Notes under the pieces: model-generated
What the model was told of the DNA's origin: nothing
What the model saw: only the letters and a program-made list of their open reading frames with translations
The model's database searches: none
Assembly: GCF_900100365.1 (NCBI RefSeq)
Contig: NZ_FNKU01000001.1
Span: 2,604,001-2,668,000, forward strand
DNA from: Pseudomonas cannabina
GTDB lineage: Bacteria; Pseudomonadota; Gammaproteobacteria; Pseudomonadales; Pseudomonadaceae
DNA length: 64,000 nt
Direction of reading: 5' to 3'
Program-made: the position numbers and the translations under genes
In this document: one piece after another, positions 1 through 64,000 of the stretch
How positions within the stretch are numbered: position 1 is the first letter of the stretch
Layout: every line of letters starts with the position of its first letter

Positions 1-1
1 G

Positions 2-292
2 GCACTGGAACAGAAATACACCGGCCCCGAGGCCGAGGGGCTGAATGTGGTGATTCAGGGTGCATCGCCAGAAACTTCGCACATCAACTTCTCCAGCCTG
101 GAGAAAATTGCCGATGCCCTGAGTGAACTGCCACCGCGCACCCGTTATGCGCTCGAGATGTATCGCCTGCATGGCGTGCCACAGAAGGACATCGCCAAGG
201 AACTAGGCGTGTCGCCGACGCTGGTCAACTTCATGATCCGCGACGCGTTGATTCATTGCCGCAAGGTCAATGGCACTGGAGCTGAAGCCTGA
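2..292 (+). CDS. ECF sigma factor, FecI-like (C-terminal part only)
   Basis: This is the 3' end of a gene that begins before the window, open in frame from base 2. It encodes sigma-70 region 4: LPPRTRYALEMYRLHGVPQ leads into a helix-turn-helix (KDIAKELGVSPTLVNFMIR) and ends with an ALIHCR segment typical of the iron-starvation FecI/PupI group. Such factors direct transcription of siderophore-receptor genes under control of an anti-sigma factor. The partner genes would lie to the left or elsewhere and cannot be seen. The family call rests on region 4 only, so the exact subgroup is inferred. Confidence 0.85.
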   Translation, partial: ALEQKYTGPEAEGLNVVIQGASPETSHINFSSLEKIADALSELPPRTRYALEMYRLHGVPQKDIAKELGVSPTLVNFMIRDALIHCRKVNGTGAEA

Positions 293-313
293 CGGGGGCG
301 AACAAGGCAGACG

Positions 314-347
314 AAAAAAATCCGGAGCAATGGCTCCGGATTTTTCG
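314..347. terminator. Bidirectional Rho-independent terminator
   Basis: A perfect stem TCCGGAGC/GCTCCGGA with a 4-base loop is flanked by an A-run on the left and a T-run on the right. It can therefore end the sigma-factor gene on the plus strand and the convergent gene at 371-895 on the minus strand. Confidence 0.85.
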
Positions 348-370
348 TTTCGGCCTTTACAGACGCTGGA

Positions 371-895
371 TCAGCGGCTGACCTGATACTCAGGCTGCAC
401 TTCCGGCATTGCCGAGGAGTGGTGGTTGAGAATCTTCCACTCGTTGCCAATGCGGTGGTAGAGGAACGAATAACGTGCCTGTACCTTGGTTTTCTTGCCA
501 TCCGGCGCCGTCAGGGTGAAGGTGTAGACGCCATTGTCCGCAGCGGCGTCAGGGCCCAAGCGACGGATCTCGCGGTAGTTGATCTCGCCAATCGGCTTGA
601 GGGCCAGGAAGTGATCGAAGTAGTCCTTGATCTCTGCCGGAGTGGCGCGCACCTTGTTGGAAACCGTGGGCTGCAGGACCGCGTCTGGCGTGTACAACGA
701 CGCTACGGTCTGCGAGTTGCCGGTCTGCAGGGCCTTGTTCCAGCGGTCGAACAGACCGGCGATTTCTTTATCGTTCACGTTGTTTGGCGTCTCGGCCACC
801 ATGCGGTAGGTGTAGCCGGACGGTTCGGCAGCAGCCTGAACCATCGGGGCAGTCACAGCCAGCATCAGGGCCAGGGCGGTCAATTTGGTTTTCAT
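371..895 (-). CDS. Exported NTF2-like protein (SgcJ/EcaC, DUF4440/CaMKII-AD type)
   Basis: The 174-residue product starts with a Sec signal peptide (MKTKLTALALMLAVTAPMVQA, likely cut after VQA). A single NTF2/SnoaL-like fold follows: the segment IAGLFDRWNKALQTGNSQT with VASLYTPDAVLQPT is the classic first helix-strand of SgcJ/EcaC-type proteins. These make a cone-shaped pocket that may bind a small ligand, and most members have no proven reaction. The signal peptide suggests periplasmic action. A good Shine-Dalgarno (GGAGAATAG) precedes the ATG. It is monocistronic and converges with the sigma factor at the shared terminator. The family call is firm, the function unknown. Confidence 0.8.
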   Translation of the reverse strand: MKTKLTALALMLAVTAPMVQAAAEPSGYTYRMVAETPNNVNDKEIAGLFDRWNKALQTGNSQTVASLYTPDAVLQPTVSNKVRATPAEIKDYFDHFLALKPIGEINYREIRRLGPDAAADNGVYTFTLTAPDGKKTKVQARYSFLYHRIGNEWKILNHHSSAMPEVQPEYQVSR

Positions 896-1097
896 CGCTA
901 TTCTCCTACGGGGATCTGTTCAGGGATTCAGTGAGGGCTACTTTGCCCGCCCCGCCCCGCCCCGCCATCGGCCAACCGGGGTTATCTGCATCTGCCGATC
1001 GGCAGATGGGCTTTAACACCTGATACAGTTCTAATGGCGTCACTTCTGTTGCACCCGTGTTGCGCCCGCGCGGCCATCCACCCTCGCTGGAGTCCTT

Positions 1098-2282
1098 ATG
1101 CAAAGCCCACCACACGATCCGGCAAGCGCGCTGGCCATTCGTAATCATTATCGTCAGTCGCAAAGTCGTGCGGCGCGGCTTCGGCTGCTGGTCGATACCG
1201 GTCAGGAACTGACCCAGTTACCGCCCGCAGCCATGCGCCAGCGCGTGTTGCAACGCGCTTGCGCGTTCGTGGCCATGGATCATGGTCTGCTGCTCGAATG
1301 GGAAGCGGACGGCGGCGTGCAGAAAACCGCCAGCCACGGCGGTGAAGAACGCCTGAACACCCTTGAAACGACGGCCGACCCGCTGGCTATCGGCCCGCAA
1401 TGGCTGGAGCGGCCCGGCACCGACATGCCTTGCGTGCTGCTGCTGCCGTTGCGCGGTGCTGAGGACGGCTCGTTCGGTACGCTGTTGCTGGCCAACAGCG
1501 TCGCCATCAGCGCGCCCGACAATGAAGACATCGAGTCGCTGCAACTGCTCGCCACCCTGCTCGCTGCGCACCTGGAAAACAATCGCCTGCTCGACGCGCT
1601 GGTGGCCCGCGAACGAACCATGTCACAGCTGGTTCGCCAACTGTTCACGGCGCAGGAAGACGAACGCAAACGCGTCGCCTACGACCTGCATGACGGCCTG
1701 GCCCAGCCCCTTGCCGGTCTGCACCAGCGCTTGCAGGGTTTTGCCGGTCGCTGCCCGGAGCTGCCTGAACCGCTGAACGCCGATCTGCAAGCCATCCTCA
1801 AACTGGCGCAGCATTGCGTTGGCGAAGGACGGCAACTGATCAGCGGCCTGCGTCCGGCCGTGCTGGATGACTTCGGGCTGTGGCAGGCCGTCGACAAAGA
1901 AGCCGATCGCCTGCGTGAAGCCGGAATCGTCGTGCAATGGGCCTCGCGCTCGCTGGTGCGCCTGCCCAGTCACCTGGAGATCGCACTGTTTCGCATCGCT
2001 CAGGAAGGCATCAACAATGTGCTCAAACACGCCAACGCCAGTTGCGTAGAATTGGCGCTGGAACTGAGTGACGGCAACCTTTCACTCAGGCTGCAAGATA
2101 ACGGCCGTGGCTTCATCACCGAGAAACGGCCTGACAGCAGTGGCGTTCAGAAACTGGGCCTGGTTGCCATGCAGGAACGCGCCAGCCTGCTGGGTGGCCG
2201 CCTGACCTGCGTCAGCCGTCCCGGTAGCGGCACCCGGCTGCGCGCCATCGTCCCCTTCAATGCAGACAAGGCACTCACATGA
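1098..2282 (+). CDS. GAF-domain sensor histidine kinase, NarX/DesK type (HisKA_3)
   Basis: The 394-residue kinase has no membrane segment. A GAF-like sensory domain fills about residues 30-165. The HisKA_3 dimerisation helix follows (EDERKRVAYDLHDGLAQP) with the phosphorylated His at 198, then an HATPase_c domain from about 285 (GINNVLKHA N-box, DNGRGF G1 box, GLVAMQERA G2 box). It should autophosphorylate in the cytoplasm and pass phosphate to the NarL-type regulator next door. That gene overlaps its stop by 4 bp (ATGA), which suggests translational coupling. It is the first gene of a four-gene signalling operon (1098-5732). The signal sensed by the GAF domain cannot be read from sequence. 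Confidence 0.9.
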   Translation: MQSPPHDPASALAIRNHYRQSQSRAARLRLLVDTGQELTQLPPAAMRQRVLQRACAFVAMDHGLLLEWEADGGVQKTASHGGEERLNTLETTADPLAIGPQWLERPGTDMPCVLLLPLRGAEDGSFGTLLLANSVAISAPDNEDIESLQLLATLLAAHLENNRLLDALVARERTMSQLVRQLFTAQEDERKRVAYDLHDGLAQPLAGLHQRLQGFAGRCPELPEPLNADLQAILKLAQHCVGEGRQLISGLRPAVLDDFGLWQAVDKEADRLREAGIVVQWASRSLVRLPSHLEIALFRIAQEGINNVLKHANASCVELALELSDGNLSLRLQDNGRGFITEKRPDSSGVQKLGLVAMQERASLLGGRLTCVSRPGSGTRLRAIVPFNADKALT

Positions 2283-2941
2283 CTGAAACCGTGCGACTGG
2301 TTCTGGCCGACGACCATGAGGTCACCCGCACCGGGTTCGTCTCGCTGCTGGCGGGCCACCCGGAATTCGAAGTAGTCGGCCAGGCCGCAGACGGCCAGCA
2401 AGCCATCGACCTGTGCCAGCAACTGCAACCGGACATCGCAATTCTCGATATCCGCATGCCGGTGCTCAACGGCCTGGGCGCTGCGCGAATTCTTCAGCAA
2501 CGCATGCCGCACCTCAAAGTGGTGATTTTCACCATGGACGACAGCACCGACCACCTGGAAGCCGCCATCAGTGCGGGCGCAGTCGGTTATCTGCTCAAGG
2601 ACGCGAGCCGCGATGAAGTGATCGCCGGCCTGCAACGTGTGGCACGTGGCGAAGAAGCCCTCAACAGCGCGGTGAGCGCACGCCTGCTGCGGCGCATGAC
2701 CGAGCGCAACACCAGCGGCGCAAGCGCACCGGAAGCCTTGACCCCGCGCGAACGCCAGGTACTCGGGCTGGTCGCGGGCGGCTTCAGCAACCGGGAAATC
2801 GGCGAGAAACTCGGCATCACCACCGGCACCGCCAAGGCGCACGTGGAAAAGGTCATCGGCAAACTGGGCGCCTCGGACCGCACTCAGGCCGCAGTGCGCG
2901 GTGTGGCATTGGGTCTGGTGAGCCAGTCGGCGAGCGAATAG
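2279..2941 (+). CDS. NarL/FixJ-family response regulator
   Basis: This 220-residue protein has an N-terminal receiver domain (acidic pair DD at 11-12, phospho-acceptor D57 in ILDIRMP, conserved KDAS lysine near 107). A C-terminal LuxR-type helix-turn-helix lies at about residues 150-210 (LTPRERQVLGLVAGG, then SNREIGEKLGITTGTAKAH). It is a DNA-binding transcription factor and almost certainly the cognate partner of the upstream kinase, with which it overlaps by 4 bp. The hybrid kinase gene starts 2 bp after its stop. Its target promoters are not evident. No oddities are seen. Confidence 0.93.
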   Translation: MTETVRLVLADDHEVTRTGFVSLLAGHPEFEVVGQAADGQQAIDLCQQLQPDIAILDIRMPVLNGLGAARILQQRMPHLKVVIFTMDDSTDHLEAAISAGAVGYLLKDASRDEVIAGLQRVARGEEALNSAVSARLLRRMTERNTSGASAPEALTPRERQVLGLVAGGFSNREIGEKLGITTGTAKAHVEKVIGKLGASDRTQAAVRGVALGLVSQSASE

Positions 2942-2943
2942 CG

Positions 2944-5271
2944 ATGACCGTTATCGGCAGCAGCCGCTGGGAAGACCTGCCGTTACGCGGCAAGGCGCTG
3001 GTGGCGATTTCTCTGCCGCTGGCGATGTTGATGTTTTCGCTGGTGCTCATCTACATCGCCGAACGCCAGACCGCGCAGGCCGAAGAAGACGTGCGCCGCG
3101 TACTGCTCGTTCAAGGCGACATTCAGACGCTTCATACCCAGATCGCCGAAGGCGCGGCCAGCGTGCGTGGTTACCTGCTGACCCACCAGGAAGACTTCCT
3201 GCCCGGCTACATCAACGCGCAACCGCTGATCGACGCGGCGCTGGTGCGGCTCGATGCCAACATCCGTGATCAGCAGATGCGCGAGCACCTGAAATCCATC
3301 GAACCGCTGATTCGCACCAAGGTTGACGGCCTGGAAAAGCTACGCTTGATGAGCAGGGAAGATCACGAAACCGTTGCCGCCATTCTGGTCGAAAACAAAT
3401 ACGTTCTCGACCAGTTGCGCGAGCGGATCGGCGTGATGCGCGAGCGCGAGGACGCGCTGCTCGCAGAACGTACGGAAGCAGCGGCGGCCACCCGTCAGCG
3501 CTTGTTGTGGTCCACCCTGCTGGCAGCCGCCTGCGGCATCATCGGTGCCATTCTTGCTGTGCTCATGCTCTCCAAGGGCATTGTGGCCAGGGTTCATCAG
3601 GTGCAACGCAACGCCCAGCGCCTGGCCCTCGGTCATCCTTTGTTACCGCAACCCCCGGAAAAGGACGAAATCGGCCAGCTCGGCACCCGTCTGGTTGAAG
3701 CCGGTCAATTACTGGCCGAACGCGAACGCGCGTTGCGCGACAACGAGGAGCGTCTGCGCCTGATCATTGAAGGCGTGAAGGATTACGGCATCTTCGCGCT
3801 GGACCGCAATGGTTATGTCATCACCTGGAACGCGGGTGCCGAGCGCATCAAGGGTTACACCGAACAGGAAATCATCGGTCAGCATTTCTCTGTTTTCTAT
3901 CTGCCACAGGAATGTCCGCAACACCCGGATATGGCGCTGCACGAAGCCACGGTCAACGGTCGGTATACCGAAGAGAGCTGGCGGCGGCGCAAGGATGGCA
4001 GTCGTTTCTGGGCCAGCGTGGTGATCACGGCGCAATACGACAGCAATGACCAGCTGCGCGGCTTTTCCAAGATCACCCGGGACATCAGTGATCGCCGCGT
4101 GGCGGAAATCGCTCTGGGCACTGCGCGCGAAGAAGCCGAGCGTGCCAGCCGGGCGAAAAGTGAATTTCTGTCGCGCATGAGCCATGAGCTGCGCACCCCG
4201 CTGAACTCCATTCTGGGCTTCGCCCAATTGCTGGAAATGGATTCTCCGGCCAGCCAGCGCCCGCAAGTCGGCCATATTCTGCGCGCCGGTCAACACCTGC
4301 TGAAACTGATCAACGAAGTGCTCGACATCGCCAGAATCGAGGCCGGGCACATTTCCCTCAGCCTGGAACCGGTGCCGCTGTCGAACGTGCTCCAGGAAGC
4401 ACTGGTGCTGGTTTCACCGATGGCCGCTGACGGCAACATCGAGTTGCAGAGGCTGCCGCAACTGCCGGATGAACTGGGTGTGGTTGCCGACCGCCAGCGT
4501 CTGATTCAGGTGTTGTTGAATCTGCTCTCCAACGCCATCAAGTACAACCGGCCCAACGGTCAGGTGCGGATCGAAGTCGAGCAATCGGCAGAACGGGTCG
4601 CCGTCAGCGTGGTGGACAGCGGCCACGGAATTGCGCCAGAGCTTATCGATCAGTTATTCAAACCGTTCGAGCGATTGAACGCTGACCCAAGCGTAGAAGG
4701 CACCGGGCTGGGGCTGGCGCTGAGCAAGAGCATGCTGGAAATGATGCACGGCACACTGTCTGTACACAGCGTACCAGGCGAAGGCAGCCGGTTTACGCTG
4801 GAACTGCCGGTCATGCAGGTGCAGCAAGGCGCCCTGCCGCCACAACGCCAACCCGACCTGCTGCCTGCGCCCCGCGTCCCTGCATCTCCGGTCTGGCACG
4901 GCAAACTGCTCTGCGTCGAAGACAACCTGTCGAGCATGGCACTCATTGAAACCCTGCTGCAGCGCCGACCGGGCATCCAGTTGCTGTCGAGCATGCAGGG
5001 CCAGTTGGGGCTGGATCTGGCCCGCCAGCATGCGCCACAACTGATCCTGCTCGACCTCAACCTGCCGGACCTTCAAGGCCTGGAAGTGTTACAGCGCCTG
5101 AGACGCTTGCCGGCGACAGCCAACACGCCGGTGCTGATGATCACCGCCGACGCCAGCGACAGCACCCAGCGCGAGCTGAAAGCGGCCGGTGCAACGGCCA
5201 TTCTGACCAAACCTATCCAGGTGCCCGTGTTCCTCGCCCTCCTCGACCAATACTTACCGGAGCCCCTATGA
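2944..5271 (+). CDS. Hybrid sensor histidine kinase (CHASE3-PAS-HisKA-HATPase-REC)
   Basis: The 775-residue protein has a transmembrane helix at about 17-38, a periplasmic CHASE3-like domain (about 40-180, with the GAASVRGYLLT motif), a second helix at about 188-211 and a linker. A PAS domain at about 270-385 follows (DYGIFALDRNGYVITWNAG, ending FSKITRDISDRR). Next come a HisKA domain with His414 in MSHELRTPLNS, an HATPase_c domain (NLLSNAIKYN, GTGLGLALS) and a C-terminal receiver with Asp704 (LILLDLNLPD). It senses a periplasmic or membrane signal and can phosphorylate its own receiver or a separate regulator. The stop overlaps the next gene, a lone receiver, by 4 bp, which points to a phosphorelay. 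No Hpt domain is encoded nearby. Confidence 0.92.
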   Translation: MTVIGSSRWEDLPLRGKALVAISLPLAMLMFSLVLIYIAERQTAQAEEDVRRVLLVQGDIQTLHTQIAEGAASVRGYLLTHQEDFLPGYINAQPLIDAALVRLDANIRDQQMREHLKSIEPLIRTKVDGLEKLRLMSREDHETVAAILVENKYVLDQLRERIGVMREREDALLAERTEAAAATRQRLLWSTLLAAACGIIGAILAVLMLSKGIVARVHQVQRNAQRLALGHPLLPQPPEKDEIGQLGTRLVEAGQLLAERERALRDNEERLRLIIEGVKDYGIFALDRNGYVITWNAGAERIKGYTEQEIIGQHFSVFYLPQECPQHPDMALHEATVNGRYTEESWRRRKDGSRFWASVVITAQYDSNDQLRGFSKITRDISDRRVAEIALGTAREEAERASRAKSEFLSRMSHELRTPLNSILGFAQLLEMDSPASQRPQVGHILRAGQHLLKLINEVLDIARIEAGHISLSLEPVPLSNVLQEALVLVSPMAADGNIELQRLPQLPDELGVVADRQRLIQVLLNLLSNAIKYNRPNGQVRIEVEQSAERVAVSVVDSGHGIAPELIDQLFKPFERLNADPSVEGTGLGLALSKSMLEMMHGTLSVHSVPGEGSRFTLELPVMQVQQGALPPQRQPDLLPAPRVPASPVWHGKLLCVEDNLSSMALIETLLQRRPGIQLLSSMQGQLGLDLARQHAPQLILLDLNLPDLQGLEVLQRLRRLPATANTPVLMITADASDSTQRELKAAGATAILTKPIQVPVFLALLDQYLPEPL

Positions 5272-5732
5272 CCGGAGACTTCCGCATTCTGATCATTGAC
5301 GACCAGCGGCCCAATCTTGATCTGATGGAACAGCTACTGGCCCGTGAAGGGCTGACCAATGTGCTGAGCAGCACCGAACCGTTGCGCACGCTGGACCTGT
5401 TCAACAGCTTCGAGCCGGATCTGGTCGTGCTGGATCTGCACATGCCCGAGTTCGACGGTTTCGCGGTGCTGGAACAGCTCAACCGCCGTATTCCGGCCAA
5501 TGATTATCTACCCATCATGGTCCTGACCGCCGACGCAACCCGCGACACGCGTCTACGCGCCTTGGCACTGGGCGCACGGGACTTCATCAGCAAGCCGCTG
5601 GATGCGCTGGAAACCATGCTGCGAATCTGGAACCTGCTGGAAACCCGCGCACTGTACAAATCCCTGCGCAAGCTGCTGCCACCGGAGAACATCGAGTTGC
5701 TGCGCCAGACACGCGTGCCTGCGCAGCAATGA
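5268..5732 (+). CDS. Single-domain response regulator
   Basis: A receiver domain covers about residues 5-125 of 154 (DD at 11-12, D56 in VVLDLHMP, K near 107 in ISKPLDALE). The remaining 30 residues form a short helical tail with no DNA-binding or enzymatic domain. It therefore acts by protein contact or as a phosphate shuttle or sink. The start codon lies inside the stop of the hybrid kinase gene, so the two are translationally coupled. The tail resembles the C-terminus of receivers that in other proteins is followed by an HD-GYP or GGDEF domain, but here the protein simply ends. Confidence 0.88.
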   Translation: MTGDFRILIIDDQRPNLDLMEQLLAREGLTNVLSSTEPLRTLDLFNSFEPDLVVLDLHMPEFDGFAVLEQLNRRIPANDYLPIMVLTADATRDTRLRALALGARDFISKPLDALETMLRIWNLLETRALYKSLRKLLPPENIELLRQTRVPAQQ

Positions 5733-5741
5733 GAACAGACG

Positions 5742-6173
5742 TTACTTGATGAGGGTGACGGGCACCGACACTTCGTGAATCACTCGCGTGGCCACCGAGC
5801 CCAGCAACAGGCCGCCAAAGTTGCCCAGCCCGCGAGTGCCCATCACCACAGCGTCGCAGCCGAGCCGCTGAACTTCGGCCTCGACCTGCTCGGCCACGTT
5901 GCCCAGATCGACATGGGCCTGAAACGGCACGCCAGCGGCAGTCAGCAACGCTACCGCGTCATCCAGTACCCGCTTGCCTTCATTGGTCAGACCGGCCTTC
6001 ACGCCATCGATCATGTCGGGAGCCAGATAAAGGCTGTAGTCGATGGGGCTGGCCTGCACGTTCAGCACATGCACTTCAAGCGGCTTGTTGAGGTCGCCAG
6101 ACAGCTCGATGACATAGCCCAGGGCACGCATGGCGTGCTCGGAGCCGTCGAAAGGAACCAGAACTTTGTGCAT
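5742..6173 (-). CDS. Universal stress protein (UspA family)
   Basis: A 143-residue single Usp domain. The start is at MHKVLVPFDGSEHA, which is the usual family beginning; the longer open frame upstream lacks family similarity. The ATP-binding signature G-x2-G-x9-G-S is recognisable near the C-terminus (MGTRGLGNFGGLLLGSVA), so it is likely of the nucleotide-binding class. Usp proteins are cytoplasmic dimers that help cells survive stress and growth arrest. It is convergent with the signalling operon (9 bp apart) and lies about 106 bp downstream of dusA on the same strand. Confidence 0.92.
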   Translation of the reverse strand: MHKVLVPFDGSEHAMRALGYVIELSGDLNKPLEVHVLNVQASPIDYSLYLAPDMIDGVKAGLTNEGKRVLDDAVALLTAAGVPFQAHVDLGNVAEQVEAEVQRLGCDAVVMGTRGLGNFGGLLLGSVATRVIHEVSVPVTLIK

Positions 6174-6279
6174 GGGCGTTTTCCTTGTTGGGTTATGCGC
6201 ACAACATAGCCCGAGCGCTGCGGCGCGGCTAGTGGAAAAAGCGCCTCTTTTGATCCAGAGCAGCCGCCTGCACGCGCGA

Positions 6280-7278
6280 TCAATGCCCTTGCAGAAACGC
6301 CGCCGCCTGATCCAGCAACAGCATCGGATTCTCCGCCTTGTGGATATCGACCGACAGCAACTGACGGAAGCGCCGCGCGCCGGGGAAACCCAGGCCCAGA
6401 CCGAGCATATGCCGGGTGACATGGTGCATGTTGCCACCGCTGACAATGTGCGCCGCAATGTACGGCCGCATCGACTCCAACGCATCGTAACGGCTGATGA
6501 CCGGCGCAGTGCTGCCGAACAACTGCTGGTCCACATGGGCCAGCAAATACGGATTGTGATAAGCCTCACGCCCCAGCATCACACCATCGAACGTCTGCAA
6601 ATGCTCACTGCACTGCTCAAGCGTCTTGATACCGCCGTTGAGGACGATTTCCAGCTCGGGAAAGTCAGTCTTCAACTGCGCAACCACGTCATAGCGCAGC
6701 GGCGGGATATCGCGGTTCTCCTTGGGAGACAACCCCTCGAGAATCGCGATGCGCGCATGCACCGTAAAACTCTGGCAACCCGCCTCCTGCACTTTGCCGA
6801 CGAAATCACACAGCTCGGCATAACTGTCACGGCCATTGATACCGATCCGGTGCTTGACCGTGACCGGAATACCGACCGCATCGCGCATGGCCTTCACACA
6901 ATCAGCGACCAACTCCGGATGCGCCATCAGGCACGCGCCGATCATATTGTTCTGCACCCGGTCACTCGGACAACCGACGTTCAGATTGACTTCGTCGTAG
7001 CCCGCTTCTTCAGCCAGCCGCGCACAGGCCGCCAGATCCGCAGCCGTGCTCCCGCCCAACTGCAACGCGAGCGGATGCTCGGTGTCGTCGTGACGCAAGA
7101 ACCGCTCACGGTCGCCGTGGAGCAAGGCACCGGTAGTGACCATCTCGGTGTACAGCAATGCGTGCTTCGAGAGCAGTCGCATGAAGTAGCGACAATGGTG
7201 GTCAGTCCAGTCCATCATCGGGGCGACGGAGAAACGGCGGGAGAAAGAGGTCGTTTTATCAGGGGTTGCGGATGACAT
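6280..7278 (-). CDS. dusA: tRNA-dihydrouridine(20/20a) synthase DusA
   Basis: The 332-residue FMN-dependent enzyme reduces U20/U20a in the D-loop of tRNA. The family hallmarks are present: SVAPMMDWTDHHCRYF at the N-terminus, NLNVGCPSDRVQ with the catalytic Cys, the substrate/FMN segment TVKHRIGI, VHARIAILEGLSPKENR (DusA-specific) and the phosphate-binding GGI near residue 210. Length is normal for DusA. In other pseudomonads dusA sits next to tal; here about 4.3 kb of accessory DNA separates them. Confidence 0.95.
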   Translation of the reverse strand: MSSATPDKTTSFSRRFSVAPMMDWTDHHCRYFMRLLSKHALLYTEMVTTGALLHGDRERFLRHDDTEHPLALQLGGSTAADLAACARLAEEAGYDEVNLNVGCPSDRVQNNMIGACLMAHPELVADCVKAMRDAVGIPVTVKHRIGINGRDSYAELCDFVGKVQEAGCQSFTVHARIAILEGLSPKENRDIPPLRYDVVAQLKTDFPELEIVLNGGIKTLEQCSEHLQTFDGVMLGREAYHNPYLLAHVDQQLFGSTAPVISRYDALESMRPYIAAHIVSGGNMHHVTRHMLGLGLGFPGARRFRQLLSVDIHKAENPMLLLDQAAAFLQGH

Positions 7279-7388
7279 TAGCGTCGGTAACTCGGAGGGA
7301 AATATCGCGTTAGTCTAGCATTGTGCCTGGTGATGCAACCATGTTGGCTGGTCGAAGCCGTTATGGATGGTAATAAAATCGAATGCGC

Positions 7389-7520
7389 TCAAATCGGCTT
7401 TATATCGGCTCGCAAAAATAGCATCCGAACGTCATCAGCTGCCTTGGGGTTTTCCAGCGCAATGTAATTAGCTTCGTCTTCCAGATTCTTGAATGCTTTT
7501 GCCAGCCATTCAATCCGCAT
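7389..7520 (-). pseudogene. ParE/RelE-type toxin remnant (truncated)
   Basis: An ATG frame gives only 43 codons, starting MRIEWLAKAFKNLEDEANYI and followed by ALENPKAADD. That is the beginning of a ParE/RelE-superfamily toxin, which is normally about 90-100 residues. After the ADD motif the reading changes to unrelated sequence and stops at 7389. It follows the antitoxin remnant 33 bp upstream in the usual antitoxin-toxin order. I infer a toxin whose 3' two-thirds has been deleted, so no active toxin is made. Confidence 0.65.
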
Positions 7521-7553
7521 TCTGGCTAAGGCGCCGGGCGCGCATCGCCGCGC

Positions 7554-7749
7554 CTACTCATCGCTAGCGAAACTGCCTTCGTGAGCTTGCTTCACCGCGT
7601 GCTCGATCTGCGCGATCAGCGTCTTTTCGTGCTCGATGTAATCACGAAGAACATCCATCGCCATAAAGCTCGCGCTTTGCCCTTTTTTTGGCGAGGTCAG
7701 TAAGAGAGTTGGAAAGGTCTTCCGGGAGGTCCAGCGATATACCGGTCAT
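7554..7749 (-). pseudogene. ParD/CopG-type antitoxin remnant (frameshifted)
   Basis: The frame opens MTGISLDLPEDLSNSLTDLA, an N-terminal ribbon-helix-helix antitoxin signature, and continues in another frame as SASFMAMDVLRDYIEHEK and then IAQIEHAVKQAHEGSFASDE before a TAG. The switch falls at an A7 tract (minus strand, around 7683-7689). Read straight, the protein ends after about 35 residues. The total length of 196 bp (not a multiple of 3) fits a single-base indel in a gene of about 65 codons. With the truncated toxin downstream this is a dead toxin-antitoxin module. Confidence 0.65.
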
Positions 7750-7800
7750 GGCAATATGGGCCTGATCATGGCTCTCCGTACCCAAAGCTATAAGCACCCT

Positions 7801-8928
7801 TCACTCCCCCTTCAACGGAATAAACACCGCAAACGTCGTCCCCTGCTCTGCTTTCGATGTCACTTCAATCCGCCCGCCATGCGCATCAACTATCTTGGCC
7901 ACTATGAACAGGCCAAGTCCCAGGCTTGAATACGGGCCATTGTCGGTGATTTGTTCGGGGGAGTAGCGTCCCATCGGGTTGAAGATGAACGGGAGGACGT
8001 CTTCAGGGATCGGGCTGCCGGTGTTGTGAACGGTGAACTGCAGGGTGCCGCCGGACGCTGCGAGGGTGACTTCCACAGGATCGCGGCTGTTGCCGTGCTG
8101 GATTGCGTTGCCGATGAGGTTGGAAAACACTTGCTCCAGTCGATCACCGTCAAAGTTGCCGATGACCTGTTCGCTGGACGTCAGGCGGATGTCGGCCTCG
8201 GGATTGACCGTGCGCGACTCGTCGACGATGCGCGCGCAGATGTGCTGGATATCAATCTCGGTCCTTTTCATCGGGATGCCGGGGCCGATCTGTGAGCGTG
8301 TGAAGTCCAGCAGGTCGCCCACGATTTGACTGGCGCGCTTTACGCTGGAGTAAATTCTTGAAGCCACTTTGGTCGGTCGCGCGCCCAGGTCGCTGGTGCG
8401 CAACAGGACATCGGCGCCCAACAGGATCGCGCTCAGCGGGGTGCGCAGATCGTGCCCGAGGATGCCGAGGAAGATGTTGCGCGAAGCCTGAACCGCCCCG
8501 GTGTAGCTGGAGATGGATTCCGCGAGCGCCTGATCGATGGCTTCGTTGAACCTGATCATGTCTTCCATGCGTAATTGCGTGTCAGCGGTCTCGTTTAGCA
8601 TCCACTGTTTGATCACACTGGCGCGTAACGCCCGGAACTCGGAAACGACCTGATCAATGGTGAAGCCGGACATCAATCGTGTAATCGCATGGGTTTTCGC
8701 GGCTGTATCTTCTTGCGACTCAACCTGTCCCTGTGATTTGTCGACCTGTTCCTGCGAGGATTGATCGGTTTGCAAGTCCGCGGCGATGGCCCGAAGCATC
8801 TGCTCGGCATGATCCCTAAGCTCACGGGTATCCAGAGGCTCGCCAGACGTGGTCATCGTGCGGGCGAAATCGGTCCAGTCCTGCACGATGGGTTCGATAT
8901 TTTCGAGGATGAAGCCCGATAACCGCAT
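7801..8928 (-). CDS. Orphan sensor histidine kinase with RsbR-like N-terminal domain
   Basis: I choose the ATG at 8928 (375 residues, MRLSGFILENIEPIVQDW) because an AAGGATCAGG ribosome site precedes it; an upstream in-frame start would add 18 residues. The first 150 residues are all-helical, resembling the globin-like RsbRD N-terminal domain. A HisKA domain follows (LGILGHDLRTPLSAILLGA) and then an HATPase_c domain (NLIGNAIQHG, SLGLGLFIVAKIVDAHGG). There is no membrane segment and no receiver gene beside it, so its partner is unknown. It belongs to the accessory block between dusA and tal. Confidence 0.85.
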   Translation of the reverse strand: MRLSGFILENIEPIVQDWTDFARTMTTSGEPLDTRELRDHAEQMLRAIAADLQTDQSSQEQVDKSQGQVESQEDTAAKTHAITRLMSGFTIDQVVSEFRALRASVIKQWMLNETADTQLRMEDMIRFNEAIDQALAESISSYTGAVQASRNIFLGILGHDLRTPLSAILLGADVLLRTSDLGARPTKVASRIYSSVKRASQIVGDLLDFTRSQIGPGIPMKRTEIDIQHICARIVDESRTVNPEADIRLTSSEQVIGNFDGDRLEQVFSNLIGNAIQHGNSRDPVEVTLAASGGTLQFTVHNTGSPIPEDVLPFIFNPMGRYSPEQITDNGPYSSLGLGLFIVAKIVDAHGGRIEVTSKAEQGTTFAVFIPLKGE

Positions 8929-9138
8929 AGCAACCTGATCCTTTGAATAATCAGCAAATGGCGTCTTCCGGGTGCAAGTCAAGCACTTATCCCGGCGGAG
9001 AGAACGGCTGGGTGTTTTTTTGGATCACATTGTTGGCAGGAAGTGCGGACTAAATTCGCTCAGGCAGATGACGACTGTCGCCTTGCAGGCGGTACTGGCA
9101 TCGACGGTGCGAAACGAAGCAGAAAGACGGTGCCTGAG

Positions 9139-9378
9139 CTATTCGGCCAGCGCTTGCAAACGCGCCTGAACCGCATCGTCAAATATGATGTAAAGCGCTT
9201 CGGCGTCGGCAGCACGCAGCTTTCTGGTGGTTTCAAGTCCGTGGATGTATTCGATTTGCAGCGCGGCCTCTGCTTCTACATCTGCCCGCGTGCTGGCCGC
9301 GTCGAGCGCTCTGACCAGATCACTGACGTCTCCCTGAAGCGCTTTGGCAAGCCGCAATTGGTCGATTCGTTCCTGCAT
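9139..9378 (-). CDS. Small hypothetical protein
   Basis: A 79-residue helical protein starting MQERIDQLRLAKALQGDVSD, with a GGAGA ribosome site 9 bases before the ATG, which is why I prefer it to the longer in-frame start. It is rich in Ala, Leu, Asp and Glu, probably folds as two or three helices, and has no Cys, signal peptide or membrane segment. I do not recognise the family. It lies between the orphan kinase and the UmuD-like gene, on the same strand as both, with gaps too large to insist on an operon. Confidence 0.6.
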   Translation of the reverse strand: MQERIDQLRLAKALQGDVSDLVRALDAASTRADVEAEAALQIEYIHGLETTRKLRAADAEALYIIFDDAVQARLQALAE

Positions 9379-9466
9379 GGGGTCAATTCTCCAGTGAAGC
9401 CAAGATGGCCAGCAGCAGACCATGCAAGGGGGTGTAATGCAAGGCTGAGTCATAGCTGGTCAACTA

Positions 9467-9904
9467 TTATTCGCTCCGGGCGTTTCGACCGTCCAGCAGG
9501 TTTTTCATGCTGTAGGTCACCACGCCGAGGATGATCAGGTCATCGTTATCGGTCACCTGCAGCGAGGGGTAGTCACTGTTTTCGGACTGCAGAACCGCGA
9601 ACTCGCCACGCATGTACAGGCGCCGACAGATCTGCCGGGCGTTGAGTGACGCGACAACGATGTCGCCATGCTCGGCGTACTGGCTGCGGTCAACCACCAG
9701 CATGTCACCCAGGCACATGCCAACCCCACGCATGCCCTCGTCGTCGATCCTGGCCAGGTAAGCGTGCGGCTCACGGACCTCACAAAGCTCGGCGATCGAG
9801 ACGTGTTTTTCCACGACAGGCGACTGCGAGCCGGTGGAGGCCATGGAAATGAACGGGAGCTTGATGCCCTCTGCCGACAACGGGCCAAGGAATGTGACAC
9901 TCAT
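9467..9904 (-). CDS. UmuD/RulA-like S24 protein with both catalytic residues replaced
   Basis: A 145-residue protein aligned by eye to UmuD/RulA along its length: N-terminal arm, cleavage-site region (T24-G25 where UmuD has C24-G25), then the S24 core (AYLARIDDEGMRGVGM, GDMLVVDRSQYAEHGDIVV). The nucleophile Ser of the canonical D-S-M motif is Gly57 (E-G-M), and the general-base Lys of the V-K-K-L motif is Arg94 (C-R-R-L). Self-cleavage by the LexA/UmuD mechanism therefore looks impossible. No umuC follows. A canonical LexA box lies just upstream, so the gene is probably SOS-induced. It could be a decoy or antagonist of UmuD/LexA, or an adaptor that works uncleaved; both ideas are inference. 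Confidence 0.8.
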   Translation of the reverse strand: MSVTFLGPLSAEGIKLPFISMASTGSQSPVVEKHVSIAELCEVREPHAYLARIDDEGMRGVGMCLGDMLVVDRSQYAEHGDIVVASLNARQICRRLYMRGEFAVLQSENSDYPSLQVTDNDDLIILGVVTYSMKNLLDGRNARSE

Positions 9905-9926
9905 GCGGTGAGCCTTTTATGATTAA

Positions 9927-9942
9927 CTGTATGCATATACAG
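9927..9942. promoter_or_regulatory. LexA (SOS) box
   Basis: CTGTATGCATATACAG matches the gammaproteobacterial LexA consensus CTG-N10-CAG. It sits inside a longer palindrome from 9921 to 9948 (GATTAACTGTAT / ATACAGTTAATC). It ends 23 bases before the start of the UmuD-like gene on the minus strand, a position where bound LexA would block the promoter. Confidence 0.85.
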
Positions 9943-10022
9943 TTAATCGTTTCTCAGACTTGCAGTCAATCCCGAAGTCCGCCTCTCGACCAATGGCGGG
10001 CTTCAGTCTGAGCAGGATTTGT

Positions 10023-11285
10023 CTAAGGCGCCGAATCAGCTCGCGACAACTGCATGATCAGCGCAACGGTCAGGTAGAGCCTGGGCGCGATGCTCGACAG
10101 CTCGATGTACTCGTCATCGGCGTGCAAACCGGCACCCACGCCCCCCATTGTTTCCAGTACCGCGGGGCTGGCGCTGCCGGGCACATAGGCATAACCCGCG
10201 TCGGTGCCGAAGCGCATGGCGATGGGTTCGATGCTGCGGTCGATTTTTCCGTAAAGTGCCTGCGCGGTTTTTGCCAACTGCTCCGAACCCGGGTTTTTTG
10301 CCAGCGGTGGACGGCCCTTCTCAATGCGCAACGTCACTTCAGTGCCATCGATGAGCGTGTTCTTCACGATTCGCTGCCCATCTGCCAGCACGCGGTCACT
10401 CTCACTCAGGTCGGAATAGCGCATGTCCGCTTCAGCCGAGGCGCTGGACGGAATGATGTTGCGCTTCTCGCCGCCTTTGATGAGCGTCCAGTTCACTGTC
10501 GTGCCTTTGCCCGCATCGCCGAGGTCCTTGAGTTGCAGCATCTGGTGCGCGAGCTCGATGGCAGCGTTGCGCCCTGCTTCGGGTGCCGAGCCGGCGTGAG
10601 ATGATTTGCCTTTGACGTCGAGGATCAGGCCGTTGATGCCGTTGGTGGCGACGGTGACGGCATCCTTGTCAGGCGGCTCGTAGGAAAAGACGTAATCGTG
10701 TTGGCGAGCCAGTTCGGCGATGACTTTTTTCGAGCCGCTGGAGCCGGTTTCCTCATCCGGATTGAACAACACCGTAAGCGTGCCGAACGCTTTGAACTTC
10801 TGATCCTGCAGCAGTTTCAGCGAATGCAGAATCATCGCTACCCCGCCTTTGGCGTCGGCGACACCGGGGCCGTAAGCGCGTTCGCTGTCGAGCCTGAACG
10901 GACGCTTTGCGGCGGTACCGGGGCCGAAGACGGTGTCGTAGTGGACCATCAGCAGGAAGGATTGCGTACCACTGCCTTTGAACGTGCCAACGATATTGTC
11001 GCCGGCAGACGGCTCGGCAGGCGTGGTCGTGACCTCGGCACCCAGTGCTTTGAGACGTTCGACCAGCAGCGCGCTGATGACTTTCAAACCGGGCGCCTGA
11101 CCGGTCCCGGTGTCGACATCCACCAATTGCCTGACCGTTGCGAGATAGGACGGTTGTTCAGCCTGTGCCTGCTTCAGCAACTGATCGGCCGGCAAATCGG
11201 CGGCCATGGCACTCGTCGCCATGGCACTCAGAGAAAGCAGGGAAAAGCCGATTGCAGCGGTAAGGGACGCGCGTTGTGGATGCAT
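10023..11285 (-). CDS. Exported M20-family metallopeptidase (glutamate carboxypeptidase G2-like)
   Basis: The 420-residue product starts at MHPQRASLT, chosen for the AAGGAACCAGC ribosome site; a start six residues upstream is possible. A signal peptide (hydrophobic GFSLLSLSAMATSAMAA) points to the periplasm. The M20 zinc-site motifs are present: MVHYDTVFGPGT (metal His with Asp), GVADAKGGVAMIL (bridging Asp), PDEETGSSGS (catalytic and metal Glu) and a C-terminal ADDEYIEL (metal His/Glu region LHADDEYI). Such enzymes remove C-terminal glutamate from folates or related peptides. A dimerisation domain occupies about residues 215-325. It is monocistronic and divergent from tal. Confidence 0.88.
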   Translation of the reverse strand: MHPQRASLTAAIGFSLLSLSAMATSAMAADLPADQLLKQAQAEQPSYLATVRQLVDVDTGTGQAPGLKVISALLVERLKALGAEVTTTPAEPSAGDNIVGTFKGSGTQSFLLMVHYDTVFGPGTAAKRPFRLDSERAYGPGVADAKGGVAMILHSLKLLQDQKFKAFGTLTVLFNPDEETGSSGSKKVIAELARQHDYVFSYEPPDKDAVTVATNGINGLILDVKGKSSHAGSAPEAGRNAAIELAHQMLQLKDLGDAGKGTTVNWTLIKGGEKRNIIPSSASAEADMRYSDLSESDRVLADGQRIVKNTLIDGTEVTLRIEKGRPPLAKNPGSEQLAKTAQALYGKIDRSIEPIAMRFGTDAGYAYVPGSASPAVLETMGGVGAGLHADDEYIELSSIAPRLYLTVALIMQLSRADSAP

Positions 11286-11591
11286 GCTGGTTCCTTCAGT
11301 CATCGCTTATTGAAGCTGCATCTTTACCGTAATGTTCCAGCCAACGCCAGATTCGCTGCGCCAGCCGCCATGTGCATTCGAGATTGCTGCGCCTGTTTGT
11401 AACCTCTGGAGGAGCAAAATAAAGATCGAGGGAACAAGCAGTCTGCCATGGGCTCCAAAACAGTCTAGACAGGGTTTTCACGACTATGCCGACCCTCGAC
11501 GCCCTCCATCCGCAGGCATTGTGTTCTGCGGCCTTGAGTGGGCGGCAGCGCTCGGGTAATGTCATCCAACCGCACAGGACAGAGCACGCTC
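11286..11591. other. Intergenic region between the M20 peptidase and tal
   Basis: This 306-base divergent spacer must hold the promoters of both genes. I see no tRNA, terminator or convincing coding frame. One minus-strand frame spans most of it but has no recognisable similarity. It marks the right border of the accessory block inserted between dusA and tal. Confidence 0.5.
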
Positions 11592-12530
11592 ATGACTTCC
11601 AAGCTGGATCAACTCAAGAAATTCACCACCGTCGTTGCTGACACCGGCGATTTTGGCGCCATCGAAAGCCTCAAGCCGCAGGACGCCACGACCAACCCTT
11701 CCCTGCTGCTCAAAGCGGCATCGAGCGAAGGCAACAAGCCGATGCTCAGAGAAGCCTTCAGCGGCAGCAACGGCGACATCGGACTGGCCTGTGACCGCTT
11801 TGCGGTTGCCATCGGTCAGGAGATTCTCAAGGTTGTACCAGGTCGCGTATCCACTGAAGTGGACGCCCGGCTGTCTTTTGACAAAGATGCGCTGATTCAA
11901 CGCAGCGAGCGTTTGATCGGTCTGTACGACCAGGCGGGCGTCAGCCGCGACCGGGTGCTTATCAAACTGGCCGCGACCTGGGAAGGCATCCGCGCCGCCG
12001 AGCACCTTGAGAAGCAAGGCATCCAGACCAACCTGACGTTGTTGTTTTCCTTCGCTCAGGCTGTCGCATGTGCCGAAGCGGGCGTATTCCTGATCTCGCC
12101 ATTCGTGGGCCGCATCTACGACTGGTACAAAAAGTCGACGGGCACCGATTACACCGGTGCTGAAGATCCGGGCGTGCAGTCGGTAACGCGCATTTACAAT
12201 TACTACAAGGCCAACGACTTCAAGACCGTCGTAATGGGTGCCAGCTTCCGCAACCTGAACCAGATCGAACAACTGGCCGGTTGTGACCGCCTGACCATCA
12301 GCACCGATCTGCTCAAGCAACTGGACCAAGACACCGGCACGCTGGAGCGTAAACTTACCCCGGATAACGCAGGCGAGAAACGTCCGGCTGCGGTCAAGAA
12401 CCTGACCGAAAGCCAGTTCCGCTGGGATTCCAACGAAGACGCCATGGCCACCGAAAAACTGGCCGAAGGCATTCGTCAGTTCGCTCGCGATCAGGAAAAG
12501 CTGGAAGCATTGCTCTCCGACAAACTCTGA
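11592..12530 (+). CDS. tal: Transaldolase (TalB type)
   Basis: A 312-residue enzyme of the non-oxidative pentose phosphate pathway that exchanges a dihydroxyacetone unit between sedoheptulose-7-phosphate and glyceraldehyde-3-phosphate. The start [11 protein letters not shown] is the usual beginning. The family signature [12 protein letters not shown] is near residue 33, and the Schiff-base lysine is in [14 protein letters not shown] (about residue 130). The sugar-phosphate binding segment MGASFRN is also present. Length is normal. A strong terminator follows 10 bp after the stop. Confidence 0.95.
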
Positions 12531-12537
12531 AAACACT

Positions 12538-12571
12538 AAAGGGCGGCACCCTCGCGGGTGCCGCCCTTTTT
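12538..12571 (+). terminator. Rho-independent terminator after tal
   Basis: A 10-bp GC-rich stem GGGCGGCACC/GGTGCCGCCC with a six-base loop runs into a T5 tract, 10 bases after the tal stop codon. Confidence 0.9.
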
Positions 12572-12604
12572 GCTGTCTGCGATTTGGTGCGGGAGAAGGT
12601 TCGC

Positions 12605-13090
12605 CTAGCGTTGCCCTTCGAGCGCGTTGACCAGGTCATGAAACGCTTCACGGTTGGAGTCGTTCAGGCCCATGAGGATCTTGTGCGCTTCAAGCACCTT
12701 GGCCTTCACCACTTCTTCACACTGATCCTGCGACGGCAGGTCGGTCAGGGACTCAGGGCGCGGCAGAGGCCGGTCAACGATGTTGAACACCTGATCGAAG
12801 CCCATGGACTGCAGCAGCCGCGTGATGTCTTCATGGGTGGTCACCAGGGTCGGCAGCAGGCCCACTTTCTGACGTGACAGGATCGACAACTTGGCCAGCA
12901 GGCCCAATGTCGTGCTGTCGATGCTGCGCGTCTCGGTCAGGTCGATCACCACCGCGGAGAAATTCAACGCCGTGAAGATTCGCTCGATAGTCGCATCCAG
13001 GGCCGAACACAGCGTCAACCGCACTTCACCCACGAACTTCAGAACGAAGGTGCCTTCCTGCTCGGCGAACTGGATTCTACCGGTACTCAT
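12605..13090 (-). CDS. rssC: STAS-domain anti-sigma factor antagonist (RssC-like)
   Basis: A 161-residue protein whose first 100 residues form a STAS domain (RIQFAEQEGTFVLKFVGEVRL, with the phosphorylatable-Ser region RSIDSTTLGLLAKL around residue 58). In the partner-switching scheme the unphosphorylated antagonist binds an anti-sigma factor, and the PP2C phosphatase encoded just upstream would dephosphorylate it. Its start overlaps the stop of that gene by 4 bp (ATGA). The C-terminal 60 residues are helical and not part of STAS. The symbol follows the P. aeruginosa neighbourhood next to tal and is given with moderate confidence. Confidence 0.8.
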   Translation of the reverse strand: MSTGRIQFAEQEGTFVLKFVGEVRLTLCSALDATIERIFTALNFSAVVIDLTETRSIDSTTLGLLAKLSILSRQKVGLLPTLVTTHEDITRLLQSMGFDQVFNIVDRPLPRPESLTDLPSQDQCEEVVKAKVLEAHKILMGLNDSNREAFHDLVNALEGQR

Positions 13091-14271
13091 TCAAGATTCC
13101 TGCTTAACACTAACAAGGCGATATCATCCGGCATCTCCCCTAGCGTTGCCAATTCAAAAACCCGCTGCAAGCCTTCCAGGCTGCCGCCAGCCGTCTTCAC
13201 CAACTCGGGAAGCACGGCTTCTTTTTCTTTGAGTGTATCACCGGGCAGCAAGTCCAGTATGCCATCAGACAACATGGTCAGACTGAAGGACGCCGGCAGT
13301 TCCACTTCGTGATCCTGATAGGTCGCTTCGTTGAACAAGCCGACCGGCAGCCCACGGCCTTCCAGGTAACGCGCCTGCCCCTCGGTGTACAGCACCGGCA
13401 GTGGCAGATGGCCGCCAACGGCGTAGGTCAGCGTGCCCGACTCTTCGTCGATCACCCCGCCCACCATAGTGACATGCTTGCCCAGTTTGCAACTGATCAG
13501 GCCACGGTTGATGTGTCCAAGTACGTCCGACGGTTTGAACTCGGGCAGCGTTCCACCGCGCTTCGATTCGAACAGCAGGCGGGTGGTCATGAACTTCAGC
13601 AGCACGGTGATGAACGCCGAAGACGCTCCATGCCCTGAGACATCGGCGAGATAGAAGGCAACGCGCCGTTCGTCGACCCGAAAATAATCGACGAAGTCAC
13701 CGGACAGGTACAATGAGGGAATGATCTGATGAGCGAACTGGCTCTCGGCGATAGACCAAGGGGTGATCGGCAGCATATTCATCTGCACTTGCCGACCCGC
13801 GTCCTGATCTTCCTGCAACAGGTGCAGGCTGGCTTCAAGCTCGCGATTGGCTTTTTCCAGCTTCTCGCGGTAGACCTGGTTTTCGTTGAGCAGACGCGCC
13901 CTGTCCAGAGCGCGACGCACTGAATGTTCGAGCACCGCCAGATCTTCAAGGGGTTTGATCAGGTAATCGGCGGCGCCCAGACGCAGCGCTTCCACCGCAT
14001 CGCTCATCACGCCGGCCCCGGAAACAACAATTACCGGGGTCTGCGGAGCACTGGCGGTCACCTGACGAATCAGTTCAAGTCCACCCATCTGCGGCATGCG
14101 CAAGTCGCACACCACCAGATCGGGCTTTTCCTGCTCGAATATCTGTATTCCCTGCAAGCCATTGCTGGCCTGGAGGACGCTGAAGCCACTGTCTTCCAAA
14201 TAGGCGGCGAGGCTCGCGCGCACTACTTCGTCGTCATCGATAATCAGCAGCGTGGCACTGGTTTTTGGCAT
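13087..14271 (-). CDS. rssB: Response regulator with PP2C phosphatase output (RssB-like)
   Basis: The 394-residue product starts at MPKTSATLLIIDDDE; a GTG 16 codons upstream is an alternative. A receiver domain (DDD at 12-14, D56 in VVCDLRMP, K in IKPLEDL) leads through a coiled linker (about 130-180) into a SpoIIE/PP2C-type Ser/Thr phosphatase domain. The phosphatase metal motifs are GDFVDYF, ADVSGHGASSAF and, near the end, MLSDGILDL. Phosphorylation of the receiver should switch the phosphatase that acts on the downstream STAS antagonist. This pairing resembles RssB-RssC of Pseudomonas and may control general stress or motility output. Confidence 0.88.
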   Translation of the reverse strand: MPKTSATLLIIDDDEVVRASLAAYLEDSGFSVLQASNGLQGIQIFEQEKPDLVVCDLRMPQMGGLELIRQVTASAPQTPVIVVSGAGVMSDAVEALRLGAADYLIKPLEDLAVLEHSVRRALDRARLLNENQVYREKLEKANRELEASLHLLQEDQDAGRQVQMNMLPITPWSIAESQFAHQIIPSLYLSGDFVDYFRVDERRVAFYLADVSGHGASSAFITVLLKFMTTRLLFESKRGGTLPEFKPSDVLGHINRGLISCKLGKHVTMVGGVIDEESGTLTYAVGGHLPLPVLYTEGQARYLEGRGLPVGLFNEATYQDHEVELPASFSLTMLSDGILDLLPGDTLKEKEAVLPELVKTAGGSLEGLQRVFELATLGEMPDDIALLVLSRNLE

Positions 14272-14539
14272 GTGGGCAAACGGCGCCAGATAAGGTTGGC
14301 GTAGGCGGCCCGGAATCACCGGAACCCGCTTACTGGATTCGCTTCTAGCCTCTCTGCAATTTCACGCCCGCAACACTGTGTGTGCGTCATGTTCAGAGGT
14401 GCCCTTCAAGGCGCAGACGGTACTCCCATCCGACGGGTGTTTCAAGCATGCTCCGCCCCTCACTTCGTGCTCTTTACATCTCAAATCACCGGGAGTTATA
14501 AGAACTGATTAATCAGCAACTAAAACGAAGGGACTGAAC

Positions 14540-14839
14540 ATGAGTCGAACTGATCGCGACTACGAGGAAAAACGGGATTACATCCGCATGCGCGTCGACG
14601 CAGACGTCAATCTGATTCACGCCGGTCAGGTCATTCCTGCCGTGTGCATTGATCTTTCCAGCTCGGGCATGCAGGTTCAGGCCCCTCGCTCCTTTCAGGT
14701 GGGCGACAAACTCAGCGTGCGGATCGATTCCGATCATCAGGCGCTCAAGGGTCTTGAGGCAGAAACCGAGGTTGTCTGGGTCAGTGATGAAGAAGGTGGC
14801 GGGCAAAAACTGGGGCTGTCCATCGTCTCGATGAGCTGA
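14540..14839 (+). CDS. PilZ-domain protein
   Basis: A 99-residue protein consisting of one PilZ domain. The c-di-GMP-binding elements are visible: RDYEEKRDYIRMRVD supplies the N-terminal arginines (R-x3-R type, here KRDYIRM) and the D-x-S-x-x-G element is IDLSSSGMQV. It should bind cyclic di-GMP and transmit the signal by protein contact. A ribosome site AAGGGAC precedes the ATG. It lies divergent to rssB and convergent to mlaA. Confidence 0.87.
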   Translation: MSRTDRDYEEKRDYIRMRVDADVNLIHAGQVIPAVCIDLSSSGMQVQAPRSFQVGDKLSVRIDSDHQALKGLEAETEVVWVSDEEGGGQKLGLSIVSMS

Positions 14840-14873
14840 TGTGAAACGGAACGGGTTCACAAATATACAAAAT

Positions 14874-14910
14874 AATAAAGGCGACCCGAGGTCGCCTTTA
14901 TTGGTTTTAT
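14874..14910. terminator. Bidirectional Rho-independent terminator
   Basis: The stem TAAAGGCGACC/GGTCGCCTTTA with a 3-base loop is bordered by A/T-rich runs on both sides. It can serve the PilZ gene on the plus strand and mlaA on the minus strand. Confidence 0.85.
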
Positions 14911-14931
14911 CACGCGCATTCAACGTGTCGA

Positions 14932-15633
14932 TTAAAAATCGTCTTCGACCTTGCCATCCTTGACCTTGAACTCACGGTTTTGCAAATAGGCGTTACGGAT
15001 GAACGTGTAACGATCACCGCTGACCATGCGCTCTGCGGACAACAGGCTGGCACGTGTATCGACCAGATTGACACCCAGCGCGGTGTTACGAGTCGGAACA
15101 TGATCGATGTAACGGTAGGGCGAGGTGTAGGTGTCCGGGTACTTGGCGAAAGCATCACGCACGGTGCTCGGCCCCAGCAGCGGAAGGACCACGAACGGGC
15201 CGCTTGGCACGCCCCAGTAGCCCAATGTCTGACCGAAGTCTTCATCGTTGCGTTGCAGGCCCATGCGGGTGCCTACGTCGATGAAACCCAGCAAGCCGAA
15301 CGTGGTGTTGAAGATCATGCGTGCGGTGTCGACGCCGGCGGCTGCAGGCTTGGCCTGCAGCACGTTGTTGGCCAGGTTGCCGACGTCGCCGATGTTGTTG
15401 AAGAAGTTGTGTATGCCGTCTTCAACGAATTGCGGGGCGATGTACTGATAACCCTTGGCCAGCGGCTTGAGCGTGTAAGTGTCGAGGGTGTCGTTGAAGC
15501 TGAAGATGGAACGGTTGATGCCTTCCCACGGATCGTCTTCAGCAGCCTGAACGGCCACCGGGACCAGCGCAATGCCTGCGCACAGAGAAAGTTGCGCCAA
15601 ACGTTTGATAAAGCCTGCACCGGTCAAGGGCAT
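14932..15633 (-). CDS. mlaA: MlaA-type outer-membrane phospholipid-trafficking protein (VacJ)
   Basis: A 233-residue protein started at MPLTGAGFIKRL (AGGAGTGTC ribosome site). After a signal peptide (cleavage after VQA) it has the MlaA hallmarks DPWEGINRSIFSFND, FNNIGDVGNLANNVLQ, RMIFNTTFGLLGFIDV and FVVLPLLGPSTVRDA. MlaA sits in the outer membrane with porins and removes misplaced phospholipid from the outer leaflet for retrograde transport by the Mla system. No lipobox Cys is apparent at the predicted cleavage site, whereas enterobacterial MlaA is a lipoprotein. The rest of mla is not in the window. Confidence 0.92.
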   Translation of the reverse strand: MPLTGAGFIKRLAQLSLCAGIALVPVAVQAAEDDPWEGINRSIFSFNDTLDTYTLKPLAKGYQYIAPQFVEDGIHNFFNNIGDVGNLANNVLQAKPAAAGVDTARMIFNTTFGLLGFIDVGTRMGLQRNDEDFGQTLGYWGVPSGPFVVLPLLGPSTVRDAFAKYPDTYTSPYRYIDHVPTRNTALGVNLVDTRASLLSAERMVSGDRYTFIRNAYLQNREFKVKDGKVEDDF

Positions 15634-15830
15634 AGCTGACACTCCTGATCGAGATATCGAAATAATGACGCGGGTGCAACGCCCCACACGCTAAGTCCGG
15701 GAGTATAAAGCCTTCTGTCGCGAATAAGGCAGGTCTGTCGGCAAAGCAATGCGGATAAACCTGGTCATCACGCCGTCATCCAACTGTCACACAAGCGCAG
15801 TAGCGTGCTGGGTATTTCAGAGATTTGCCC

Positions 15831-16439
15831 ATGCTCGCGCCGGTCCTTACGCCTTTGCCGACTTTCCCCGCCCTGCTTTTCGGCCTTAGCGGCTGCCTGG
15901 TGGATTTTGGCGCACAGGCCGGAACGGTCGAACGCCCGGGGCCGGAACACCTTCAGCCGACACCGGGTGCGCTGGAAATACTGAAAACCCTGCGTGCTCA
16001 GGGGCAACCCTGCGCCTGGCTGGAAGAGCTGCCTGAAACCGTCAGCGCTCCCCTCGCCGCACCGCTGGATGACTGGATAGTCTGCGCCCCTCGTCCAGCC
16101 GCGAAATGGCCTGCACCGGATGCCTGCTGGATGGCACTGATGGCGCTCAACGTCCCGCAACTGGACGGCTGCGTGCTGATCAGCGGCGACCCGCGCCTGC
16201 TGCAGTCCGGCTTGAACGCCGGGCTATGGACCATCGGCCTGGCCTCGTGCGGGCCGCTTTGCGGACTGTCTCCGGCACAATGGCAAGCGCTCAGCGACGC
16301 GAAACGCGAGCAGCGACGTGCGCAGGCAACGCTCAAGCTCTACGCGCTGGGCGTGCACTCGGTCATTGATCATCTGGGCGAGCTGGAGTCGTGTCTGGCC
16401 GATATCGCCCTGCGGCGCAGCAAAGGTGAAAAGCCTTGA
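15831..16439 (+). CDS. Degenerate HAD-superfamily protein
   Basis: A 202-residue protein (ATG at 15831) with the layout of a HAD phosphatase of the phosphonatase group but changed catalytic motifs. Motif I, usually F-D-x-D-G-T-L-V-D, reads FGLSGCLVDFG, so both catalytic aspartates are lost. The late motif with the SGDP and GLNAGLWTIGL segments keeps the fold but not the usual acidic pair. It is therefore probably a non-enzymatic or binding protein. It sits between mlaA (divergent) and a DUF4404 gene. Confidence 0.7.
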   Translation: MLAPVLTPLPTFPALLFGLSGCLVDFGAQAGTVERPGPEHLQPTPGALEILKTLRAQGQPCAWLEELPETVSAPLAAPLDDWIVCAPRPAAKWPAPDACWMALMALNVPQLDGCVLISGDPRLLQSGLNAGLWTIGLASCGPLCGLSPAQWQALSDAKREQRRAQATLKLYALGVHSVIDHLGELESCLADIALRRSKGEKP

Positions 16440-16542
16440 TACATATGCAGCGGGATGATTACTGGATTAGTCTTGGGTCATGACGGACCTTTCGCCAAGT
16501 GGCGAAGTCCATGACACAGACTTATCAATCAAGGAGCACTCC

Positions 16543-16812
16543 ATGCCTGCCCGCGAACTTCAAGAACAACTCGATACGCTGCGCGAGCAACTTGAGCATA
16601 ACCCGCCGCTGTCGGAGTCCGAGCGCGAAAACCTGCACGAACTCATGCAACAAATTGAAACTAAAATCCAGCTGGAACAAGCGACTCACGAGCAGGACAG
16701 CAGCCTTGCCGATGGCGTGAATCTGGCCGTCGAGCGTTTTGAGCTGGAGCATCCGGGTATTGCCGGTACGCTGCGCAGCATCGTGCAGACGCTGGGCAAT
16801 ATCGGGATTTGA
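16543..16812 (+). CDS. DUF4404-family small protein
   Basis: An 89-residue protein starting MPARELQEQLDTLREQLEH with an AAGGAG ribosome site 6 bases before the ATG. It is a heptad-rich, acidic, mainly coiled-coil protein followed by a helix and a hydrophobic C-terminus (GIAGTLRSIVQTLGNIGI). This matches the DUF4404 family common in pseudomonads. Its function is unknown. It has no signal peptide or Cys and probably self-associates through the coiled coil. Confidence 0.8.
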   Translation: MPARELQEQLDTLREQLEHNPPLSESERENLHELMQQIETKIQLEQATHEQDSSLADGVNLAVERFELEHPGIAGTLRSIVQTLGNIGI

Positions 16813-16825
16813 TCGGGCTAGTATT

Positions 16826-16931
16826 TGTGGGAGTGAGCCGGGCGACGCTTCGCTTGCTCACGAAGAGGCCAGCGCAGTCGCTGAGATTACTGATCAGTTA
16901 GTCGACCTTCGCGAGCAAGCTCGCTCCCACA
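16826..16931. repeat. REP palindrome pair (REPIN-like)
   Basis: Two REP-type arms face each other: TGTGGGAGTGAGC at the left and GCGAGCAAGCTCGCTCCCACA at the right, a classic Pseudomonas extragenic palindrome. The inner part (16871-16914) recurs with about 80% identity at 16955-16998, so the whole 16.8-17.0 kb spacer is a small REP cluster. It separates the DUF4404 gene from convergent queF and could form stem-loops in both transcripts. Confidence 0.75.
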
Positions 16932-17099
16932 GGGGCTAGGTGTATGGCGAGGTTGGCGCAGTCGCTGGGACTGTTGATCAGCTAGTCCGCCTTCGCGACT
17001 AAGGCGGACCGCCGCCCCGTCGCTCTCAAAGAGGGCGATGATCAGCCCACATCGTCTTGAAAGCCCTGCCAACGCTGAGCATGGGCACAGAAGTTGAGC

Positions 17100-17930
17100 C
17101 TACTGCCGAGCCAACCTGCGATTATCCACGCTAAGTACTTCAGTGCTGCGGTACGGATTGATATCCAGGCCACCACGGCGCACGTAGCGGGCGTAGACCG
17201 TCAGTTTCTCTGGTTTGAGCAGACGCTGCAGGTCGAGAAAGATCCTTTCCACACACTGCTCATGAAAATCCGAGTGCTGGCGAAAGCTGACGATATACGC
17301 CAGCAGGCTGGCGTGATCCAGCGCTGCGCCGCGATAGTCGACCACCACGCTGCCCCAGTCAGGCTGGCTGGTGACCGGGCAGTTGGATTTGAGCAAATGA
17401 GTGTGCACGCTCTCTTCAACCACGCGCGACCCGTCACAGCGCAGCAATTCAGGCTGCGGCCGGTCATAGCTGCTGACGGTGATTTCAAGGTCGTCGATGC
17501 AAACACCCGGCAAAGCCGCGACCCCCTCCCCTTCGATGTCCGCCAGGCTGCGAATACGCACGCCCACCGGCTTGCCGGCGGCCGCTGACAAGTCCTTTTC
17601 GAGCGTCGCCTGCACCAGCGCCACGCCATCGAAGGCGGTCTGGTTCAGGGAGTTGAGGTACAGCTTGAAAGACTTCGATTCGATGATGTTCGGCGAATCG
17701 GCCGGAATGCTGAACTCGGCAATCGCCACCACCGGCTTGCCCGACGGCAACAGCCAGGACAGCTCGTAGCAATTCCAGAAATCGACACCTTTGTACGGCA
17801 GCGTCTGCGCGGTCAGCCCGAGTTCGGCCCATTTTGCGGCGCGCGGGATCGGGAACAACAGGGACGGCGTATAGGTGGCGATGTATTCACTGGATTTGCC
17901 CAGCGGCGAGTGTTCGGCTGCGGGATGCAT
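17100..17930 (-). CDS. queF: NADPH-dependent 7-cyano-7-deazaguanine reductase QueF
   Basis: A 276-residue enzyme that reduces preQ0 to preQ1 in queuosine biosynthesis. The start [17 protein letters not shown] fits the long (two-domain) QueF form. The QueF motif [14 protein letters not shown] with NADPH-binding residues and the catalytic Cys-containing region ([17 protein letters not shown]) are visible, and a late [10 protein letters not shown] segment matches the family. Normal length. It is convergent with the DUF4404 gene. Confidence 0.95.
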
Positions 17931-18040
17931 GGCGATACCTGGATCGAGAATTAACGCGGCGAGTCTATAGGGTTTGCTGCGGGCTTTCAGCGAAAAATCC
18001 ACCTCGGCCCGCACGCCATCGCTAGGCGCAATATGCCTGA

Positions 18041-19285
18041 TTACTCATAACGCAGCGCATGCGCCGGCTCGATTTGCGCCGCACGCCAGGCCGGGTAAAC
18101 GGTGGCCAGGAAGCTCAGGATAAAGCCAGCGCTGCAGATCAGCAGTACATCGCCGCCCTGTAACTCGGAAGGCAGGTTGCTGATGAAATACACGTCGGAG
18201 CTGAAAATGTGCTGGCCGCTGACCCGCTCGATCCAGCCCACCAGACTGCTGACGTTCAAGGCAGCAATGATGCCGAGAACGCCGCCGATCAACGTGCCGA
18301 CAATGCCGATCACCGTGCCCTGCACCATGAAGATGGCCATGATCTGCCGAGGCGTGGCGCCAATGGTGCGCAGGATCGCAATGTCGGCGCCCTTGTCATT
18401 GACCACCATGATCAGCGTGGCAATGATGTTGAACGCTGCGACAGCGACGATCATCAGCAACAACAGACCGATCATGGTCTTTTCCATTTTCATCGCACTG
18501 AACAGGCTGCCTTGCGTATGGGTCCAGTCATCGGCGTGATAGCCAGTGCCCAGCTCGGCGGCAATGGCGGTGGACACCTGCGGCGCCTTGTACAGGTCCT
18601 TGAGCGCCAGACGCACACCCTGCACCTGATCGGGCTGCCAGCGCTGCATCTGCGCGGCGTCGGCGATGTTGATCAGCCCCATCGAACCATCCAGCTCTGC
18701 GCCGACCTTGAAGATGCCGACCACGGTCAGGCGTTGCAGGCGCGGCGTGATGCCGCCCGGTGCTCTGCTGACTTCCGGCACGATCAGGGTCAGTTTGTCG
18801 CCGATCGTCAGGCGAAAACGCCGCGCGGTGAGATCACCCAGCACCACACCGAACTCGCCTGGCTTGAGGTCTGCAAGGCTGCCGCGGGTGATGTGTTGAG
18901 TGACGATGGAAACTTCGTGCTCCAACGCCGGGTCAACGCCGCTGATCTGGATCGGCTGCATCGAGCCCTTGTAGGACAGCATGCCTTCCATGTCGGTAAA
19001 CGGCACGGCAGCGGTGACTTCCGGGTTTTTCAGGGCGGCGGCGGCCAGCGGTTTCCAGTCGTCCACCGGCGTAGCACCCGCGATCACTGCATGCGGCACC
19101 ATGCCCAGAATCCGTGAACTCATTTCGCGCTGGAAGCCGTTCATGACCGACAGCACCACGATCATGGCCAGCACGCCGAGTGCCAGCCCGATCATCGAGG
19201 TCATCGAAATGAACGAGATGAAGCTTTTGCGGCGTTTGGCGCGGGTATAGCGCATGCCGATGAAAATGGGTAACGGTCTGAACAT
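18041..19285 (-). CDS. lolE: Lipoprotein-releasing ABC transporter permease (LolE/LolC family)
   Basis: A 414-residue inner-membrane permease started at [19 protein letters not shown]. One membrane helix lies near the N-terminus (about 24-50), a large periplasmic domain spans about 50-270 and three helices follow near the C-terminus, the last ending [25 protein letters not shown]. With LolD and the second permease it extracts outer-membrane lipoproteins from the inner membrane for LolA. It is the last gene of lolCDE here and closely resembles the first permease. Which of the two is truly LolE is assigned by order. Confidence 0.9.
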
Positions 19286-19360
19286 TCGCGAAGCACCGTA
19301 GAAATAAACACGTATGAAAACGTAGAACCCGGCGCGATGAACTGCGCCGGGCAGGGTCAA

Positions 19361-20044
19361 TCAGGCCTCGACGAGGCGACCGCCTTCCAGACGCAGGACG
19401 CGGTCCATCTGCCGGGCAAGCCCCATGTCATGAGTCACCACCAGAAACGCCGTGCGCGACGAGGTGCTCAGCTCGCGCATCAGGTCCTGAATACCCTGCG
19501 CGGTGTGGTGGTCGAGGTTGCCGGTAGGCTCGTCGAGCATTACCAGGCCCGGCTGATTGACCAACGCACGGGCGATGGCAACGCGCTGACGCTCGCCGCC
19601 CGACAACTCCGAAGGCTTGTGCGCCAGACGATGACCAAGACCGACACGCTCGAGCAACGCCGTAGCACGCTGACGCGCCTCGGGAATCGCGGTGCGACCA
19701 ATCAGCAGCGGCATGCAGACGTTTTCCAGCGCGGTGAACTCAGGCAGCAGGTGGTGGAACTGGTAGACGAAACCCAGTGCCCGATTGCGCAGCAGGCCAC
19801 GGGCTTTTTCACCGAGCGCCGACAATTCTTCGCCGGCCAGCCAGACACTGCCTTCGGAGGGCGTGTCCAGCCCGCCCAACAGGTTCAGCAAGGTGCTTTT
19901 ACCCGAACCGGAAGTCCCGACGATTGCGACCCGCTCACCCGGATGCAGCTCCAGTTGCAGACCGGACAACACCACGACCGATTCCGGGCCTTCCTCGTAG
20001 GATTTACCCAGGTTGCGGCAACTCAATACAGCTTTATCAGACAT
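19361..20044 (-). CDS. lolD: Lipoprotein-releasing ABC transporter ATPase LolD
   Basis: A 227-residue ABC ATPase that powers lipoprotein release. It shows Walker A (GTSGSGKST), the Q-loop region with [17 protein letters not shown], the ABC signature [15 protein letters not shown], Walker [12 protein letters not shown] and the switch His in VVTHDMGLA. The [12 protein letters not shown] start is chosen because it is the family start; an upstream ATG at 20059 would overlap the preceding permease stop. It lies between the two permease genes, as expected for the Lol complex. Confidence 0.95.
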
Positions 20045-20051
20045 GCCCGAC

Positions 20052-21302
20052 TCACTCATAACGTAACGCCTCCGCCGGCTGGGTGCGCGCAGCACGCCAG
20101 GCGGGATACAGGGTGGCGAGGAAACTCAAGACCAACGCCGCACCGCAGACCTGGAACACGTCCTGGGCCATCAGTTGCGAAGGCAGGTAATCAATGAAAT
20201 AGACATCGGCATTGAGAAACTTGTGGCCGATCAGCCCTTCGAGCATCGAGATGGCAGCACTGACATTGAGCGCCGCCAGAATGCCCAGCGCCGCGCCGAT
20301 CAGCGTACCGACCACGCCTATCACCGTGCCCTGCACCATGAAGATCGCCATGATCTGCCGTGGTGTAGCGCCCAGCGTGCGCAGAATGGCGATGTCGCCC
20401 TTCTTGTCGTTGACCACCATGACCAGCGTGGAAATGATGTTGAACGCCGCAACCGCCACAATCAGCAGCAACAACAGACCGATCATGGCTTTTTCCATGC
20501 GGATGGCCTGATAGAGGTTGCCGTGGGTACGCGTCCAGTCGCGGGAGTAGAAGTTGTTCTCGCCCAGTTTCTGGGCGATTTCCCACGACGTGCGTGGCGC
20601 TGCGAACAGGTCATCGAATTTCAGGCGCAGACCCTGCACCTGATTCGGCTTCCAACGGTGCAGACGGCCCAGGTCGTCAAGGTTGGTCAACCCGAGAAAG
20701 CCGTCGATCTCGCCAGCGCCAACATGAAAGATACCGGTCACTTCGAAACGCTTCATGCGCGGGAACATCCCGGCGGGCGTGACCGTCACCTCAGGGGCGA
20801 CGAAGGTCAGCTTGTCGCCGATACCAACGCCCAGCTTGGCCGCGGCCTTGTCGCCGATCATGATGCCGAAGCTGCCGGGGGTCAGGCTGTCGAGCTGGCC
20901 CTGCTTGATAAAGTGGTCGATGATCGACACCTTGCGCTCCTCGACCGGGTCGATACCGTTAAGCAGCACCTTCTGGACCTTGCCGTCGTGGGTCAGCAAA
21001 CCCTGCATTTGGGTGAATGGCGCAACCGCCAGTACCTGCGGGTTTTCCTGGACCTTCGCGCCCAGGCCACGCCAGTCGGTGATCGGGTCGGCGGATTCGA
21101 TGGTGGCATGGGGTACCATGCCGAGGACGCGGGTGCGCATCTCGTGATCGAAGCCGTTCATGACCGATAACACGACTATCATCACCACCACGCCAAGGGC
21201 CAGGCCGATCATGGACGTGAGGGAGATGAAGGAAACAAAGTGATTGCGTCGCTTCGCACGGGTGTAGCGCGTGCCGATAAATACAAAAAGAGGTCTGAAC
21301 AT
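20052..21302 (-). CDS. lolC: Lipoprotein-releasing ABC transporter permease LolC
   Basis: A 416-residue permease with the same architecture as the product at 18041-19285: the N-terminal start [19 protein letters not shown], one helix, a periplasmic domain and three C-terminal helices. Recognition motifs such as [19 protein letters not shown] and [19 protein letters not shown] are almost identical to the paralog, which shows the two genes arose by duplication. It is the first gene of the lolCDE operon, and the next gene starts about 8 bp after its stop. Confidence 0.92.
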
Positions 21303-21404
21303 GTAGGATTTTGTTCGCAGGAATGAGGACGTCCGTGTGGCGGGCCTTGACGTGCAGCTTTACACTCGAAACTCTCTGACCACCGCCGCTAGCTTGGGTT
21401 CGCC

Positions 21405-21992
21405 ATGTCGACATTAGATGAAGCAGGACGCCGCGAATACTACCGTATCGACGACAGCGTCGCACTGGAAATTAACCCCTTGTCTTCCGCCGACCAGGCA
21501 AGTCAGGACGCCATGCAGGACACCTCGACGCTGTTCGACCTGCTCAGCGAACTGCACGTCAGCGAGTTCGAATCGCAGCATTTGATGCGGCAACTCGATG
21601 AGCGCGACCGGGTGCTGAACAGTTTTCTCAAGTCGCTGAGCAAGCGCATCGACCTGCTGGGCGAAGTTGTCGCGCACACTGCGCTGGGCAAACTGGGCGC
21701 TCCTCAGCCGGTAAAACTGTCCGAAGGCGGGATTCAATTCAATTCGCAACAAGGTTTTGCAACGGGCGAACAGCTGTCGATCAAAATGGTGCTGATGCCT
21801 CAGGCAGCCGGGTTGATGCTGCGCGCCCGAGTGAGCCAGTGCGAGGCGCTGGCGGACGGCAGTTTCGAGATCAACACCGAGTTCGTCAATCTGCCGGATG
21901 CCCAGCGTCAATTGCTCGCGCGCCACGTGTTGCAGCGTCAGGCTCAACATCGGCGTCAGGCGCTGGAGCAAGGTCAGCCATCCGGGAATTAA
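21405..21992 (+). CDS. PilZ-domain protein (atypical)
   Basis: A 195-residue protein. The N-terminal RREYYRIDDSVALEI resembles the PilZ arginine segment, about residues 40-95 form a helical coiled region (SEFESQHLMRQLDERD), and a PilZ-like beta-barrel follows (KLSEGGIQFNSQQGFATGE, where S-E-G-G-I stands for the D-x-S-x-x-G element). Annotated relatives in pseudomonads carry the PilZ label. c-di-GMP binding is likely but weaker than for the protein at 14540-14839, because the D-x-S motif is altered. It is divergent from lolC. Confidence 0.75.
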   Translation: MSTLDEAGRREYYRIDDSVALEINPLSSADQASQDAMQDTSTLFDLLSELHVSEFESQHLMRQLDERDRVLNSFLKSLSKRIDLLGEVVAHTALGKLGAPQPVKLSEGGIQFNSQQGFATGEQLSIKMVLMPQAAGLMLRARVSQCEALADGSFEINTEFVNLPDAQRQLLARHVLQRQAQHRRQALEQGQPSGN

Positions 21993-22049
21993 GCTCCGGA
22001 TACGTTAATTTCACATCAGCAGTCGGCGCCTTTCAGGCCAGGAGTACAC

Positions 22050-22772
22050 GTGACCCTTATTTACGGCCACCGCGGCGCCAAGGGCGAAGCACCGGAAAAC
22101 ACCCTGGTCAGTTTCCAGGAATGTCTCAAGCATGGCGTGCGCCGTTGCGAACTGGACCTGCATCTTTCTCTGGATGGCGAGCTGATGGTCATCCACGACC
22201 CGACCCTCAAGCGCACCACCGACCGGCGCGGTAAAGTCAACGAGCATGCGGCCGCCGACCTGGTGACCTATGATGCGCGCAAGGGCGGCCCTGGCTGGGT
22301 TTCGCCCTGCCCGATTCCGCGCCTTGAGGAGCTGTTCGAGCAGTGTGATTTCGAGCACTGGCAACTGGAAGTCAAAAGCGCGTCACGCACCCGCGCCGCC
22401 AACACCGTGCTGGCGATTCGGGAAATGGTTCAGCGCCATGGTCTGCTGGACAAGGTCACCATCACCTCCAGCTCCCGCGAGGTACTGCGCGCCGCTCTTG
22501 ACTTGACCCCGGACATCTCGCGCGGGCTGGTGGCTGAATACGCGTGGCTCGACCCGCTGAAAGTCGCGCAGAGTTATGGCGGTGAGATTCTGGCATTGAA
22601 CTGGACACTGTGTACCCCGGAGCGCCTGCAGAAAGCACAGCGTCAGGGCCTGCATGTGTCGGTGTGGACAGTCAACGAACCTGCGTTGATGCGCAGGCTC
22701 GCTGATTTCGGCGTCGACAGCCTGATTACAGACTTTCCCGGTTTGGCCACCGCCACGCTCGGGAATCACTGA
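22050..22772 (+). CDS. Glycerophosphodiester phosphodiesterase
   Basis: A 240-residue cytoplasmic enzyme with no signal peptide that hydrolyses glycerophosphodiesters to glycerol-3-phosphate and an alcohol. The GDPD motifs are clear: YGHRGAKGEAPENTL (catalytic His and Glu), CELDLHLSLDGELMVIHDP (metal-binding E/D and second catalytic His) and the late WTVNEPALMRRLADFGVD. Length is typical of the short UgpQ-like group. It follows the PilZ-like gene by 57 bp. Confidence 0.93.
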   Translation: MTLIYGHRGAKGEAPENTLVSFQECLKHGVRRCELDLHLSLDGELMVIHDPTLKRTTDRRGKVNEHAAADLVTYDARKGGPGWVSPCPIPRLEELFEQCDFEHWQLEVKSASRTRAANTVLAIREMVQRHGLLDKVTITSSSREVLRAALDLTPDISRGLVAEYAWLDPLKVAQSYGGEILALNWTLCTPERLQKAQRQGLHVSVWTVNEPALMRRLADFGVDSLITDFPGLATATLGNH

Positions 22773-22814
22773 AATAGGTCTCCCCGGCCGGCTCAGGCCA
22801 CCGGCCGGAGTCGC

Positions 22815-24209
22815 TTAAAAAAGCCGGTTGAGGCCGTCGTAAGCCGCGACCCGATAGGCTTCGGCCATGGTCGGGTAGTTGAACGTGGTGTTGACGAAGT
22901 ACTTGATCGTGTTCGCCTCGCCCGGCTGGCTCATGATGGCCTGACCGATGTGCACGATCTCGGACGCCTGGTCGCCGAAGCAATGCACGCCTAGCACCTC
23001 ACGCGTTTCGCGGTGGAAGAGGATCTTCAGCATGCCGACCCGCTCGCCGGAAATCTGCGCACGCGCCATGCCCTTGAAGAACGCTTTGCCGACTTCGTAA
23101 GGCACCTTGGCCTGGGTCAGTTCGTGCTCGTTCTTGCCGATCGAACTGATCTCCGGAATGGTGTAGATCCCGGTCGGCACGTCGTTGACGTAACGCCAGC
23201 TGCCGTTGTCGACCATGCTGCCCGCTGCTGAGCGACCCTGGTCATACGCAGCACTTGCCAGACTCGGCCAGCCGATCACATCGCCCGCGCCGTAGACGTT
23301 GGAAACACTGGTGCGGTAAGTCTCGTCGACCTCGATCTGGCCACGACCGTTGGCCTTCAGACCGATGTTCTCCAGCCCCAGCTTGTCGGTGTTGCCGGTA
23401 CGGCCGTTGCACCACAGCAAGGCGTCGGCCTTGATTTTCTTGCCGGACTTCAGGTGCAGAACCACACCGTTTTCCAGCCCTTCGACCCGTTCGTATTCTT
23501 CGTTGTGGCGGACCATCACGTTGTTGTTGCTGAAGTGATAGCTCAGCGCCTGGGAGATTTCCGAATCAAGGAAGCTCAACAGCTGGTCGCGGTTGTCCAC
23601 CAGTTCGACCAGCACGCCCAAACCGCTGAAGATCGACGCGTATTCGCAGCCAATGACACCCGCACCGTAGATGATCAGTTTGCGCGGAGTGTGGCCGAGG
23701 CTAAGGATGGTGTCGCTGTCGTAGATACGCTTGTGACTGAAATCGATGTCGGCCGGGCGGTATGGGCGCGAGCCGGTGGCGATGATGATCTGGTTGGCGA
23801 CCAGCTTTTCGACCACGCCGTTGGAGCAGACCACGTTGATGCTGGTCTCGTCGGCAAAGCTGCCAGTGCCGAAGAACACGTCGACACGGTTGCGGGCGTA
23901 ATAGGCGGTGCGCGACGCCACTTGCTTGGAGATGACCATTTCGGCGTTTTTCAACACATCCGGAAACGAAAACCAGCGTGGCTCGCCGATGGCCCGGAAC
24001 ATGGGATTGGTGTTGAACTGGATGATCTGTTTGACCGAGTGACGCAGAGCCTTGGACGGGATGGTGCCCAAATGGGTGCAGTTGCCGCCCACTTGCCGAC
24101 GGCTGTCGACCATGGCGACCTTGCGCCCCGCCTTGGCGGCATTCATTGCCGCGCCTTCTCCGGCAGGGCCGGAACCCAGTACCACTACGTCGTAGTTGTA
24201 GACAGCCAT
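22815..24209 (-). CDS. sthA: Soluble pyridine nucleotide transhydrogenase
   Basis: A 464-residue FAD flavoprotein that transfers hydride between NADPH and NAD+ (Si-specific). The FAD-binding start [19 protein letters not shown], the segment [18 protein letters not shown], the NAD(P) dinucleotide motif [17 protein letters not shown] and the second FAD motif [21 protein letters not shown] are all present. As in characterised SthA, the redox-active CxxxxC of related disulfide reductases is absent (CTHLGT). The C-terminal dimerisation domain is complete. It is convergent with the phosphodiesterase gene. Confidence 0.95.
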
Positions 24210-24372
24210 GCGTACTCCTTAAACAGACCGAGGCGCCACTCTGGCATCTCTGGCTAAATCACGCGGCGCAGTCTAGCGCTGCACCGAGGCGGCGAACATT
24301 AACCCTTGGTCGCGTCGAAGGCCAATTTTTGTCTGCACATGTTTCTCGGCAAGGTGTGATTCACACCCTGAA

Positions 24373-25464
24373 TCAGCGCGGCTGCTCTACGGCAAGACGA
24401 TCAAACGACGCGTTGCTGCGGATGATAAAGCGCTTATCGGCACGAATCACAAAAAAAGCAGGGATTTTGCGTTCTTGCGCATAATTCCAGCCGCGCTCCG
24501 GGCCCAGAATCAGCAACAGCGAGGACAAGCCGTCGGCCATCAGCGCCGAGGGATGTATCACCGTCACCGACGCCAGCGCATGATCGACGGGTTTGCCGGT
24601 CAGGGCGTCGAGCGTATCGGACAGGCGCCGAGGATGACGCTCGGCGTAACGTCGGTAATCGCCCGCAGTAGAAACAGCATAGCCGTTCAGGGGAAAGACT
24701 TTCTGCGTGCCATAGCCTTCTTCACCTGGCGCGTCGAGGGTGATCCGCCATGGCGAACCATCGGGTTTGAAACCGTTGACCTTCACTTCGCCAGTAGCCT
24801 GCACAAGGTAGTCATGCAGCCCGAGCGCATCCATCCGCTGGCTGATGCGGTCGACCGCATAACCGGCGGCGATACTGTTGAGGTCCACTTGCACAGCGGC
24901 GCTTTTGCACAACTGCTGGCCGACGATGCGCACGTTGCGGTAGCCAACCGTACTGCGCGCCTTGGCCAGTTGCCGGGTGGACGGCAGTTGCTCAAACAGC
25001 GCGTGAGCCCCCAACCCCCAGAGATCGATCAACGGCTTGACCGTCAGATCGAAGGCGCCGTCACTGTCTCGGGAAAGCTGTTCGCCGACACCGATCAGCT
25101 TGAGAACCGCATCGGGCATGGTCTGGCAACTGTTGGCCGGCAAGGCGTTGAAACGCTCAAGGTCCGAATCGCTGCGCCATAGCGACATCTGATGATCGAC
25201 CTCGGCCAGAATCGCTTCGACTTCCGGACGCAGCGCCGCCGCATCAGGTTGTGCCGCGCCCCGTACGTACACCACAGAATAATGGCTGCCCATGGTCGGC
25301 CCGCCGAAGCTTTCCAGCGTGCGCTCCTGAGTACAGCCACTGCCCGCCATTAACATCAGGCACCCTGCAACCCTGCCAAACCCTTGCAAATCCGTGCCCC
25401 GCACTCTCGAAAACCATTCAAAGCGACTTGCCTGCGATAGCCGGCAAGGCAGAAAACCCGGCAT
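24373..25464 (-). CDS. apbE: FAD:protein FMN transferase (ApbE family lipoprotein)
   Basis: A protein of up to 363 residues that attaches FMN to a Thr of flavoproteins such as RnfG/NqrC. Motifs visible are TMGSHYSVVY near the N-terminus, DLNSIAAGYAVDRISQRM, the flavin-binding YLVQATGEVKV region, the conserved T of AVSTAGDYRRYAE and a late MADGLSSLLLILG. The true start is uncertain: a hydrophobic stretch GCLMLMAGSGC looks like a lipobox, so an internal GTG or TTG nearer residue 20 may start a lipoprotein anchored in the periplasm. Confidence 0.88.
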   Translation of the reverse strand: MPGFLPCRLSQASRFEWFSRVRGTDLQGFGRVAGCLMLMAGSGCTQERTLESFGGPTMGSHYSVVYVRGAAQPDAAALRPEVEAILAEVDHQMSLWRSDSDLERFNALPANSCQTMPDAVLKLIGVGEQLSRDSDGAFDLTVKPLIDLWGLGAHALFEQLPSTRQLAKARSTVGYRNVRIVGQQLCKSAAVQVDLNSIAAGYAVDRISQRMDALGLHDYLVQATGEVKVNGFKPDGSPWRITLDAPGEEGYGTQKVFPLNGYAVSTAGDYRRYAERHPRRLSDTLDALTGKPVDHALASVTVIHPSALMADGLSSLLLILGPERGWNYAQERKIPAFFVIRADKRFIIRSNASFDRLAVEQPR

Positions 25465-25779
25465 GAACCAGCAAGATACTGCGCTCGATCAAGACCACCA
25501 GGTCATTAAGTGGTCACTGAAGTCTGGATGGTTCCCGACGACCTGCAAACTGAACGTTTTTTACCAGCCTCACAGCCCGCCATAGCAGTGACACATCGCA
25601 ACTTCACCTACATGTCAAGCGTCAGCTAACACATGGCAAATCGCCGAAACGGTTGTTTTTGAGCACTGTTACACATACTGTTACAAGTGTGCATCGCCAT
25701 TCGCACACACGTAGCGGCGATGTAAACGGGATAACAACGACAACGGATTCCAAGCCGACGAGCCTGAGCGAGTAACTAA
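25465..25779. other. Intergenic region between apbE and the citrate symporter
   Basis: A 315-base divergent spacer. I see no RNA gene or palindromic repeat. It is AT-richer than its surroundings around 25660-25690 and should carry the promoters for both flanking genes; no boxes could be assigned with confidence. Confidence 0.4.
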
Positions 25780-27072
25780 ATGGCCTCCACCACCAGTAAA
25801 GGCAAAGCGATTTTTCGCGTTGTCAGCGGTAACTTCCTCGAGATGTTCGATTTCATGGTCTACGGCTTTTACGCCACGGCCATTGCCAAGACTTTCTTCC
25901 CTTCCGACAGCGCATTCGCTTCGTTGATGTTGTCGCTGGCGACCTTCGGCGCAGGCTTCCTGATGCGTCCACTGGGCGCGATTTTTCTGGGCGCCTACAT
26001 TGACCGTCACGGCCGCCGCAAGGGGCTGATCATTACCCTCGCCATGATGGCCATGGGCACGCTGCTGATTGCCTGTGTGCCGGGTTATGCCACGCTGGGC
26101 GTGATTGCACCGTTGCTGGTGCTGCTGGGCCGTTTGCTGCAAGGCTTCTCGGCGGGCGTGGAACTGGGCGGCGTTTCAGTCTATCTGGCTGAAATCTCGA
26201 CACCGGGCCGCAAGGGCTTCTTCGTCAGCTGGCAGTCCGCCAGCCAACAGGCTGCCGTGGTCTTCGCCGGTTTGCTGGGTGTTGGCCTGAATCATTGGCT
26301 GAGCCCGGAGCAGATGGGGGAATGGGGCTGGCGCGTGCCGTTCCTGATCGGCTGCCTGATTGTGCCGGCCATTTTCATCATCCGCCGTTCGCTGGAAGAG
26401 TCGCCAGAGTTCGAAGCCCGCACCCATCGTCCGACCCTGCGTGAAGTGGTGCGCTCGATCGGCCAGAACTTCGGCCTGGTGATCGGCGGCATGGCGCTGG
26501 TGGTCATGACCACCGTGACGTTCTACCTGATCACGGCCTACACCCCGACTTTCGGCAAGAACGAGCTGAATCTGACGGACCTGGAAAGCCTGTTGGTAAC
26601 GGTCTGTGTCGGCGTGTCGAACTTCATCTGGCTGCCGATCATGGGTTCGTTCTCGGACCGTATCGGCCGCAAGCCGCTGCTGATTGCGGCCACGGTGCTG
26701 GCGATCGCCACTGCGTACCCTGCCCTGTCGTGGCTGGTCGCGAACCCGAGTTTCAGTAACCTGCTGATGGTCGAGCTGTGGTTGTCGTTCCTGTACGGCT
26801 CCTACAACGGCGCGATGGTCGTGGCGTTGACCGAGATCATGCCGGTCGACGTGCGCACCACCGGCTTCTCGCTGGCCTACAGCCTGGCGACCGCAACCTT
26901 CGGCGGTTTCACTCCGGCGGCCTGCACCTACCTGATCCACGCGCTGGGCAACAAGGCTGCGCCAGGCATCTGGCTGACCGGCGCAGCGGTGCTCGGTCTG
27001 GTTGCGACGCTGGTGCTGTTCCGTAAGGGTGGGCAAAAGCTTGAGGCGCCTGTCGCGGCGTCCGCTAGCTGA
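25780..27072 (+). CDS. MFS tricarboxylate/citrate:proton symporter
   Basis: A 430-residue, 12-helix transporter of the metabolite:H+ symporter (MHS) family. The loop 2-3 signature is [16 protein letters not shown] and the mid-protein repeat is [12 protein letters not shown]; helix 4 contains [19 protein letters not shown]. It strongly resembles CitA/TcuC citrate and tricarballylate carriers (start [29 protein letters not shown] region). A bidirectional terminator follows. The exact substrate is inferred from family resemblance. Confidence 0.87.
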
Positions 27073-27099
27073 TTCATCGCCGCACCGGTAAAGCAAACA

Positions 27100-27134
27100 A
27101 ACCCCGGCCCGGGTTATCTCGGGCCGGGGTTTTG
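27100..27134. terminator. Bidirectional Rho-independent terminator
   Basis: The stem ACCCCGGCCC/GGGCCGGGGT is flanked by AAAC on the left and TTTTG on the right. It ends the citrate symporter transcript and also the minus-strand tgl operon, whose last gene stops at 27139. Confidence 0.9.
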
Positions 27135-27138
27135 CGTT

Positions 27139-28306
27139 TCAGACCTTGCGCTGCCATGGCCGAAAGCTGAGCCAAAGCAGAAAACCCGGCACTTGCAGGG
27201 CAATCATCAGCCCCAGCGACCATTGATAGGCCTCAGGCGGATGCCCCGCCCCCTGTGCGACCGGCCACAGATTGAGCACCACGCCCATCAGCCATTGCAG
27301 GCAAAACGCGAGCACGAACACCACCAGATTGAAGGATGAACTCACCCTTCCCGCCAGCTCTGGCGACACCGACTGCGCGACGATGGCGTAATTCATGGTG
27401 GTCGAGGTGCCGAAGAAGCTGAAGCCCATGGCAATCAGATAAGGCGATACCGGCAAGTCGCTGACCATCAGCACCTGGAAGCCGATGAAGATCAGCATCC
27501 CGGTGCCGCAGATCATGATCGGCTGTACGCCGAACCTGCGCAGGTAATCGGTGATCGCGCCGAACGTCAGGGACCCCGCCACCATCGCGATGGCCCCGAA
27601 CAACAGCACACTGGCCATCGCGGAATCACTCAAACCTGCCATGTCGCGCAACCACGGCCCCATCCACAATGACAGCACCGACATGTAGATGGCGTGTGCG
27701 AACACCGAGTACAACGCCAGACGCCAGAACGTCCAGGACGAGTACAGTTTGCCGACTGCGGCGAACATATCGCCGTAGCGAGTGTTTTTGCTCTGGTAGG
27801 TTTTGGGCACGCTGAAATGTATGACCACGGCCACGCAAAAGGTCAGCAGCGCCAGGACCAGAAACGCTTCGCGCCAGGTCAACCAGCTCAGCAGCGCATG
27901 CTTTGATCGCACTCATCAGCGAGCCCGCCACGCCCAGGCCGATCAGACCACGCCCGATCAACAGACCTGCCTCGCTGCTGGAGACACTGAAAATGACCGA
28001 ACCGGCGACCGCAAATAAAAGCATCGGCGCCTGTACGCTGCGTGGACCATAACGGTCGAGCATCACGCCAAGCGGAATCTGCGCGGCGGCGAAGGTCAGA
28101 AAGTACACGCCGGTCAGCAAACCCAGACTGCTGGCAGGCAAGCTCAGGTCGGTTTGCAGATCGACGTAGATCACCGCATTGACGGTACGAAACAGGTAGG
28201 AAACGAAATGCCCCAGGCCAAAGGGAATGAAAATTGTCAGAAACAGCAGGAAGAAGCTGCTCTTGAGCTTTTGCTGCGAACCGTCCATGGCCGAACTGTT
28301 ATTCAT
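27139..28306 (-). pseudogene. MFS transporter pseudogene at the 3' end of the tgl operon (internal deletion and frameshift)
   Basis: The first about 135 codons read as an MFS permease (FGLGHFVSYLFRTVNAVIYV, GLGVAGSLMSAIKA). The remaining about 250 codons continue in another frame (SWLTWREAFLVLALLTF onward to the natural end). At the junction (about 27897-27902, minus-strand AAAGCATGCG) the usual segment with helices 4-5 is missing, roughly 30-35 residues, and the deletion length is not a multiple of three. Straight translation stops shortly after. The ATG lies inside the tglB stop (8-bp overlap), so it was coupled to tglB. It probably exported or imported the pathway product; that role is inferred from position. 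Confidence 0.8.
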
Positions 28307-30746
28307 CACGCGTTACTCCATTGTCCCTAAAGGTTGTACGTATTTCACAACAGAAATGCCCGCGCGCTTCTTCGAGCCACAGTTGGTCCGGAGCAGGACA
28401 CATCTCGGAAAACTTGACGTGCCCCGCTTTCTTCATCGAATTACTGACACCGTCGAGTGACAACGGGTTATCGAAATCAATGAAAATCGGCTTGGGTTCG
28501 ATATCGATCTTGGCGAACACATAACGGGGCAAACCGTGCTCGACGGCCCACGCTCGCCATGCCAGCACGTCGTCGAGCTTGTCCACACTGAATTCAGAGC
28601 ACGGCAGTTGCTCTGGACTGAACCACCACGAGGCGCGTTTGTACAAGGTCTTGCCCAAGCCTATTCGGCGTCGGTCGTTCTTGGCCACGACGCTGCCAGC
28701 CAAGGCAAAACCCAGTCGGTGCATAGGAGTGGGATACACGCACACCAAGTCTTCGCTGAATTGGCCGGCAATATCCTCGACGCGCAAACGTCCCTCGCTC
28801 ATGACAAGACGAGCACGGCCGACGGCAAAGCGCTGATCCGCCGGCACGCAACCGCCGCCAGAAGGCAGTATCAGTTGTTGGTAGCACTCGAGCAAAGGCC
28901 AATCGATATGCGAACGCTGATAACTGTCCGGCGAGTCGGCAAGCACCAGACGAGGTCCGTCGAATATTTGCCGAACCTCCTGCTCGATCTCTTTATTGAA
29001 CGGTCCGAAAGGCTCGGCTACTGGCTGACTGAGGGTGTGCACGCCCGGATGGACCTCTCCCAGAATGATTGAGTAGTCGCCCTGGTTCAGCGCGTCTGTC
29101 GAGGTACTGGAAATCAGGAAATCCGGAGAGTGAAAGTGGCTGCCAAATACGCTGAACGTCCGAACATCCAGACGCGTGTTCAGCTCGACAATCAGCCGCT
29201 CTATGTCCTCATGGGTCAACTGCACCTGTTCAGGGTCGTGTTTATCGCTCAGGACCTGCTGCCAGGCGTCTGCCAGCACTGCGTCCAGTTCCTCGATGAT
29301 GCCCGCCTCGGCGTGTGCAATTACTGGTTGCACAGCGCCAAGAAAGGCCAGGAAGTTCACCGGATTATGCTCGTCCTCTGCCTGCAGACGTTGCCATACC
29401 TGAGCGTAGAAACCATTCAGTTGCCGAGCGCATGCCTTGATCAGCCATTGATGAATGCGCATCAACGGCGCCAGATCGGCATTGACCTGATCAAGTAAGG
29501 CGCCACCCAGGCTGATATCGATATTGCGCGAACAATCCTCGTAGACCGGGTAGCGACCGACATACATGGCGCCGCTCTCACGCGAAATATCCACGCCGGC
29601 TTCGCCAAGCAGCCGGTTCAGCTTGTCGAGGCTGGCAATGCGTACGGCCAGATCGCCTGTCGCATAGTCTTGCCGAATCGCTTCAAGGCCCGACAGACGT
29701 TCATGCCACTGAGTGCGGAAGTCATCAGACAGGCGCGCGTCGGCCAGAAAAGCGTGCAGCACCTGAACAGGCTTTCGTTCCCTGGGGGAAATCTGCCAGC
29801 CGCGACGCACAATCTGCTGGGCGACCAGATGATCGATCAGGTCGCGCAATTGCCCGGCGCTGACATCCTGCAACTCGGCCTGCAACCCGAACAGGGTCGG
29901 TGCCACAGCGCTCTGGCACTGAATGTAACCCAGCACTCTGGCCGTCAAGGCACTGACCTGACGACGTTTGTTGACGGGCAGATGCAACGTGTCTTGATTC
30001 AAAAAACAGCCCGGGTTGAGTTGCAACGGCATGAACTGCACATCAACGCAATGGCGATTCAACTGCTCGACCAGCCGCTGTACAACCCAGCTCTCGAAAA
30101 AGGTATGGCGTTCTCTGATCCAGCCGGGGCCGTGCTGCGTGATACGAACATGCTCGACCTGCGTACGATCAAACCGTCCCCAGGCCAGCGGGCCGAAAAA
30201 ACTCGACGTATCATTTTTTGAACAGAATCGCTGTGCGTAGCTCCAGGCCAGGCGCAGTTTCTGCTTCTTGCGGCTGTCAGTTCTCGCATGGCGCTCTTGC
30301 CTGAGCTCCTGAAGCCGGGTCAGCGCGGTCGGGTTGGAAATGAACACGGCCTGCTCAACGTCTTCGTCGTCCACGAAATCAATCAGGGCCTGCCGCGCGC
30401 GTTCGAGAAACACGGCATATTCCTCATCCACTTCGACACGTTGCTTGAGCCGGCCAAGCCGCTCGTTCCAGTGCGCCAATTCATCCACTGCGTCATCACG
30501 CAGCGCCTCCGGAAGATCAGACACTTGCAGCGGCAGGTTTTCATTCAGCTTGCGGATCAGCTTGCGACAGGCCTGAGACGAGTGGCTTATGGACTTCTCT
30601 AACAGGCTGTCGCGTAGAGTATTCAGGGAGCGATAATCGGTTTCAAAATCCTTCAGCAACGGCAATTCGGCCATTTTCCCCAGGCGGGTCAGGTGATGCA
30701 CCGCAAACCCGGTCGAGCGAAGCCAGAAATAGAGTGAGCTTTCCAT
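28299..30746 (-). CDS. tglB: TglB, peptide aminoacyl-tRNA ligase (LanB-like) adding Cys to TglA
   Basis: An 815-residue member of the lantibiotic dehydratase N-terminal (Lant_dehydr_N) family without the C-terminal elimination domain. The core RFCSKNDTSSFFGPLAWGR corresponds to the LanB segment that handles glutamyl-tRNA. In the described P. syringae pathway this enzyme uses ATP and Cys-tRNA to add Cys to the C-terminus of TglA. The context (tglA, tglH, tglI just upstream) makes the assignment strong. The frame is intact. It starts 3 bp after tglI stops and overlaps the downstream MFS start. Confidence 0.9.
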   Translation of the reverse strand: MESSLYFWLRSTGFAVHHLTRLGKMAELPLLKDFETDYRSLNTLRDSLLEKSISHSSQACRKLIRKLNENLPLQVSDLPEALRDDAVDELAHWNERLGRLKQRVEVDEEYAVFLERARQALIDFVDDEDVEQAVFISNPTALTRLQELRQERHARTDSRKKQKLRLAWSYAQRFCSKNDTSSFFGPLAWGRFDRTQVEHVRITQHGPGWIRERHTFFESWVVQRLVEQLNRHCVDVQFMPLQLNPGCFLNQDTLHLPVNKRRQVSALTARVLGYIQCQSAVAPTLFGLQAELQDVSAGQLRDLIDHLVAQQIVRRGWQISPRERKPVQVLHAFLADARLSDDFRTQWHERLSGLEAIRQDYATGDLAVRIASLDKLNRLLGEAGVDISRESGAMYVGRYPVYEDCSRNIDISLGGALLDQVNADLAPLMRIHQWLIKACARQLNGFYAQVWQRLQAEDEHNPVNFLAFLGAVQPVIAHAEAGIIEELDAVLADAWQQVLSDKHDPEQVQLTHEDIERLIVELNTRLDVRTFSVFGSHFHSPDFLISSTSTDALNQGDYSIILGEVHPGVHTLSQPVAEPFGPFNKEIEQEVRQIFDGPRLVLADSPDSYQRSHIDWPLLECYQQLILPSGGGCVPADQRFAVGRARLVMSEGRLRVEDIAGQFSEDLVCVYPTPMHRLGFALAGSVVAKNDRRRIGLGKTLYKRASWWFSPEQLPCSEFSVDKLDDVLAWRAWAVEHGLPRYVFAKIDIEPKPIFIDFDNPLSLDGVSNSMKKAGHVKFSEMCPAPDQLWLEEARGHFCCEIRTTFRDNGVTRDE

Positions 30747-30749
30747 AGG

Positions 30750-31559
30750 CTACAAAGGCTTCCTTATCGCGTTAAGCTGTTCCAGCCTGTCGAGCAGCGC
30801 CAGGTCTGCGCTACCCGGCACGGACGCCGAGTCCGAATTGATCAGCATGAACAGCCCGGCAGCGGACTGAGGTTGCTCCAGGCAGTTGTAAAGCCGGGCA
30901 GCCTGCGCGTTGATCAAAGTAAACTTGTGACGAGCCTGAAGCGTGGGAAGGTAGATCAGCACCTGCTCGGTGTTCTCGGGCAGACGTGTCAGGCCCAACT
31001 GATCCTTCTGTCTGAGCCAGCCAGACAGGGCAAAACGTGTCTCGTAAAGACGAGCCATTGAGGTGCGGTGATAACGGTTGTCTGCCGGCAATGACTCAGG
31101 ACCGACCAACCCCCGGTACAGGCGAACCGATTCGCGCTCCAGCCGCATCAGATCAAGGATTTCAGGATAACCCTGCAGCTCATCCGCCTCGGCAAGGAAA
31201 CCCAGTACATCTTCACAATAGGTATAGACCTGCGGCCCGTAATCGCGCCACTGCCTGTCACGCAGGAAGGCCTTCGATTGCGCATTCAGGTCCACATTTA
31301 TGTGCAGCAACGCCCGCAACGACAAGGGCGCCCCGGTCTCCAGCGCGTTCAAAAAAGAGTTCACCAGCCGGAACTGATAGTTCTCGACGAACCATTTGAC
31401 GCGGTCAAACTGCTGCGCATACACCGAGAGGATCTTGCTTTCTGACTCGCTGAAACCTGACAACCAGTGCGTGGCATCGGTAGCCGAAAACAACTGCGCC
31501 TGAAGGCGCTCATCGCGCAGAACGCGCCGCCACAGTTTCCATACCTGTTCAGCTTCCAT
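30750..31559 (-). CDS. tglI: TglI, partner of TglH in Cys beta-carbon excision
   Basis: A 269-residue soluble protein started at MEAEQVWKLW, overlapping the tglH stop by 11 bp. It has no motif I could name from a general family; the assignment rests on position between tglH (DUF692) and tglB and on resemblance to the known gene order. In the described system TglI binds TglA-Cys and forms the TglHI complex with the iron enzyme TglH, which removes the beta-carbon of the added Cys as formate. The frame is open throughout. It contains helix-rich regions and few Cys. Confidence 0.8.
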   Translation of the reverse strand: MEAEQVWKLWRRVLRDERLQAQLFSATDATHWLSGFSESESKILSVYAQQFDRVKWFVENYQFRLVNSFLNALETGAPLSLRALLHINVDLNAQSKAFLRDRQWRDYGPQVYTYCEDVLGFLAEADELQGYPEILDLMRLERESVRLYRGLVGPESLPADNRYHRTSMARLYETRFALSGWLRQKDQLGLTRLPENTEQVLIYLPTLQARHKFTLINAQAARLYNCLEQPQSAAGLFMLINSDSASVPGSADLALLDRLEQLNAIRKPL

Positions 31560-32463
31560 ACTGACGCTCCTGCGGATGCCTGTTGTAACGATTCCAGATT
31601 GCCTGAGCACGCTGGACATCCCTGACAATCATCGACTCGTCGGACGCATCCATGATCCTCGTCTGGGCATGATGCGCCTGCCCCTGATACTCAAGAATCA
31701 CAGCAGAGGGCTGTGCACGCGAAAGCAGGTCTTCGTACAAGTCCCAGACCGGCTCGGGCACGCAGGCGTCATGCCAGTCGTGATACAGACCGCCGTGCCA
31801 GCTTCCTCCGGCCAGATGCACCGAAATCACCTTGTCCAGCGGCAGCGTATCCATGTAGTCCTTGAGATCGAAACCTTTCAGATTGAGGTGGTTGGTGTAA
31901 ATGTTGTGCAGGTCAAGGTGAAGAAAAGTCCCTGAGCGCTGCACCAGTCTTGCCAGAAACTCGGCCTCACGCATTTCGGCGCCTGGGCATTCAAGGTAGT
32001 AGGCGGCATTTTCATGAGCCAGCGGCATGCCATAAAGCGCCTGCAACGACTGTGCGCGATCGGCACAACGCGCCACTTCGGCTGCGGAGAACTGAATGGG
32101 ACTGCTCCAGATATCCAGCCAGGACTGGTCCCCATAGAAACAATGGTTGGCCACCCAAGGGCTGTTGAGCATTTTTGCCAGAGGTACATGGCGCTGCACC
32201 GCCGCTGTTTCTTCGAGGGCACTGAAACCAAAATCGCAGCCGTAATTGGAGTGAGCCAGCAAGGTAAATTTTTGCCCTAGCCGCTCAATCATTGCCTGGG
32301 CAGAAGGCTTGATAATCTGCGGGCCATCCATGGGCGCCATGATGTTATCGAGCAAAATTTCCAGAATATCCACTTGGATATCCTCGAATGGAAACCAGTC
32401 CAGTATTTCGGGGTTGTACTGGATACCCACACCGATAGGCGCGGGCTTGACGAAATCAGGCAT
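31549..32463 (-). CDS. tglH: TglH, DUF692 iron enzyme (Cys beta-carbon excision)
   Basis: A 304-residue TIM-barrel DUF692 (MbnB-like) protein started at MPDFVKPAPIGVGIQY. Conserved metal-ligand regions are visible: LLAHSNYGCDFGF, NHCFYGDQSW, PLAHENAAYY, LHLDLHNIYTNHLN, HLAGGSWHGGLYHDWHD and ILEYQG. Family members bind two or three irons and oxidise Cys residues of peptides. In the tgl pathway TglH with TglI converts the C-terminal Cys of TglA to 2-mercaptoglycine. All ligand positions I can judge look intact. Confidence 0.9.
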   Translation of the reverse strand: MPDFVKPAPIGVGIQYNPEILDWFPFEDIQVDILEILLDNIMAPMDGPQIIKPSAQAMIERLGQKFTLLAHSNYGCDFGFSALEETAAVQRHVPLAKMLNSPWVANHCFYGDQSWLDIWSSPIQFSAAEVARCADRAQSLQALYGMPLAHENAAYYLECPGAEMREAEFLARLVQRSGTFLHLDLHNIYTNHLNLKGFDLKDYMDTLPLDKVISVHLAGGSWHGGLYHDWHDACVPEPVWDLYEDLLSRAQPSAVILEYQGQAHHAQTRIMDASDESMIVRDVQRAQAIWNRYNRHPQERQYGS

Positions 32464-32538
32464 GGCTAACACTCGCACTGATGAAAGAAGCCCTCCTGCG
32501 TATCCCTACAATCCGGCACGCAAGAGGGCATGGCGCAC

Positions 32539-32691
32539 TCAGGCAAAGACCTTGCTCTCGATGACTTCAATGTCATCCAGGTCAAACTCTTCAAACAACG
32601 CCTCCTCTGTGGCCTGCGGAGTGTTTTCGAGATCTTTTACATCACCAGACGCTTGCTGGTTTTCTACGGACTGCACGTTGGGTTGTCCCAT
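32539..32691 (-). CDS. tglA: TglA, 50-residue scaffold peptide for 3-thiaglutamate
   Basis: A short gene with a clear GAGGA ribosome site 7 bases before its ATG. The 50-residue peptide begins MGQPNVQSVENQQAS and ends IEVIESKVFA. It is acidic, with EEALFEEFDLDDIEV as a likely helical recognition stretch, and has no Cys of its own. In the described pathway Cys is added after the last Ala and the modified residue is later released, leaving TglA to be reused. It starts 21 bp after the left end of the IS element and lies upstream of tglH by 75 bp. Confidence 0.9.
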   Translation of the reverse strand: MGQPNVQSVENQQASGDVKDLENTPQATEEALFEEFDLDDIEVIESKVFA

Positions 32692-32712
32692 GGGTAAATC
32701 CTCACTGGTTAT

Positions 32713-32729
32713 GAGGGTGTAGACAAAAT
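32713..32729. repeat. Left terminal inverted repeat of the IS
   Basis: GAGGGTGTAGACAAAAT, a perfect 17-base complement of 33874-33890. The transposase stop codon overlaps its last base. Confidence 0.92.
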
Positions 32730-33832
32730 CATGTAGTGAGTCGGCGCGCGAGTATTCGAGCCTCGGCCAACCAAACCCATGCCTCGCTTACCGCAAAAAG
32801 GCGATCATGATGCATGATCAGTCGCCGAGCTCTCTCATTCCAGGCATGAGTTCGCTCCACTACCCATCGCTTGGGCATGACCACAAATCCAGTCTGAACA
32901 GGCTCCACGGAAAATAGATCGCCTTGTTCAGAGTGCCATTGCCCTGTTCTTCTGTTATTCGGGCCACGGATCACTTGAACATCGATAGCGTGCAGTTGAT
33001 GGGTGCGCTGTGCCCATTTTCCTGCGTACGCACTATCAACAAAAAGCGTGCTCAGTGACGGATATTTTTCCTTCGAGTACGCCACCGCATCATCCGCCGC
33101 GTCACGATCCTGCACGCTTGCAGCACTGATACTGACAGCCAGCAGCAGGCCCAATGTATCGACAATCAGACTTCGTTTACGCCCCTTCACTTTTTTGCCT
33201 GCGTCGTAGCCGCTGTCACCGCCTTGAGGAGAACTGCGGGTCGACTGTGAATCCAGGATCGCTGCTGACGGGCTGTCAGCGCGTTCTTCCCGCTCACGCC
33301 ATTGAGCTCGCAAGCGATCATGCATTTGCTCGAACTTGCCTTGAGCGCTCCACCGGCGGAACGTTTTGTAGACATTGTCCCAATGAGGAAAATCGCGGGG
33401 TAGCATTCGCCATGAGCACCCCGTGCGTACGACATAGCAACAGGCTTCCAGCAACGTGCGCCGAGAGTGAAGCGGTGGCACTCCTCGTCCGCCCTGGCTT
33501 TCAAACAGGTCGGCGACCAGTGCCCACTCGGTATCTGTCAAGCAACTCGGATATAGCTGCTCCGGCAGTTGGCGGCGGTGGGTTTCATTGTAGCCATAGG
33601 CTTTATTAGGTTCAGGTGACTGAAAACTTCCCTTGGCCCGCTGCTTTACACGCGTAATCCCTGCCATTTTCAACGCTTTTGCAAAGGTGTCGGGATGCGC
33701 AGTGATACCGGTTTCGGCGAAGAATACGAGCGCCAATTCGGCCTGGCTGGAATAGGGCTGTGCATGAGCGAGTTTCACCAGCACGGGATAGTGCTCGGCG
33801 GCAATCGAGCGAGGACGTCCGGTTTTAGGCAT
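32729..33832 (-). CDS. IS5-family transposase
   Basis: A 367-residue transposase. An N-terminal helical domain (about 1-70, MPKTGRPRSIAAEH) precedes the IS5-type DUF4096 region (CLTDTEWALVADLFE, CSWRMLPRDFPHWDNVY). The DDE core has AILDSQSTRSS (first Asp), TLFVDSAYAGK (second Asp) and VVERTHAWNERARRL (Glu with the Y/W-R spacing typical of IS5). No stop or frameshift interrupts it, so it is probably active. Its N-terminal extension makes it longer than the usual IS427-group transposases, which are often made by frameshifting; here one frame suffices. Confidence 0.93.
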   Translation of the reverse strand: MPKTGRPRSIAAEHYPVLVKLAHAQPYSSQAELALVFFAETGITAHPDTFAKALKMAGITRVKQRAKGSFQSPEPNKAYGYNETHRRQLPEQLYPSCLTDTEWALVADLFESQGGRGVPPLHSRRTLLEACCYVVRTGCSWRMLPRDFPHWDNVYKTFRRWSAQGKFEQMHDRLRAQWREREERADSPSAAILDSQSTRSSPQGGDSGYDAGKKVKGRKRSLIVDTLGLLLAVSISAASVQDRDAADDAVAYSKEKYPSLSTLFVDSAYAGKWAQRTHQLHAIDVQVIRGPNNRRTGQWHSEQGDLFSVEPVQTGFVVMPKRWVVERTHAWNERARRLIMHHDRLFAVSEAWVWLAEARILARRLTT

Positions 33833-33846
33833 GGCTTGAGGGCTAT

Positions 33847-35025
33847 TCAGACAAGGGAGTGAAAGTTTAATTTATTTTGTCTACACCCTCTATGAAATAC
33901 ACGAAAAAGCGTCTGCAGCACGAAGCCCCACACCAACACCCAGCCAAGACAGGTGATCAATACAGTGCTCAGATAAAGGCGTTGGAGCCGGACTGACGTT
34001 TCACAAGGTGCCCCGCGCAAGCGTGCTTTCAAATAGTTGAAAGAGCGCTGCCTTAACCGGGGCTCGTTGATGAGTTCGGTGATGGCCAGGTAAGTGTCGC
34101 CATTGAACATCGGCAACAAGGTTGGAATCAGAGAGATGAACGATGCCACAATCATCACAATCGACAGCGCAAGCAAGTCACTTTGCGCTTCACCGTAAGC
34201 AGCCCAGATCACAATGCCTGCAGTGGCGTAAACAAGGCTGACCAGTGGCCCGGCCAAAATGGTGACGATGCGCTGATACCTCGGCAACGAACTCCATTGT
34301 TCTTGAACCGGCCGCACCCACCCGGTGGCCAGCAACAGATAAATGCCGATCCCGAAATCACTGACTTGAACATTGTAATGTCGACAGGCCAGGGCATGCC
34401 CGAACTCGTGCAGTGCGATAGAACTGAGGATGACCGGAAAATGCCACCACAGCCATTGATTGCTGTGCACATACACCGCGAGAACATCTTCTTGAAATGC
34501 GCCGAAGTGCATCCCCAGGTAGACGTAGCTGACCAAACACGCCGCAAGCATCGCCAGACAAAACGGTACGCTGCATATCCAGCGCACGCTGGGGTAAACA
34601 TAGTCCAGGCCCGGCTGCGGATTCATCTTGACCAGGTTGATCAGCAGGTATTTCTTCAAAGGCCCATAGGTAATACCGGTCGCGGGATCACGAAGCTTTT
34701 CAAGATCGCCATCTGCCCCCGACAGAATATTCAGACTCAATAGGCGACTTTCAAACTGCACCAGTTTCGTCTGACTGACCTTGATACGGTGCCGGGTTTC
34801 AGCGTATCGGGAGATCTCTTCGTGTGTGGATACACCATCAAAAAGGCGGACCAGTGCATACTCGGTTTTACCCAACTCAAAACCGATATCGTTACTGGGG
34901 TCGTAAAGCTTGTAGCGCAACCGGCCGTCTGCCTCCACACGCTCGCTGACAACAATATCGTTGCGCAGACAGGACGCGATTGAAGTCTGTCTCATGACCT
35001 CGGACACTTCGGAAGCGTGTGTCAT
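33847..35025 (-). CDS. tglG: TglG, membrane metalloprotease releasing the modified residue (3' end altered by IS)
   Basis: A 392-residue site-2-type (M50) metalloprotease. About residues 15-110 look like a PqqD-like peptide-recognition domain (FELGKTEYALVRLFDG). Multiple membrane helices follow, with the zinc motif H-E-x-x-H in ALHEFGHALACRHYN and a late FNGDTYLAI carrying the third-ligand Asp. In the pathway TglG cuts the last residue off TglA. The IS replaces the final two native codons (NQ) by 14 codons read from the IS end, so the catalytic part is untouched. The start overlaps the tglF stop by 4 bp. Confidence 0.88.
   Translation of the reverse strand: MTHASEVSEVMRQTSIASCLRNDIVVSERVEADGRLRYKLYDPSNDIGFELGKTEYALVRLFDGVSTHEEISRYAETRHRIKVSQTKLVQFESRLLSLNILSGADGDLEKLRDPATGITYGPLKKYLLINLVKMNPQPGLDYVYPSVRWICSVPFCLAMLAACLVSYVYLGMHFGAFQEDVLAVYVHSNQWLWWHFPVILSSIALHEFGHALACRHYNVQVSDFGIGIYLLLATGWVRPVQEQWSSLPRYQRIVTILAGPLVSLVYATAGIVIWAAYGEAQSDLLALSIVMIVASFISLIPTLLPMFNGDTYLAITELINEPRLRQRSFNYLKARLRGAPCETSVRLQRLYLSTVLITCLGWVLVWGFVLQTLFRVFHRGCRQNKLNFHSLV
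33874..33890. repeat. Right terminal inverted repeat of the IS
   Basis: ATTTTGTCTACACCCTC, the exact complement of the left repeat. It now forms part of the altered 3' end of tglG. Confidence 0.92.
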
Positions 35026-35939
35026 GATGGCAACACCAGCGCCCGGAAGCGCTCCCGGTAGTAACTGTCCAGGCGCTCACGCCCTTGCGCCTTGACACGT
35101 TCGTGCTGCACATCATCCGACGGGGCTGCGCATCGACCGAGGACGAAAACCGCGCCAGGTCGAGTAGGCCCGCACAACGGTTGCTCGGTTATCAGCAGCG
35201 GCTCCCAGCCGTGCATACGCATCAGCAGTTCGATGCTGGTGCCGCTGAGATAACGCCGATGATTGTGGGTCAGCATGCCCTGCTCCAGGCCGTGACCCAG
35301 GGCGCGGCCTTCAATCAATAACAGACCGTTTTCCGACGACGCCTGCCGACAGCGCTGCATGACGCAATGCACGTCGTACATATGTTCCAGCGAGCCATTG
35401 ATGATAATCAGATCGACATCGCCTGCGGCGTCCATTTCTTCGGCCGCTGTCAGCTCGATATTCAGGCCGATCTGTTTTTCGTATTCCACATAAGCGCGAT
35501 CAGGGTCATTGCCGGTAACAGACCAGCCCCTCTTGGCAAAAGGGATCATCAGGCCACCGGCTGAACATCCGACATCCAGCAGGCGACCACTCTCTGGCAG
35601 GTATTCGCGCAGGCTCTGACGCAGGTATTCTCCACGACGAACCTGGTCGAGAAAAAACGCTTTTTCCGGCGCGCTGTTGCCGAACAGCTTCAAGCGATAA
35701 AACTTGTCGTAGTAGTCTTTGTAAAACTGCGCATCAAAACGATATTTTTGAAAAATATGGCCGCACGCCTGACACCCCAACACAGGCAAATCAACGCCGT
35801 GGGGTTCAGGACCGCAGATACGTGGCAGCAACACCTCATGGTGTTCACTGCCGCAGAGTTCGCAGTCCAGTGCAACGGCTTGATAACCGCTGTCCATGTG
35901 CAACACATCCAGGTAATGGCTGATAGCCCAATCGTTCAT
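35022..35939 (-). CDS. tglF: TglF, carboxy-SAM-dependent carboxymethyltransferase
   Basis: A 305-residue class I methyltransferase started at MNDWAISHYLD (AGGGACG ribosome site). An N-terminal Cys-rich module (DCELCGSEHHE, GCQACGHIF) probably binds zinc. The SAM-binding motif I is LLDVGCSAGGLMIPFAK, with an acidic loop NDPDRAYVEYE. In the described pathway TglF transfers a carboxymethyl group from carboxy-SAM to the thiol left on TglA by TglHI, building the thia-glutamate side chain. The frame is intact. The substrate assignment comes from gene context. Confidence 0.87.
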   Translation of the reverse strand: MNDWAISHYLDVLHMDSGYQAVALDCELCGSEHHEVLLPRICGPEPHGVDLPVLGCQACGHIFQKYRFDAQFYKDYYDKFYRLKLFGNSAPEKAFFLDQVRRGEYLRQSLREYLPESGRLLDVGCSAGGLMIPFAKRGWSVTGNDPDRAYVEYEKQIGLNIELTAAEEMDAAGDVDLIIINGSLEHMYDVHCVMQRCRQASSENGLLLIEGRALGHGLEQGMLTHNHRRYLSGTSIELLMRMHGWEPLLITEQPLCGPTRPGAVFVLGRCAAPSDDVQHERVKAQGRERLDSYYRERFRALVLPS

Positions 35940-35952
35940 CGCAACGTCCCTG

Positions 35953-36694
35953 TTACTTGATGCAGAAGAAACCTTCAAAACAGATGTATTTGAAAATGCT
36001 CATTACGTCCTTGAAACCGGCCCGAGCGAGCATGTCCTGATTACCGGCCGTGGAGAACGGTTCCAGCACACCTTTAAGACTACGCGTCTTGGCCAGGATC
36101 TCGCTCGGCGTATAGCCCTGCTGCATCTTGTAGTCGACATACAAACTGCTGATCACATCCTGAAACCGAGCATCCGGCCCCCTGACTTTCTCGAACAGCA
36201 CAAATGCCCCCCCAGTTCAGAGACTCGTAAATACGATTGAACAGCTCCTGGCGAACGCGGGGATGGACAAACTGAACCGTATAATACGCGACGATGAAAT
36301 CGCTCTTCTCATACGGAAAGGTGAGGATGTCGTCGGTCACAAAGGTGACGTTACTGATGGGCGCACAGCCGAGTGATTGATTGGCTTGTTGAGTCATGGC
36401 CTCTTCGACATCGATACCCACCCATTTGCCTGAACGCCCGTGACGTTCTGCCAATTGCCGTGTCAATGTGCCGGTCGAACTTCCAAGTTCATAACAGACG
36501 CTGTCAGCCTTGATAAAGAAGTCGCTCAAGGAAAGAACGATATCGTGACCGTCCTTGTACTTGGGAACCGATTTCGAAACATGCGAGTCGAAATGTTTGG
36601 GCGTGTCACCGCCAAAACTCCAGGCTGCGTTATTTGAAGCCAGTCCATCCCCGACCACTTCAAGACTTATTACTTCAGGCGCATTAACAGGCAC
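35953..36694 (-). pseudogene. tglE: TglE, CmoA-like carboxy-SAM synthase, frameshifted in a G7 tract
   Basis: A GTG start with an AAGGAG site gives a CmoA-like protein: FDSHVSKSVPKYKDGHDIV, SAM motif VCYELGSSTGTLTRQL, VTDDILTFPY and VAYYTVQFVHPRVRQ. At a G7 run (36207-36213) the frame shifts; one more G would continue WGGAFVLFEKVRGPDARF and on to the natural end at 35953. Read straight, the last third is replaced by unrelated residues and the product is 204 long. In the pathway TglE makes carboxy-SAM. The loss is a one-base indel in a homopolymer, so a sequencing error or phase variation is possible. Confidence 0.85.
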
Positions 36695-36777
36695 AATGAA
36701 TCTCCTTGCTTACCTTGCACAGGAACACCGGAAACTGCAGTGCGTCACGCGATGCAGTTTGACTGAAACGTTTACGG

Positions 36778-37989
36778 TCAGGCTATGGCGGCGACAGCCA
36801 CCTTGCGCCAGGCAAGACGGCCCAACGCAATACACCCGTTTAAAAGGGCTACCGAGAGAATCGTGTACAGCAGTGAGGGCATGCCGTAAGCCACGATTAT
36901 TTTTCCGGCCAACAGTGGAAAACCGAACACGCCTACAAAGTAAGACAAACTGAATAACAACAAGGACTGTGCGGTGAGTCCGTTGGGCGCTTCATTGGCC
37001 GCCAGGCCGTTGATCACCGAATACGTCAAGCCATAACCCACGCCAAGAATGATCGCGGCCAACAAATAACTGAATGGCGACTCAACCGAAAACACAAACA
37101 TCAGTATCGAAACAATCATCAGGGAGGTCAGTACGCAGGAAGACAGGTAAGCATCACGCTTGACGATGAACCCGGCAATCAACAATCGGCAAGAGATGGC
37201 TGCACACATGAATCCGAGGAAAAACAGCGAATAGTCCAGATGATGCAATGCGGCGTAGGAGGTCTGAAAGTTGGAAAGCCCGCCGAAGATTGCGCCGCCC
37301 AATCCCACCATCACGATAGGAAAGAACGCCTTGGAACGCAGTACACGAGCGGCAGCACCTGTAGTGATGCGGCACACGGCCACAGGCCCGAGAACAGCCT
37401 GTTGCAGCCTGATTTTCGGAGCTATCAGAAAAAACACGACTGCACCCAGCAGGCTGGCAGCAGCCGCGACGACGAACGCCGATTCAACCGGATACCCCAT
37501 TGCCACCGCACCGCGCCCTGCCAAAGGCCCGGTACCGATCCCACTCATCATGCTGCCGGACAGCAAAGCAAAATACTTCACCCGACGCGCAGGCTCGATG
37601 ATCATTGCAACAATGATCGGCCCCAGTGTGTAGAACACACCCCAACCGAAACCCAGTATCAGACCGAATATCAATAATGCCGGGCCATACGTCGGGGTCA
37701 TGGCAAACCCGATGCATGCAATCATCAACGTCAGACCTCCGGCAGCGATAGCCCGGGGCGCACCGATGATATCGGTCAGGTGACCTGAAAAAATAACGGC
37801 GAGAAATGTGCTCAGCATGGCCACTGAAATCACTGTGCCGGCGTCAGACTCGCTTCCGCCATGAGAGCCCAGCATCAGGGCCAGTAGAAAAGTGGTGCCG
37901 TAAGACAGGGACAGCAGATAGCTGGCCAGGCAAAACAGGCCGAACAGCCCCTTGGTCGAAGGGGTATTTTCAGGCGCTTGCGAAGACAT
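36778..37989 (-). CDS. MFS transporter in the tgl operon
   Basis: A 403-residue, 12-helix MFS permease (start MSSQAPENTPSTKG, AAGGA site 9 bases before). The MFS loop motif appears as GHLTDIIGAPRAIAAGG, and a central cytoplasmic loop sits near residue 190-215. It resembles OFA/monocarboxylate-type carriers in general shape. It lies between the decarboxylase gene (37 bp upstream) and tglE (83 bp downstream) on the same strand, so it likely moves a pathway intermediate or product, perhaps an exporter. The substrate is not evident from sequence. Confidence 0.8.
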   Translation of the reverse strand: MSSQAPENTPSTKGLFGLFCLASYLLSLSYGTTFLLALMLGSHGGSESDAGTVISVAMLSTFLAVIFSGHLTDIIGAPRAIAAGGLTLMIACIGFAMTPTYGPALLIFGLILGFGWGVFYTLGPIIVAMIIEPARRVKYFALLSGSMMSGIGTGPLAGRGAVAMGYPVESAFVVAAAASLLGAVVFFLIAPKIRLQQAVLGPVAVCRITTGAAARVLRSKAFFPIVMVGLGGAIFGGLSNFQTSYAALHHLDYSLFFLGFMCAAISCRLLIAGFIVKRDAYLSSCVLTSLMIVSILMFVFSVESPFSYLLAAIILGVGYGLTYSVINGLAANEAPNGLTAQSLLLFSLSYFVGVFGFPLLAGKIIVAYGMPSLLYTILSVALLNGCIALGRLAWRKVAVAAIA

Positions 37990-38026
37990 GTAGGACATTC
38001 CTTATCGTTTGATAACAGTGCTGCTC

Positions 38027-39433
38027 TCAATAACCAGCCACCGCGTGGTGTAAGGCATTGATCACAATTGCGACATCACTGCGTGTGGTCATCCAGTTAC
38101 AGACAGCCAGACGAAATACCTTTTCCCCGTTGTACGTACTGGGCGTAAGAAACAGTGCAACTGTGGCATTGATTCTTTCCAGCACTGCCACGCTGTGCGC
38201 GTCATGATCACGCCCGCCGACACGTCGGCAGCGAAACATCACGATGTTCAAATAGACAGGGCACAACACGTCGTAGTATTCACACCCGTCAATCCACGAA
38301 GCGATCTGGCGTACAACATCACAATTACGCTCTACCAACTCGCGGTAACCCGACTTGCCGTAAGCCATAAGCGTCATCCATAACGGCAACGCACGATAGC
38401 GACGCGACTGTTCGACACCTCGGTTCATGAAAGCAGGAAGCTCGCCCCCCATGGGCACATAGGGCGCGTCAGCGGAAAAGCTCCGTTCATGAAACGCAGT
38501 ATGTCGGGTCAGGGCAATTCCACAGTCATAGGGAACGTTAAGCCACTTGTGAGCATCCGCCGTTATCGAATCAGCACGCTCCAGCCCCTCGACCAAGTGT
38601 TCGTAACGAGGAGAACAACGAGCAAAGGCACCGAATGCCGCATCGACATGCAACCACGCGTTATACCTCATGCATAAATCAGCAATACCATTGAGGTCGT
38701 CGAAATCACCGCTATTCACGGTACCGGCGCTGGCCACTACAATTCGAGAAGTAGAGGCACTGCTTTTCAGCGCTTCTTCCAGGTGTTGAATATCCATGGC
38801 TTCACGATCAGGCAAACTGCGTATTGACACTATATTTTTGCGCCCGATACCCAGCACACCCAGACTTTTGATAATACTTGAGTGGGCAGACGCCCCGAAT
38901 ACCGCTATCGGAGGGGCTGCTGCAATTCCTTCGTGAGCAATGCTGACTCCCGCCTGCTCACCGCACCACTCACGAGCGCTGGACAGCCCCACCAGATTTG
39001 CCGCGGTCGCCCCGGTCGTCAAAACGCCCTGAAACAAACCCGCCGGAAGCTTCAGCAGGTCACTGATGAACGTCAGCACTTGAGCTTCGATAAATGCAGC
39101 GATCGAATGGCGCTCAGTGGCGACGTTCTGGTCAAGGACGGAAACCAGCCAGTCTCCGGCAAGTGCAGCGGGCGTCACCCCGCCTGTCACGAAGCCATAG
39201 TACCGAGGGCCTGTGCTGCGACTGTGCCCATCAGCGTAGCGCTGCCAATAAGTCCTCAGAGCATCCAGGCAACCGAGCCCCTCCTCGGGCATTTCCGCTT
39301 GCTGAGTCAGGACATCAGGGCGCGTGTCGACCGCAGCAGCGGTCTGTGCGCCAGACAGAAAGTCGAGCGACAAGCTGCGAAGCTGCGTCAACAGCTCGGG
39401 GATACAGCGCTCATCATCCAAAATGCACGACAT
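38027..39433 (-). CDS. Group II PLP-dependent decarboxylase
   Basis: A 468-residue pyridoxal-phosphate enzyme of the AADC/glutamate decarboxylase/diaminobutyrate decarboxylase group. The PLP-binding Lys is in ITADAHKWLNVPYDCG, the cofactor aspartate in WLHVDAAFGAFA, and the substrate-face loop in HSRSTGPRYYGFVTGG. The start MSCILDDERCIPE at 39433 is preferred over a TTG 12 codons upstream. It is the first gene of the tgl operon here. It may act on 3-thiaglutamate or another amino acid; nothing in the sequence fixes the substrate. Confidence 0.85.
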   Translation of the reverse strand: MSCILDDERCIPELLTQLRSLSLDFLSGAQTAAAVDTRPDVLTQQAEMPEEGLGCLDALRTYWQRYADGHSRSTGPRYYGFVTGGVTPAALAGDWLVSVLDQNVATERHSIAAFIEAQVLTFISDLLKLPAGLFQGVLTTGATAANLVGLSSAREWCGEQAGVSIAHEGIAAAPPIAVFGASAHSSIIKSLGVLGIGRKNIVSIRSLPDREAMDIQHLEEALKSSASTSRIVVASAGTVNSGDFDDLNGIADLCMRYNAWLHVDAAFGAFARCSPRYEHLVEGLERADSITADAHKWLNVPYDCGIALTRHTAFHERSFSADAPYVPMGGELPAFMNRGVEQSRRYRALPLWMTLMAYGKSGYRELVERNCDVVRQIASWIDGCEYYDVLCPVYLNIVMFRCRRVGGRDHDAHSVAVLERINATVALFLTPSTYNGEKVFRLAVCNWMTTRSDVAIVINALHHAVAGY

Positions 39434-39728
39434 TTCGATCCGCCCATGGCCTGCCGAATGAAGCCTCAACCGCGACCAAAACGCCGCCCGTCGCCTTCTT
39501 GAATAAGCTTATAACTGTTATTCATTAGGCAGCGCAATAGGATCCAAAATAGTCACCACATCTTGAAAAACACGAAAAATTCGCTTTATTTCCGTTAAAA
39601 CATTTGATCATCTTGAAATATGCAGAAATAAATCATTGGAACGATAAATTCCGATGTCGCAGGTGAATATTCCAATTACGACATGAGCGCATGACTTTCA
39701 TGTAAATCACGAAGGTCAGGTACAAAAG
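39434..39728. other. AT-rich promoter region of the tgl operon
   Basis: A 295-base non-coding stretch that is strikingly AT-rich (notably 39530-39720) compared with the GC-rich chromosome. It lies upstream of the decarboxylase and must hold the operon promoter. I could not assign an operator. The base composition fits horizontal acquisition of the cluster between the citrate-symporter terminator and gap. Confidence 0.6.
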
Positions 39729-39765
39729 CAAAAAGGCCGAATCCCGTTTGCACAGGATTCGGCCC
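39729..39765 (-). terminator. Rho-independent terminator of gap
   Basis: Read on the minus strand, the stem GGCCGAATCC/GGATTCGGCC with a 9-10 base loop is followed by TTTTTG. It lies 46 bases after the gap stop codon. Confidence 0.88.
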
Positions 39766-39811
39766 TTCAATTCCTTGCCCGGTCAGACCGGGCAACTCAT
39801 ACGTTTGATGC

Positions 39812-41275
39812 TTACTGCGGAAACGCTGGCGGATTGACGTCTGCCATGTCTTCCATCACGCGCACCACCTGATGGCTGTAACCGAATTCGTTGTCGTACC
39901 AGACGTACAGCACAACGCGGTTGTCGTTGACGATGGTGGCTTCGGCATCGACCACACCGGCGTGACGCGAGCCGACGAAATCGGTGGATACCACTTCCTG
40001 CGAGTTCACGAAGTCGATCTGCTTGTGCAGGTCCGAGTGCAGCGCCATGTAGCGCAGGTACTCGTTCATTTCTTCGCGGGAGGTCGGCTTCTCGAGGTTG
40101 AGGTTGAGAATGGCCATGGACACGTTCGGCGTCGGAACGCGGATTGCGTTGCCGGTCAGCTTGCCGGCCAGTTCAGGCAGTGCCTTGGCAGCGGCAGTGG
40201 CCGCACCGGTTTCGGTGATGACCATGTTCAGCGCAGCGCTGCGGCCGCGGCGATCACCCTTGTGGAAGTTGTCGATCAGGTTCTGGTCGTTGGTGTACGA
40301 GTGAACCGTTTCAACGTGACCGTTGGTGATGCCGAACTTGTCGTTGACCGCCTTGAGCACCGGCACGATGGCGTTGGTGGTGCAGGATGCTGCCGAAACG
40401 ATCTTGTCGTCTGCGGTGATTTCACCGTGGTTGATGCCGTGCACGATGTTCTTCAGCTTGCCTTTGCCCGGAGCGGTCAACACCACGCGGTCGATACCAG
40501 GGCAGGCCAGATGCTGACCCAGACCTTCGGCATCACGCCACACACCAGTGTTGTCCACCAGCAGCGCATCTTTGATGCCGTACTGGGTGTAATCCACTTC
40601 AGTCGGGTTCTTGGCGTAGATCACCTGAATCAGGTTGCCGTTGGCGGTGATGGTGCTGTTGGCTTCATCGATGGTGATGGTGCCGTCGAACGGGCCATGC
40701 ACCGAGTCACGACGCAGCAGGCTGGCACGCTTGACCAGATCGTTTTCCGCACCTTTGCGAACGACGATGGCGCGCAGACGCAGGCCGTCGCCACCACCGG
40801 TCTTTTCGATCAGAATCCGCGCCAGCAGGCGACCGATACGACCGAAACCGTAGAGCACGACGTCGGTGCCTTTACGCGGGTTGGTGCCCTGCTGCCCCAC
40901 TACACTGGCCAGTTCCTCACGCACGAACTGCTCGGGCGTGCGGCCATTGCCTTCAGTCTTGAACTTGACCGCCAGCTTGCCGAGGTCCACCGAGGCGGCA
41001 CCCAGCTTGAGTTCGCTCATCGCTTTGATAAGCGGGAACGTCTCATGGACGGACAACTCAACGGCATCGGACTGACGATGACGCGCAAAGCGGTGCGCCT
41101 TGAGAATCGCAATCACTGAACGGTTGATCAGGCTACGGCCATAGATCGAACTCACCACATTGTTATTGCGGTAGAGCTGACCGATGAGCGGGATCATCGC
41201 TTCCGCAAGGGCTTCACGATCGATCCATTCACCAAGACACTGGTCGGGCTTCTGAGTCACGGGAACCTTCCACAT
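39812..41275 (-). CDS. gap: Glyceraldehyde-3-phosphate dehydrogenase, long Pseudomonas type
   Basis: A 487-residue NAD(P)-dependent dehydrogenase. The dehydrogenase part starts about residue 130 with the Rossmann motif VVLYGFGRIGRLLARIL and has the catalytic Cys in SAASCTTNAIVPVL and the His region ETVHSYTNDQNLID. About 130 extra residues precede it, which distinguishes this long form from the usual 333-residue enzyme. It probably works in gluconeogenesis. It is divergent from mfd, as in other pseudomonads. Confidence 0.93.
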   Translation of the reverse strand: MWKVPVTQKPDQCLGEWIDREALAEAMIPLIGQLYRNNNVVSSIYGRSLINRSVIAILKAHRFARHRQSDAVELSVHETFPLIKAMSELKLGAASVDLGKLAVKFKTEGNGRTPEQFVREELASVVGQQGTNPRKGTDVVLYGFGRIGRLLARILIEKTGGGDGLRLRAIVVRKGAENDLVKRASLLRRDSVHGPFDGTITIDEANSTITANGNLIQVIYAKNPTEVDYTQYGIKDALLVDNTGVWRDAEGLGQHLACPGIDRVVLTAPGKGKLKNIVHGINHGEITADDKIVSAASCTTNAIVPVLKAVNDKFGITNGHVETVHSYTNDQNLIDNFHKGDRRGRSAALNMVITETGAATAAAKALPELAGKLTGNAIRVPTPNVSMAILNLNLEKPTSREEMNEYLRYMALHSDLHKQIDFVNSQEVVSTDFVGSRHAGVVDAEATIVNDNRVVLYVWYDNEFGYSHQVVRVMEDMADVNPPAFPQ

Positions 41276-41464
41276 GTAGGGGCTGAAAAAAGGGGCTACA
41301 TTATGACCGCGCCAGTGTTTATGAGCAATGCGCGGCTGTCAGATCAACCAGCACTACATAATTTTTGCCCGTAAATACGTGGTAATACTCCGGAAAACTG
41401 ACAGCCACCACCTTCCCCCGTTACAATCGCCGCCCCTGTCGCAACGCCTGGAGCCTGACCTTCC

Positions 41465-44917
<3,453 letters not shown>

Positions 44918-44928
44918 AGGATTCACGC

Positions 44929-45453
44929 ATGCTTCTGTTTCGTTCATTGATCCTGCTGCTGGCGCTGGTCGCTCCGACCGCGTTCGCAGACGGCTTGTAT
45001 CAGGTCGAGATCCTGCTGTTTCGCCAGAACGGCGAGCCGGCTGCGACCCGCCAGCTTGTCCCGGAAAACTGGGACAGCGGCGCGCAGAAAATCGACTCCG
45101 GCAATGAACGAAGCCCTGCACTGACTGATCTGGCGAGTAAACTGCAAGACAGTGGCCACTATCAGGTGCTGATGCAGAGCGCCTGGCAGCAGAACATCGG
45201 CAGCGAGCCGGGTAAAATGGCTGTCACCCTGGGCCAAGAAAAGCTCGGCCACTTCCCCATCGAGGGCACCGTCAGTCTGGCCATGGCACGTTTTACCGAT
45301 ATTGATGCACAATTCTGGGTCAATCAGCTGGACCCGCACGGCGTGGTCATCAGCAGTGAACGGCTGAAACAGACCGCCAGAGTGAAAAACGGCGAGCTGA
45401 CCTATCTGGACAACGGCAACCTGGCGTTGCTGATCAAGGTTTCTCCTCTTTGA
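44929..45453 (+). CDS. csiV: CsiV-family exported protein
   Basis: A 174-residue secreted or periplasmic protein: signal peptide MLLFRSLILLLALVAPTAFA, then DGLYQVEILLFRQNGEPAAT at the N-terminus of the mature form. The order mfd-csiV is conserved in pseudomonads and the sequence fits the CsiV (peptidoglycan-binding, envelope) family. It starts 11 bp after mfd ends, so the two are cotranscribed. The precise role in this organism is not known. Confidence 0.8.
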   Translation: MLLFRSLILLLALVAPTAFADGLYQVEILLFRQNGEPAATRQLVPENWDSGAQKIDSGNERSPALTDLASKLQDSGHYQVLMQSAWQQNIGSEPGKMAVTLGQEKLGHFPIEGTVSLAMARFTDIDAQFWVNQLDPHGVVISSERLKQTARVKNGELTYLDNGNLALLIKVSPL

Positions 45454-45466
45454 TTTTTTACGTACA

Positions 45467-45497
45467 CAAGGGGCGCTGCGGCGCTCCCTTTCTTTTG
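45467..45497 (+). terminator. Probable terminator after csiV
   Basis: A GC-rich stem (AAGGGGCGC/GCGCTCCCTT, with one bulge) is followed by TCTTTT, 14 bases downstream of the csiV stop. Confidence 0.65.
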
Positions 45498-45528
45498 AGT
45501 ATCGCTGCGGCGTAGGGCTTTTTAAAAC

Positions 45529-48288
45529 TTGTCGTCCATTCTTGAAAAAGTCCTGGCTTCGGCCTGGACAGACTTATTCCATGATCGAACGCTTGAGCGA
45601 GGGCGCGACTACGCCCGGCAAAAACGCATCGTGCTGGAAGACTCCAGCCCGCAGATCATCCGCACAGCGTGCCGTGGCTCGGGCCTGGAAATCTATACCC
45701 AGACCCTGCTGTTCAAGGACCCTGATCGCTACAAGAATTACCTGACCTGCAAATGCACCTGCCCGGTCCGCAACGATTGCAAACATTGCGTGGCCGCCCT
45801 CCTGTTTTTGCAGGACCCGCAAAACCGGCCGCTGTTGCAGGCTGCCCTGAGTTCGCACCAGCGCGAAATGGAGCAGCACGCCGAGCAGCAGCAAATCGCG
45901 CAAAAGCCCAAGCTCCCGGAACGTCTGATCGATGACCTGCAACCGCGGCCCAGGCTGATTCTGGCCAGCGTCGAATTCAGCGCCTACGAACCGCGCAACG
46001 GCCGTATGCAGCGCCATGTGCAGCATCGCGCCGCGCTGGCCTTCGCTTACGGTAAGCATTACGCGGTGGGCACCACCAATGTGAGCATTCTGGTCAGTTC
46101 ACTGGGCAGCGACCTGGTGAACCAGAAAAGCGACATCATCGAGCACACCGAAACCGAAACCCTGCGCATACGGCGTCAGGGCGAAAAAGAGCGGCAACTG
46201 CGCCAGGAACTGGCCGACCTGGGCTTCAAGGTCGCCACACGGCAGAGCAAGGCATTGCCCGACAGCGCCGGCGACATGTACGAACTGCCCAACGACAAGG
46301 CCTGGCTGCATTTTGTGCTCGACGACCTGCCACGCCTGCGCGAGCAAGGCTGGGAAATCGAGATTCAGGAAGAGTTTGGCTTCGATGTCACACCAGTGGA
46401 CGACTGGTACGCGGTCATTGACGAAGAGACCGAGCGCGACTGGTTCGACCTGGAACTGGGCATCATCGTCAATGGCGAACGCCTGAGCCTGCTGCCGATC
46501 CTGATCAACCTGATCCGCAGTCATCCTGAACTGATGAGCCCTACCGCCGTGGCCAAGCGCGGCGATGAAGAACAATTGCTGGTGCAACTCAATCATTTCA
46601 CCCAGAGCGGCGGCAGCCCGGTGCAGATCGCCCTGCCCTACGGTCGACTCAAGCCGGTACTGGCAACGCTGGGCGATTTTTACTGGCGTCAGGACGGCAA
46701 CAACGCGCTGCGCATGAGCAAGGCCGATGCCGCGCGCCTGACCCAGCTCGAAGACCTGCCGTTGACTTGGCAGGGCGGCGACCGTCTGCGCCACTTCGCC
46801 GAGCGCCTGATCAACATCAAGGACGCGCCAGTCAGCCTGCCCGATGGCCTGAACGCTACACTGCGTCCGTATCAGCTGGAAGGCCTGAGCTGGATGCAGT
46901 CGCTGCGCGAGCTGGAAGTCGGCGGCGTGCTGGCCGATGACATGGGCCTGGGCAAGACGCTCCAGACCCTCGCCCACCTGTTGATGGAGAAACAGGCCGG
47001 GCGCCTCGACCGCCCTGCGCTGGCGGTCATGCCGACCAGCCTGATCCCCAACTGGCTGGACGAAGCCGAGCATTTCACCCCGGACCTCAAGGTGCTGGCG
47101 CTGTATGGTGCCAACCGCCATCAGGACGCAGGCAACCTTCAGGATTACGACCTGATCCTGACCACTTACGCGCTGCTGCCCAGAGACCTGGAACTGCTCG
47201 AAAAACAGCCTTTCCACGTATTGATTCTCGATGAAGCGCAGTACATCAAGAACCCCAACAGCAAGGCTGCCCAGGCCGCGCGCAACCTTAACGCCCGTCA
47301 GCGCCTGTGCCTGAGCGGCACGCCGCTGGAAAACCACCTGGGCGAACTGTGGTCGCTGTTCCACTTCCTGATGCCCGGCTGGCTGGGCAACAGCAAGGAA
47401 TTCAACAGCAATTACCGCACGGCCATCGAAAAGCACGGCAATCAGGATCGCCTGCATCACCTGAATGCACGCATCAAGCCGTTCCTGTTGCGCCGTACCA
47501 AGGAACAGGTTGCGACCGAACTGCCGCCGAAGACCGAGATCATTCACTGGGTCGACCTCAACGACGCGCAGCGTGATGTGTACGAAACCGTGCGCCTGGC
47601 GATGGACAAGAAGGTCAGAGACGAAATCACCCGCAAAGGCGTGGCGCGCAGTCAGATCATCATTCTTGAAGCGCTGCTCAAGCTGCGTCAGGTGTGCTGC
47701 GACCTGCGGCTGGTCAATCACGACATGCCGGTCAACAGTAAACAAGGCACGTCCGGCAAGCTCAACAGCCTGATGGAGATGTTCGAAGAACTGCTGGCCG
47801 AAGGTCGCAAGATCCTGCTGTTCTCGCAATTCACCTCGATGTTGAGCCTGATCGAAGAAGAATTGAAGCAGCGCGGTATCGCCTACGCCCTGCTGACCGG
47901 CTCGACCCGCGATCGGCGCACGCCGATTCACGACTTCCAGAGCGGCAAGCTGCCAATCTTCCTGATCAGCCTGAAAGCCGGCGGCACCGGCCTCAACCTG
48001 ACCGCCGCCGACACCGTGATTCACTACGACCCGTGGTGGAACCCGGCCGCGGAAAATCAGGCGACCGACCGCGCTTATCGCATCGGTCAGGACAAGCCGG
48101 TATTCGTCTACAAGATGATCGCGCGCGGCACCGTCGAAGAGAAAATCCAGCGCCTGCAACGGGAAAAATCCGCACTGGCCGCAGGCGTGCTCGACGGCCG
48201 GACCACCGGCGACTGGAAGCTGCGCGACGAAGACCTGCAGGCACTTTTCGCGCCGTTGCCTGCCGCGCCAAAAAAGACCCGCAAGTGA
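45529..48288 (+). CDS. SWIM zinc-finger SNF2-family DNA helicase
   Basis: A 919-residue protein beginning, as best I can tell, at a TTG (MSSILEKVLASAWTDLFHD). A SWIM zinc motif C-x-C-x(n)-C-x-H is at about residues 74-92 (CKCTCPVRNDCKHC). The SNF2/Rad54-type ATPase follows: GVLADDMGLGKTLQTLAH (Walker A), VLILDEAQYIKN (DEAx) and the C-terminal helicase half with LISLKAGGTGLNLTAADTVI and the arginine-finger motif ATDRAYRIGQ. Such HepA-like translocases remodel protein-DNA complexes. It follows csiV and a terminator. Confidence 0.9.
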   Translation: MSSILEKVLASAWTDLFHDRTLERGRDYARQKRIVLEDSSPQIIRTACRGSGLEIYTQTLLFKDPDRYKNYLTCKCTCPVRNDCKHCVAALLFLQDPQNRPLLQAALSSHQREMEQHAEQQQIAQKPKLPERLIDDLQPRPRLILASVEFSAYEPRNGRMQRHVQHRAALAFAYGKHYAVGTTNVSILVSSLGSDLVNQKSDIIEHTETETLRIRRQGEKERQLRQELADLGFKVATRQSKALPDSAGDMYELPNDKAWLHFVLDDLPRLREQGWEIEIQEEFGFDVTPVDDWYAVIDEETERDWFDLELGIIVNGERLSLLPILINLIRSHPELMSPTAVAKRGDEEQLLVQLNHFTQSGGSPVQIALPYGRLKPVLATLGDFYWRQDGNNALRMSKADAARLTQLEDLPLTWQGGDRLRHFAERLINIKDAPVSLPDGLNATLRPYQLEGLSWMQSLRELEVGGVLADDMGLGKTLQTLAHLLMEKQAGRLDRPALAVMPTSLIPNWLDEAEHFTPDLKVLALYGANRHQDAGNLQDYDLILTTYALLPRDLELLEKQPFHVLILDEAQYIKNPNSKAAQAARNLNARQRLCLSGTPLENHLGELWSLFHFLMPGWLGNSKEFNSNYRTAIEKHGNQDRLHHLNARIKPFLLRRTKEQVATELPPKTEIIHWVDLNDAQRDVYETVRLAMDKKVRDEITRKGVARSQIIILEALLKLRQVCCDLRLVNHDMPVNSKQGTSGKLNSLMEMFEELLAEGRKILLFSQFTSMLSLIEEELKQRGIAYALLTGSTRDRRTPIHDFQSGKLPIFLISLKAGGTGLNLTAADTVIHYDPWWNPAAENQATDRAYRIGQDKPVFVYKMIARGTVEEKIQRLQREKSALAAGVLDGRTTGDWKLRDEDLQALFAPLPAAPKKTRK

Positions 48289-48295
48289 TCTGATT

Positions 48296-48862
48296 TTATT
48301 GGGCGGCAGCGTATTGGAGAACCTGCGCGGTGGACAATACCGTGGCGTATTCACCGTGCAGATTGGCCAGCGACATGGCATGCACGTCTTCGGTACTGCG
48401 CGGCGTGCCAAAGAAATCCGTTTGATCGAAGGTAAAGCAGGCGTCATGCGCCACTACCACCTCAAAGCCTAGATTGCCGCCACTACGCGCGGTCGACTCG
48501 ATTGAGTTGTTGGTCACCACGCCGACAATCACTATCTGCCTGATCCCGTCGGACCGCAGCCACATTTCCAGAAACGATCCGCAAAACGCGTCAGGCACCT
48601 GCTTGCTCAGCTCCCGCTCATCGGCGTGCGGCACGAACGCCGGTTGATACTCCACACCCGACTGCTCAGGCCAGAACACCGATTCCGGTGACGTGGAAAA
48701 ATGCCGCACGTGAATCACCGGACGCCCGGACTGCCGCCAGGCGTCCAGCAGCGCGCTTATGTTGGCCTCGGCTTGCGGATTGTTACGCCGCCCCAATTTG
48801 GGATGATTGATGCCCTGTTGCATGTCGATCAGGATCAACGCGCTGTTGTTTTGCATATCCAT
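48296..48862 (-). CDS. Isochorismatase-family hydrolase (catalytic Cys replaced by Ser)
   Basis: A 188-residue cysteine-hydrolase-fold protein. Catalytic Asp is in ILIDMQQGINHP and the usual Lys region is LSKQVPDAFCGSFLE. The loop that normally carries the nucleophilic Cys (V-x-T-N-x-C-V-x-x-T-A-R) reads GVVTNNSIESTARSGGN, so Cys is Ser. Activity by the usual thioester route is therefore doubtful, though some family members have other residues there. It is convergent with the helicase and overlaps no neighbour. Confidence 0.8.
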   Translation of the reverse strand: MDMQNNSALILIDMQQGINHPKLGRRNNPQAEANISALLDAWRQSGRPVIHVRHFSTSPESVFWPEQSGVEYQPAFVPHADERELSKQVPDAFCGSFLEMWLRSDGIRQIVIVGVVTNNSIESTARSGGNLGFEVVVAHDACFTFDQTDFFGTPRSTEDVHAMSLANLHGEYATVLSTAQVLQYAAAQ

Positions 48863-48973
48863 GACGAATCAGTCCGAACTTTTGGTTCAGGAAGACTATC
48901 GCAATCAGGGTCTATTCTGGTCGCAGTCGTCGACGCCTTCTGGCTGTCCGAGACCTGCCCAACGGAGAACATC

Positions 48974-49723
48974 ATGATCGAACACCTCAAACTTGCTGGC
49001 AAAGTCGCTTTGGTGCAAGGCGGCTCACGCGGCATTGGTGCGGCCATCGTCAACCGCCTGGCCAAAGAAGGCGCGGCGGTAGCCTTTACCTACGTCAGCT
49101 CCGAAGTCAGTGCACTGGAAATTCAGGACAGCATCGTCGCCAACGGCGGGCGGGCACTGGCCATTCGTGCAGACAGTGCGGATGAAAAAGCCATCCGCCA
49201 GGCCGTGCAGACCACCGCTGAAACACTCGGCAGGCTGGATATTCTGGTCAACAACGCTGGCGTGCTGGCCATTGCTCCACTCGACGCGTTCAGCATGCAG
49301 GACTTCGACAGAACCCTGGCCATCAACGTGCGCAGCGTATTCATCGCCAGCCAGGAAGCCGCGCGGCATATGGAAGAAGGCGGTCGCATCATCAACATCG
49401 GCAGCACCAACGCTGACCGCATGCCGTTTGCGGGTGGCGCGACTTACGCCATGAGCAAGTCGGCACTGATCGGCCTCACCAAAGGCATGGCCCGCGACCT
49501 CGGCCCACAGGGCATCACCGTCAACAACGTCCAGCCCGGCCCGGTCGACACCGACATGAACCCGGCACAGGGCGAATTCGCCGAAAGCCTGAAGGCGCTG
49601 ATGGCCATCCCCCGCTACGGCAAAAGCGAAGAAATCGCCAGCTTCGTCGCCTACCTCGCAGGCCCGGAAGCGGGCTATATCACCGGCGCCAGCCTGACCA
49701 TCGACGGCGGCTTCAGCGCCTGA
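48974..49723 (+). CDS. Short-chain dehydrogenase/reductase (SDR)
   Basis: A 249-residue Rossmann-fold oxidoreductase: cofactor motif VALVQGGSRGIGAAIV, structural NNAG, active-site Ser (IINIGSTNADR), Tyr and Lys in YAMSKSALIGLTK, and the PGPVDTDMNP loop. The likely substrate is a 3-oxoacyl or small ketone/alcohol, and the cofactor preference cannot be fixed by eye. The ATG is preceded by GGAGAACATC. It is divergent from the hydrolase gene by 111 bp. Confidence 0.9.
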   Translation: MIEHLKLAGKVALVQGGSRGIGAAIVNRLAKEGAAVAFTYVSSEVSALEIQDSIVANGGRALAIRADSADEKAIRQAVQTTAETLGRLDILVNNAGVLAIAPLDAFSMQDFDRTLAINVRSVFIASQEAARHMEEGGRIINIGSTNADRMPFAGGATYAMSKSALIGLTKGMARDLGPQGITVNNVQPGPVDTDMNPAQGEFAESLKALMAIPRYGKSEEIASFVAYLAGPEAGYITGASLTIDGGFSA

Positions 49724-49834
49724 ACTGCCCACGGCAAGCGGCCCAGCACACAAGGGCCGCATCACCCGCCCGGGCCTTTTGCTGGCGAACAGACATTTAT
49801 CTGCTTAACCACATGAAAAATCTGAAAAAAAGTT

Positions 49835-49863
49835 TTGCGTTAGGAAAGGCTTTCGACTACATT
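49835..49863 (+). promoter_or_regulatory. Sigma-70 promoter for tRNA-Ser
   Basis: TTGCGT (49835) is spaced 17 bases from TACATT (49858), close to the consensus -35/-10 pair. A GC-rich stretch (AGCGCGCC) follows the -10 box, a discriminator typical of stable-RNA promoters. It lies 38 bases upstream of the tRNA. Confidence 0.65.
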
Positions 49864-49901
49864 AGCGCGCCTCGGCAGACACAACGTTGTTACCGAGATA
49901 C

Positions 49902-49991
49902 GGTGAGGTGTCCGAGTGGCTAAAGGAGCACGCCTGGAAAGTGTGTATACAAGAAATTGTATCGAGGGTTCGAATCCCTCCTTCACCGCCA
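49902..49991 (+). tRNA. tRNA-Ser (anticodon GGA)
   Basis: A 90-base class II tRNA. The 7-bp acceptor stem GGTGAGG/CTTCACC (one G-U pair), the D-arm TCCGAGTGGCTAAAGGA, the anticodon loop CTGGAAA with anticodon GGA, a long variable arm (TATACAAGAAATTGTA), the T-loop GTTCGAATC and an encoded CCA end are all present. It reads UCC codons. A promoter lies upstream and a terminator follows within 15 bases of the CCA. Confidence 0.97.
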
Positions 49992-50004
49992 TATTGCCAC
50001 ACAC

Positions 50005-50040
50005 AAAACCCCTGAGTTCGCTAAGAATCTCAGGGGTTTT
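50005..50040 (+). terminator. Rho-independent terminator after tRNA-Ser
   Basis: The 12-bp stem AAAACCCCTGAG/CTCAGGGGTTTT has a 12-base loop, and the T-run is part of the stem. It sits 14 bases after the CCA end. Confidence 0.88.
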
Positions 50041-50133
50041 GTGGTTTTCGGGGTCCGGAAAAAAGCGCGTCCTGCTAACTGAGTCAGGATGCTGCAGAAG
50101 GGCTTTCAGATACACCGCCTGAAGCCCGCAGCC

Positions 50134-50514
50134 TCAGATCAAAGAACTGCTCTCGGACACGTGATGACTCAGCGCTGACCGGACCGGAACCGGGCCATGT
50201 TTGGGCAACGAAGAGGATATGCGCTCCACTACGCGCTGATCGCCGTCGTTGAGCTTCCTGAAGTCCTGAATCACTTCGACTTCACGAACATTCAGACCAG
50301 TCGAGCTCATGGGCACGTGCTGCCCCGTCACCACATAAAGAACATCCACACCGCCTTTGGCGATCGCGGCCAGGTAGTCAAGCTTGGGTTTACGCTTGCC
50401 CATTTCATAGTTAGCCTGGGCATTAGCCCTGACGCCGCCCATGGCTGCGAAGTCGCTCTGACTGAGAGCGCTTTTGCGACGCTCTTCGATCAGTCTTGCA
50501 CCAAAATTTTGCAT
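50134..50514 (-). CDS. XRE-family helix-turn-helix regulator
   Basis: A 126-residue DNA-binding protein. The N-terminal HTH_3 domain is at about 5-62: the recognition region is LSQSDFAAMGGVRANAQANYEMGKR, where GGVRANAQANYE is the family's typical second helix and KPKLDYLAAIAKGGVDVLYVV follows. The C-terminal half is helical and polar. The ATG has an AGGAG site and a MITE-like element lies 21 bases upstream. It resembles small phage-type or plasmid-type repressors. Its targets are unknown. Confidence 0.85.
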   Translation of the reverse strand: MQNFGARLIEERRKSALSQSDFAAMGGVRANAQANYEMGKRKPKLDYLAAIAKGGVDVLYVVTGQHVPMSSTGLNVREVEVIQDFRKLNDGDQRVVERISSSLPKHGPVPVRSALSHHVSESSSLI

Positions 50515-50535
50515 ACGGATGCTCCTGTGTAGACC

Positions 50536-50640
50536 TAAGGAGACGCTGATTTATTCTAAAGCCCAGCTGTTGCCCCCAGATAAATCAAGGCCTCCAGAGC
50601 GTTGCAGGGACGAAAAATCGAATAAATCAGCGCCTCCCTA
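50536..50640. repeat. 105-bp MITE-like element with 21-bp terminal inverted repeats
   Basis: The ends TAAGGAGACGCTGATTTATT (left) and, on the other strand, TAGGGAGGCGCTGATTTATT (right), each followed by C, match at 19 of 21 positions. The 63 bases between have no coding frame. This is the form of a non-autonomous miniature transposable element or an IS remnant. It lies directly upstream of the XRE gene and could carry part of its promoter. I do not recognise the parent IS. Confidence 0.65.
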
Positions 50641-50897
50641 ACGACCATACACCCATTGCTTGTCCGGCTGTCGTTTAATTGCAGTTTTACGCAATAATTA
50701 GCTTGCAGAACTATCTCCAATATGGCTGGCGCGCCCCACGGGCCGCACTCATCGTACACGTTGAAGGCTCGCTATTAATTTGCAGGCACGCCTCCGCCTC
50801 TTCCATTGCTGGCCTGTCGATGGTCTAAAGTACCTTCCTACTGAAAGTACCGCCCTGAACAAGCACCCCTCCTGAATCCACCCGAGCCTCAATCATC
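50641..50897. other. Intergenic region upstream of the cupin gene
   Basis: Together with the MITE-like element this forms a 383-base gene-free interval. This part is AT-richer around 50670-50710 and 50770-50790. No gene, RNA or strong palindrome is apparent; it presumably holds the promoter of the cupin gene. Confidence 0.4.
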
Positions 50898-51401
50898 ATG
50901 AATAACCGAGCACGTGAACTGGCTTCTCGCCTGATCCGCAACCTCAATGAAGCGCCTCTGGCGCATGAGGTCCGTGAGCCGCTGTACGAAAGCGCAGCCG
51001 CGCGCCTGGGCACCGGGACGGCCGCGCAAAAGCTGGGGGCATCGATTGACGTCGTGGCGCCGGGCAAGCGTTCATGCCCCTATCACTTCCATCACGCCCA
51101 GGAAGAAATGTTCGTGATTGTCGAAGGTGAAGGCAGCCTGCGGGTTGCCGGCGAAATGTTACCCATCAGGGCGGGTGATGTGCTGTTTATCCCGGCCGGG
51201 CCGCAATACCCGCATCAGATCATCAATACGTCACAACAGCCGCTTAAATACCTGTCGATCAGCACCCGGGAGTCGCCGGAGATCTGCGAATATCCGGACT
51301 CGGGCAAGTACCAGGCAATGGCGTCCATAAAAGGCGCACGGGCATTTACCGCCAATCAGCGGACGACTGAAACCCTCGATTACTGGGATGGCGAGCCTTG
51401 A
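50898..51401 (+). CDS. Cupin-domain protein
   Basis: A 167-residue single cupin_2 protein. The two metal-binding cupin motifs are visible: motif 1 CPYHFHHAQEEMFVIVEGEG (His, His, Glu) and motif 2 AGDVLFIPAGPQYPHQIIN (His). The first 40 residues (NNRARELASRLI) are an extra helix. Such proteins bind a metal and small substrates or act as sugar-processing or regulatory cupins; the substrate is not evident. It is a single gene with a terminator region about 90 bp downstream. Confidence 0.85.
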   Translation: MNNRARELASRLIRNLNEAPLAHEVREPLYESAAARLGTGTAAQKLGASIDVVAPGKRSCPYHFHHAQEEMFVIVEGEGSLRVAGEMLPIRAGDVLFIPAGPQYPHQIINTSQQPLKYLSISTRESPEICEYPDSGKYQAMASIKGARAFTANQRTTETLDYWDGEP

Positions 51402-51488
51402 TCGAAATTGTTTCGATATGGTATTGAGCCGTTCACGCTTTTTTCACGTTCGCGGGTTTATTGTTAACTCAATTCCCAGCAAGACCTT

Positions 51489-51520
51489 AAGCCCGCTACC
51501 CCCCATCGCGGGCTTTTCTT
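51489..51520 (+). terminator. Rho-independent terminator after the cupin gene
   Basis: Stem AGCCCGC/GCGGGCT with an 11-base loop and a TTTTCTTT tail. It lies in the spacer before the STN-domain gene. Confidence 0.8.
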
Positions 51521-51640
51521 TGTCTGCGATTTGAGTGTATGTCCTTGCGACGACATTGAAATATCGGGCAATCTGCAGGTCGGACCACGCTGCAGAAAAC
51601 GCTTTCCAAGCCGTACCATTCGGATGACAAACTTCCCGAC

Positions 51641-52171
51641 ATGAAAAAAATCCTGAGAAGCCTGGCCCTCGCTGTCACCTGCCTCACGGGGGCTAACGCC
51701 TACGCCGCCTGCCAGATGACGCCGATTGACTACGACATGCCGACGCAACGCCTGGACGAGGCGCTGCAACAACTGGCGCATCGCTCCGGCTGCCCGATCA
51801 AGGTCGATCCGGGCACCGACAGCAGCAAGAAGGTGAAAAAATTCAAGGGCACCTTCACACCGGATAAAGCGTTGGCGCTGGTCTTGAAAAAAACCGGGCT
51901 GGAAGGCTACGTCGAAAACGACGGGCTGACGGTGGACCGCAGAGGTCAGGATTTTGTCCACGCACGAGCGGCCGAGCTTCGCAAGGCGATTGATGACGCC
52001 GGGCCAAAACTGGAAGCCAAGAGAAAAAGACGCTTCCTTCACCAACTGGACAGCATTGAAACGGGCTCGAAAAAGCTGGCGCTTGAACAAAGCTTTGTCA
52101 GCGCAGCCGAGATGGCCAGTTACAAGCGCGACCTTGACGAACTGGCGAAGCAGATCCCCGCACGCAAGTAA
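51641..52171 (+). CDS. Exported STN-domain protein
   Basis: A 176-residue secreted protein: signal peptide MKKILRSLALAVTCLTGA with cleavage near AYA, then an STN (secretin/TonB short N-terminal) domain at about residues 28-100 (DYDMPTQRLDEALQQLAHR, GCPIKVDPGTD, with FTPDKALALVLKKTGL and VDRRGQ). STN domains bind periplasmic signalling partners such as anti-sigma factors of TonB receptors. Here the domain is not fused to a receptor, and the C-terminal 75 residues are a charged helix. Its role is unknown. Confidence 0.8.
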   Translation: MKKILRSLALAVTCLTGANAYAACQMTPIDYDMPTQRLDEALQQLAHRSGCPIKVDPGTDSSKKVKKFKGTFTPDKALALVLKKTGLEGYVENDGLTVDRRGQDFVHARAAELRKAIDDAGPKLEAKRKRRFLHQLDSIETGSKKLALEQSFVSAAEMASYKRDLDELAKQIPARK

Positions 52172-52236
52172 GCACCCGACGATTGCGCTAGAATCTGCCC
52201 ATTTTGGCTGAGCAGCCTGGCCACTTTGGGGTATCA

Positions 52237-52605
52237 ATGAAGAAGACCGCTTTATTCGCGCTGGTCATGGCGTTGCACGTTTCTGCCTATGGCTCTGGCG
52301 ATGCAGAAGCCGGAAAAGCGGTTTTCACCCGCCTCTGTTCCGGCTGCCACAAGATCGGTCCCTCCGCGCGCCACGCATTCGGTCCGCAACTCAACGGTAT
52401 CGTCGGTCAGAAAGCCGGGCAACAGGAAGGCTATGTCTATACCGACGCCATGAAAAACTCAGGACTGATCTGGAACCGCGAAGAGTTGCGCACCTACATC
52501 AAGGACCCAAGCGACGTCGTACCCGGCACCCGCATGAAACTGTGGTGGATGGGTAACGATGAGCGAATGGACGATCTGCTGGAATATCTGGATGCGAACA
52601 AGTAG
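52237..52605 (+). CDS. Class I cytochrome c (c2-like), exported
   Basis: A 122-residue secreted cytochrome. Started at MKKTALFALVMAL (signal peptide, cut near YGSG), it has the heme-binding motif CSGCH with the following KIGPSARHAFGPQLNG, and the axial Met in VPGTRMKLWWMGN. The segment GYVYTDAMKNSGLIWNREEL is typical of soluble c2-type cytochromes. It likely carries electrons in the periplasm. It is followed by a possible hairpin (52631-52652) and then an oppositely oriented small gene. Confidence 0.9.
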   Translation: MKKTALFALVMALHVSAYGSGDAEAGKAVFTRLCSGCHKIGPSARHAFGPQLNGIVGQKAGQQEGYVYTDAMKNSGLIWNREELRTYIKDPSDVVPGTRMKLWWMGNDERMDDLLEYLDANK

Positions 52606-52662
52606 CAAGGTTTAGCGAAGCGATGTAATTGCCCCCGGCGTATACCGGGGGCAATCGATCCG

Positions 52663-52833
52663 TTACTTTTTAGGCATGTACGGCGGGTAATCGTCCGTAG
52701 TGCCTTTTTCAGTGGCCTCAGTCTCTGCAGCCTCGGTTGGATCGACTTGAGGATCTTCTTTTTCCGGTGACTCTTCGTCGAACCCCAGATTATCCTTGGT
52801 CTCGTTTTTGCTGTCTGGCGTTGTGCCGGTCAT
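52663..52833 (-). CDS. Small acidic protein (56 residues)
   Basis: A short gene with a strong ribosome site GGAGGCGCAT before ATG. The product begins MTGTTPDSKNETKDNLGF and ends TTDDYPPYMPKK. It is highly acidic (many Glu/Asp, Lys-poor), with no Cys, membrane helix or signal, and is probably disordered. I do not recognise a family. It lies between the cytochrome c gene and the DUF4124 gene, on the opposite strand. Confidence 0.7.
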   Translation of the reverse strand: MTGTTPDSKNETKDNLGFDEESPEKEDPQVDPTEAAETEATEKGTTDDYPPYMPKK

Positions 52834-52991
52834 ATGCGCCTCCGTTTTTTAAACATTCAAAACCTGATAGTCAGAGCGCTGACCGCCATCGCCGTGCCAT
52901 GCTACTGACGAACGGGCTTTTCAGGCGCAGCCGGATGATCTGGCAGCATTCGATGCTAACTGGTAGCCTTGCGCCATCCAGGGAGAGATTC

Positions 52992-53411
52992 ATGAAAAGG
53001 CTTTCAGTTGCGGCGGCGTTGGCAACCATGCTCGTCGCCAGTGCGGCGCATGGTGAAATATTCAAATGCACTTCGCCCGACGGCAAAGTGAGCTTCGCTT
53101 CCATTCCATGCGACAGCAATTTCCAGAGCGCCCCGCAACGGCAAGGCCCGCCGCCGATTCTGCGTGAGGGAGAGCCGCTGGACTATGTCCACAAGACTAA
53201 TCTCAAGGCCACCGAGTACCTGAAGGTCAGCAGTCGAGCTCATGTAACGGTGATCGAGACGGAACGCTACAAGGCTTATCAGCGCAACCGCCCGCCACCG
53301 CCCAGCGTTGCTTCTCAGTGCCGAAGCCCCGACTACAACAGCCAGTGTTTCGACCCATCGGGCGGGACGTCCTCAAGAAAGGACGTGGCTCGCCGTAACG
53401 CGGACCGGTAA
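52992..53411 (+). CDS. DUF4124-domain exported protein
   Basis: A 139-residue protein started at MKRLSVAAALATMLVASA (signal peptide). A DUF4124 motif opens the mature protein (GEIFKCTSPDGKVSFASIPC); the two Cys of this motif likely form a disulfide. The rest is proline- and charged-rich (NRPPPPSVASQCRSPDYN) with another possible Cys pair. DUF4124 proteins are common, small periplasmic proteins of pseudomonads with no proven reaction. It is followed by a gene of opposite strand. Confidence 0.82.
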   Translation: MKRLSVAAALATMLVASAAHGEIFKCTSPDGKVSFASIPCDSNFQSAPQRQGPPPILREGEPLDYVHKTNLKATEYLKVSSRAHVTVIETERYKAYQRNRPPPPSVASQCRSPDYNSQCFDPSGGTSSRKDVARRNADR

Positions 53412-53415
53412 TCGG

Positions 53416-53742
53416 TTACGCGGTTCTTACCTCTTTACGTACTTCGCTGATCAGTATTTCCGGGATCAGATCGGTGTAGTTGATGATGTCGCCATTGATC
53501 TCTTTGGCGTGCGGCCCCATGCCAGCCTCGAAGGCTTCGATAGAGTCGCAATAGATGTGGCACATGGCGATATAGCGCGGATCGGAGCCGGGTGTAGCAC
53601 CGCCAATGCCACGGTCGACGCTGTAGCCTTTGCAATGCTCGCCCATGAGTTTCTGCACCAATGGCAAATGCTTGTCACGGTAATAGTCGTGATCGAAACG
53701 AGCGCCCTCTTCATACCCATACAGCACGCTGACTTTAATCAT
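53416..53742 (-). CDS. EthD-family dimeric alpha-beta protein
   Basis: A 108-residue cytoplasmic protein started at MIKVSVLYGYEEGARFDHDYY. The EthD hallmark region FDHDYYRDKHLPLVQKLMG is near the start, with a ferredoxin-like fold expected. Family members act as dimers on small hydrophobic substrates or degrade ring compounds, but none is identified here. It is preceded on its 5' side by the 270-bp palindromic element at 53786-54055, which may shape its transcript or promoter. Confidence 0.82.
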   Translation of the reverse strand: MIKVSVLYGYEEGARFDHDYYRDKHLPLVQKLMGEHCKGYSVDRGIGGATPGSDPRYIAMCHIYCDSIEAFEAGMGPHAKEINGDIINYTDLIPEILISEVRKEVRTA

Positions 53743-53785
53743 GTGGATGTCCTCTCGAATGGATAACGTTAAATTTTCTGACACT

Positions 53786-54055
53786 CCAGGGTCTGTTCCC
53801 GTTTCATCGCGGCCGCGTCGGAGTCTGTTTTGCCGCGAGGCAAGGCAGGAGACACGAAGTCTGGTTGTTCCAAATGAGTGTCGAGTAACGCAGCCTCGCG
53901 GCAAAACAGGCCCGACCCTTCGGGTTGCGTGCCAAATCTCGCCATGCCTCGTTGCAGGACTTGAAAAGGGAACAACCATTCTCTGCGTCCTGCGCCTGGC
54001 CTGGCGAGATTTGGCCCAGCAACGCGGCTCGCGATGAAACGGGAACAGACCCTGG
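53786..54055. repeat. 270-bp highly structured palindromic element
   Basis: Perfect 26-bp terminal inverted repeats (53786-53811 and 54030-54055, starting CCAGGGTCTGTTCCCGTTTC) enclose several perfect internal stems: 17 bp (53825-53841 with 53893-53909), 14 bp (53931-53944 with 54002-54015), 7 bp (GCAGGAC/GTCCTGC, 53954-53960 with 53987-53993) and 9 bp (GGTTGTTCC/GGAACAACC, 53863-53871 with 53970-53978). No coding frame fits. It could be a multicopy extragenic repeat, a structured RNA or a non-autonomous element; I do not recognise it. Confidence 0.75.
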
Positions 54056-54164
54056 CGATTATCCTGTTCAGGTGCTGACATCAATCCTCTGCTCCCTCAC
54101 AATCACGCGCTCGCTCTAGGCCGCGCTGTGACGCACGGCCTCCATCAAGTTTGAGGAACCCGCT

Positions 54165-54458
54165 ATGAACGCACTGGAGTGGAATGAAGCCGCGCTGGCG
54201 AAGTACCTCGCGACGCATCCGACCCTGAAAGATGAAATCAGCAGCCTGAGCCCGAAAGAACAGAAGCAGCAGCTGCAATGGGCTTTTGAGGACGAGGCAG
54301 AAGGCCAAGGCATCGAGCCGTGGGAGCTGGCGCTGGAACTGATCGCCGAGTCACCCGAGCAACTCAAGAGCATGCGCCTGGAAGCGCATCGCCAGGTGGC
54401 CGAGGCCTTGGGAATGGAGTGGGAAGAATATTGCGGGTTCAACGATATCCAGCCGTGA
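54165..54458 (+). CDS. Small conserved hypothetical protein (DUF6388-like)
   Basis: A 97-residue protein started at MNALEWNEAALAKYLATHP. It is all-helical and acidic (EDEAEGQGIEPWELALELI) with no Cys, signal peptide or membrane segment. It resembles small conserved Pseudomonas proteins labelled DUF6388, a call made with modest confidence. A ribosome site GAGGAACCCGCT precedes the ATG. It lies right of the palindromic element and left of a crotonase gene. Confidence 0.65.
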   Translation: MNALEWNEAALAKYLATHPTLKDEISSLSPKEQKQQLQWAFEDEAEGQGIEPWELALELIAESPEQLKSMRLEAHRQVAEALGMEWEEYCGFNDIQP

Positions 54459-54571
54459 ACGAGACGCTTGCCAAAAGCGAATCGGACATTCGCAAATGAC
54501 TGCTCAGTCAGCGCTTTACCTGATCCTTGCGGGTGAGTAACGTTTGCCTACTTCAATAAAGGAATCACGTC

Positions 54572-55261
54572 ATGAGTGATCTGGTCTCATACCATCTGGA
54601 CGACGGCGTTGCCACGCTGACCCTGAACAACGGCAAGGTCAATGCCATTTCCCCGGACGTGATTGTCGCGTTCAACGCTGCACTGGATCAGGCTGAAAAA
54701 GACCGGGCCATCGTTATTCTGACCGGTCAGCCGGGCATCCTCTCGGGCGGCTACGACCTCAAGGTCATGACGTCGAGCGCCGATGCCGCGATCAACCTGG
54801 TGGCACAGGGCTCGACGCTGGCGCGACGCATGCTGTCGCACCCCTTCCCGATCATTGTCGCCTGCTCCGGCCACGCTGTTGCCAAAGGTGCTTTTCTGCT
54901 GCTGTCGGCGGATTACCGGATCGGTGTCGCCGGCCCGTTCAGCATCGGCCTGAACGAAGTGCAGATCGGTATGACCATGCACCACGCCGGTATCGAGCTG
55001 GCCCGTGACCGGTTGCGCAAATCGGCATTCAACCGCTCGGTCATCAACGCCGAGATGTTCGATCCCGAAGCGGCGATGGCGGCAGGCTTTCTGGACAAGG
55101 TGGTCAGCGTCGAAGAGCTGCAGAGCGCTGCGTTGGCAGTCGCCGCGCAGCTCAAGAAGATCAACATGAACGCCCACAAGAAAACCAAGCTCAAGGTTAG
55201 AAAGGCACTGCTCGACACGCTGGATGCGGCGATCGAAGAAGATCGACAGCACATGCTTTGA
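54572..55261 (+). CDS. Crotonase / enoyl-CoA hydratase-isomerase family protein
   Basis: A 229-residue crotonase-fold enzyme. The oxyanion-hole and CoA segments are visible: TLNNGKVNAISPDVI, LTGQPGILSGGYDLKVM and VAKGAFLLLSADYRIG. The expected catalytic Glu positions are harder to place (GLNEVQIGMT is the family's second segment). The family covers hydration, isomerisation and hydrolysis of acyl-CoAs. It is shorter than usual (about 255-290) because the N- and C-termini are trimmed, but the core looks complete. A terminator follows. Confidence 0.87.
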   Translation: MSDLVSYHLDDGVATLTLNNGKVNAISPDVIVAFNAALDQAEKDRAIVILTGQPGILSGGYDLKVMTSSADAAINLVAQGSTLARRMLSHPFPIIVACSGHAVAKGAFLLLSADYRIGVAGPFSIGLNEVQIGMTMHHAGIELARDRLRKSAFNRSVINAEMFDPEAAMAAGFLDKVVSVEELQSAALAVAAQLKKINMNAHKKTKLKVRKALLDTLDAAIEEDRQHML

Positions 55262-55272
55262 CGCTCACCCGA

Positions 55273-55294
55273 AGCCCGCCGATGCGGGCTTTCG
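55273..55294 (+). terminator. Terminator after the crotonase gene
   Basis: Stem AGCCCGC/GCGGGCT with a 4-base loop CGAT and TTTCG tail, 12 bases after the stop codon. Confidence 0.8.
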
Positions 55295-55386
55295 TTCATC
55301 AGCGAACTCATCCGCATTTGATCAATCTGATCAGCTACCGCGCATGATCATTTGCGCCACTGACATATTGAAGAAGCGATAGCGCC

Positions 55387-56358
55387 ATGGGTCGAGTTGT
55401 TGCAGCAGCCGTTTACAGCAAAGGCAAAAAAGTCCGGGACATCACCCTTGATGAAGGCGCTGCCTGGGCCGCCAAACCTGAGCACTTCGTCTGGATCGGG
55501 CTGGAGCAGCCGAGTGCCGAGGAGCTGACCAGCCTGAAAGAGCAGTTCAATCTGCATGAGCTGGCACTCGAAGATGCCATGGAAGTGCACAGTCGCCCGA
55601 AGCTGGAAACCTTCGGTGATGCACTGTTTATCGTGACGTACGCGCCGGTACGCGACAACGGCAAGTTGCTGTTCATCGAAACTCACATCTTTGCGGGCAA
55701 GGGCTACGTCATCACGTCGCGCAACGGGCATTCCAAGTCCTTCGGGCTGGTGCGCCAACGTTGCGAAGCCAGACCGTTGCTGCTGGAGCATGGCGAAGAC
55801 TTCGTGCTGTACGCCCTGCTGGATTTCGTCACCGAAAACTATCAGCCCGTCACCGAAGCCATTCACACCGAGCTGGAGCTGCTGGAACAGAGCGTGATCG
55901 GCGGTTCCTTGCGCGAGTCCGACATTCAGCACATCCACGCCCTGCGTCGCGATCTGTTGCGCATGCGTCGCTACGTGGCGCCCATGGTGGAAGTCGGTGA
56001 GGAACTGCAGCGACTGAGCTTTCCGTTCATCGACAAGAACATGCGGCCGTACTTTCGTGACGTCGAGATCCACGTCAAGCGGCAGATGGAAGACCTCGGC
56101 AACCTCTGTGATATCGCCAGCCAGACCATCGAGATCGGCCTGCTGCTGGAGTCATCACGCCAGAGCATCGTGCAGCGCAAGTTTGCCGGCTGGGCAGCGA
56201 TTCTGGCTTTTCCGACGGCAATTGCCGGGATCTACGGCATGAACTTCGAAAACATGCCCGAACTCACCTGGCACTACGGCTACTTCATCGTGCTCGGCGT
56301 GATCTTCGGTGGCTGCGGCACACTGTTTGCCAGCTTCAAACGCTCGGGCTGGCTGTAA
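55387..56358 (+). CDS. corA: CorA-family Mg2+/Co2+ transporter
   Basis: A 323-residue membrane channel. The cytoplasmic domain fills about the first 255 residues, and the two C-terminal helices are separated by the CorA signature GMN (IYGMNFENMPEL), which is the selectivity filter. The N-terminus MGRVVAAAVYSKGKKVRD and a central EDAMEVHSRPKLE are typical. It is a pentamer that moves Mg2+ or Co2+ down the gradient. It is monocistronic between the crotonase terminator and the convergent amidotransferase gene. Confidence 0.94.
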   Translation: MGRVVAAAVYSKGKKVRDITLDEGAAWAAKPEHFVWIGLEQPSAEELTSLKEQFNLHELALEDAMEVHSRPKLETFGDALFIVTYAPVRDNGKLLFIETHIFAGKGYVITSRNGHSKSFGLVRQRCEARPLLLEHGEDFVLYALLDFVTENYQPVTEAIHTELELLEQSVIGGSLRESDIQHIHALRRDLLRMRRYVAPMVEVGEELQRLSFPFIDKNMRPYFRDVEIHVKRQMEDLGNLCDIASQTIEIGLLLESSRQSIVQRKFAGWAAILAFPTAIAGIYGMNFENMPELTWHYGYFIVLGVIFGGCGTLFASFKRSGWL

Positions 56359-56412
56359 CGCGGCGCGCGGATAACCGCACACACGTTCTGACCAACAAGG
56401 AGGACAGGCCCG

Positions 56413-57141
56413 TCAGACAGCCTGCTCCTCCGGCCGATGTGCCACGAAACGCATCATCCACTCGGCGACCGTGGCCCCATGGTGATCATGATCGAGGCTG
56501 GCAACGCCCTGACGGTAAATCTGCTCGCCCAGTGCTTCCTGACGCAAATCCAGCAAGCTGCGGGAAAATTCGTGAATGAATTCCGGATGACCCTGGAAGC
56601 ACAGCACTTGATGGTTGATGTGATAAGCGGCGAACGGGCAAAACTCGCTGGAGGCAATGACCGTGGCGTTCTCGGGCAATGCAGTGACTTGATCCTGATG
56701 GCTGATCAACAGCGTCAGCGTGTCCATCCTTGGGGTCATCCACGGCGTGGCGGTCGCCAGTTGATAATGATGAATGCCCACACCCCACCCCTGCGCGGCA
56801 CGCTCGGTCTTGCCGCCCAGCAGCAATGCCAGCAACTGATGGCCAAAGCAGATACCCAACAGCTTTTCGCCACGCTGATAGAGCTCGAGCAAGTAGCCCT
56901 TCAAGGTTTGAATCCACGGATCGGTGCCGAACGAGTCAGCCTTGCTGCCGGTCACCAGGTACGCGTCAAACCGCTCGCCCTCAGGCGGGTAGCTGCCCTG
57001 CACTACGTTGTAGACCGACAGTTCGGCCGCGATCGGCTGGCGCGCGAAGAGCAATTCGAACATCCGCCCGTAACCCTGATACTGCTCGACCAGTTCCGGA
57101 CGCAGGTTATCGGTTTCCAGAATACAGATGCGTAAAGACAT
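56413..57141 (-). CDS. Class I glutamine amidotransferase-like protein
   Basis: A 242-residue GATase1 protein with start MSLRICILETDNLRPE. The nucleophile-elbow motif is LLGICFGHQLLALLLGG (Cys about 95) and the late triad His-Glu is in FQGHPEFIHEFS. It resembles the GMP synthase/YvdE-like amidotransferases that act without an obvious synthase partner, for example gamma-glutamyl-polyamine or peptide hydrolases. Activity is likely hydrolysis or transfer of a gamma-glutamyl amide. It is convergent with corA. Confidence 0.87.
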   Translation of the reverse strand: MSLRICILETDNLRPELVEQYQGYGRMFELLFARQPIAAELSVYNVVQGSYPPEGERFDAYLVTGSKADSFGTDPWIQTLKGYLLELYQRGEKLLGICFGHQLLALLLGGKTERAAQGWGVGIHHYQLATATPWMTPRMDTLTLLISHQDQVTALPENATVIASSEFCPFAAYHINHQVLCFQGHPEFIHEFSRSLLDLRQEALGEQIYRQGVASLDHDHHGATVAEWMMRFVAHRPEEQAV

Positions 57142-57587
57142 AAATGAGGACCCGAAACGGTGATGAGGTAAAGACACCGCGAAGCCTGCCTTGAAGGCCC
57201 GACCAAATCAAGCGAGGCCGGGCGTAAAGACAGGTTGCGCGAGCCATGTAAGACGAATCTGACTCGGACGAACGGTACAGAACAGTTCATTTCGCAAGAA
57301 GCGTCTAGTAAAGGCCTGTTACCCGAAGCATAGACAGATTAATAACCAGGTGTTCAGAAAAACAAGATTTAAAGTCTGAACGGTTCTATGGCGTAAGGCA
57401 CGCCAGCTCTATGTTTATATCTGTAACAGAGAGTACTGCAGAAACCATTCAGCGCTCGGGGCAGCGGTCAGATGACCGAGCCCGCCTGTTCAAGCATCAC
57501 GCGTGTCATCAGTCGCTCGCTCGCCATCTATTTGCAACATTTGGCGGGTTAAAGTCGTTCAGGCATAACAACAAAAGGCAGACAGCC
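57142..57587. other. 446-base intergenic region upstream of the small membrane peptide
   Basis: A divergent spacer with no tRNA or clear palindrome. The middle (57310-57420) is AT-richer. Just before the small peptide gene there is a CA-rich motif (see 57567-57574). I cannot place promoters. Confidence 0.5.
57567..57574 (+). promoter_or_regulatory. Possible Hfq/Crc (CA) motif in the leader of the small peptide
   Basis: The sequence AACAACAA lies immediately 5' of the AAGG ribosome site of the next gene. It matches the A-rich AANAANAA motif recognised by Hfq with Crc in Pseudomonas catabolite repression. One short match can occur by chance. Confidence 0.35.
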
Positions 57588-57689
57588 ATGCTCAAGTTCA
57601 AACACTCGAAAGTACGTCAGGCAGGACTCATCCTGTTCACCACCACGCTGTTATTGATCGTGCCAAACCTTAACCGGTTGTTTGGCTGA
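57588..57689 (+). CDS. 33-residue single-span membrane peptide
   Basis: A very short gene. The product MLKFKHSKVRQAGLILFTT continues with LLLIVPNLNRLFG: a basic N-terminus (K, K, H, K, R) followed by a hydrophobic helix of about 16 residues, so it should sit in the inner membrane with the N-terminus inside. The ribosome site AAGGCAGACAGCC fits. A longer in-frame reading upstream has no signal or similarity. I do not recognise the family. It lies 67 bp upstream of the rhodanese-like gene. Confidence 0.55.
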   Translation: MLKFKHSKVRQAGLILFTTTLLLIVPNLNRLFG

Positions 57690-57756
57690 TTCGACCCGCT
57701 TTCGTCGCGTGCACAACTGTGCCACTCTTTCCACTCGAACGAAGGGAGACGGGCTT

Positions 57757-58128
57757 ATGCGCCGATGGATAGCGTTATGTGCACTCGCCGGCAGCTTCGC
57801 TGCGCAGGCGGGCGTTGTTGATCAGGCGGCGGCGGTGGCAGCCTTGAAGGAAGGCAAGCTGGCGATGGACGTGCGCAGCCAAAGCGACTACGAAGCCGGT
57901 ACCGTGCTGAATGCAGTGCGGGTGGATGAAGTGCGGTTAGTCAATCAGATGAAGCAAGTGCTGAACGACCGCAACGCGGTGTTCGTCATCTTCAGCAGCG
58001 ATAACAACAAGGCCAACAGGGCGCAGGACAAACTGATGGCAGCGGGTTACTTCAGCGTTATCAATGGTGGCAACTACGAAGAGTTGCACAACGCCCTGTA
58101 CGATACCTCCGATGACCCTGCGGAATAA
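57757..58128 (+). CDS. Exported rhodanese-like protein lacking the active-site Cys
   Basis: A 123-residue secreted protein: signal peptide MRRWIALCALAGSFAAQAG, then a rhodanese (PspE-like) domain with LAMDVRSQSDYEAGTVLNAV. The catalytic loop, normally with Cys (C-x-x-G-x-R), reads FSSDNNKANRA, so the nucleophile is absent and sulfur transfer by the usual path is unlikely. It may bind a ligand or partner in the periplasm. An AAGGGAG ribosome site precedes the ATG. Confidence 0.82.
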   Translation: MRRWIALCALAGSFAAQAGVVDQAAAVAALKEGKLAMDVRSQSDYEAGTVLNAVRVDEVRLVNQMKQVLNDRNAVFVIFSSDNNKANRAQDKLMAAGYFSVINGGNYEELHNALYDTSDDPAE

Positions 58129-58196
58129 GCCAGGCCCGTAGCGATTGCCTGCAGCGGTGCGCAGATTGTTTCAAAGCAATCCGCGCATCATCCGCC

Positions 58197-59027
58197 TTAC
58201 TGATGCTGACTCTGCACCTGAACTCTGGACTTCACTTTTGGTGTGCCGGTCATGGGCGACACCACGACCTTGGCGTGCATCTGTTCCGAGCCACCGCCAC
58301 GACGCATACCGCGCACCGGACAGGCATCCAGATAATCCAGCCCGACAGCCAGTTTCAGATGCCGCTCGGGAATCGCCAATTGGTTAGTCACGTCAAAGCT
58401 GTACCAGGCGTTATCGATCCACGCCTCGGCCCAGGCATGGCTGGACAGATGCTCGCTGTCTTCACTGCACAGATAACCGGACACATAACGCGCCGGCACA
58501 CCAAGGCTGCGGGCACACGCCAGAAATGCATGAGTGTGGTCCTGACAGACGCCTGAACGCCCGGCAAATGCCTGCGCCGCACAGGTATCGACTTCCGTCG
58601 CACCCTGGGTGTACGTCATGTGCTGATTCAGCGCCTGCATCAGATCGATCAGTGCAGTGCGGTCGTTGCGCTTGCGACACTCCTTGACCGCAAAGCTGCG
58701 AATCGCTTCGTCCGGCTCGGTCAGGCGCGTCACGCGCAGGAACGGCAGTGCCGACTGGCTTTCATGCTCGGCTTCGCAGGTTTCGTCGATCTCGACCTGC
58801 CCGCGTGCGCCGATAATGATTTCTTCGTGCGGCTCTTCCAGACTCAGCACGTGCAGGATATTTCCGAACGGATCGACCTGCGCCCGCACCGAGCGCGGCA
58901 GCGTCAACTGCCAACTGAGCACTTGCTGGCGCTCGCTGTCACGGGGAGTCAGGCGCAGGTACTGGATACTCGAACGCACCTGATCATCATAGTGATAGGT
59001 GGTCTCGTGGCTTATAGAGAGTCTCAT
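58197..59027 (-). CDS. Transglutaminase-like cysteine peptidase family protein
   Basis: A 276-residue protein with an N-terminal Bact_transglu_N domain (MRLSISHETTYHYDDQVRSS) and a transglutaminase-like core. The catalytic Cys is in AGRSGVCQDHTHAFLACAR, the His in SHAWAEAWIDNAWYSFDVTN and the Asp shortly after. Its start overlaps the stop of the alpha-E gene by 4 bp. Within the known trio of transglutaminase, alpha-E and ATP-grasp proteins, it may process or cross-link a peptide product. No substrate is known. Confidence 0.88.
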   Translation of the reverse strand: MRLSISHETTYHYDDQVRSSIQYLRLTPRDSERQQVLSWQLTLPRSVRAQVDPFGNILHVLSLEEPHEEIIIGARGQVEIDETCEAEHESQSALPFLRVTRLTEPDEAIRSFAVKECRKRNDRTALIDLMQALNQHMTYTQGATEVDTCAAQAFAGRSGVCQDHTHAFLACARSLGVPARYVSGYLCSEDSEHLSSHAWAEAWIDNAWYSFDVTNQLAIPERHLKLAVGLDYLDACPVRGMRRGGGSEQMHAKVVVSPMTGTPKVKSRVQVQSQHQ

Positions 59028-59983
59028 GCAGCCTCCAGGTACGAAATGTGGATGGCATCACCCAACTGGGCCAGCATCGGGATGAATTCGTTCAACCACT
59101 CATGCAGGCCTTCATCGAGGATTTCGTCGATACTGGTGTAGCGCAGTCGCGCGTCCATTTCCGCCGCCATGCGCTGCGCCGGACGACCGTTGATGCCGGG
59201 CAGGCTGGCGAGAATGACATCCATCTCTTCCAGGCAGGCGCGCAACGAGCGCGGTATGTCGGCACGCAGCAGCAAAAGCTCGGCCACCTGACGGGCGCCG
59301 GGGGCGTCCCGATAGACTTCGGTGTAAGCCTCGAACGACGACAGTGCGCGCAACAACGCGCTCCACTGGTAGTAACCGGCGGCCGAGCTGTCCGCTGCAG
59401 CATTCGCCTGCGGCCCGCGCAACTCGAGCATTTCATAACGGGCATCGAGCATGCGCATGGTGTTATCGGCGCGTTCGATGAAGGTCCCCAGACGGATGAA
59501 ACGGAAGGCATCGTTGCGCATGATGGTGCCGTAAGTGGCACCGCGGAACAGGTGCGACCGCTCCTTGACCCACTCGCAGAAGCGGCTCATGCCGTAACGC
59601 GTCAGACCTTGCTGAGCAATGCCGCGAATTTCCAGCCACGTGGAGTTGATGTTCTCCCACATGTCCGCAGTAATCCGGCCACGCACCGCGTGCGCACTGG
59701 CCCTGGCCGCACCCAGGCAACTGTAGATGCTCGCCGGGTTGCTGGCATCCAGAGCGAAGAAATGCAGCATGCGCTCGGCATGCAAGTCACCGTGGCGCTC
59801 GACGTAGGTTTCCAGGGTTCCGGTGATCAACAGCGGCATGGCTATTTCATCCAGCCCGTCGCCACGCCCGTCCTGGGGCATCAACGACAGCGAATAGCTC
59901 ACGTCCAGCATTCGGGCGAGGTTCTCCGCTCGCTCCAGGTAACGCGACATCCAGAAAAGATCCGAGGCAGTTCTACTTAACAT
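59024..59983 (-). CDS. Alpha-E domain protein
   Basis: A 319-residue all-helical protein of the alpha-E (DUF403) family, beginning MLSRTASDLFWMSRYLERAEN, the usual family start. The conserved Arg-rich region GTFIERADNTMRMLDAR is visible. It has no catalytic motif that I can name and is thought to assist a neighbouring ATP-grasp enzyme. It starts 12 bases after the ATP-grasp gene stops and overlaps the transglutaminase start by 4 bp, so the three are one operon. Confidence 0.87.
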   Translation of the reverse strand: MLSRTASDLFWMSRYLERAENLARMLDVSYSLSLMPQDGRGDGLDEIAMPLLITGTLETYVERHGDLHAERMLHFFALDASNPASIYSCLGAARASAHAVRGRITADMWENINSTWLEIRGIAQQGLTRYGMSRFCEWVKERSHLFRGATYGTIMRNDAFRFIRLGTFIERADNTMRMLDARYEMLELRGPQANAAADSSAAGYYQWSALLRALSSFEAYTEVYRDAPGARQVAELLLLRADIPRSLRACLEEMDVILASLPGINGRPAQRMAAEMDARLRYTSIDEILDEGLHEWLNEFIPMLAQLGDAIHISYLEAA

Positions 59984-59995
59984 TGGCAGGCATCC

Positions 59996-61405
59996 TTAAT
60001 CCTCGACCACCCAGGTGTCTTTGGTACCGCCACCCTGAGATGAATTTACGACCAGCGAACCTTCGCGCAACGCAACACGCGTCAGGCCGCCAGGCACGAC
60101 GCGGGTTTCGCGACCAGCCAGAACAAAAGGACGCAGATCGATGTGTCGCGGGGCGATACCGTTCTCGACAAAGGTCGGACAGGTCGACAGGCATAACGTG
60201 GGCTGGGCGATGTAGGCATGCGGCTTGGCCTTGAGACGTGCGCGGAAGGCTTCGATCTCGGCAGCCGTCGCTGCGGGGCCGACCAGCATGCCGTAACCGC
60301 CGGAGCCCTGGGTTTCCTTGACGACCAGATCGCCCAGGTTGGCCAGCACATGGGACAGCTCTTCCGGCTTGCGACACTGCCAGGTCGGCACGTTCTTGAG
60401 AATCGGCTCTTCGTCCAGATAGAAACGAATCATGTCGGTGACATACGGGTAAACCGACTTGTCGTCCGCCACGCCGGTGCCGATGGCATTGGCCAGCACC
60501 ACATTACCGGAACGGTACGCGGAAAGCAGACCGGGCACACCCAGCATCGAATCGGGATTGAACGCCAGCGGATCGAGAAACGCATCGTCCAGACGACGGT
60601 AGATCACATCGACCGCTTTCGGGCCGTCAGTGGTGCGCATGAACACGCGATCATCCCGGACAAACAGATCGGCACCTTCCACCAGTTCGACACCCATCTC
60701 GCGAGCCAGAAACGCATGCTCGAAAAAGGCGCTGTTGAAACGCCCCGGTGTCAGCACCACAACGCTGGGGTTATCCAGATGGCTGGAGCTCTTGAGCGTG
60801 TCGAGCAGCAGGTTCGGGTAATGATCGATCGGCGCGATGCGTTGCGCGGCGAACAGCTCGGGAAACAGGCGCATCATCATCTTGCGGTCTTCGAGCATAT
60901 AGCTCACTCCGCTCGGCGTGCGCAGGTTGTCCTCGAGCACGTAATACGTGCCATCGCCGTCGCGTACCAGATCGACGCCGGAAATGTGCGAGTACAGATC
61001 GCGATGCAGGTTCAGACCTTGCATCGCGATCTGATATTGCTCGTTGGCCAGCACCTGTTCGGCGGGAATGATCCCGGCTTTGATGATGCGCTGATCGTGG
61101 TACAGATCGGCCAGAAACATATTCAGCGCCTTGACGCGCTGAATGCAGCCGCGCTCTACAACCCGCCACTCACTCGCGGGAATACTGCGCGGAATGGTAT
61201 CGAACGGGATAAGCCGTTCGGTCCCTTGTTCGTCACCGTAGAGCGTGAACGTGATCCCGGCGCGATGAAACAGCAAATCGGCTTCACGCCTGCGTTGAGC
61301 CAGCAGCTCAGGTGGCGTATCGCCCAACCAACGGGCGAACTCCCGATAATGCGGGCGAACAACACCGCCAGCATCGTACATCTCGTCATAAAAGGTGCGG
61401 ATCAT
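59996..61405 (-). CDS. Circularly permuted ATP-grasp (CP_ATPgrasp) protein
   Basis: A 469-residue protein started at MIRTFYDEMYDAGGVVRPH, the common family start. It belongs to the circularly permuted ATP-grasp family: GDGTYYVLEDNLRTPSGVSY and the late LVVKETQGSGGYGMLVGP supply the nucleotide- and metal-binding residues. ATP-grasp enzymes make carboxylate-amine (peptide) bonds, and this type always occurs with alpha-E and often with a transglutaminase. The product of the system is not described. It is the first gene of the operon. Confidence 0.88.
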   Translation of the reverse strand: MIRTFYDEMYDAGGVVRPHYREFARWLGDTPPELLAQRRREADLLFHRAGITFTLYGDEQGTERLIPFDTIPRSIPASEWRVVERGCIQRVKALNMFLADLYHDQRIIKAGIIPAEQVLANEQYQIAMQGLNLHRDLYSHISGVDLVRDGDGTYYVLEDNLRTPSGVSYMLEDRKMMMRLFPELFAAQRIAPIDHYPNLLLDTLKSSSHLDNPSVVVLTPGRFNSAFFEHAFLAREMGVELVEGADLFVRDDRVFMRTTDGPKAVDVIYRRLDDAFLDPLAFNPDSMLGVPGLLSAYRSGNVVLANAIGTGVADDKSVYPYVTDMIRFYLDEEPILKNVPTWQCRKPEELSHVLANLGDLVVKETQGSGGYGMLVGPAATAAEIEAFRARLKAKPHAYIAQPTLCLSTCPTFVENGIAPRHIDLRPFVLAGRETRVVPGGLTRVALREGSLVVNSSQGGGTKDTWVVED

Positions 61406-61922
61406 GCCGTACTCCTTGTCACCGTGGACACCAAGACCATCGCAAGGCCCGTGCCACCGACATAAACGCATTGATATCAAGGGCTTGCATAAAAAACCGA
61501 CTTTCTCTGCACCATTCCTGTGCATTAAACGCCCAAGCCAATTCGCCTACGCCTCATTCAGATGCGTCATTCAACCTTGAAATCTATGATCAGCATAGCG
61601 AGAGTTGATTTCCCGACGCGATATTAGTTCGCCACAATCGCCAGCAACCGAGCAAACACGGCACCCAGCGCCACATTTGCCCCGCCTTTTTATTTGCGAC
61701 CCGCAGCGATGCTGACAGGCGACGCTGCAAACAGACTTCCCTTTGTGCCACTCGTTTGAGTGGCTTTTTTTTGCTCATACGCCGGGTTTGAAACGCTGTG
61801 TTGTGACGAAAAAGCCCCGATTCGTGCATTCGACCGCCTTTGAAACAAAACCGGCCCGATCAGGACGTCATCCTGGTCAGGCCGATCAGTGCGCAGCGTT
61901 GAAACTGTTCAAATAGCGCGTA
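61406..61922. other. 517-base intergenic region with an orphan plus-strand terminator
   Basis: A long gap between the ATP-grasp operon (reading left) and the RraB-like gene (also minus). It contains no convincing protein frame. A strong terminator on the plus strand (61747-61772) has no gene in front of it, which suggests a short plus-strand RNA. The part near 61406-61600 should hold the promoter of the ATP-grasp operon. Confidence 0.55.
61747..61772 (+). terminator. Orphan Rho-independent terminator
   Basis: The perfect 7-bp stem GCCACTC/GAGTGGC with the loop GTTT is followed by T8, an ideal intrinsic terminator. It reads on the plus strand where no coding gene precedes it. Confidence 0.85.
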
Positions 61923-62264
61923 TCACGCGTGCAGTCTTCTGATCTCCTGAGTGACACCCCAACCTTCGACTTCTCCGTCCATGGGCGAGATCACCATCTG
62001 AAAGTCCTGCTCGAAGTCACCGATGCCATCGTAGGTCGCATACATCACCTTGCTCAGTTGCAAGTGCCAGGCACCGTCATCACGTACGTTTATCTGGGTG
62101 TTGAGGGATTCACCGCGAAATTGCTCTGCGGCCTGCCGTGCCCGTTCCTCGTCCGGGAAAATGGCATAGAACTCGATGGGATAGATTCGCGCAAAATCAA
62201 AACCGCCTTCTTTCATGCGGCGCAGCACATTGCTGCTGATGTCCTCTTGATAGGCTGTGCTCAT
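61923..62264 (-). CDS. RraB-like ribonuclease E inhibitor family protein
   Basis: A 113-residue acidic protein started at MSTAYQEDISSNVLRRMKEG. The layout (an N-terminal helix, then FYAIFPDEERARQAAEQF and a C-terminal region GWGVTQEIRRLHA) fits the RraB family, which binds RNase E and changes its activity. I rate this as likely rather than proven, because short acidic proteins of this kind are easily confused. It has no Cys or signal and is monocistronic. Confidence 0.72.
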   Translation of the reverse strand: MSTAYQEDISSNVLRRMKEGGFDFARIYPIEFYAIFPDEERARQAAEQFRGESLNTQINVRDDGAWHLQLSKVMYATYDGIGDFEQDFQMVISPMDGEVEGWGVTQEIRRLHA

Positions 62265-62510
62265 GAAACGTCCTCCTATACAACGATAGATAGAGTTTCA
62301 ACTCTTCCAGCGCGACCACCAGAGGGGCAGTCGCCGCACGACAGATAATCCGGCGTGGGGAATCAAGCATGTAGCTGACCAGGCAGGGCTTGCGCGCAGG
62401 CCCGGTATCGAGATGTCAGAGGCCATCTGAAATGGCCTCATCTGCAGATTAGCCCTATCACGGACCGTATGCCAAGTGGTTGGCACGAAAAGGTTTTTAA
62501 TCGGTGAGGA

Positions 62511-62747
62511 TCAGCTCGTTTCTGTGATGGAAATGATCTCCACACTGTTATGGTCCTTGAGCGTCTTCACGGTAGGCTCTTCGGTGCGCCCTTCAAGATC
62601 ATTGAGATCCAGCTCATCGGTCATCGGATAGAGATCCTTGCGCAGGAGCTGCGCAACTTCTTCCTCGCTGGGACGCTGTTCAAAAGCGGCCACATGGCGC
62701 TGCTGCACTCCATCCTTGTCCAGATACAAAATGGCCCACTGTTTCAT
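62511..62747 (-). CDS. Small hypothetical protein
   Basis: A 78-residue protein started at MKQWAILYLDKDGVQQRHV, with a GGAGGCATTG ribosome site just before. It begins with a beta strand, then a helix (EEEVAQLLRKDLYPM) and an acidic C-terminus. There is no Cys, membrane segment or signal. I do not recognise a family. A hairpin (about 62415-62440) lies downstream and could be its terminator. Confidence 0.65.
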   Translation of the reverse strand: MKQWAILYLDKDGVQQRHVAAFEQRPSEEEVAQLLRKDLYPMTDELDLNDLEGRTEEPTVKTLKDHNSVEIISITETS

Positions 62748-62871
62748 CAATGCCTCCAGAACGAAGCCAGGCACTCTGGCTTATGGGATAAGGACCTTTT
62801 TACCAGCGCATTCGTTCCGCCGGATCAGCGCTGCACAATAGCTGATAACGGCAGCTGATAACGGCCAGAAC

Positions 62872-62904
62872 AAAAGGCCCTTGCAGTAAATGCCAAGGAC
62901 CTTC
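62872..62904 (-). terminator. Terminator of the LtaS-like sulfatase gene
   Basis: Read on the minus strand the stem AAGGTCCTTG/CAAGGGCCTT (one mismatch) is followed by TTGTT. It lies 40 bases past the stop codon at 62944. Confidence 0.7.
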
Positions 62905-62943
62905 TTCATTGCATGACTGGCCGCTTCGGCGAATCAGTCGTCG

Positions 62944-64000
62944 TCAGTTGCGGTTCTTGCTGGCCTCGACACCGGCCGTGTTGTCCAGAAGGCTCTTGGT
63001 CGCCGTCTGCAGGAAGCTTTCCAGCCGCAGCTTGAGCGCCTGCATGTCCGGCGAATCAGACACTTCTTCGGCATGCGGGTTGGCGCCAAGGGTGTAAGTC
63101 ATCAGCTTGGCCGGCATTTCCGTCGGTTCGATCAGAATGCGGTTGCCGCTGACAATCGCCACGATCTGCTCGCTGCCCGATGGCTTGATCACGCCAAAGC
63201 CTTTGTCGCCTTCCGGCAGGTTCAGCAGATCACGGCCCCAGCACTGGTTGCGGTTCACGCCACCGAGACGCCCCATGATGGTCGGCACCACGTCTACCTG
63301 AGTACCGACGGTGCTACTGCGTTGACCAAACTTCTCCTGCACGCCAGGACCGATCAGCAACAGCGGCACGTTGAAGCGCCCCAGGTCCATTTCGGTCAGC
63401 TGTTTGTTATTGCCGAAGCCGTGGTCACCCAATACCACGAACAGGGTGTTCTTGAAGTACGGCTCTTTTTTGGCCTTCTCGAAGAACTGGCCCAGCGCCC
63501 AGTCGGCGTAACGCATGGCGGTCAAATGCTCGTCCAGCGAACCGTGCCCGGTGACGCGCTCGACCGGCAACGGGTCCGGCAGCGCGTAAGGCGTGTGGTT
63601 CGACAGAGTCTGCAACAGCGCATAGAACGGCTTGCCGTCCTGACGCGCTTTGAGTTCCTGCGCGCCACGGTCGAACATGTCCTGATCGGACACACCCCAG
63701 GTCGGATCGGAGAACACCGGATTGACGAAGTCCTCGCGGCCAACGAAGTTGGTCATGCCCTGGTTGCTGAAGAAGCCCGACTGGTTGTCCCAGGCAAAGT
63801 TGCCGTTGTAGACATAAACGTCGTCGTAATTGCGCCCGGTGCTCAGCAACTGCGGCAGGCCGGAAAGCTTGTGTGCACCCTCTGGCGTCTGCATCAGGTA
63901 CTCGAAGCCCGGCAGGTTCGGGAAGCACGCCATGGTGGCGAACATGCCCTGGTGAGTGTGAGTACCGTTGGAGAAGAAGTGATCGAACAACAGCCCTTCT
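62944..64000 (-). CDS. LtaS-type sulfatase/phosphoglycerol transferase family protein (5' end beyond window)
   Basis: The last 352 codons of a gene that starts beyond base 64000. They contain a sulfatase (alkaline-phosphatase-fold) domain: the region FDHFFSNGTHTHQGMFATMA with the nucleophile Thr, LQTLSNHTPYALP, the metal His/Asp motif VLGDHGFGNN and the later SEQIVAIVSGNR. This matches the periplasmic domain of LtaS/phosphoglycerol transferases (OpgB-like), which normally follows five membrane helices that are not visible here. Candidate substrates are phosphoglycerol of membrane lipids transferred to glucans. Confidence 0.87.
   Translation of the reverse strand, partial: EGLLFDHFFSNGTHTHQGMFATMACFPNLPGFEYLMQTPEGAHKLSGLPQLLSTGRNYDDVYVYNGNFAWDNQSGFFSNQGMTNFVGREDFVNPVFSDPTWGVSDQDMFDRGAQELKARQDGKPFYALLQTLSNHTPYALPDPLPVERVTGHGSLDEHLTAMRYADWALGQFFEKAKKEPYFKNTLFVVLGDHGFGNNKQLTEMDLGRFNVPLLLIGPGVQEKFGQRSSTVGTQVDVVPTIMGRLGGVNRNQCWGRDLLNLPEGDKGFGVIKPSGSEQIVAIVSGNRILIEPTEMPAKLMTYTLGANPHAEEVSDSPDMQALKLRLESFLQTATKSLLDNTAGVEASKNRN

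What the first reader, a model, noticed from the sequence alone, without database searches (positions are those of the whole stretch)
27139..39433. A tgl (3-thiaglutamate) peptide-scaffold cluster that is half decayed
All of tglA, B, E, F, G, H and I can be recognised, in a minus-strand operon with two MFS genes and a PLP decarboxylase. Known: a TglA-type scaffold receives Cys from TglB, TglHI removes its beta-carbon, TglE/TglF build the carboxymethyl group, TglG releases 3-thiaglutamate. Seen here: an IS between tglG and tglA, a tglE frameshift and a broken MFS gene, while the scaffold, ligase, excision, methyltransferase and protease genes stay open. The cluster may be lost, partly used, or making something else.
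Basis: partly seen in the sequence, partly recalled or inferred. Interest (0 to 1): 0.9.

Follow-up and report, generated by a model that had tools for sequence, protein, structure and literature searches.

The report
3-Thiaglutamate gene cluster, newly damaged
This is a known kind of bacterial gene cluster that builds the glutamate look-alike 3-thiaglutamate on a small reusable peptide; it looks recently imported and only lightly damaged, and much of the apparent decay turns out to be nearly silent or to belong to a neighbouring gene.

Summary
In detail: tglA, B, E, F, G, H, I, a PLP decarboxylase and two MFS genes lie on the minus strand at 27139-39469. TglH differs from the crystallised ES4326 protein at 2 of 304 residues, TglI at 4 of 269. 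'Half decayed' is too strong. (1) The IS is ISPsy19, one of at least 40 copies in this genome; it swaps two tglG codons for 14 and leaves the tglA start intact. (2) The broken MFS gene is resident in tgl-free relatives and broken in the nearest sampled one. (3) Only tglE is a clear pathway lesion. An unbroken protein identical to both window pieces exists, so the break is recent, unstable or an assembly error; an intact housekeeping CmoA could supply the same donor. The cluster is an 11.4-kb island exchanged between species, with dN/dS 0-0.24. P. cerasi carries other lesions, tglF among them, so carboxymethylation is hit in both. The decarboxylase-MFS pair recurs in tgl clusters of two branches and is unassigned.

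The parts
28298..39721 (-). tgl island: 11,424 bp in place of about 72 bp in the tgl-free genome G326
   Evidence: blastn of window against L061+L062; identity to P. cerasi 96.2-98.8% inside, 91.6-94.0% and 76.8-93.4% in the two flanks; GC 0.548 against 0.602 and 0.603 in flanks
38027..39433 (-). PLP-dependent group II decarboxylase, open; start at MSCILDD as in P0001 (the longer ORF starts at 39469)
   Evidence: PF00282 159.5 bits; H196, D276 and K308 invariant in 50 rows; model pLDDT 90.7; Foldseek top hit 7xin, 28% identity
36778..37998 (-). MFS transporter MFS2, open, next to the decarboxylase
   Evidence: PF07690 95.4 bits; same pair in L006, L012, L013
36080..36694 (-). tglE, 5' piece (204-aa ORF, in frame to about codon 163)
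   Evidence: TIGR00740 69.9 bits, model 14-161; residues 1-160 identical to P0246, 19-160 identical to unbroken P0179
35953..36201 (-). tglE, 3' piece (82-aa ORF in another frame)
   Evidence: TIGR00740 40.9 bits, model 159-236; 81 of 81 residues identical to the tail of unbroken P0179
35022..35978 (-). tglF, carboxymethyl transferase (CmoB-like role), open
   Evidence: PF13489 54.8 bits; 62.7-65.5% to L007-L013, no stop in those matches
33847..35025 (-). tglG, M50 membrane protease, open; last 2 residues replaced by 14 from the IS
   Evidence: PF02163 44.7 bits; match to L006 ends at residue 378 of 392, L006 protein is 380 aa
32713..33890 (-). ISPsy19 (IS5 family), transposase ORF 32729-33832 in the operon's direction
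   Evidence: 17-bp perfect inverted ends; 3-bp target duplication against L006; 99.7-100% to annotated ISPsy19 in plasmid records; at least 40 full-length copies in own genome
32539..32691 (-). tglA, 50-aa scaffold peptide with FDLD motif and C-terminal Ala
   Evidence: NF038377 90.3 bits, cut-off 45; last 18 residues equal the published ES4326 19mer without its Cys; A1
31549..32463 (-). tglH, MNIO (DUF692) subunit; start MPDF as in PDB
   Evidence: PF05114 147.3 bits; 302 of 304 residues identical to 8hci_D, published iron ligands and Asn73 unchanged (residue list from PMC10880893)
30750..31559 (-). tglI, RRE partner subunit; start MEAEQ as in PDB
   Evidence: NF058584 497.3 bits, cut-off 450; 265 of 269 identical to 8hci_C
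28299..30746 (-). tglB, peptide aminoacyl-tRNA ligase (PEARL), 815 aa, open
   Evidence: PF04738 86.4 bits; 98% to P0121, 34% to the Tistrella mobilis record P0173
27139..28309 (-). MFS1, broken by a 98-bp deletion; resident gene with a chimeric 5' part
   Evidence: two MFS_1 pieces; deletion and breakpoint; directly after gap in 9 of 30 loci, all nine tgl-free

Best explanation
This is a horizontally exchanged tgl (3-thiaglutamate, pearlin) island of the P. syringae complex, at the very start of decay and probably still able to work at least in part. Shown by sequence: the scaffold (TglA), Cys ligase (TglB), beta-carbon excision pair (TglHI), carboxymethyl transferase (TglF), releasing protease (TglG), one transporter (MFS2) and a decarboxylase are open and show purifying selection against P. 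cerasi; the dedicated carboxy-SAM synthase TglE is out of frame here. Inferred: TglB loads Cys on TglA, TglHI turns it into 2-mercaptoglycine, TglF carboxymethylates it with carboxy-SAM made by the housekeeping CmoA instead of TglE, and TglG releases 3-thiaglutamate in reduced amounts. Transcription into tglAHIB has to cross ISPsy19, whose transposase points the same way. The loss of MFS1 is an event in a resident gene, not decay of tgl.
For: Near identity to the characterised ES4326 proteins. dN/dS 0-0.24 over the island genes against P. cerasi, with dS 0.06-0.11 against 0.32 in gap, hence a shared, recently exchanged block (profile). Island edges against a tgl-free genome. Both window tglE pieces are identical to parts of an unbroken protein, P0179, and the 5' piece to a differently broken one, P0246. 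Intact CmoA, 292.8 bits over a 193.3 cut-off. tglG loses two codons only, and the sequence from the IS to the tglA start equals P. cerasi. MFS1 directly follows gap in 9 of 30 loci, all tgl-free, and is broken in the one nearest to the window. The haemolytica and lactucae loci show no MFS1 within 20.8 kb.
Against: No expression or product data. CmoA is only 28% identical to TglE and its donor flux to TglF is untested. An 1178-bp IS may be polar; no promoter-like site was found inside it and one weak terminator-like site on the operon's strand was (over the whole region promoter-like sites were below the shuffled mean, 3 against 6.6, and terminator-like sites 20 against 14.5, sd 4.4). P. cerasi shows that clusters in this complex do break (tglF stop, decarboxylase frameshift), which fits loss of the trait. 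In five other tgl clusters MFS1 does follow tglB, so it may still have served tgl. The records behind P0179 and P0246 are not shown, so their strains are unknown.
Confidence: 0.5

Rival explanations
1. A dead cluster: the tglE break and IS polarity together already stop production, and the open genes are only waiting to decay.
For: Frame break in tglE, IS between the two halves of the operon, at least 40 ISPsy19 copies mark a genome under IS expansion, P. cerasi decaying independently in tglF and the decarboxylase.
Against: The other tgl genes are open, dN/dS well below 1, tglA start region intact, CmoA present. dN/dS covers time before the breaks and cannot show present function.
Confidence: 0.3
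2. The tglE frameshift is an assembly error and the tgl pathway genes are all intact in the organism.
For: An unbroken TglE identical to both window pieces exists; the break sits at a short G run, the only G or C run of 7 or more in the window; long-read assemblies are known to fragment genes (PMC12007338, abstract and outline seen).
Against: A second, differently broken protein at the same spot (P0246). About 40 kb aligned to G326 shows 26 small indels outside one repeat hit, 10 of them in two gene spacers; the other 16 were not mapped to genes, so this control is weak. The IS and the 98-bp MFS1 deletion are not errors of that kind.
Confidence: 0.12
3. The cluster is used, but to make something else: either peptide-bound 2-mercaptoglycine or its breakdown products because carboxymethylation has been dropped, or a decarboxylated derivative made by the PLP decarboxylase.
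For: Both tgl clusters of the complex read here, plus P0246, are hit in the carboxymethylation pair (tglE in window and P0246, tglF in P. cerasi), while A, H, I and B stay open in both clusters. The decarboxylase-MFS2 pair occurs with tgl in two TglB branches, and 15 near rows share R84 and T118-E119-R120-H121, each rare (at most 3 of 29) in distant homologues.
Against: Very few events; tglE plus tglF are 17% of the cluster's coding length, so the pattern is suggestive only and was noticed afterwards. The decarboxylase itself is broken in P. cerasi and not found in five clusters. The residue signature is shared by 6 of 6 intermediate homologues of unknown context.
Confidence: 0.08

Closest known systems
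tgl cluster of P. syringae pv. maculicola ES4326 (3-thiaglutamate, founding pearlin)
   Same: tglA, B, E, F, G, H, I; TglH 302/304 and TglI 265/269 identical; TglA C-terminus identical over 18 residues
   Different: Here tglE is out of frame, tglG has a new 14-residue tail and ISPsy19 splits the operon. Whether ES4326 carries the decarboxylase, MFS2, MFS1 or the IS could not be seen (the 2019 paper is not held).
tgl cluster of Pseudomonas cerasi (L006)
   Same: Same site between gap and MFS1, same gene order, 96.2-98.8% DNA identity inside the island
   Different: No IS, tglE and MFS1 open; but tglF has an in-frame stop after 76 codons and the decarboxylase is frameshifted
tgl clusters of P. 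protegens FD6, LD120, P. fluorescens 28B5, Irchel s3h17, P. umsongensis (L007-L011)
   Same: tglE-F-G-A-H-I-B then MFS1; most proteins 57-85% identical, TglA matches 50-81%
   Different: No decarboxylase or MFS2 match in the 20.9-kb loci
tgl clusters of P. haemolytica and P. lactucae (L012, L013)
   Same: decarboxylase, MFS2, tglE-F-G-A-H-I-B; decarboxylase 63-64%, MFS2 75%
   Different: No MFS1 match in the 20.8-kb loci
tmo cluster of Tistrella mobilis (3-thiahomoleucine)
   Same: Same early logic: carrier peptide, Cys PEARL, MNIO pair (PMC9303977, passages read); TglA scores 29.2 bits on the TmoA model
   Different: TmoA cut-off of 70 not reached; carboxymethylation genes here instead of the methyltransferase TmoS and radical SAM enzyme TmoD

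Membership tests
tgl / 3-thiaglutamate pearlin cluster | TglA carrier with F[N/D]LD motif | tested here: met
   NF038377 90.3 bits over 45; FDLD present, C-terminus equals published 19mer
tgl / 3-thiaglutamate pearlin cluster | Cys-adding PEARL TglB (LanB-like) | tested here: met
   Met for homology only: PF04738 86.4 bits; 98% to P0121. Amino-acid specificity not testable
tgl / 3-thiaglutamate pearlin cluster | TglH MNIO with its iron ligands | tested here: met
   PF05114 147.3 bits; only 2 differences to 8hci_D, none at H71, N73, H107, E151, D184, N187, H216, D229, H231, E258 (residues)
tgl / 3-thiaglutamate pearlin cluster | TglI RRE partner | tested here: met
   NF058584 497.3 bits over 450; 265/269 to 8hci_C
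tgl / 3-thiaglutamate pearlin cluster | Intact TglE (carboxy-SAM synthase) | tested here: not met
   Two frames; unbroken equivalents P0179 and L006 exist
tgl / 3-thiaglutamate pearlin cluster | TglF transferase | tested here: met
   Open, methyltransferase domain, 62.7-65.5% to L007-L013
tgl / 3-thiaglutamate pearlin cluster | TglG M50 protease | tested here: met
   PF02163 44.7 bits, HEFGH read in the ORF; C-terminus altered
tgl / 3-thiaglutamate pearlin cluster | Produces 3-thiaglutamate | not testable with these tools
   Needs LC-MS
ISPsy19 (IS5 family) | Sequence identity, inverted ends, target duplication | tested here: met
Group II PLP decarboxylase | PLP lysine and cofactor-binding Asp and His | tested here: met
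   K308, D276, H196 invariant in 50 rows; fold match to DOPA, tryptophan and glutamate decarboxylases. Their catalytic roles are recalled, not tested
Group II PLP decarboxylase | Known substrate | not testable with these tools
   No NCBIfam cut-off reached by any of 8 families; best RhbB model 162.9 against 900

The most novel reading that the evidence does not exclude
In the P. syringae complex the carboxymethylation step (TglE/TglF) is being dropped repeatedly while scaffold, ligase and excision enzymes are kept, so that some strains deliberately stop at peptide-bound 2-mercaptoglycine or its reactive breakdown products; and the tgl-linked PLP decarboxylase with its MFS partner is an undescribed extra branch that decarboxylates or destroys 3-thiaglutamate.
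Probability: 0.08. Interest if true: 0.7.

Novelty: new member of a known kind. Interest (0 to 1): 0.3.

Why it matters
It shows that a characterised natural-product pathway moves as an 11.4-kb block between P. syringae species at one chromosomal site and is broken independently in different strains, so strain-level presence of tgl does not equal production. It also separates tgl genes proper from a resident transporter, and points to one untested enzyme, the tgl-linked PLP decarboxylase, whose substrate could change what the end product is thought to be.

Tried and rejected
Idea that tglE is a phase-variable gene with a conserved long G tract: rejected, since eight of eight relatives L006-L013 lack such a tract at that place. 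Programmed frameshifting: rejected, because the matches of both tglE pieces lie in one frame in eight of eight loci L006-L013. MFS1 as a tgl-specific exporter lost in decay: rejected as the main reading, because it sits after gap in tgl-free relatives, although five other tgl clusters also have it after tglB. Short direct repeats at the ends of the MFS1 deletion: none of 7 bases or more found at those ends in a scan of the L006 region, although the two blast blocks overlap by 8 bases in the window. A HrpL box in front of tgl: none; the only match in the window lies before apbE (the consensus is recalled). tgl on plasmids: the 15 records with a TglB match are Streptomyces and Kitasatospora at 23.7-35.8% identity. 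A second sample of 293 relatives gave only the own genome. Naming the species of the window was not attempted.

Counts to read with care: one search scored 40 of 87 candidate places, so 40 ISPsy19 copies is a lower bound. One search gave loci for the best 30 of 397 matching genomes, and looked only 1.5 kb to either side of gap. In one search the TglI query began 23 residues before the true start; five of eight loci show one stop in that match. One search shows an open TglI of 268-269 residues in three other genomes that I take to be three of these five by size and place; L007 and L010 were not re-checked. In one search several matches, TglA above all, cover part of the gene, so 'open' means no stop or frame change in the matched part. 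The TglB tree used 15 of the 57 proteins plus the window and eight loci; P0121, P0122 and P0123 carry no decarboxylase label because their neighbours were not seen; the label needs 4 changes, of which well-supported branches force 3. Alignment A2 used 49 of the 120 decarboxylase homologues listed.
Full report
What is there. On the minus strand, from 39469 to 27139, lie a PLP decarboxylase, an MFS transporter (MFS2), tglE, tglF, tglG, an IS, tglA, tglH, tglI, tglB and a broken MFS gene (MFS1). Strong terminator-like stems follow gap (39768-39731) and MFS1 (27132-27099) on this strand. Membership in tgl is firm. TglA and TglI pass the curated NCBIfam cut-offs for exactly these proteins. TglH and TglI differ from the crystallised ES4326 proteins at 2 of 304 and 4 of 269 residues, and none of the iron ligands named in PMC10880893 (passages read) is touched. 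The last 18 residues of TglA equal the published ES4326 peptide (PMC9016710, introduction and passages read). TglB carries the lantibiotic dehydratase N-terminal domain, TglG an M50 protease domain and TglF a methyltransferase domain. In 398 genomes of the genus the TglI family rings in 5, own genome included; a scan of species genomes gave 8 named loci.

The known pathway, from the papers named above and PMC10491745 (passages): TglB adds Cys to TglA, TglHI excises the beta-carbon as formate, TglE makes carboxy-SAM, TglF carboxymethylates the thiol, and TglG releases 3-thiaglutamate. One review says that it may act as a phytotoxin (PMC12141560, passages); PMC9016710 calls its physiological role unknown.

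The insertion. The IS is ISPsy19: 17-bp perfect ends, 3-bp target duplication, 99.7-100% identity to annotated copies. The genome holds at least 40 full-length copies; 40 of 87 candidate places were scored. It falls in the end of tglG: the first 378 residues stay, two are lost and 14 are gained, while the sequence from the IS to the tglA start codon is the same as in P. cerasi. Its transposase reads in the operon's direction. Whether it blocks or drives transcription of tglAHIB cannot be told from sequence; promoter-like and terminator-like sites in the region were close to what shuffles give.

The MFS1 break. In 9 of the 30 loci fetched at the gap gene an MFS1 homologue directly follows gap; all nine genomes lack TglI. 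Two of 30 (own and P. cerasi) have the decarboxylase there instead, and 19 show neither within 1.5 kb. MFS1 is open in 8 of those 9 and broken by a different, 7-bp deletion in L032 (genome G326), the closest of the sampled relatives by the gap gene (97%). In the window, the first 150-300 bp of MFS1 resemble P. cerasi (95-96%) and the rest G326 (95.7-100%); the 98-bp deletion lies in the G326-like part. So MFS1 is best read as a resident gene into which the tgl block recombined, and its break need not be decay of tgl.

The island. Against G326 the tgl block is 28298-39721, 11,424 bp in place of about 72 bp. Against P. cerasi the block is 96.2-98.8% identical in 500-base steps while the flanks are 91.6-94.0% and 76.8-93.4%. 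dS is 0.06-0.11 in island genes, 0.32 in gap and 0.65 in the 3' part of MFS1; dN/dS in the island genes is 0-0.24. GC is 0.548 against 0.60 in the flanks. The block was therefore most likely exchanged between species after they split and was under purifying selection until recently.

The tglE break. The two pieces hit the CmoA model at positions 14-161 and 159-236. In eight of eight loci L006-L013 the matches of both pieces lie in one frame. A database protein, P0179, is unbroken and identical to the window over 142 of 142 compared residues of the 5' piece and 81 of 81 of the 3' piece; P0246 is identical over 160 of 160 and is broken at the same spot in another way. The tables do not show which strains these two come from. 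The break is thus recent or unstable, or in one of these records a sequencing error. About 40 kb of alignment to G326 shows 26 small indels outside one repeat hit, 10 of them in two spacers; the rest were not mapped to genes, so this does not settle one site. The genome has an intact CmoA (292.8 bits, cut-off 193.3), the housekeeping maker of the same carboxy-SAM. It is 28% identical to TglE. That it can feed TglF is inference.

Parallel decay. P. cerasi has an open tglE, tglG, H, I, B, MFS2 and MFS1, but a stop after 76 codons of tglF and a frameshifted decarboxylase. Outside the P. syringae complex, L007-L013 show no stop or frame change in the matched parts of E, F, G, A, H and B (for TglI see the caveat in Tried and rejected). 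So both tgl clusters of the complex that I could read are damaged, in different genes, and in both the carboxymethylation pair is hit. With so few events this is a lead only.

The decarboxylase. It is adjacent to MFS2 in the window, L006, L012 and L013 and was not found in L007-L011. On the TglB tree the label falls in two branches. Fifteen near rows share R84 and T118-E119-R120-H121, each found in at most 3 of 29 distant rows, while 6 of 6 intermediate rows have them. The model is confident (pLDDT 90.7) and nearest to DOPA, tryptophan and glutamate decarboxylases. A dicarboxylic substrate such as 3-thiaglutamate is a guess. Searches for papers that join 3-thiaglutamate, tgl or pearlin with a decarboxylase gave none that I recognised as describing it. 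Of the 5 papers I saw passages around the tgl terms in three (PMC12141560, PMC10491745, PMC8719888) and only the listing of the other two. Of the 3 papers, PMC9303977 and PMC9016710 hold the word decarboxylase nowhere in the main text and the third was seen as a listing only. The founding 2019 Science paper is not held, so the gene may be described there.

Verdict. A real tgl cluster, closely related to a characterised one, recently imported, with one clear pathway lesion that may be bypassed. Interesting as strain-level natural history, but of a known kind.

Noticed in passing
window 25507-25535 (-): A match to the HrpL-box consensus (recalled; expected 0.18 by chance) lies just before the ApbE ORF 25464-24373; PMC3879358 (passages) reports that the ApbE gene PSPTO_2105 is HrpL-regulated in several P. 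syringae strains. The tgl island lies close by, beyond one MFS gene and MFS1.
   Followed up: partly
own genome, at least 40 places: ISPsy19 has at least 40 full-length, nearly identical copies, 38 on C1 and 2 on C3: a recent burst.
   Followed up: no
P0158, P0162, P0163, P0166; P0189, P0191, P0196, P0204: TglB relatives of 43-46% in Enterobacter, Xenorhabdus, Moritella and Serratia, and TglE relatives of 74-78% in Serratia, Moritella and Pantoea, suggest tgl-like clusters outside Pseudomonas.
   Followed up: no
L006:3343-4781 and 6832-7788: The P. cerasi tgl cluster has its own lesions: a frameshifted decarboxylase and a stop in tglF.
   Followed up: partly
L032 (G326), about 3125-4374: The tgl-free relative G326 has MFS1 broken by a 7-bp deletion inside the interval that is deleted in the window.
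   Followed up: partly
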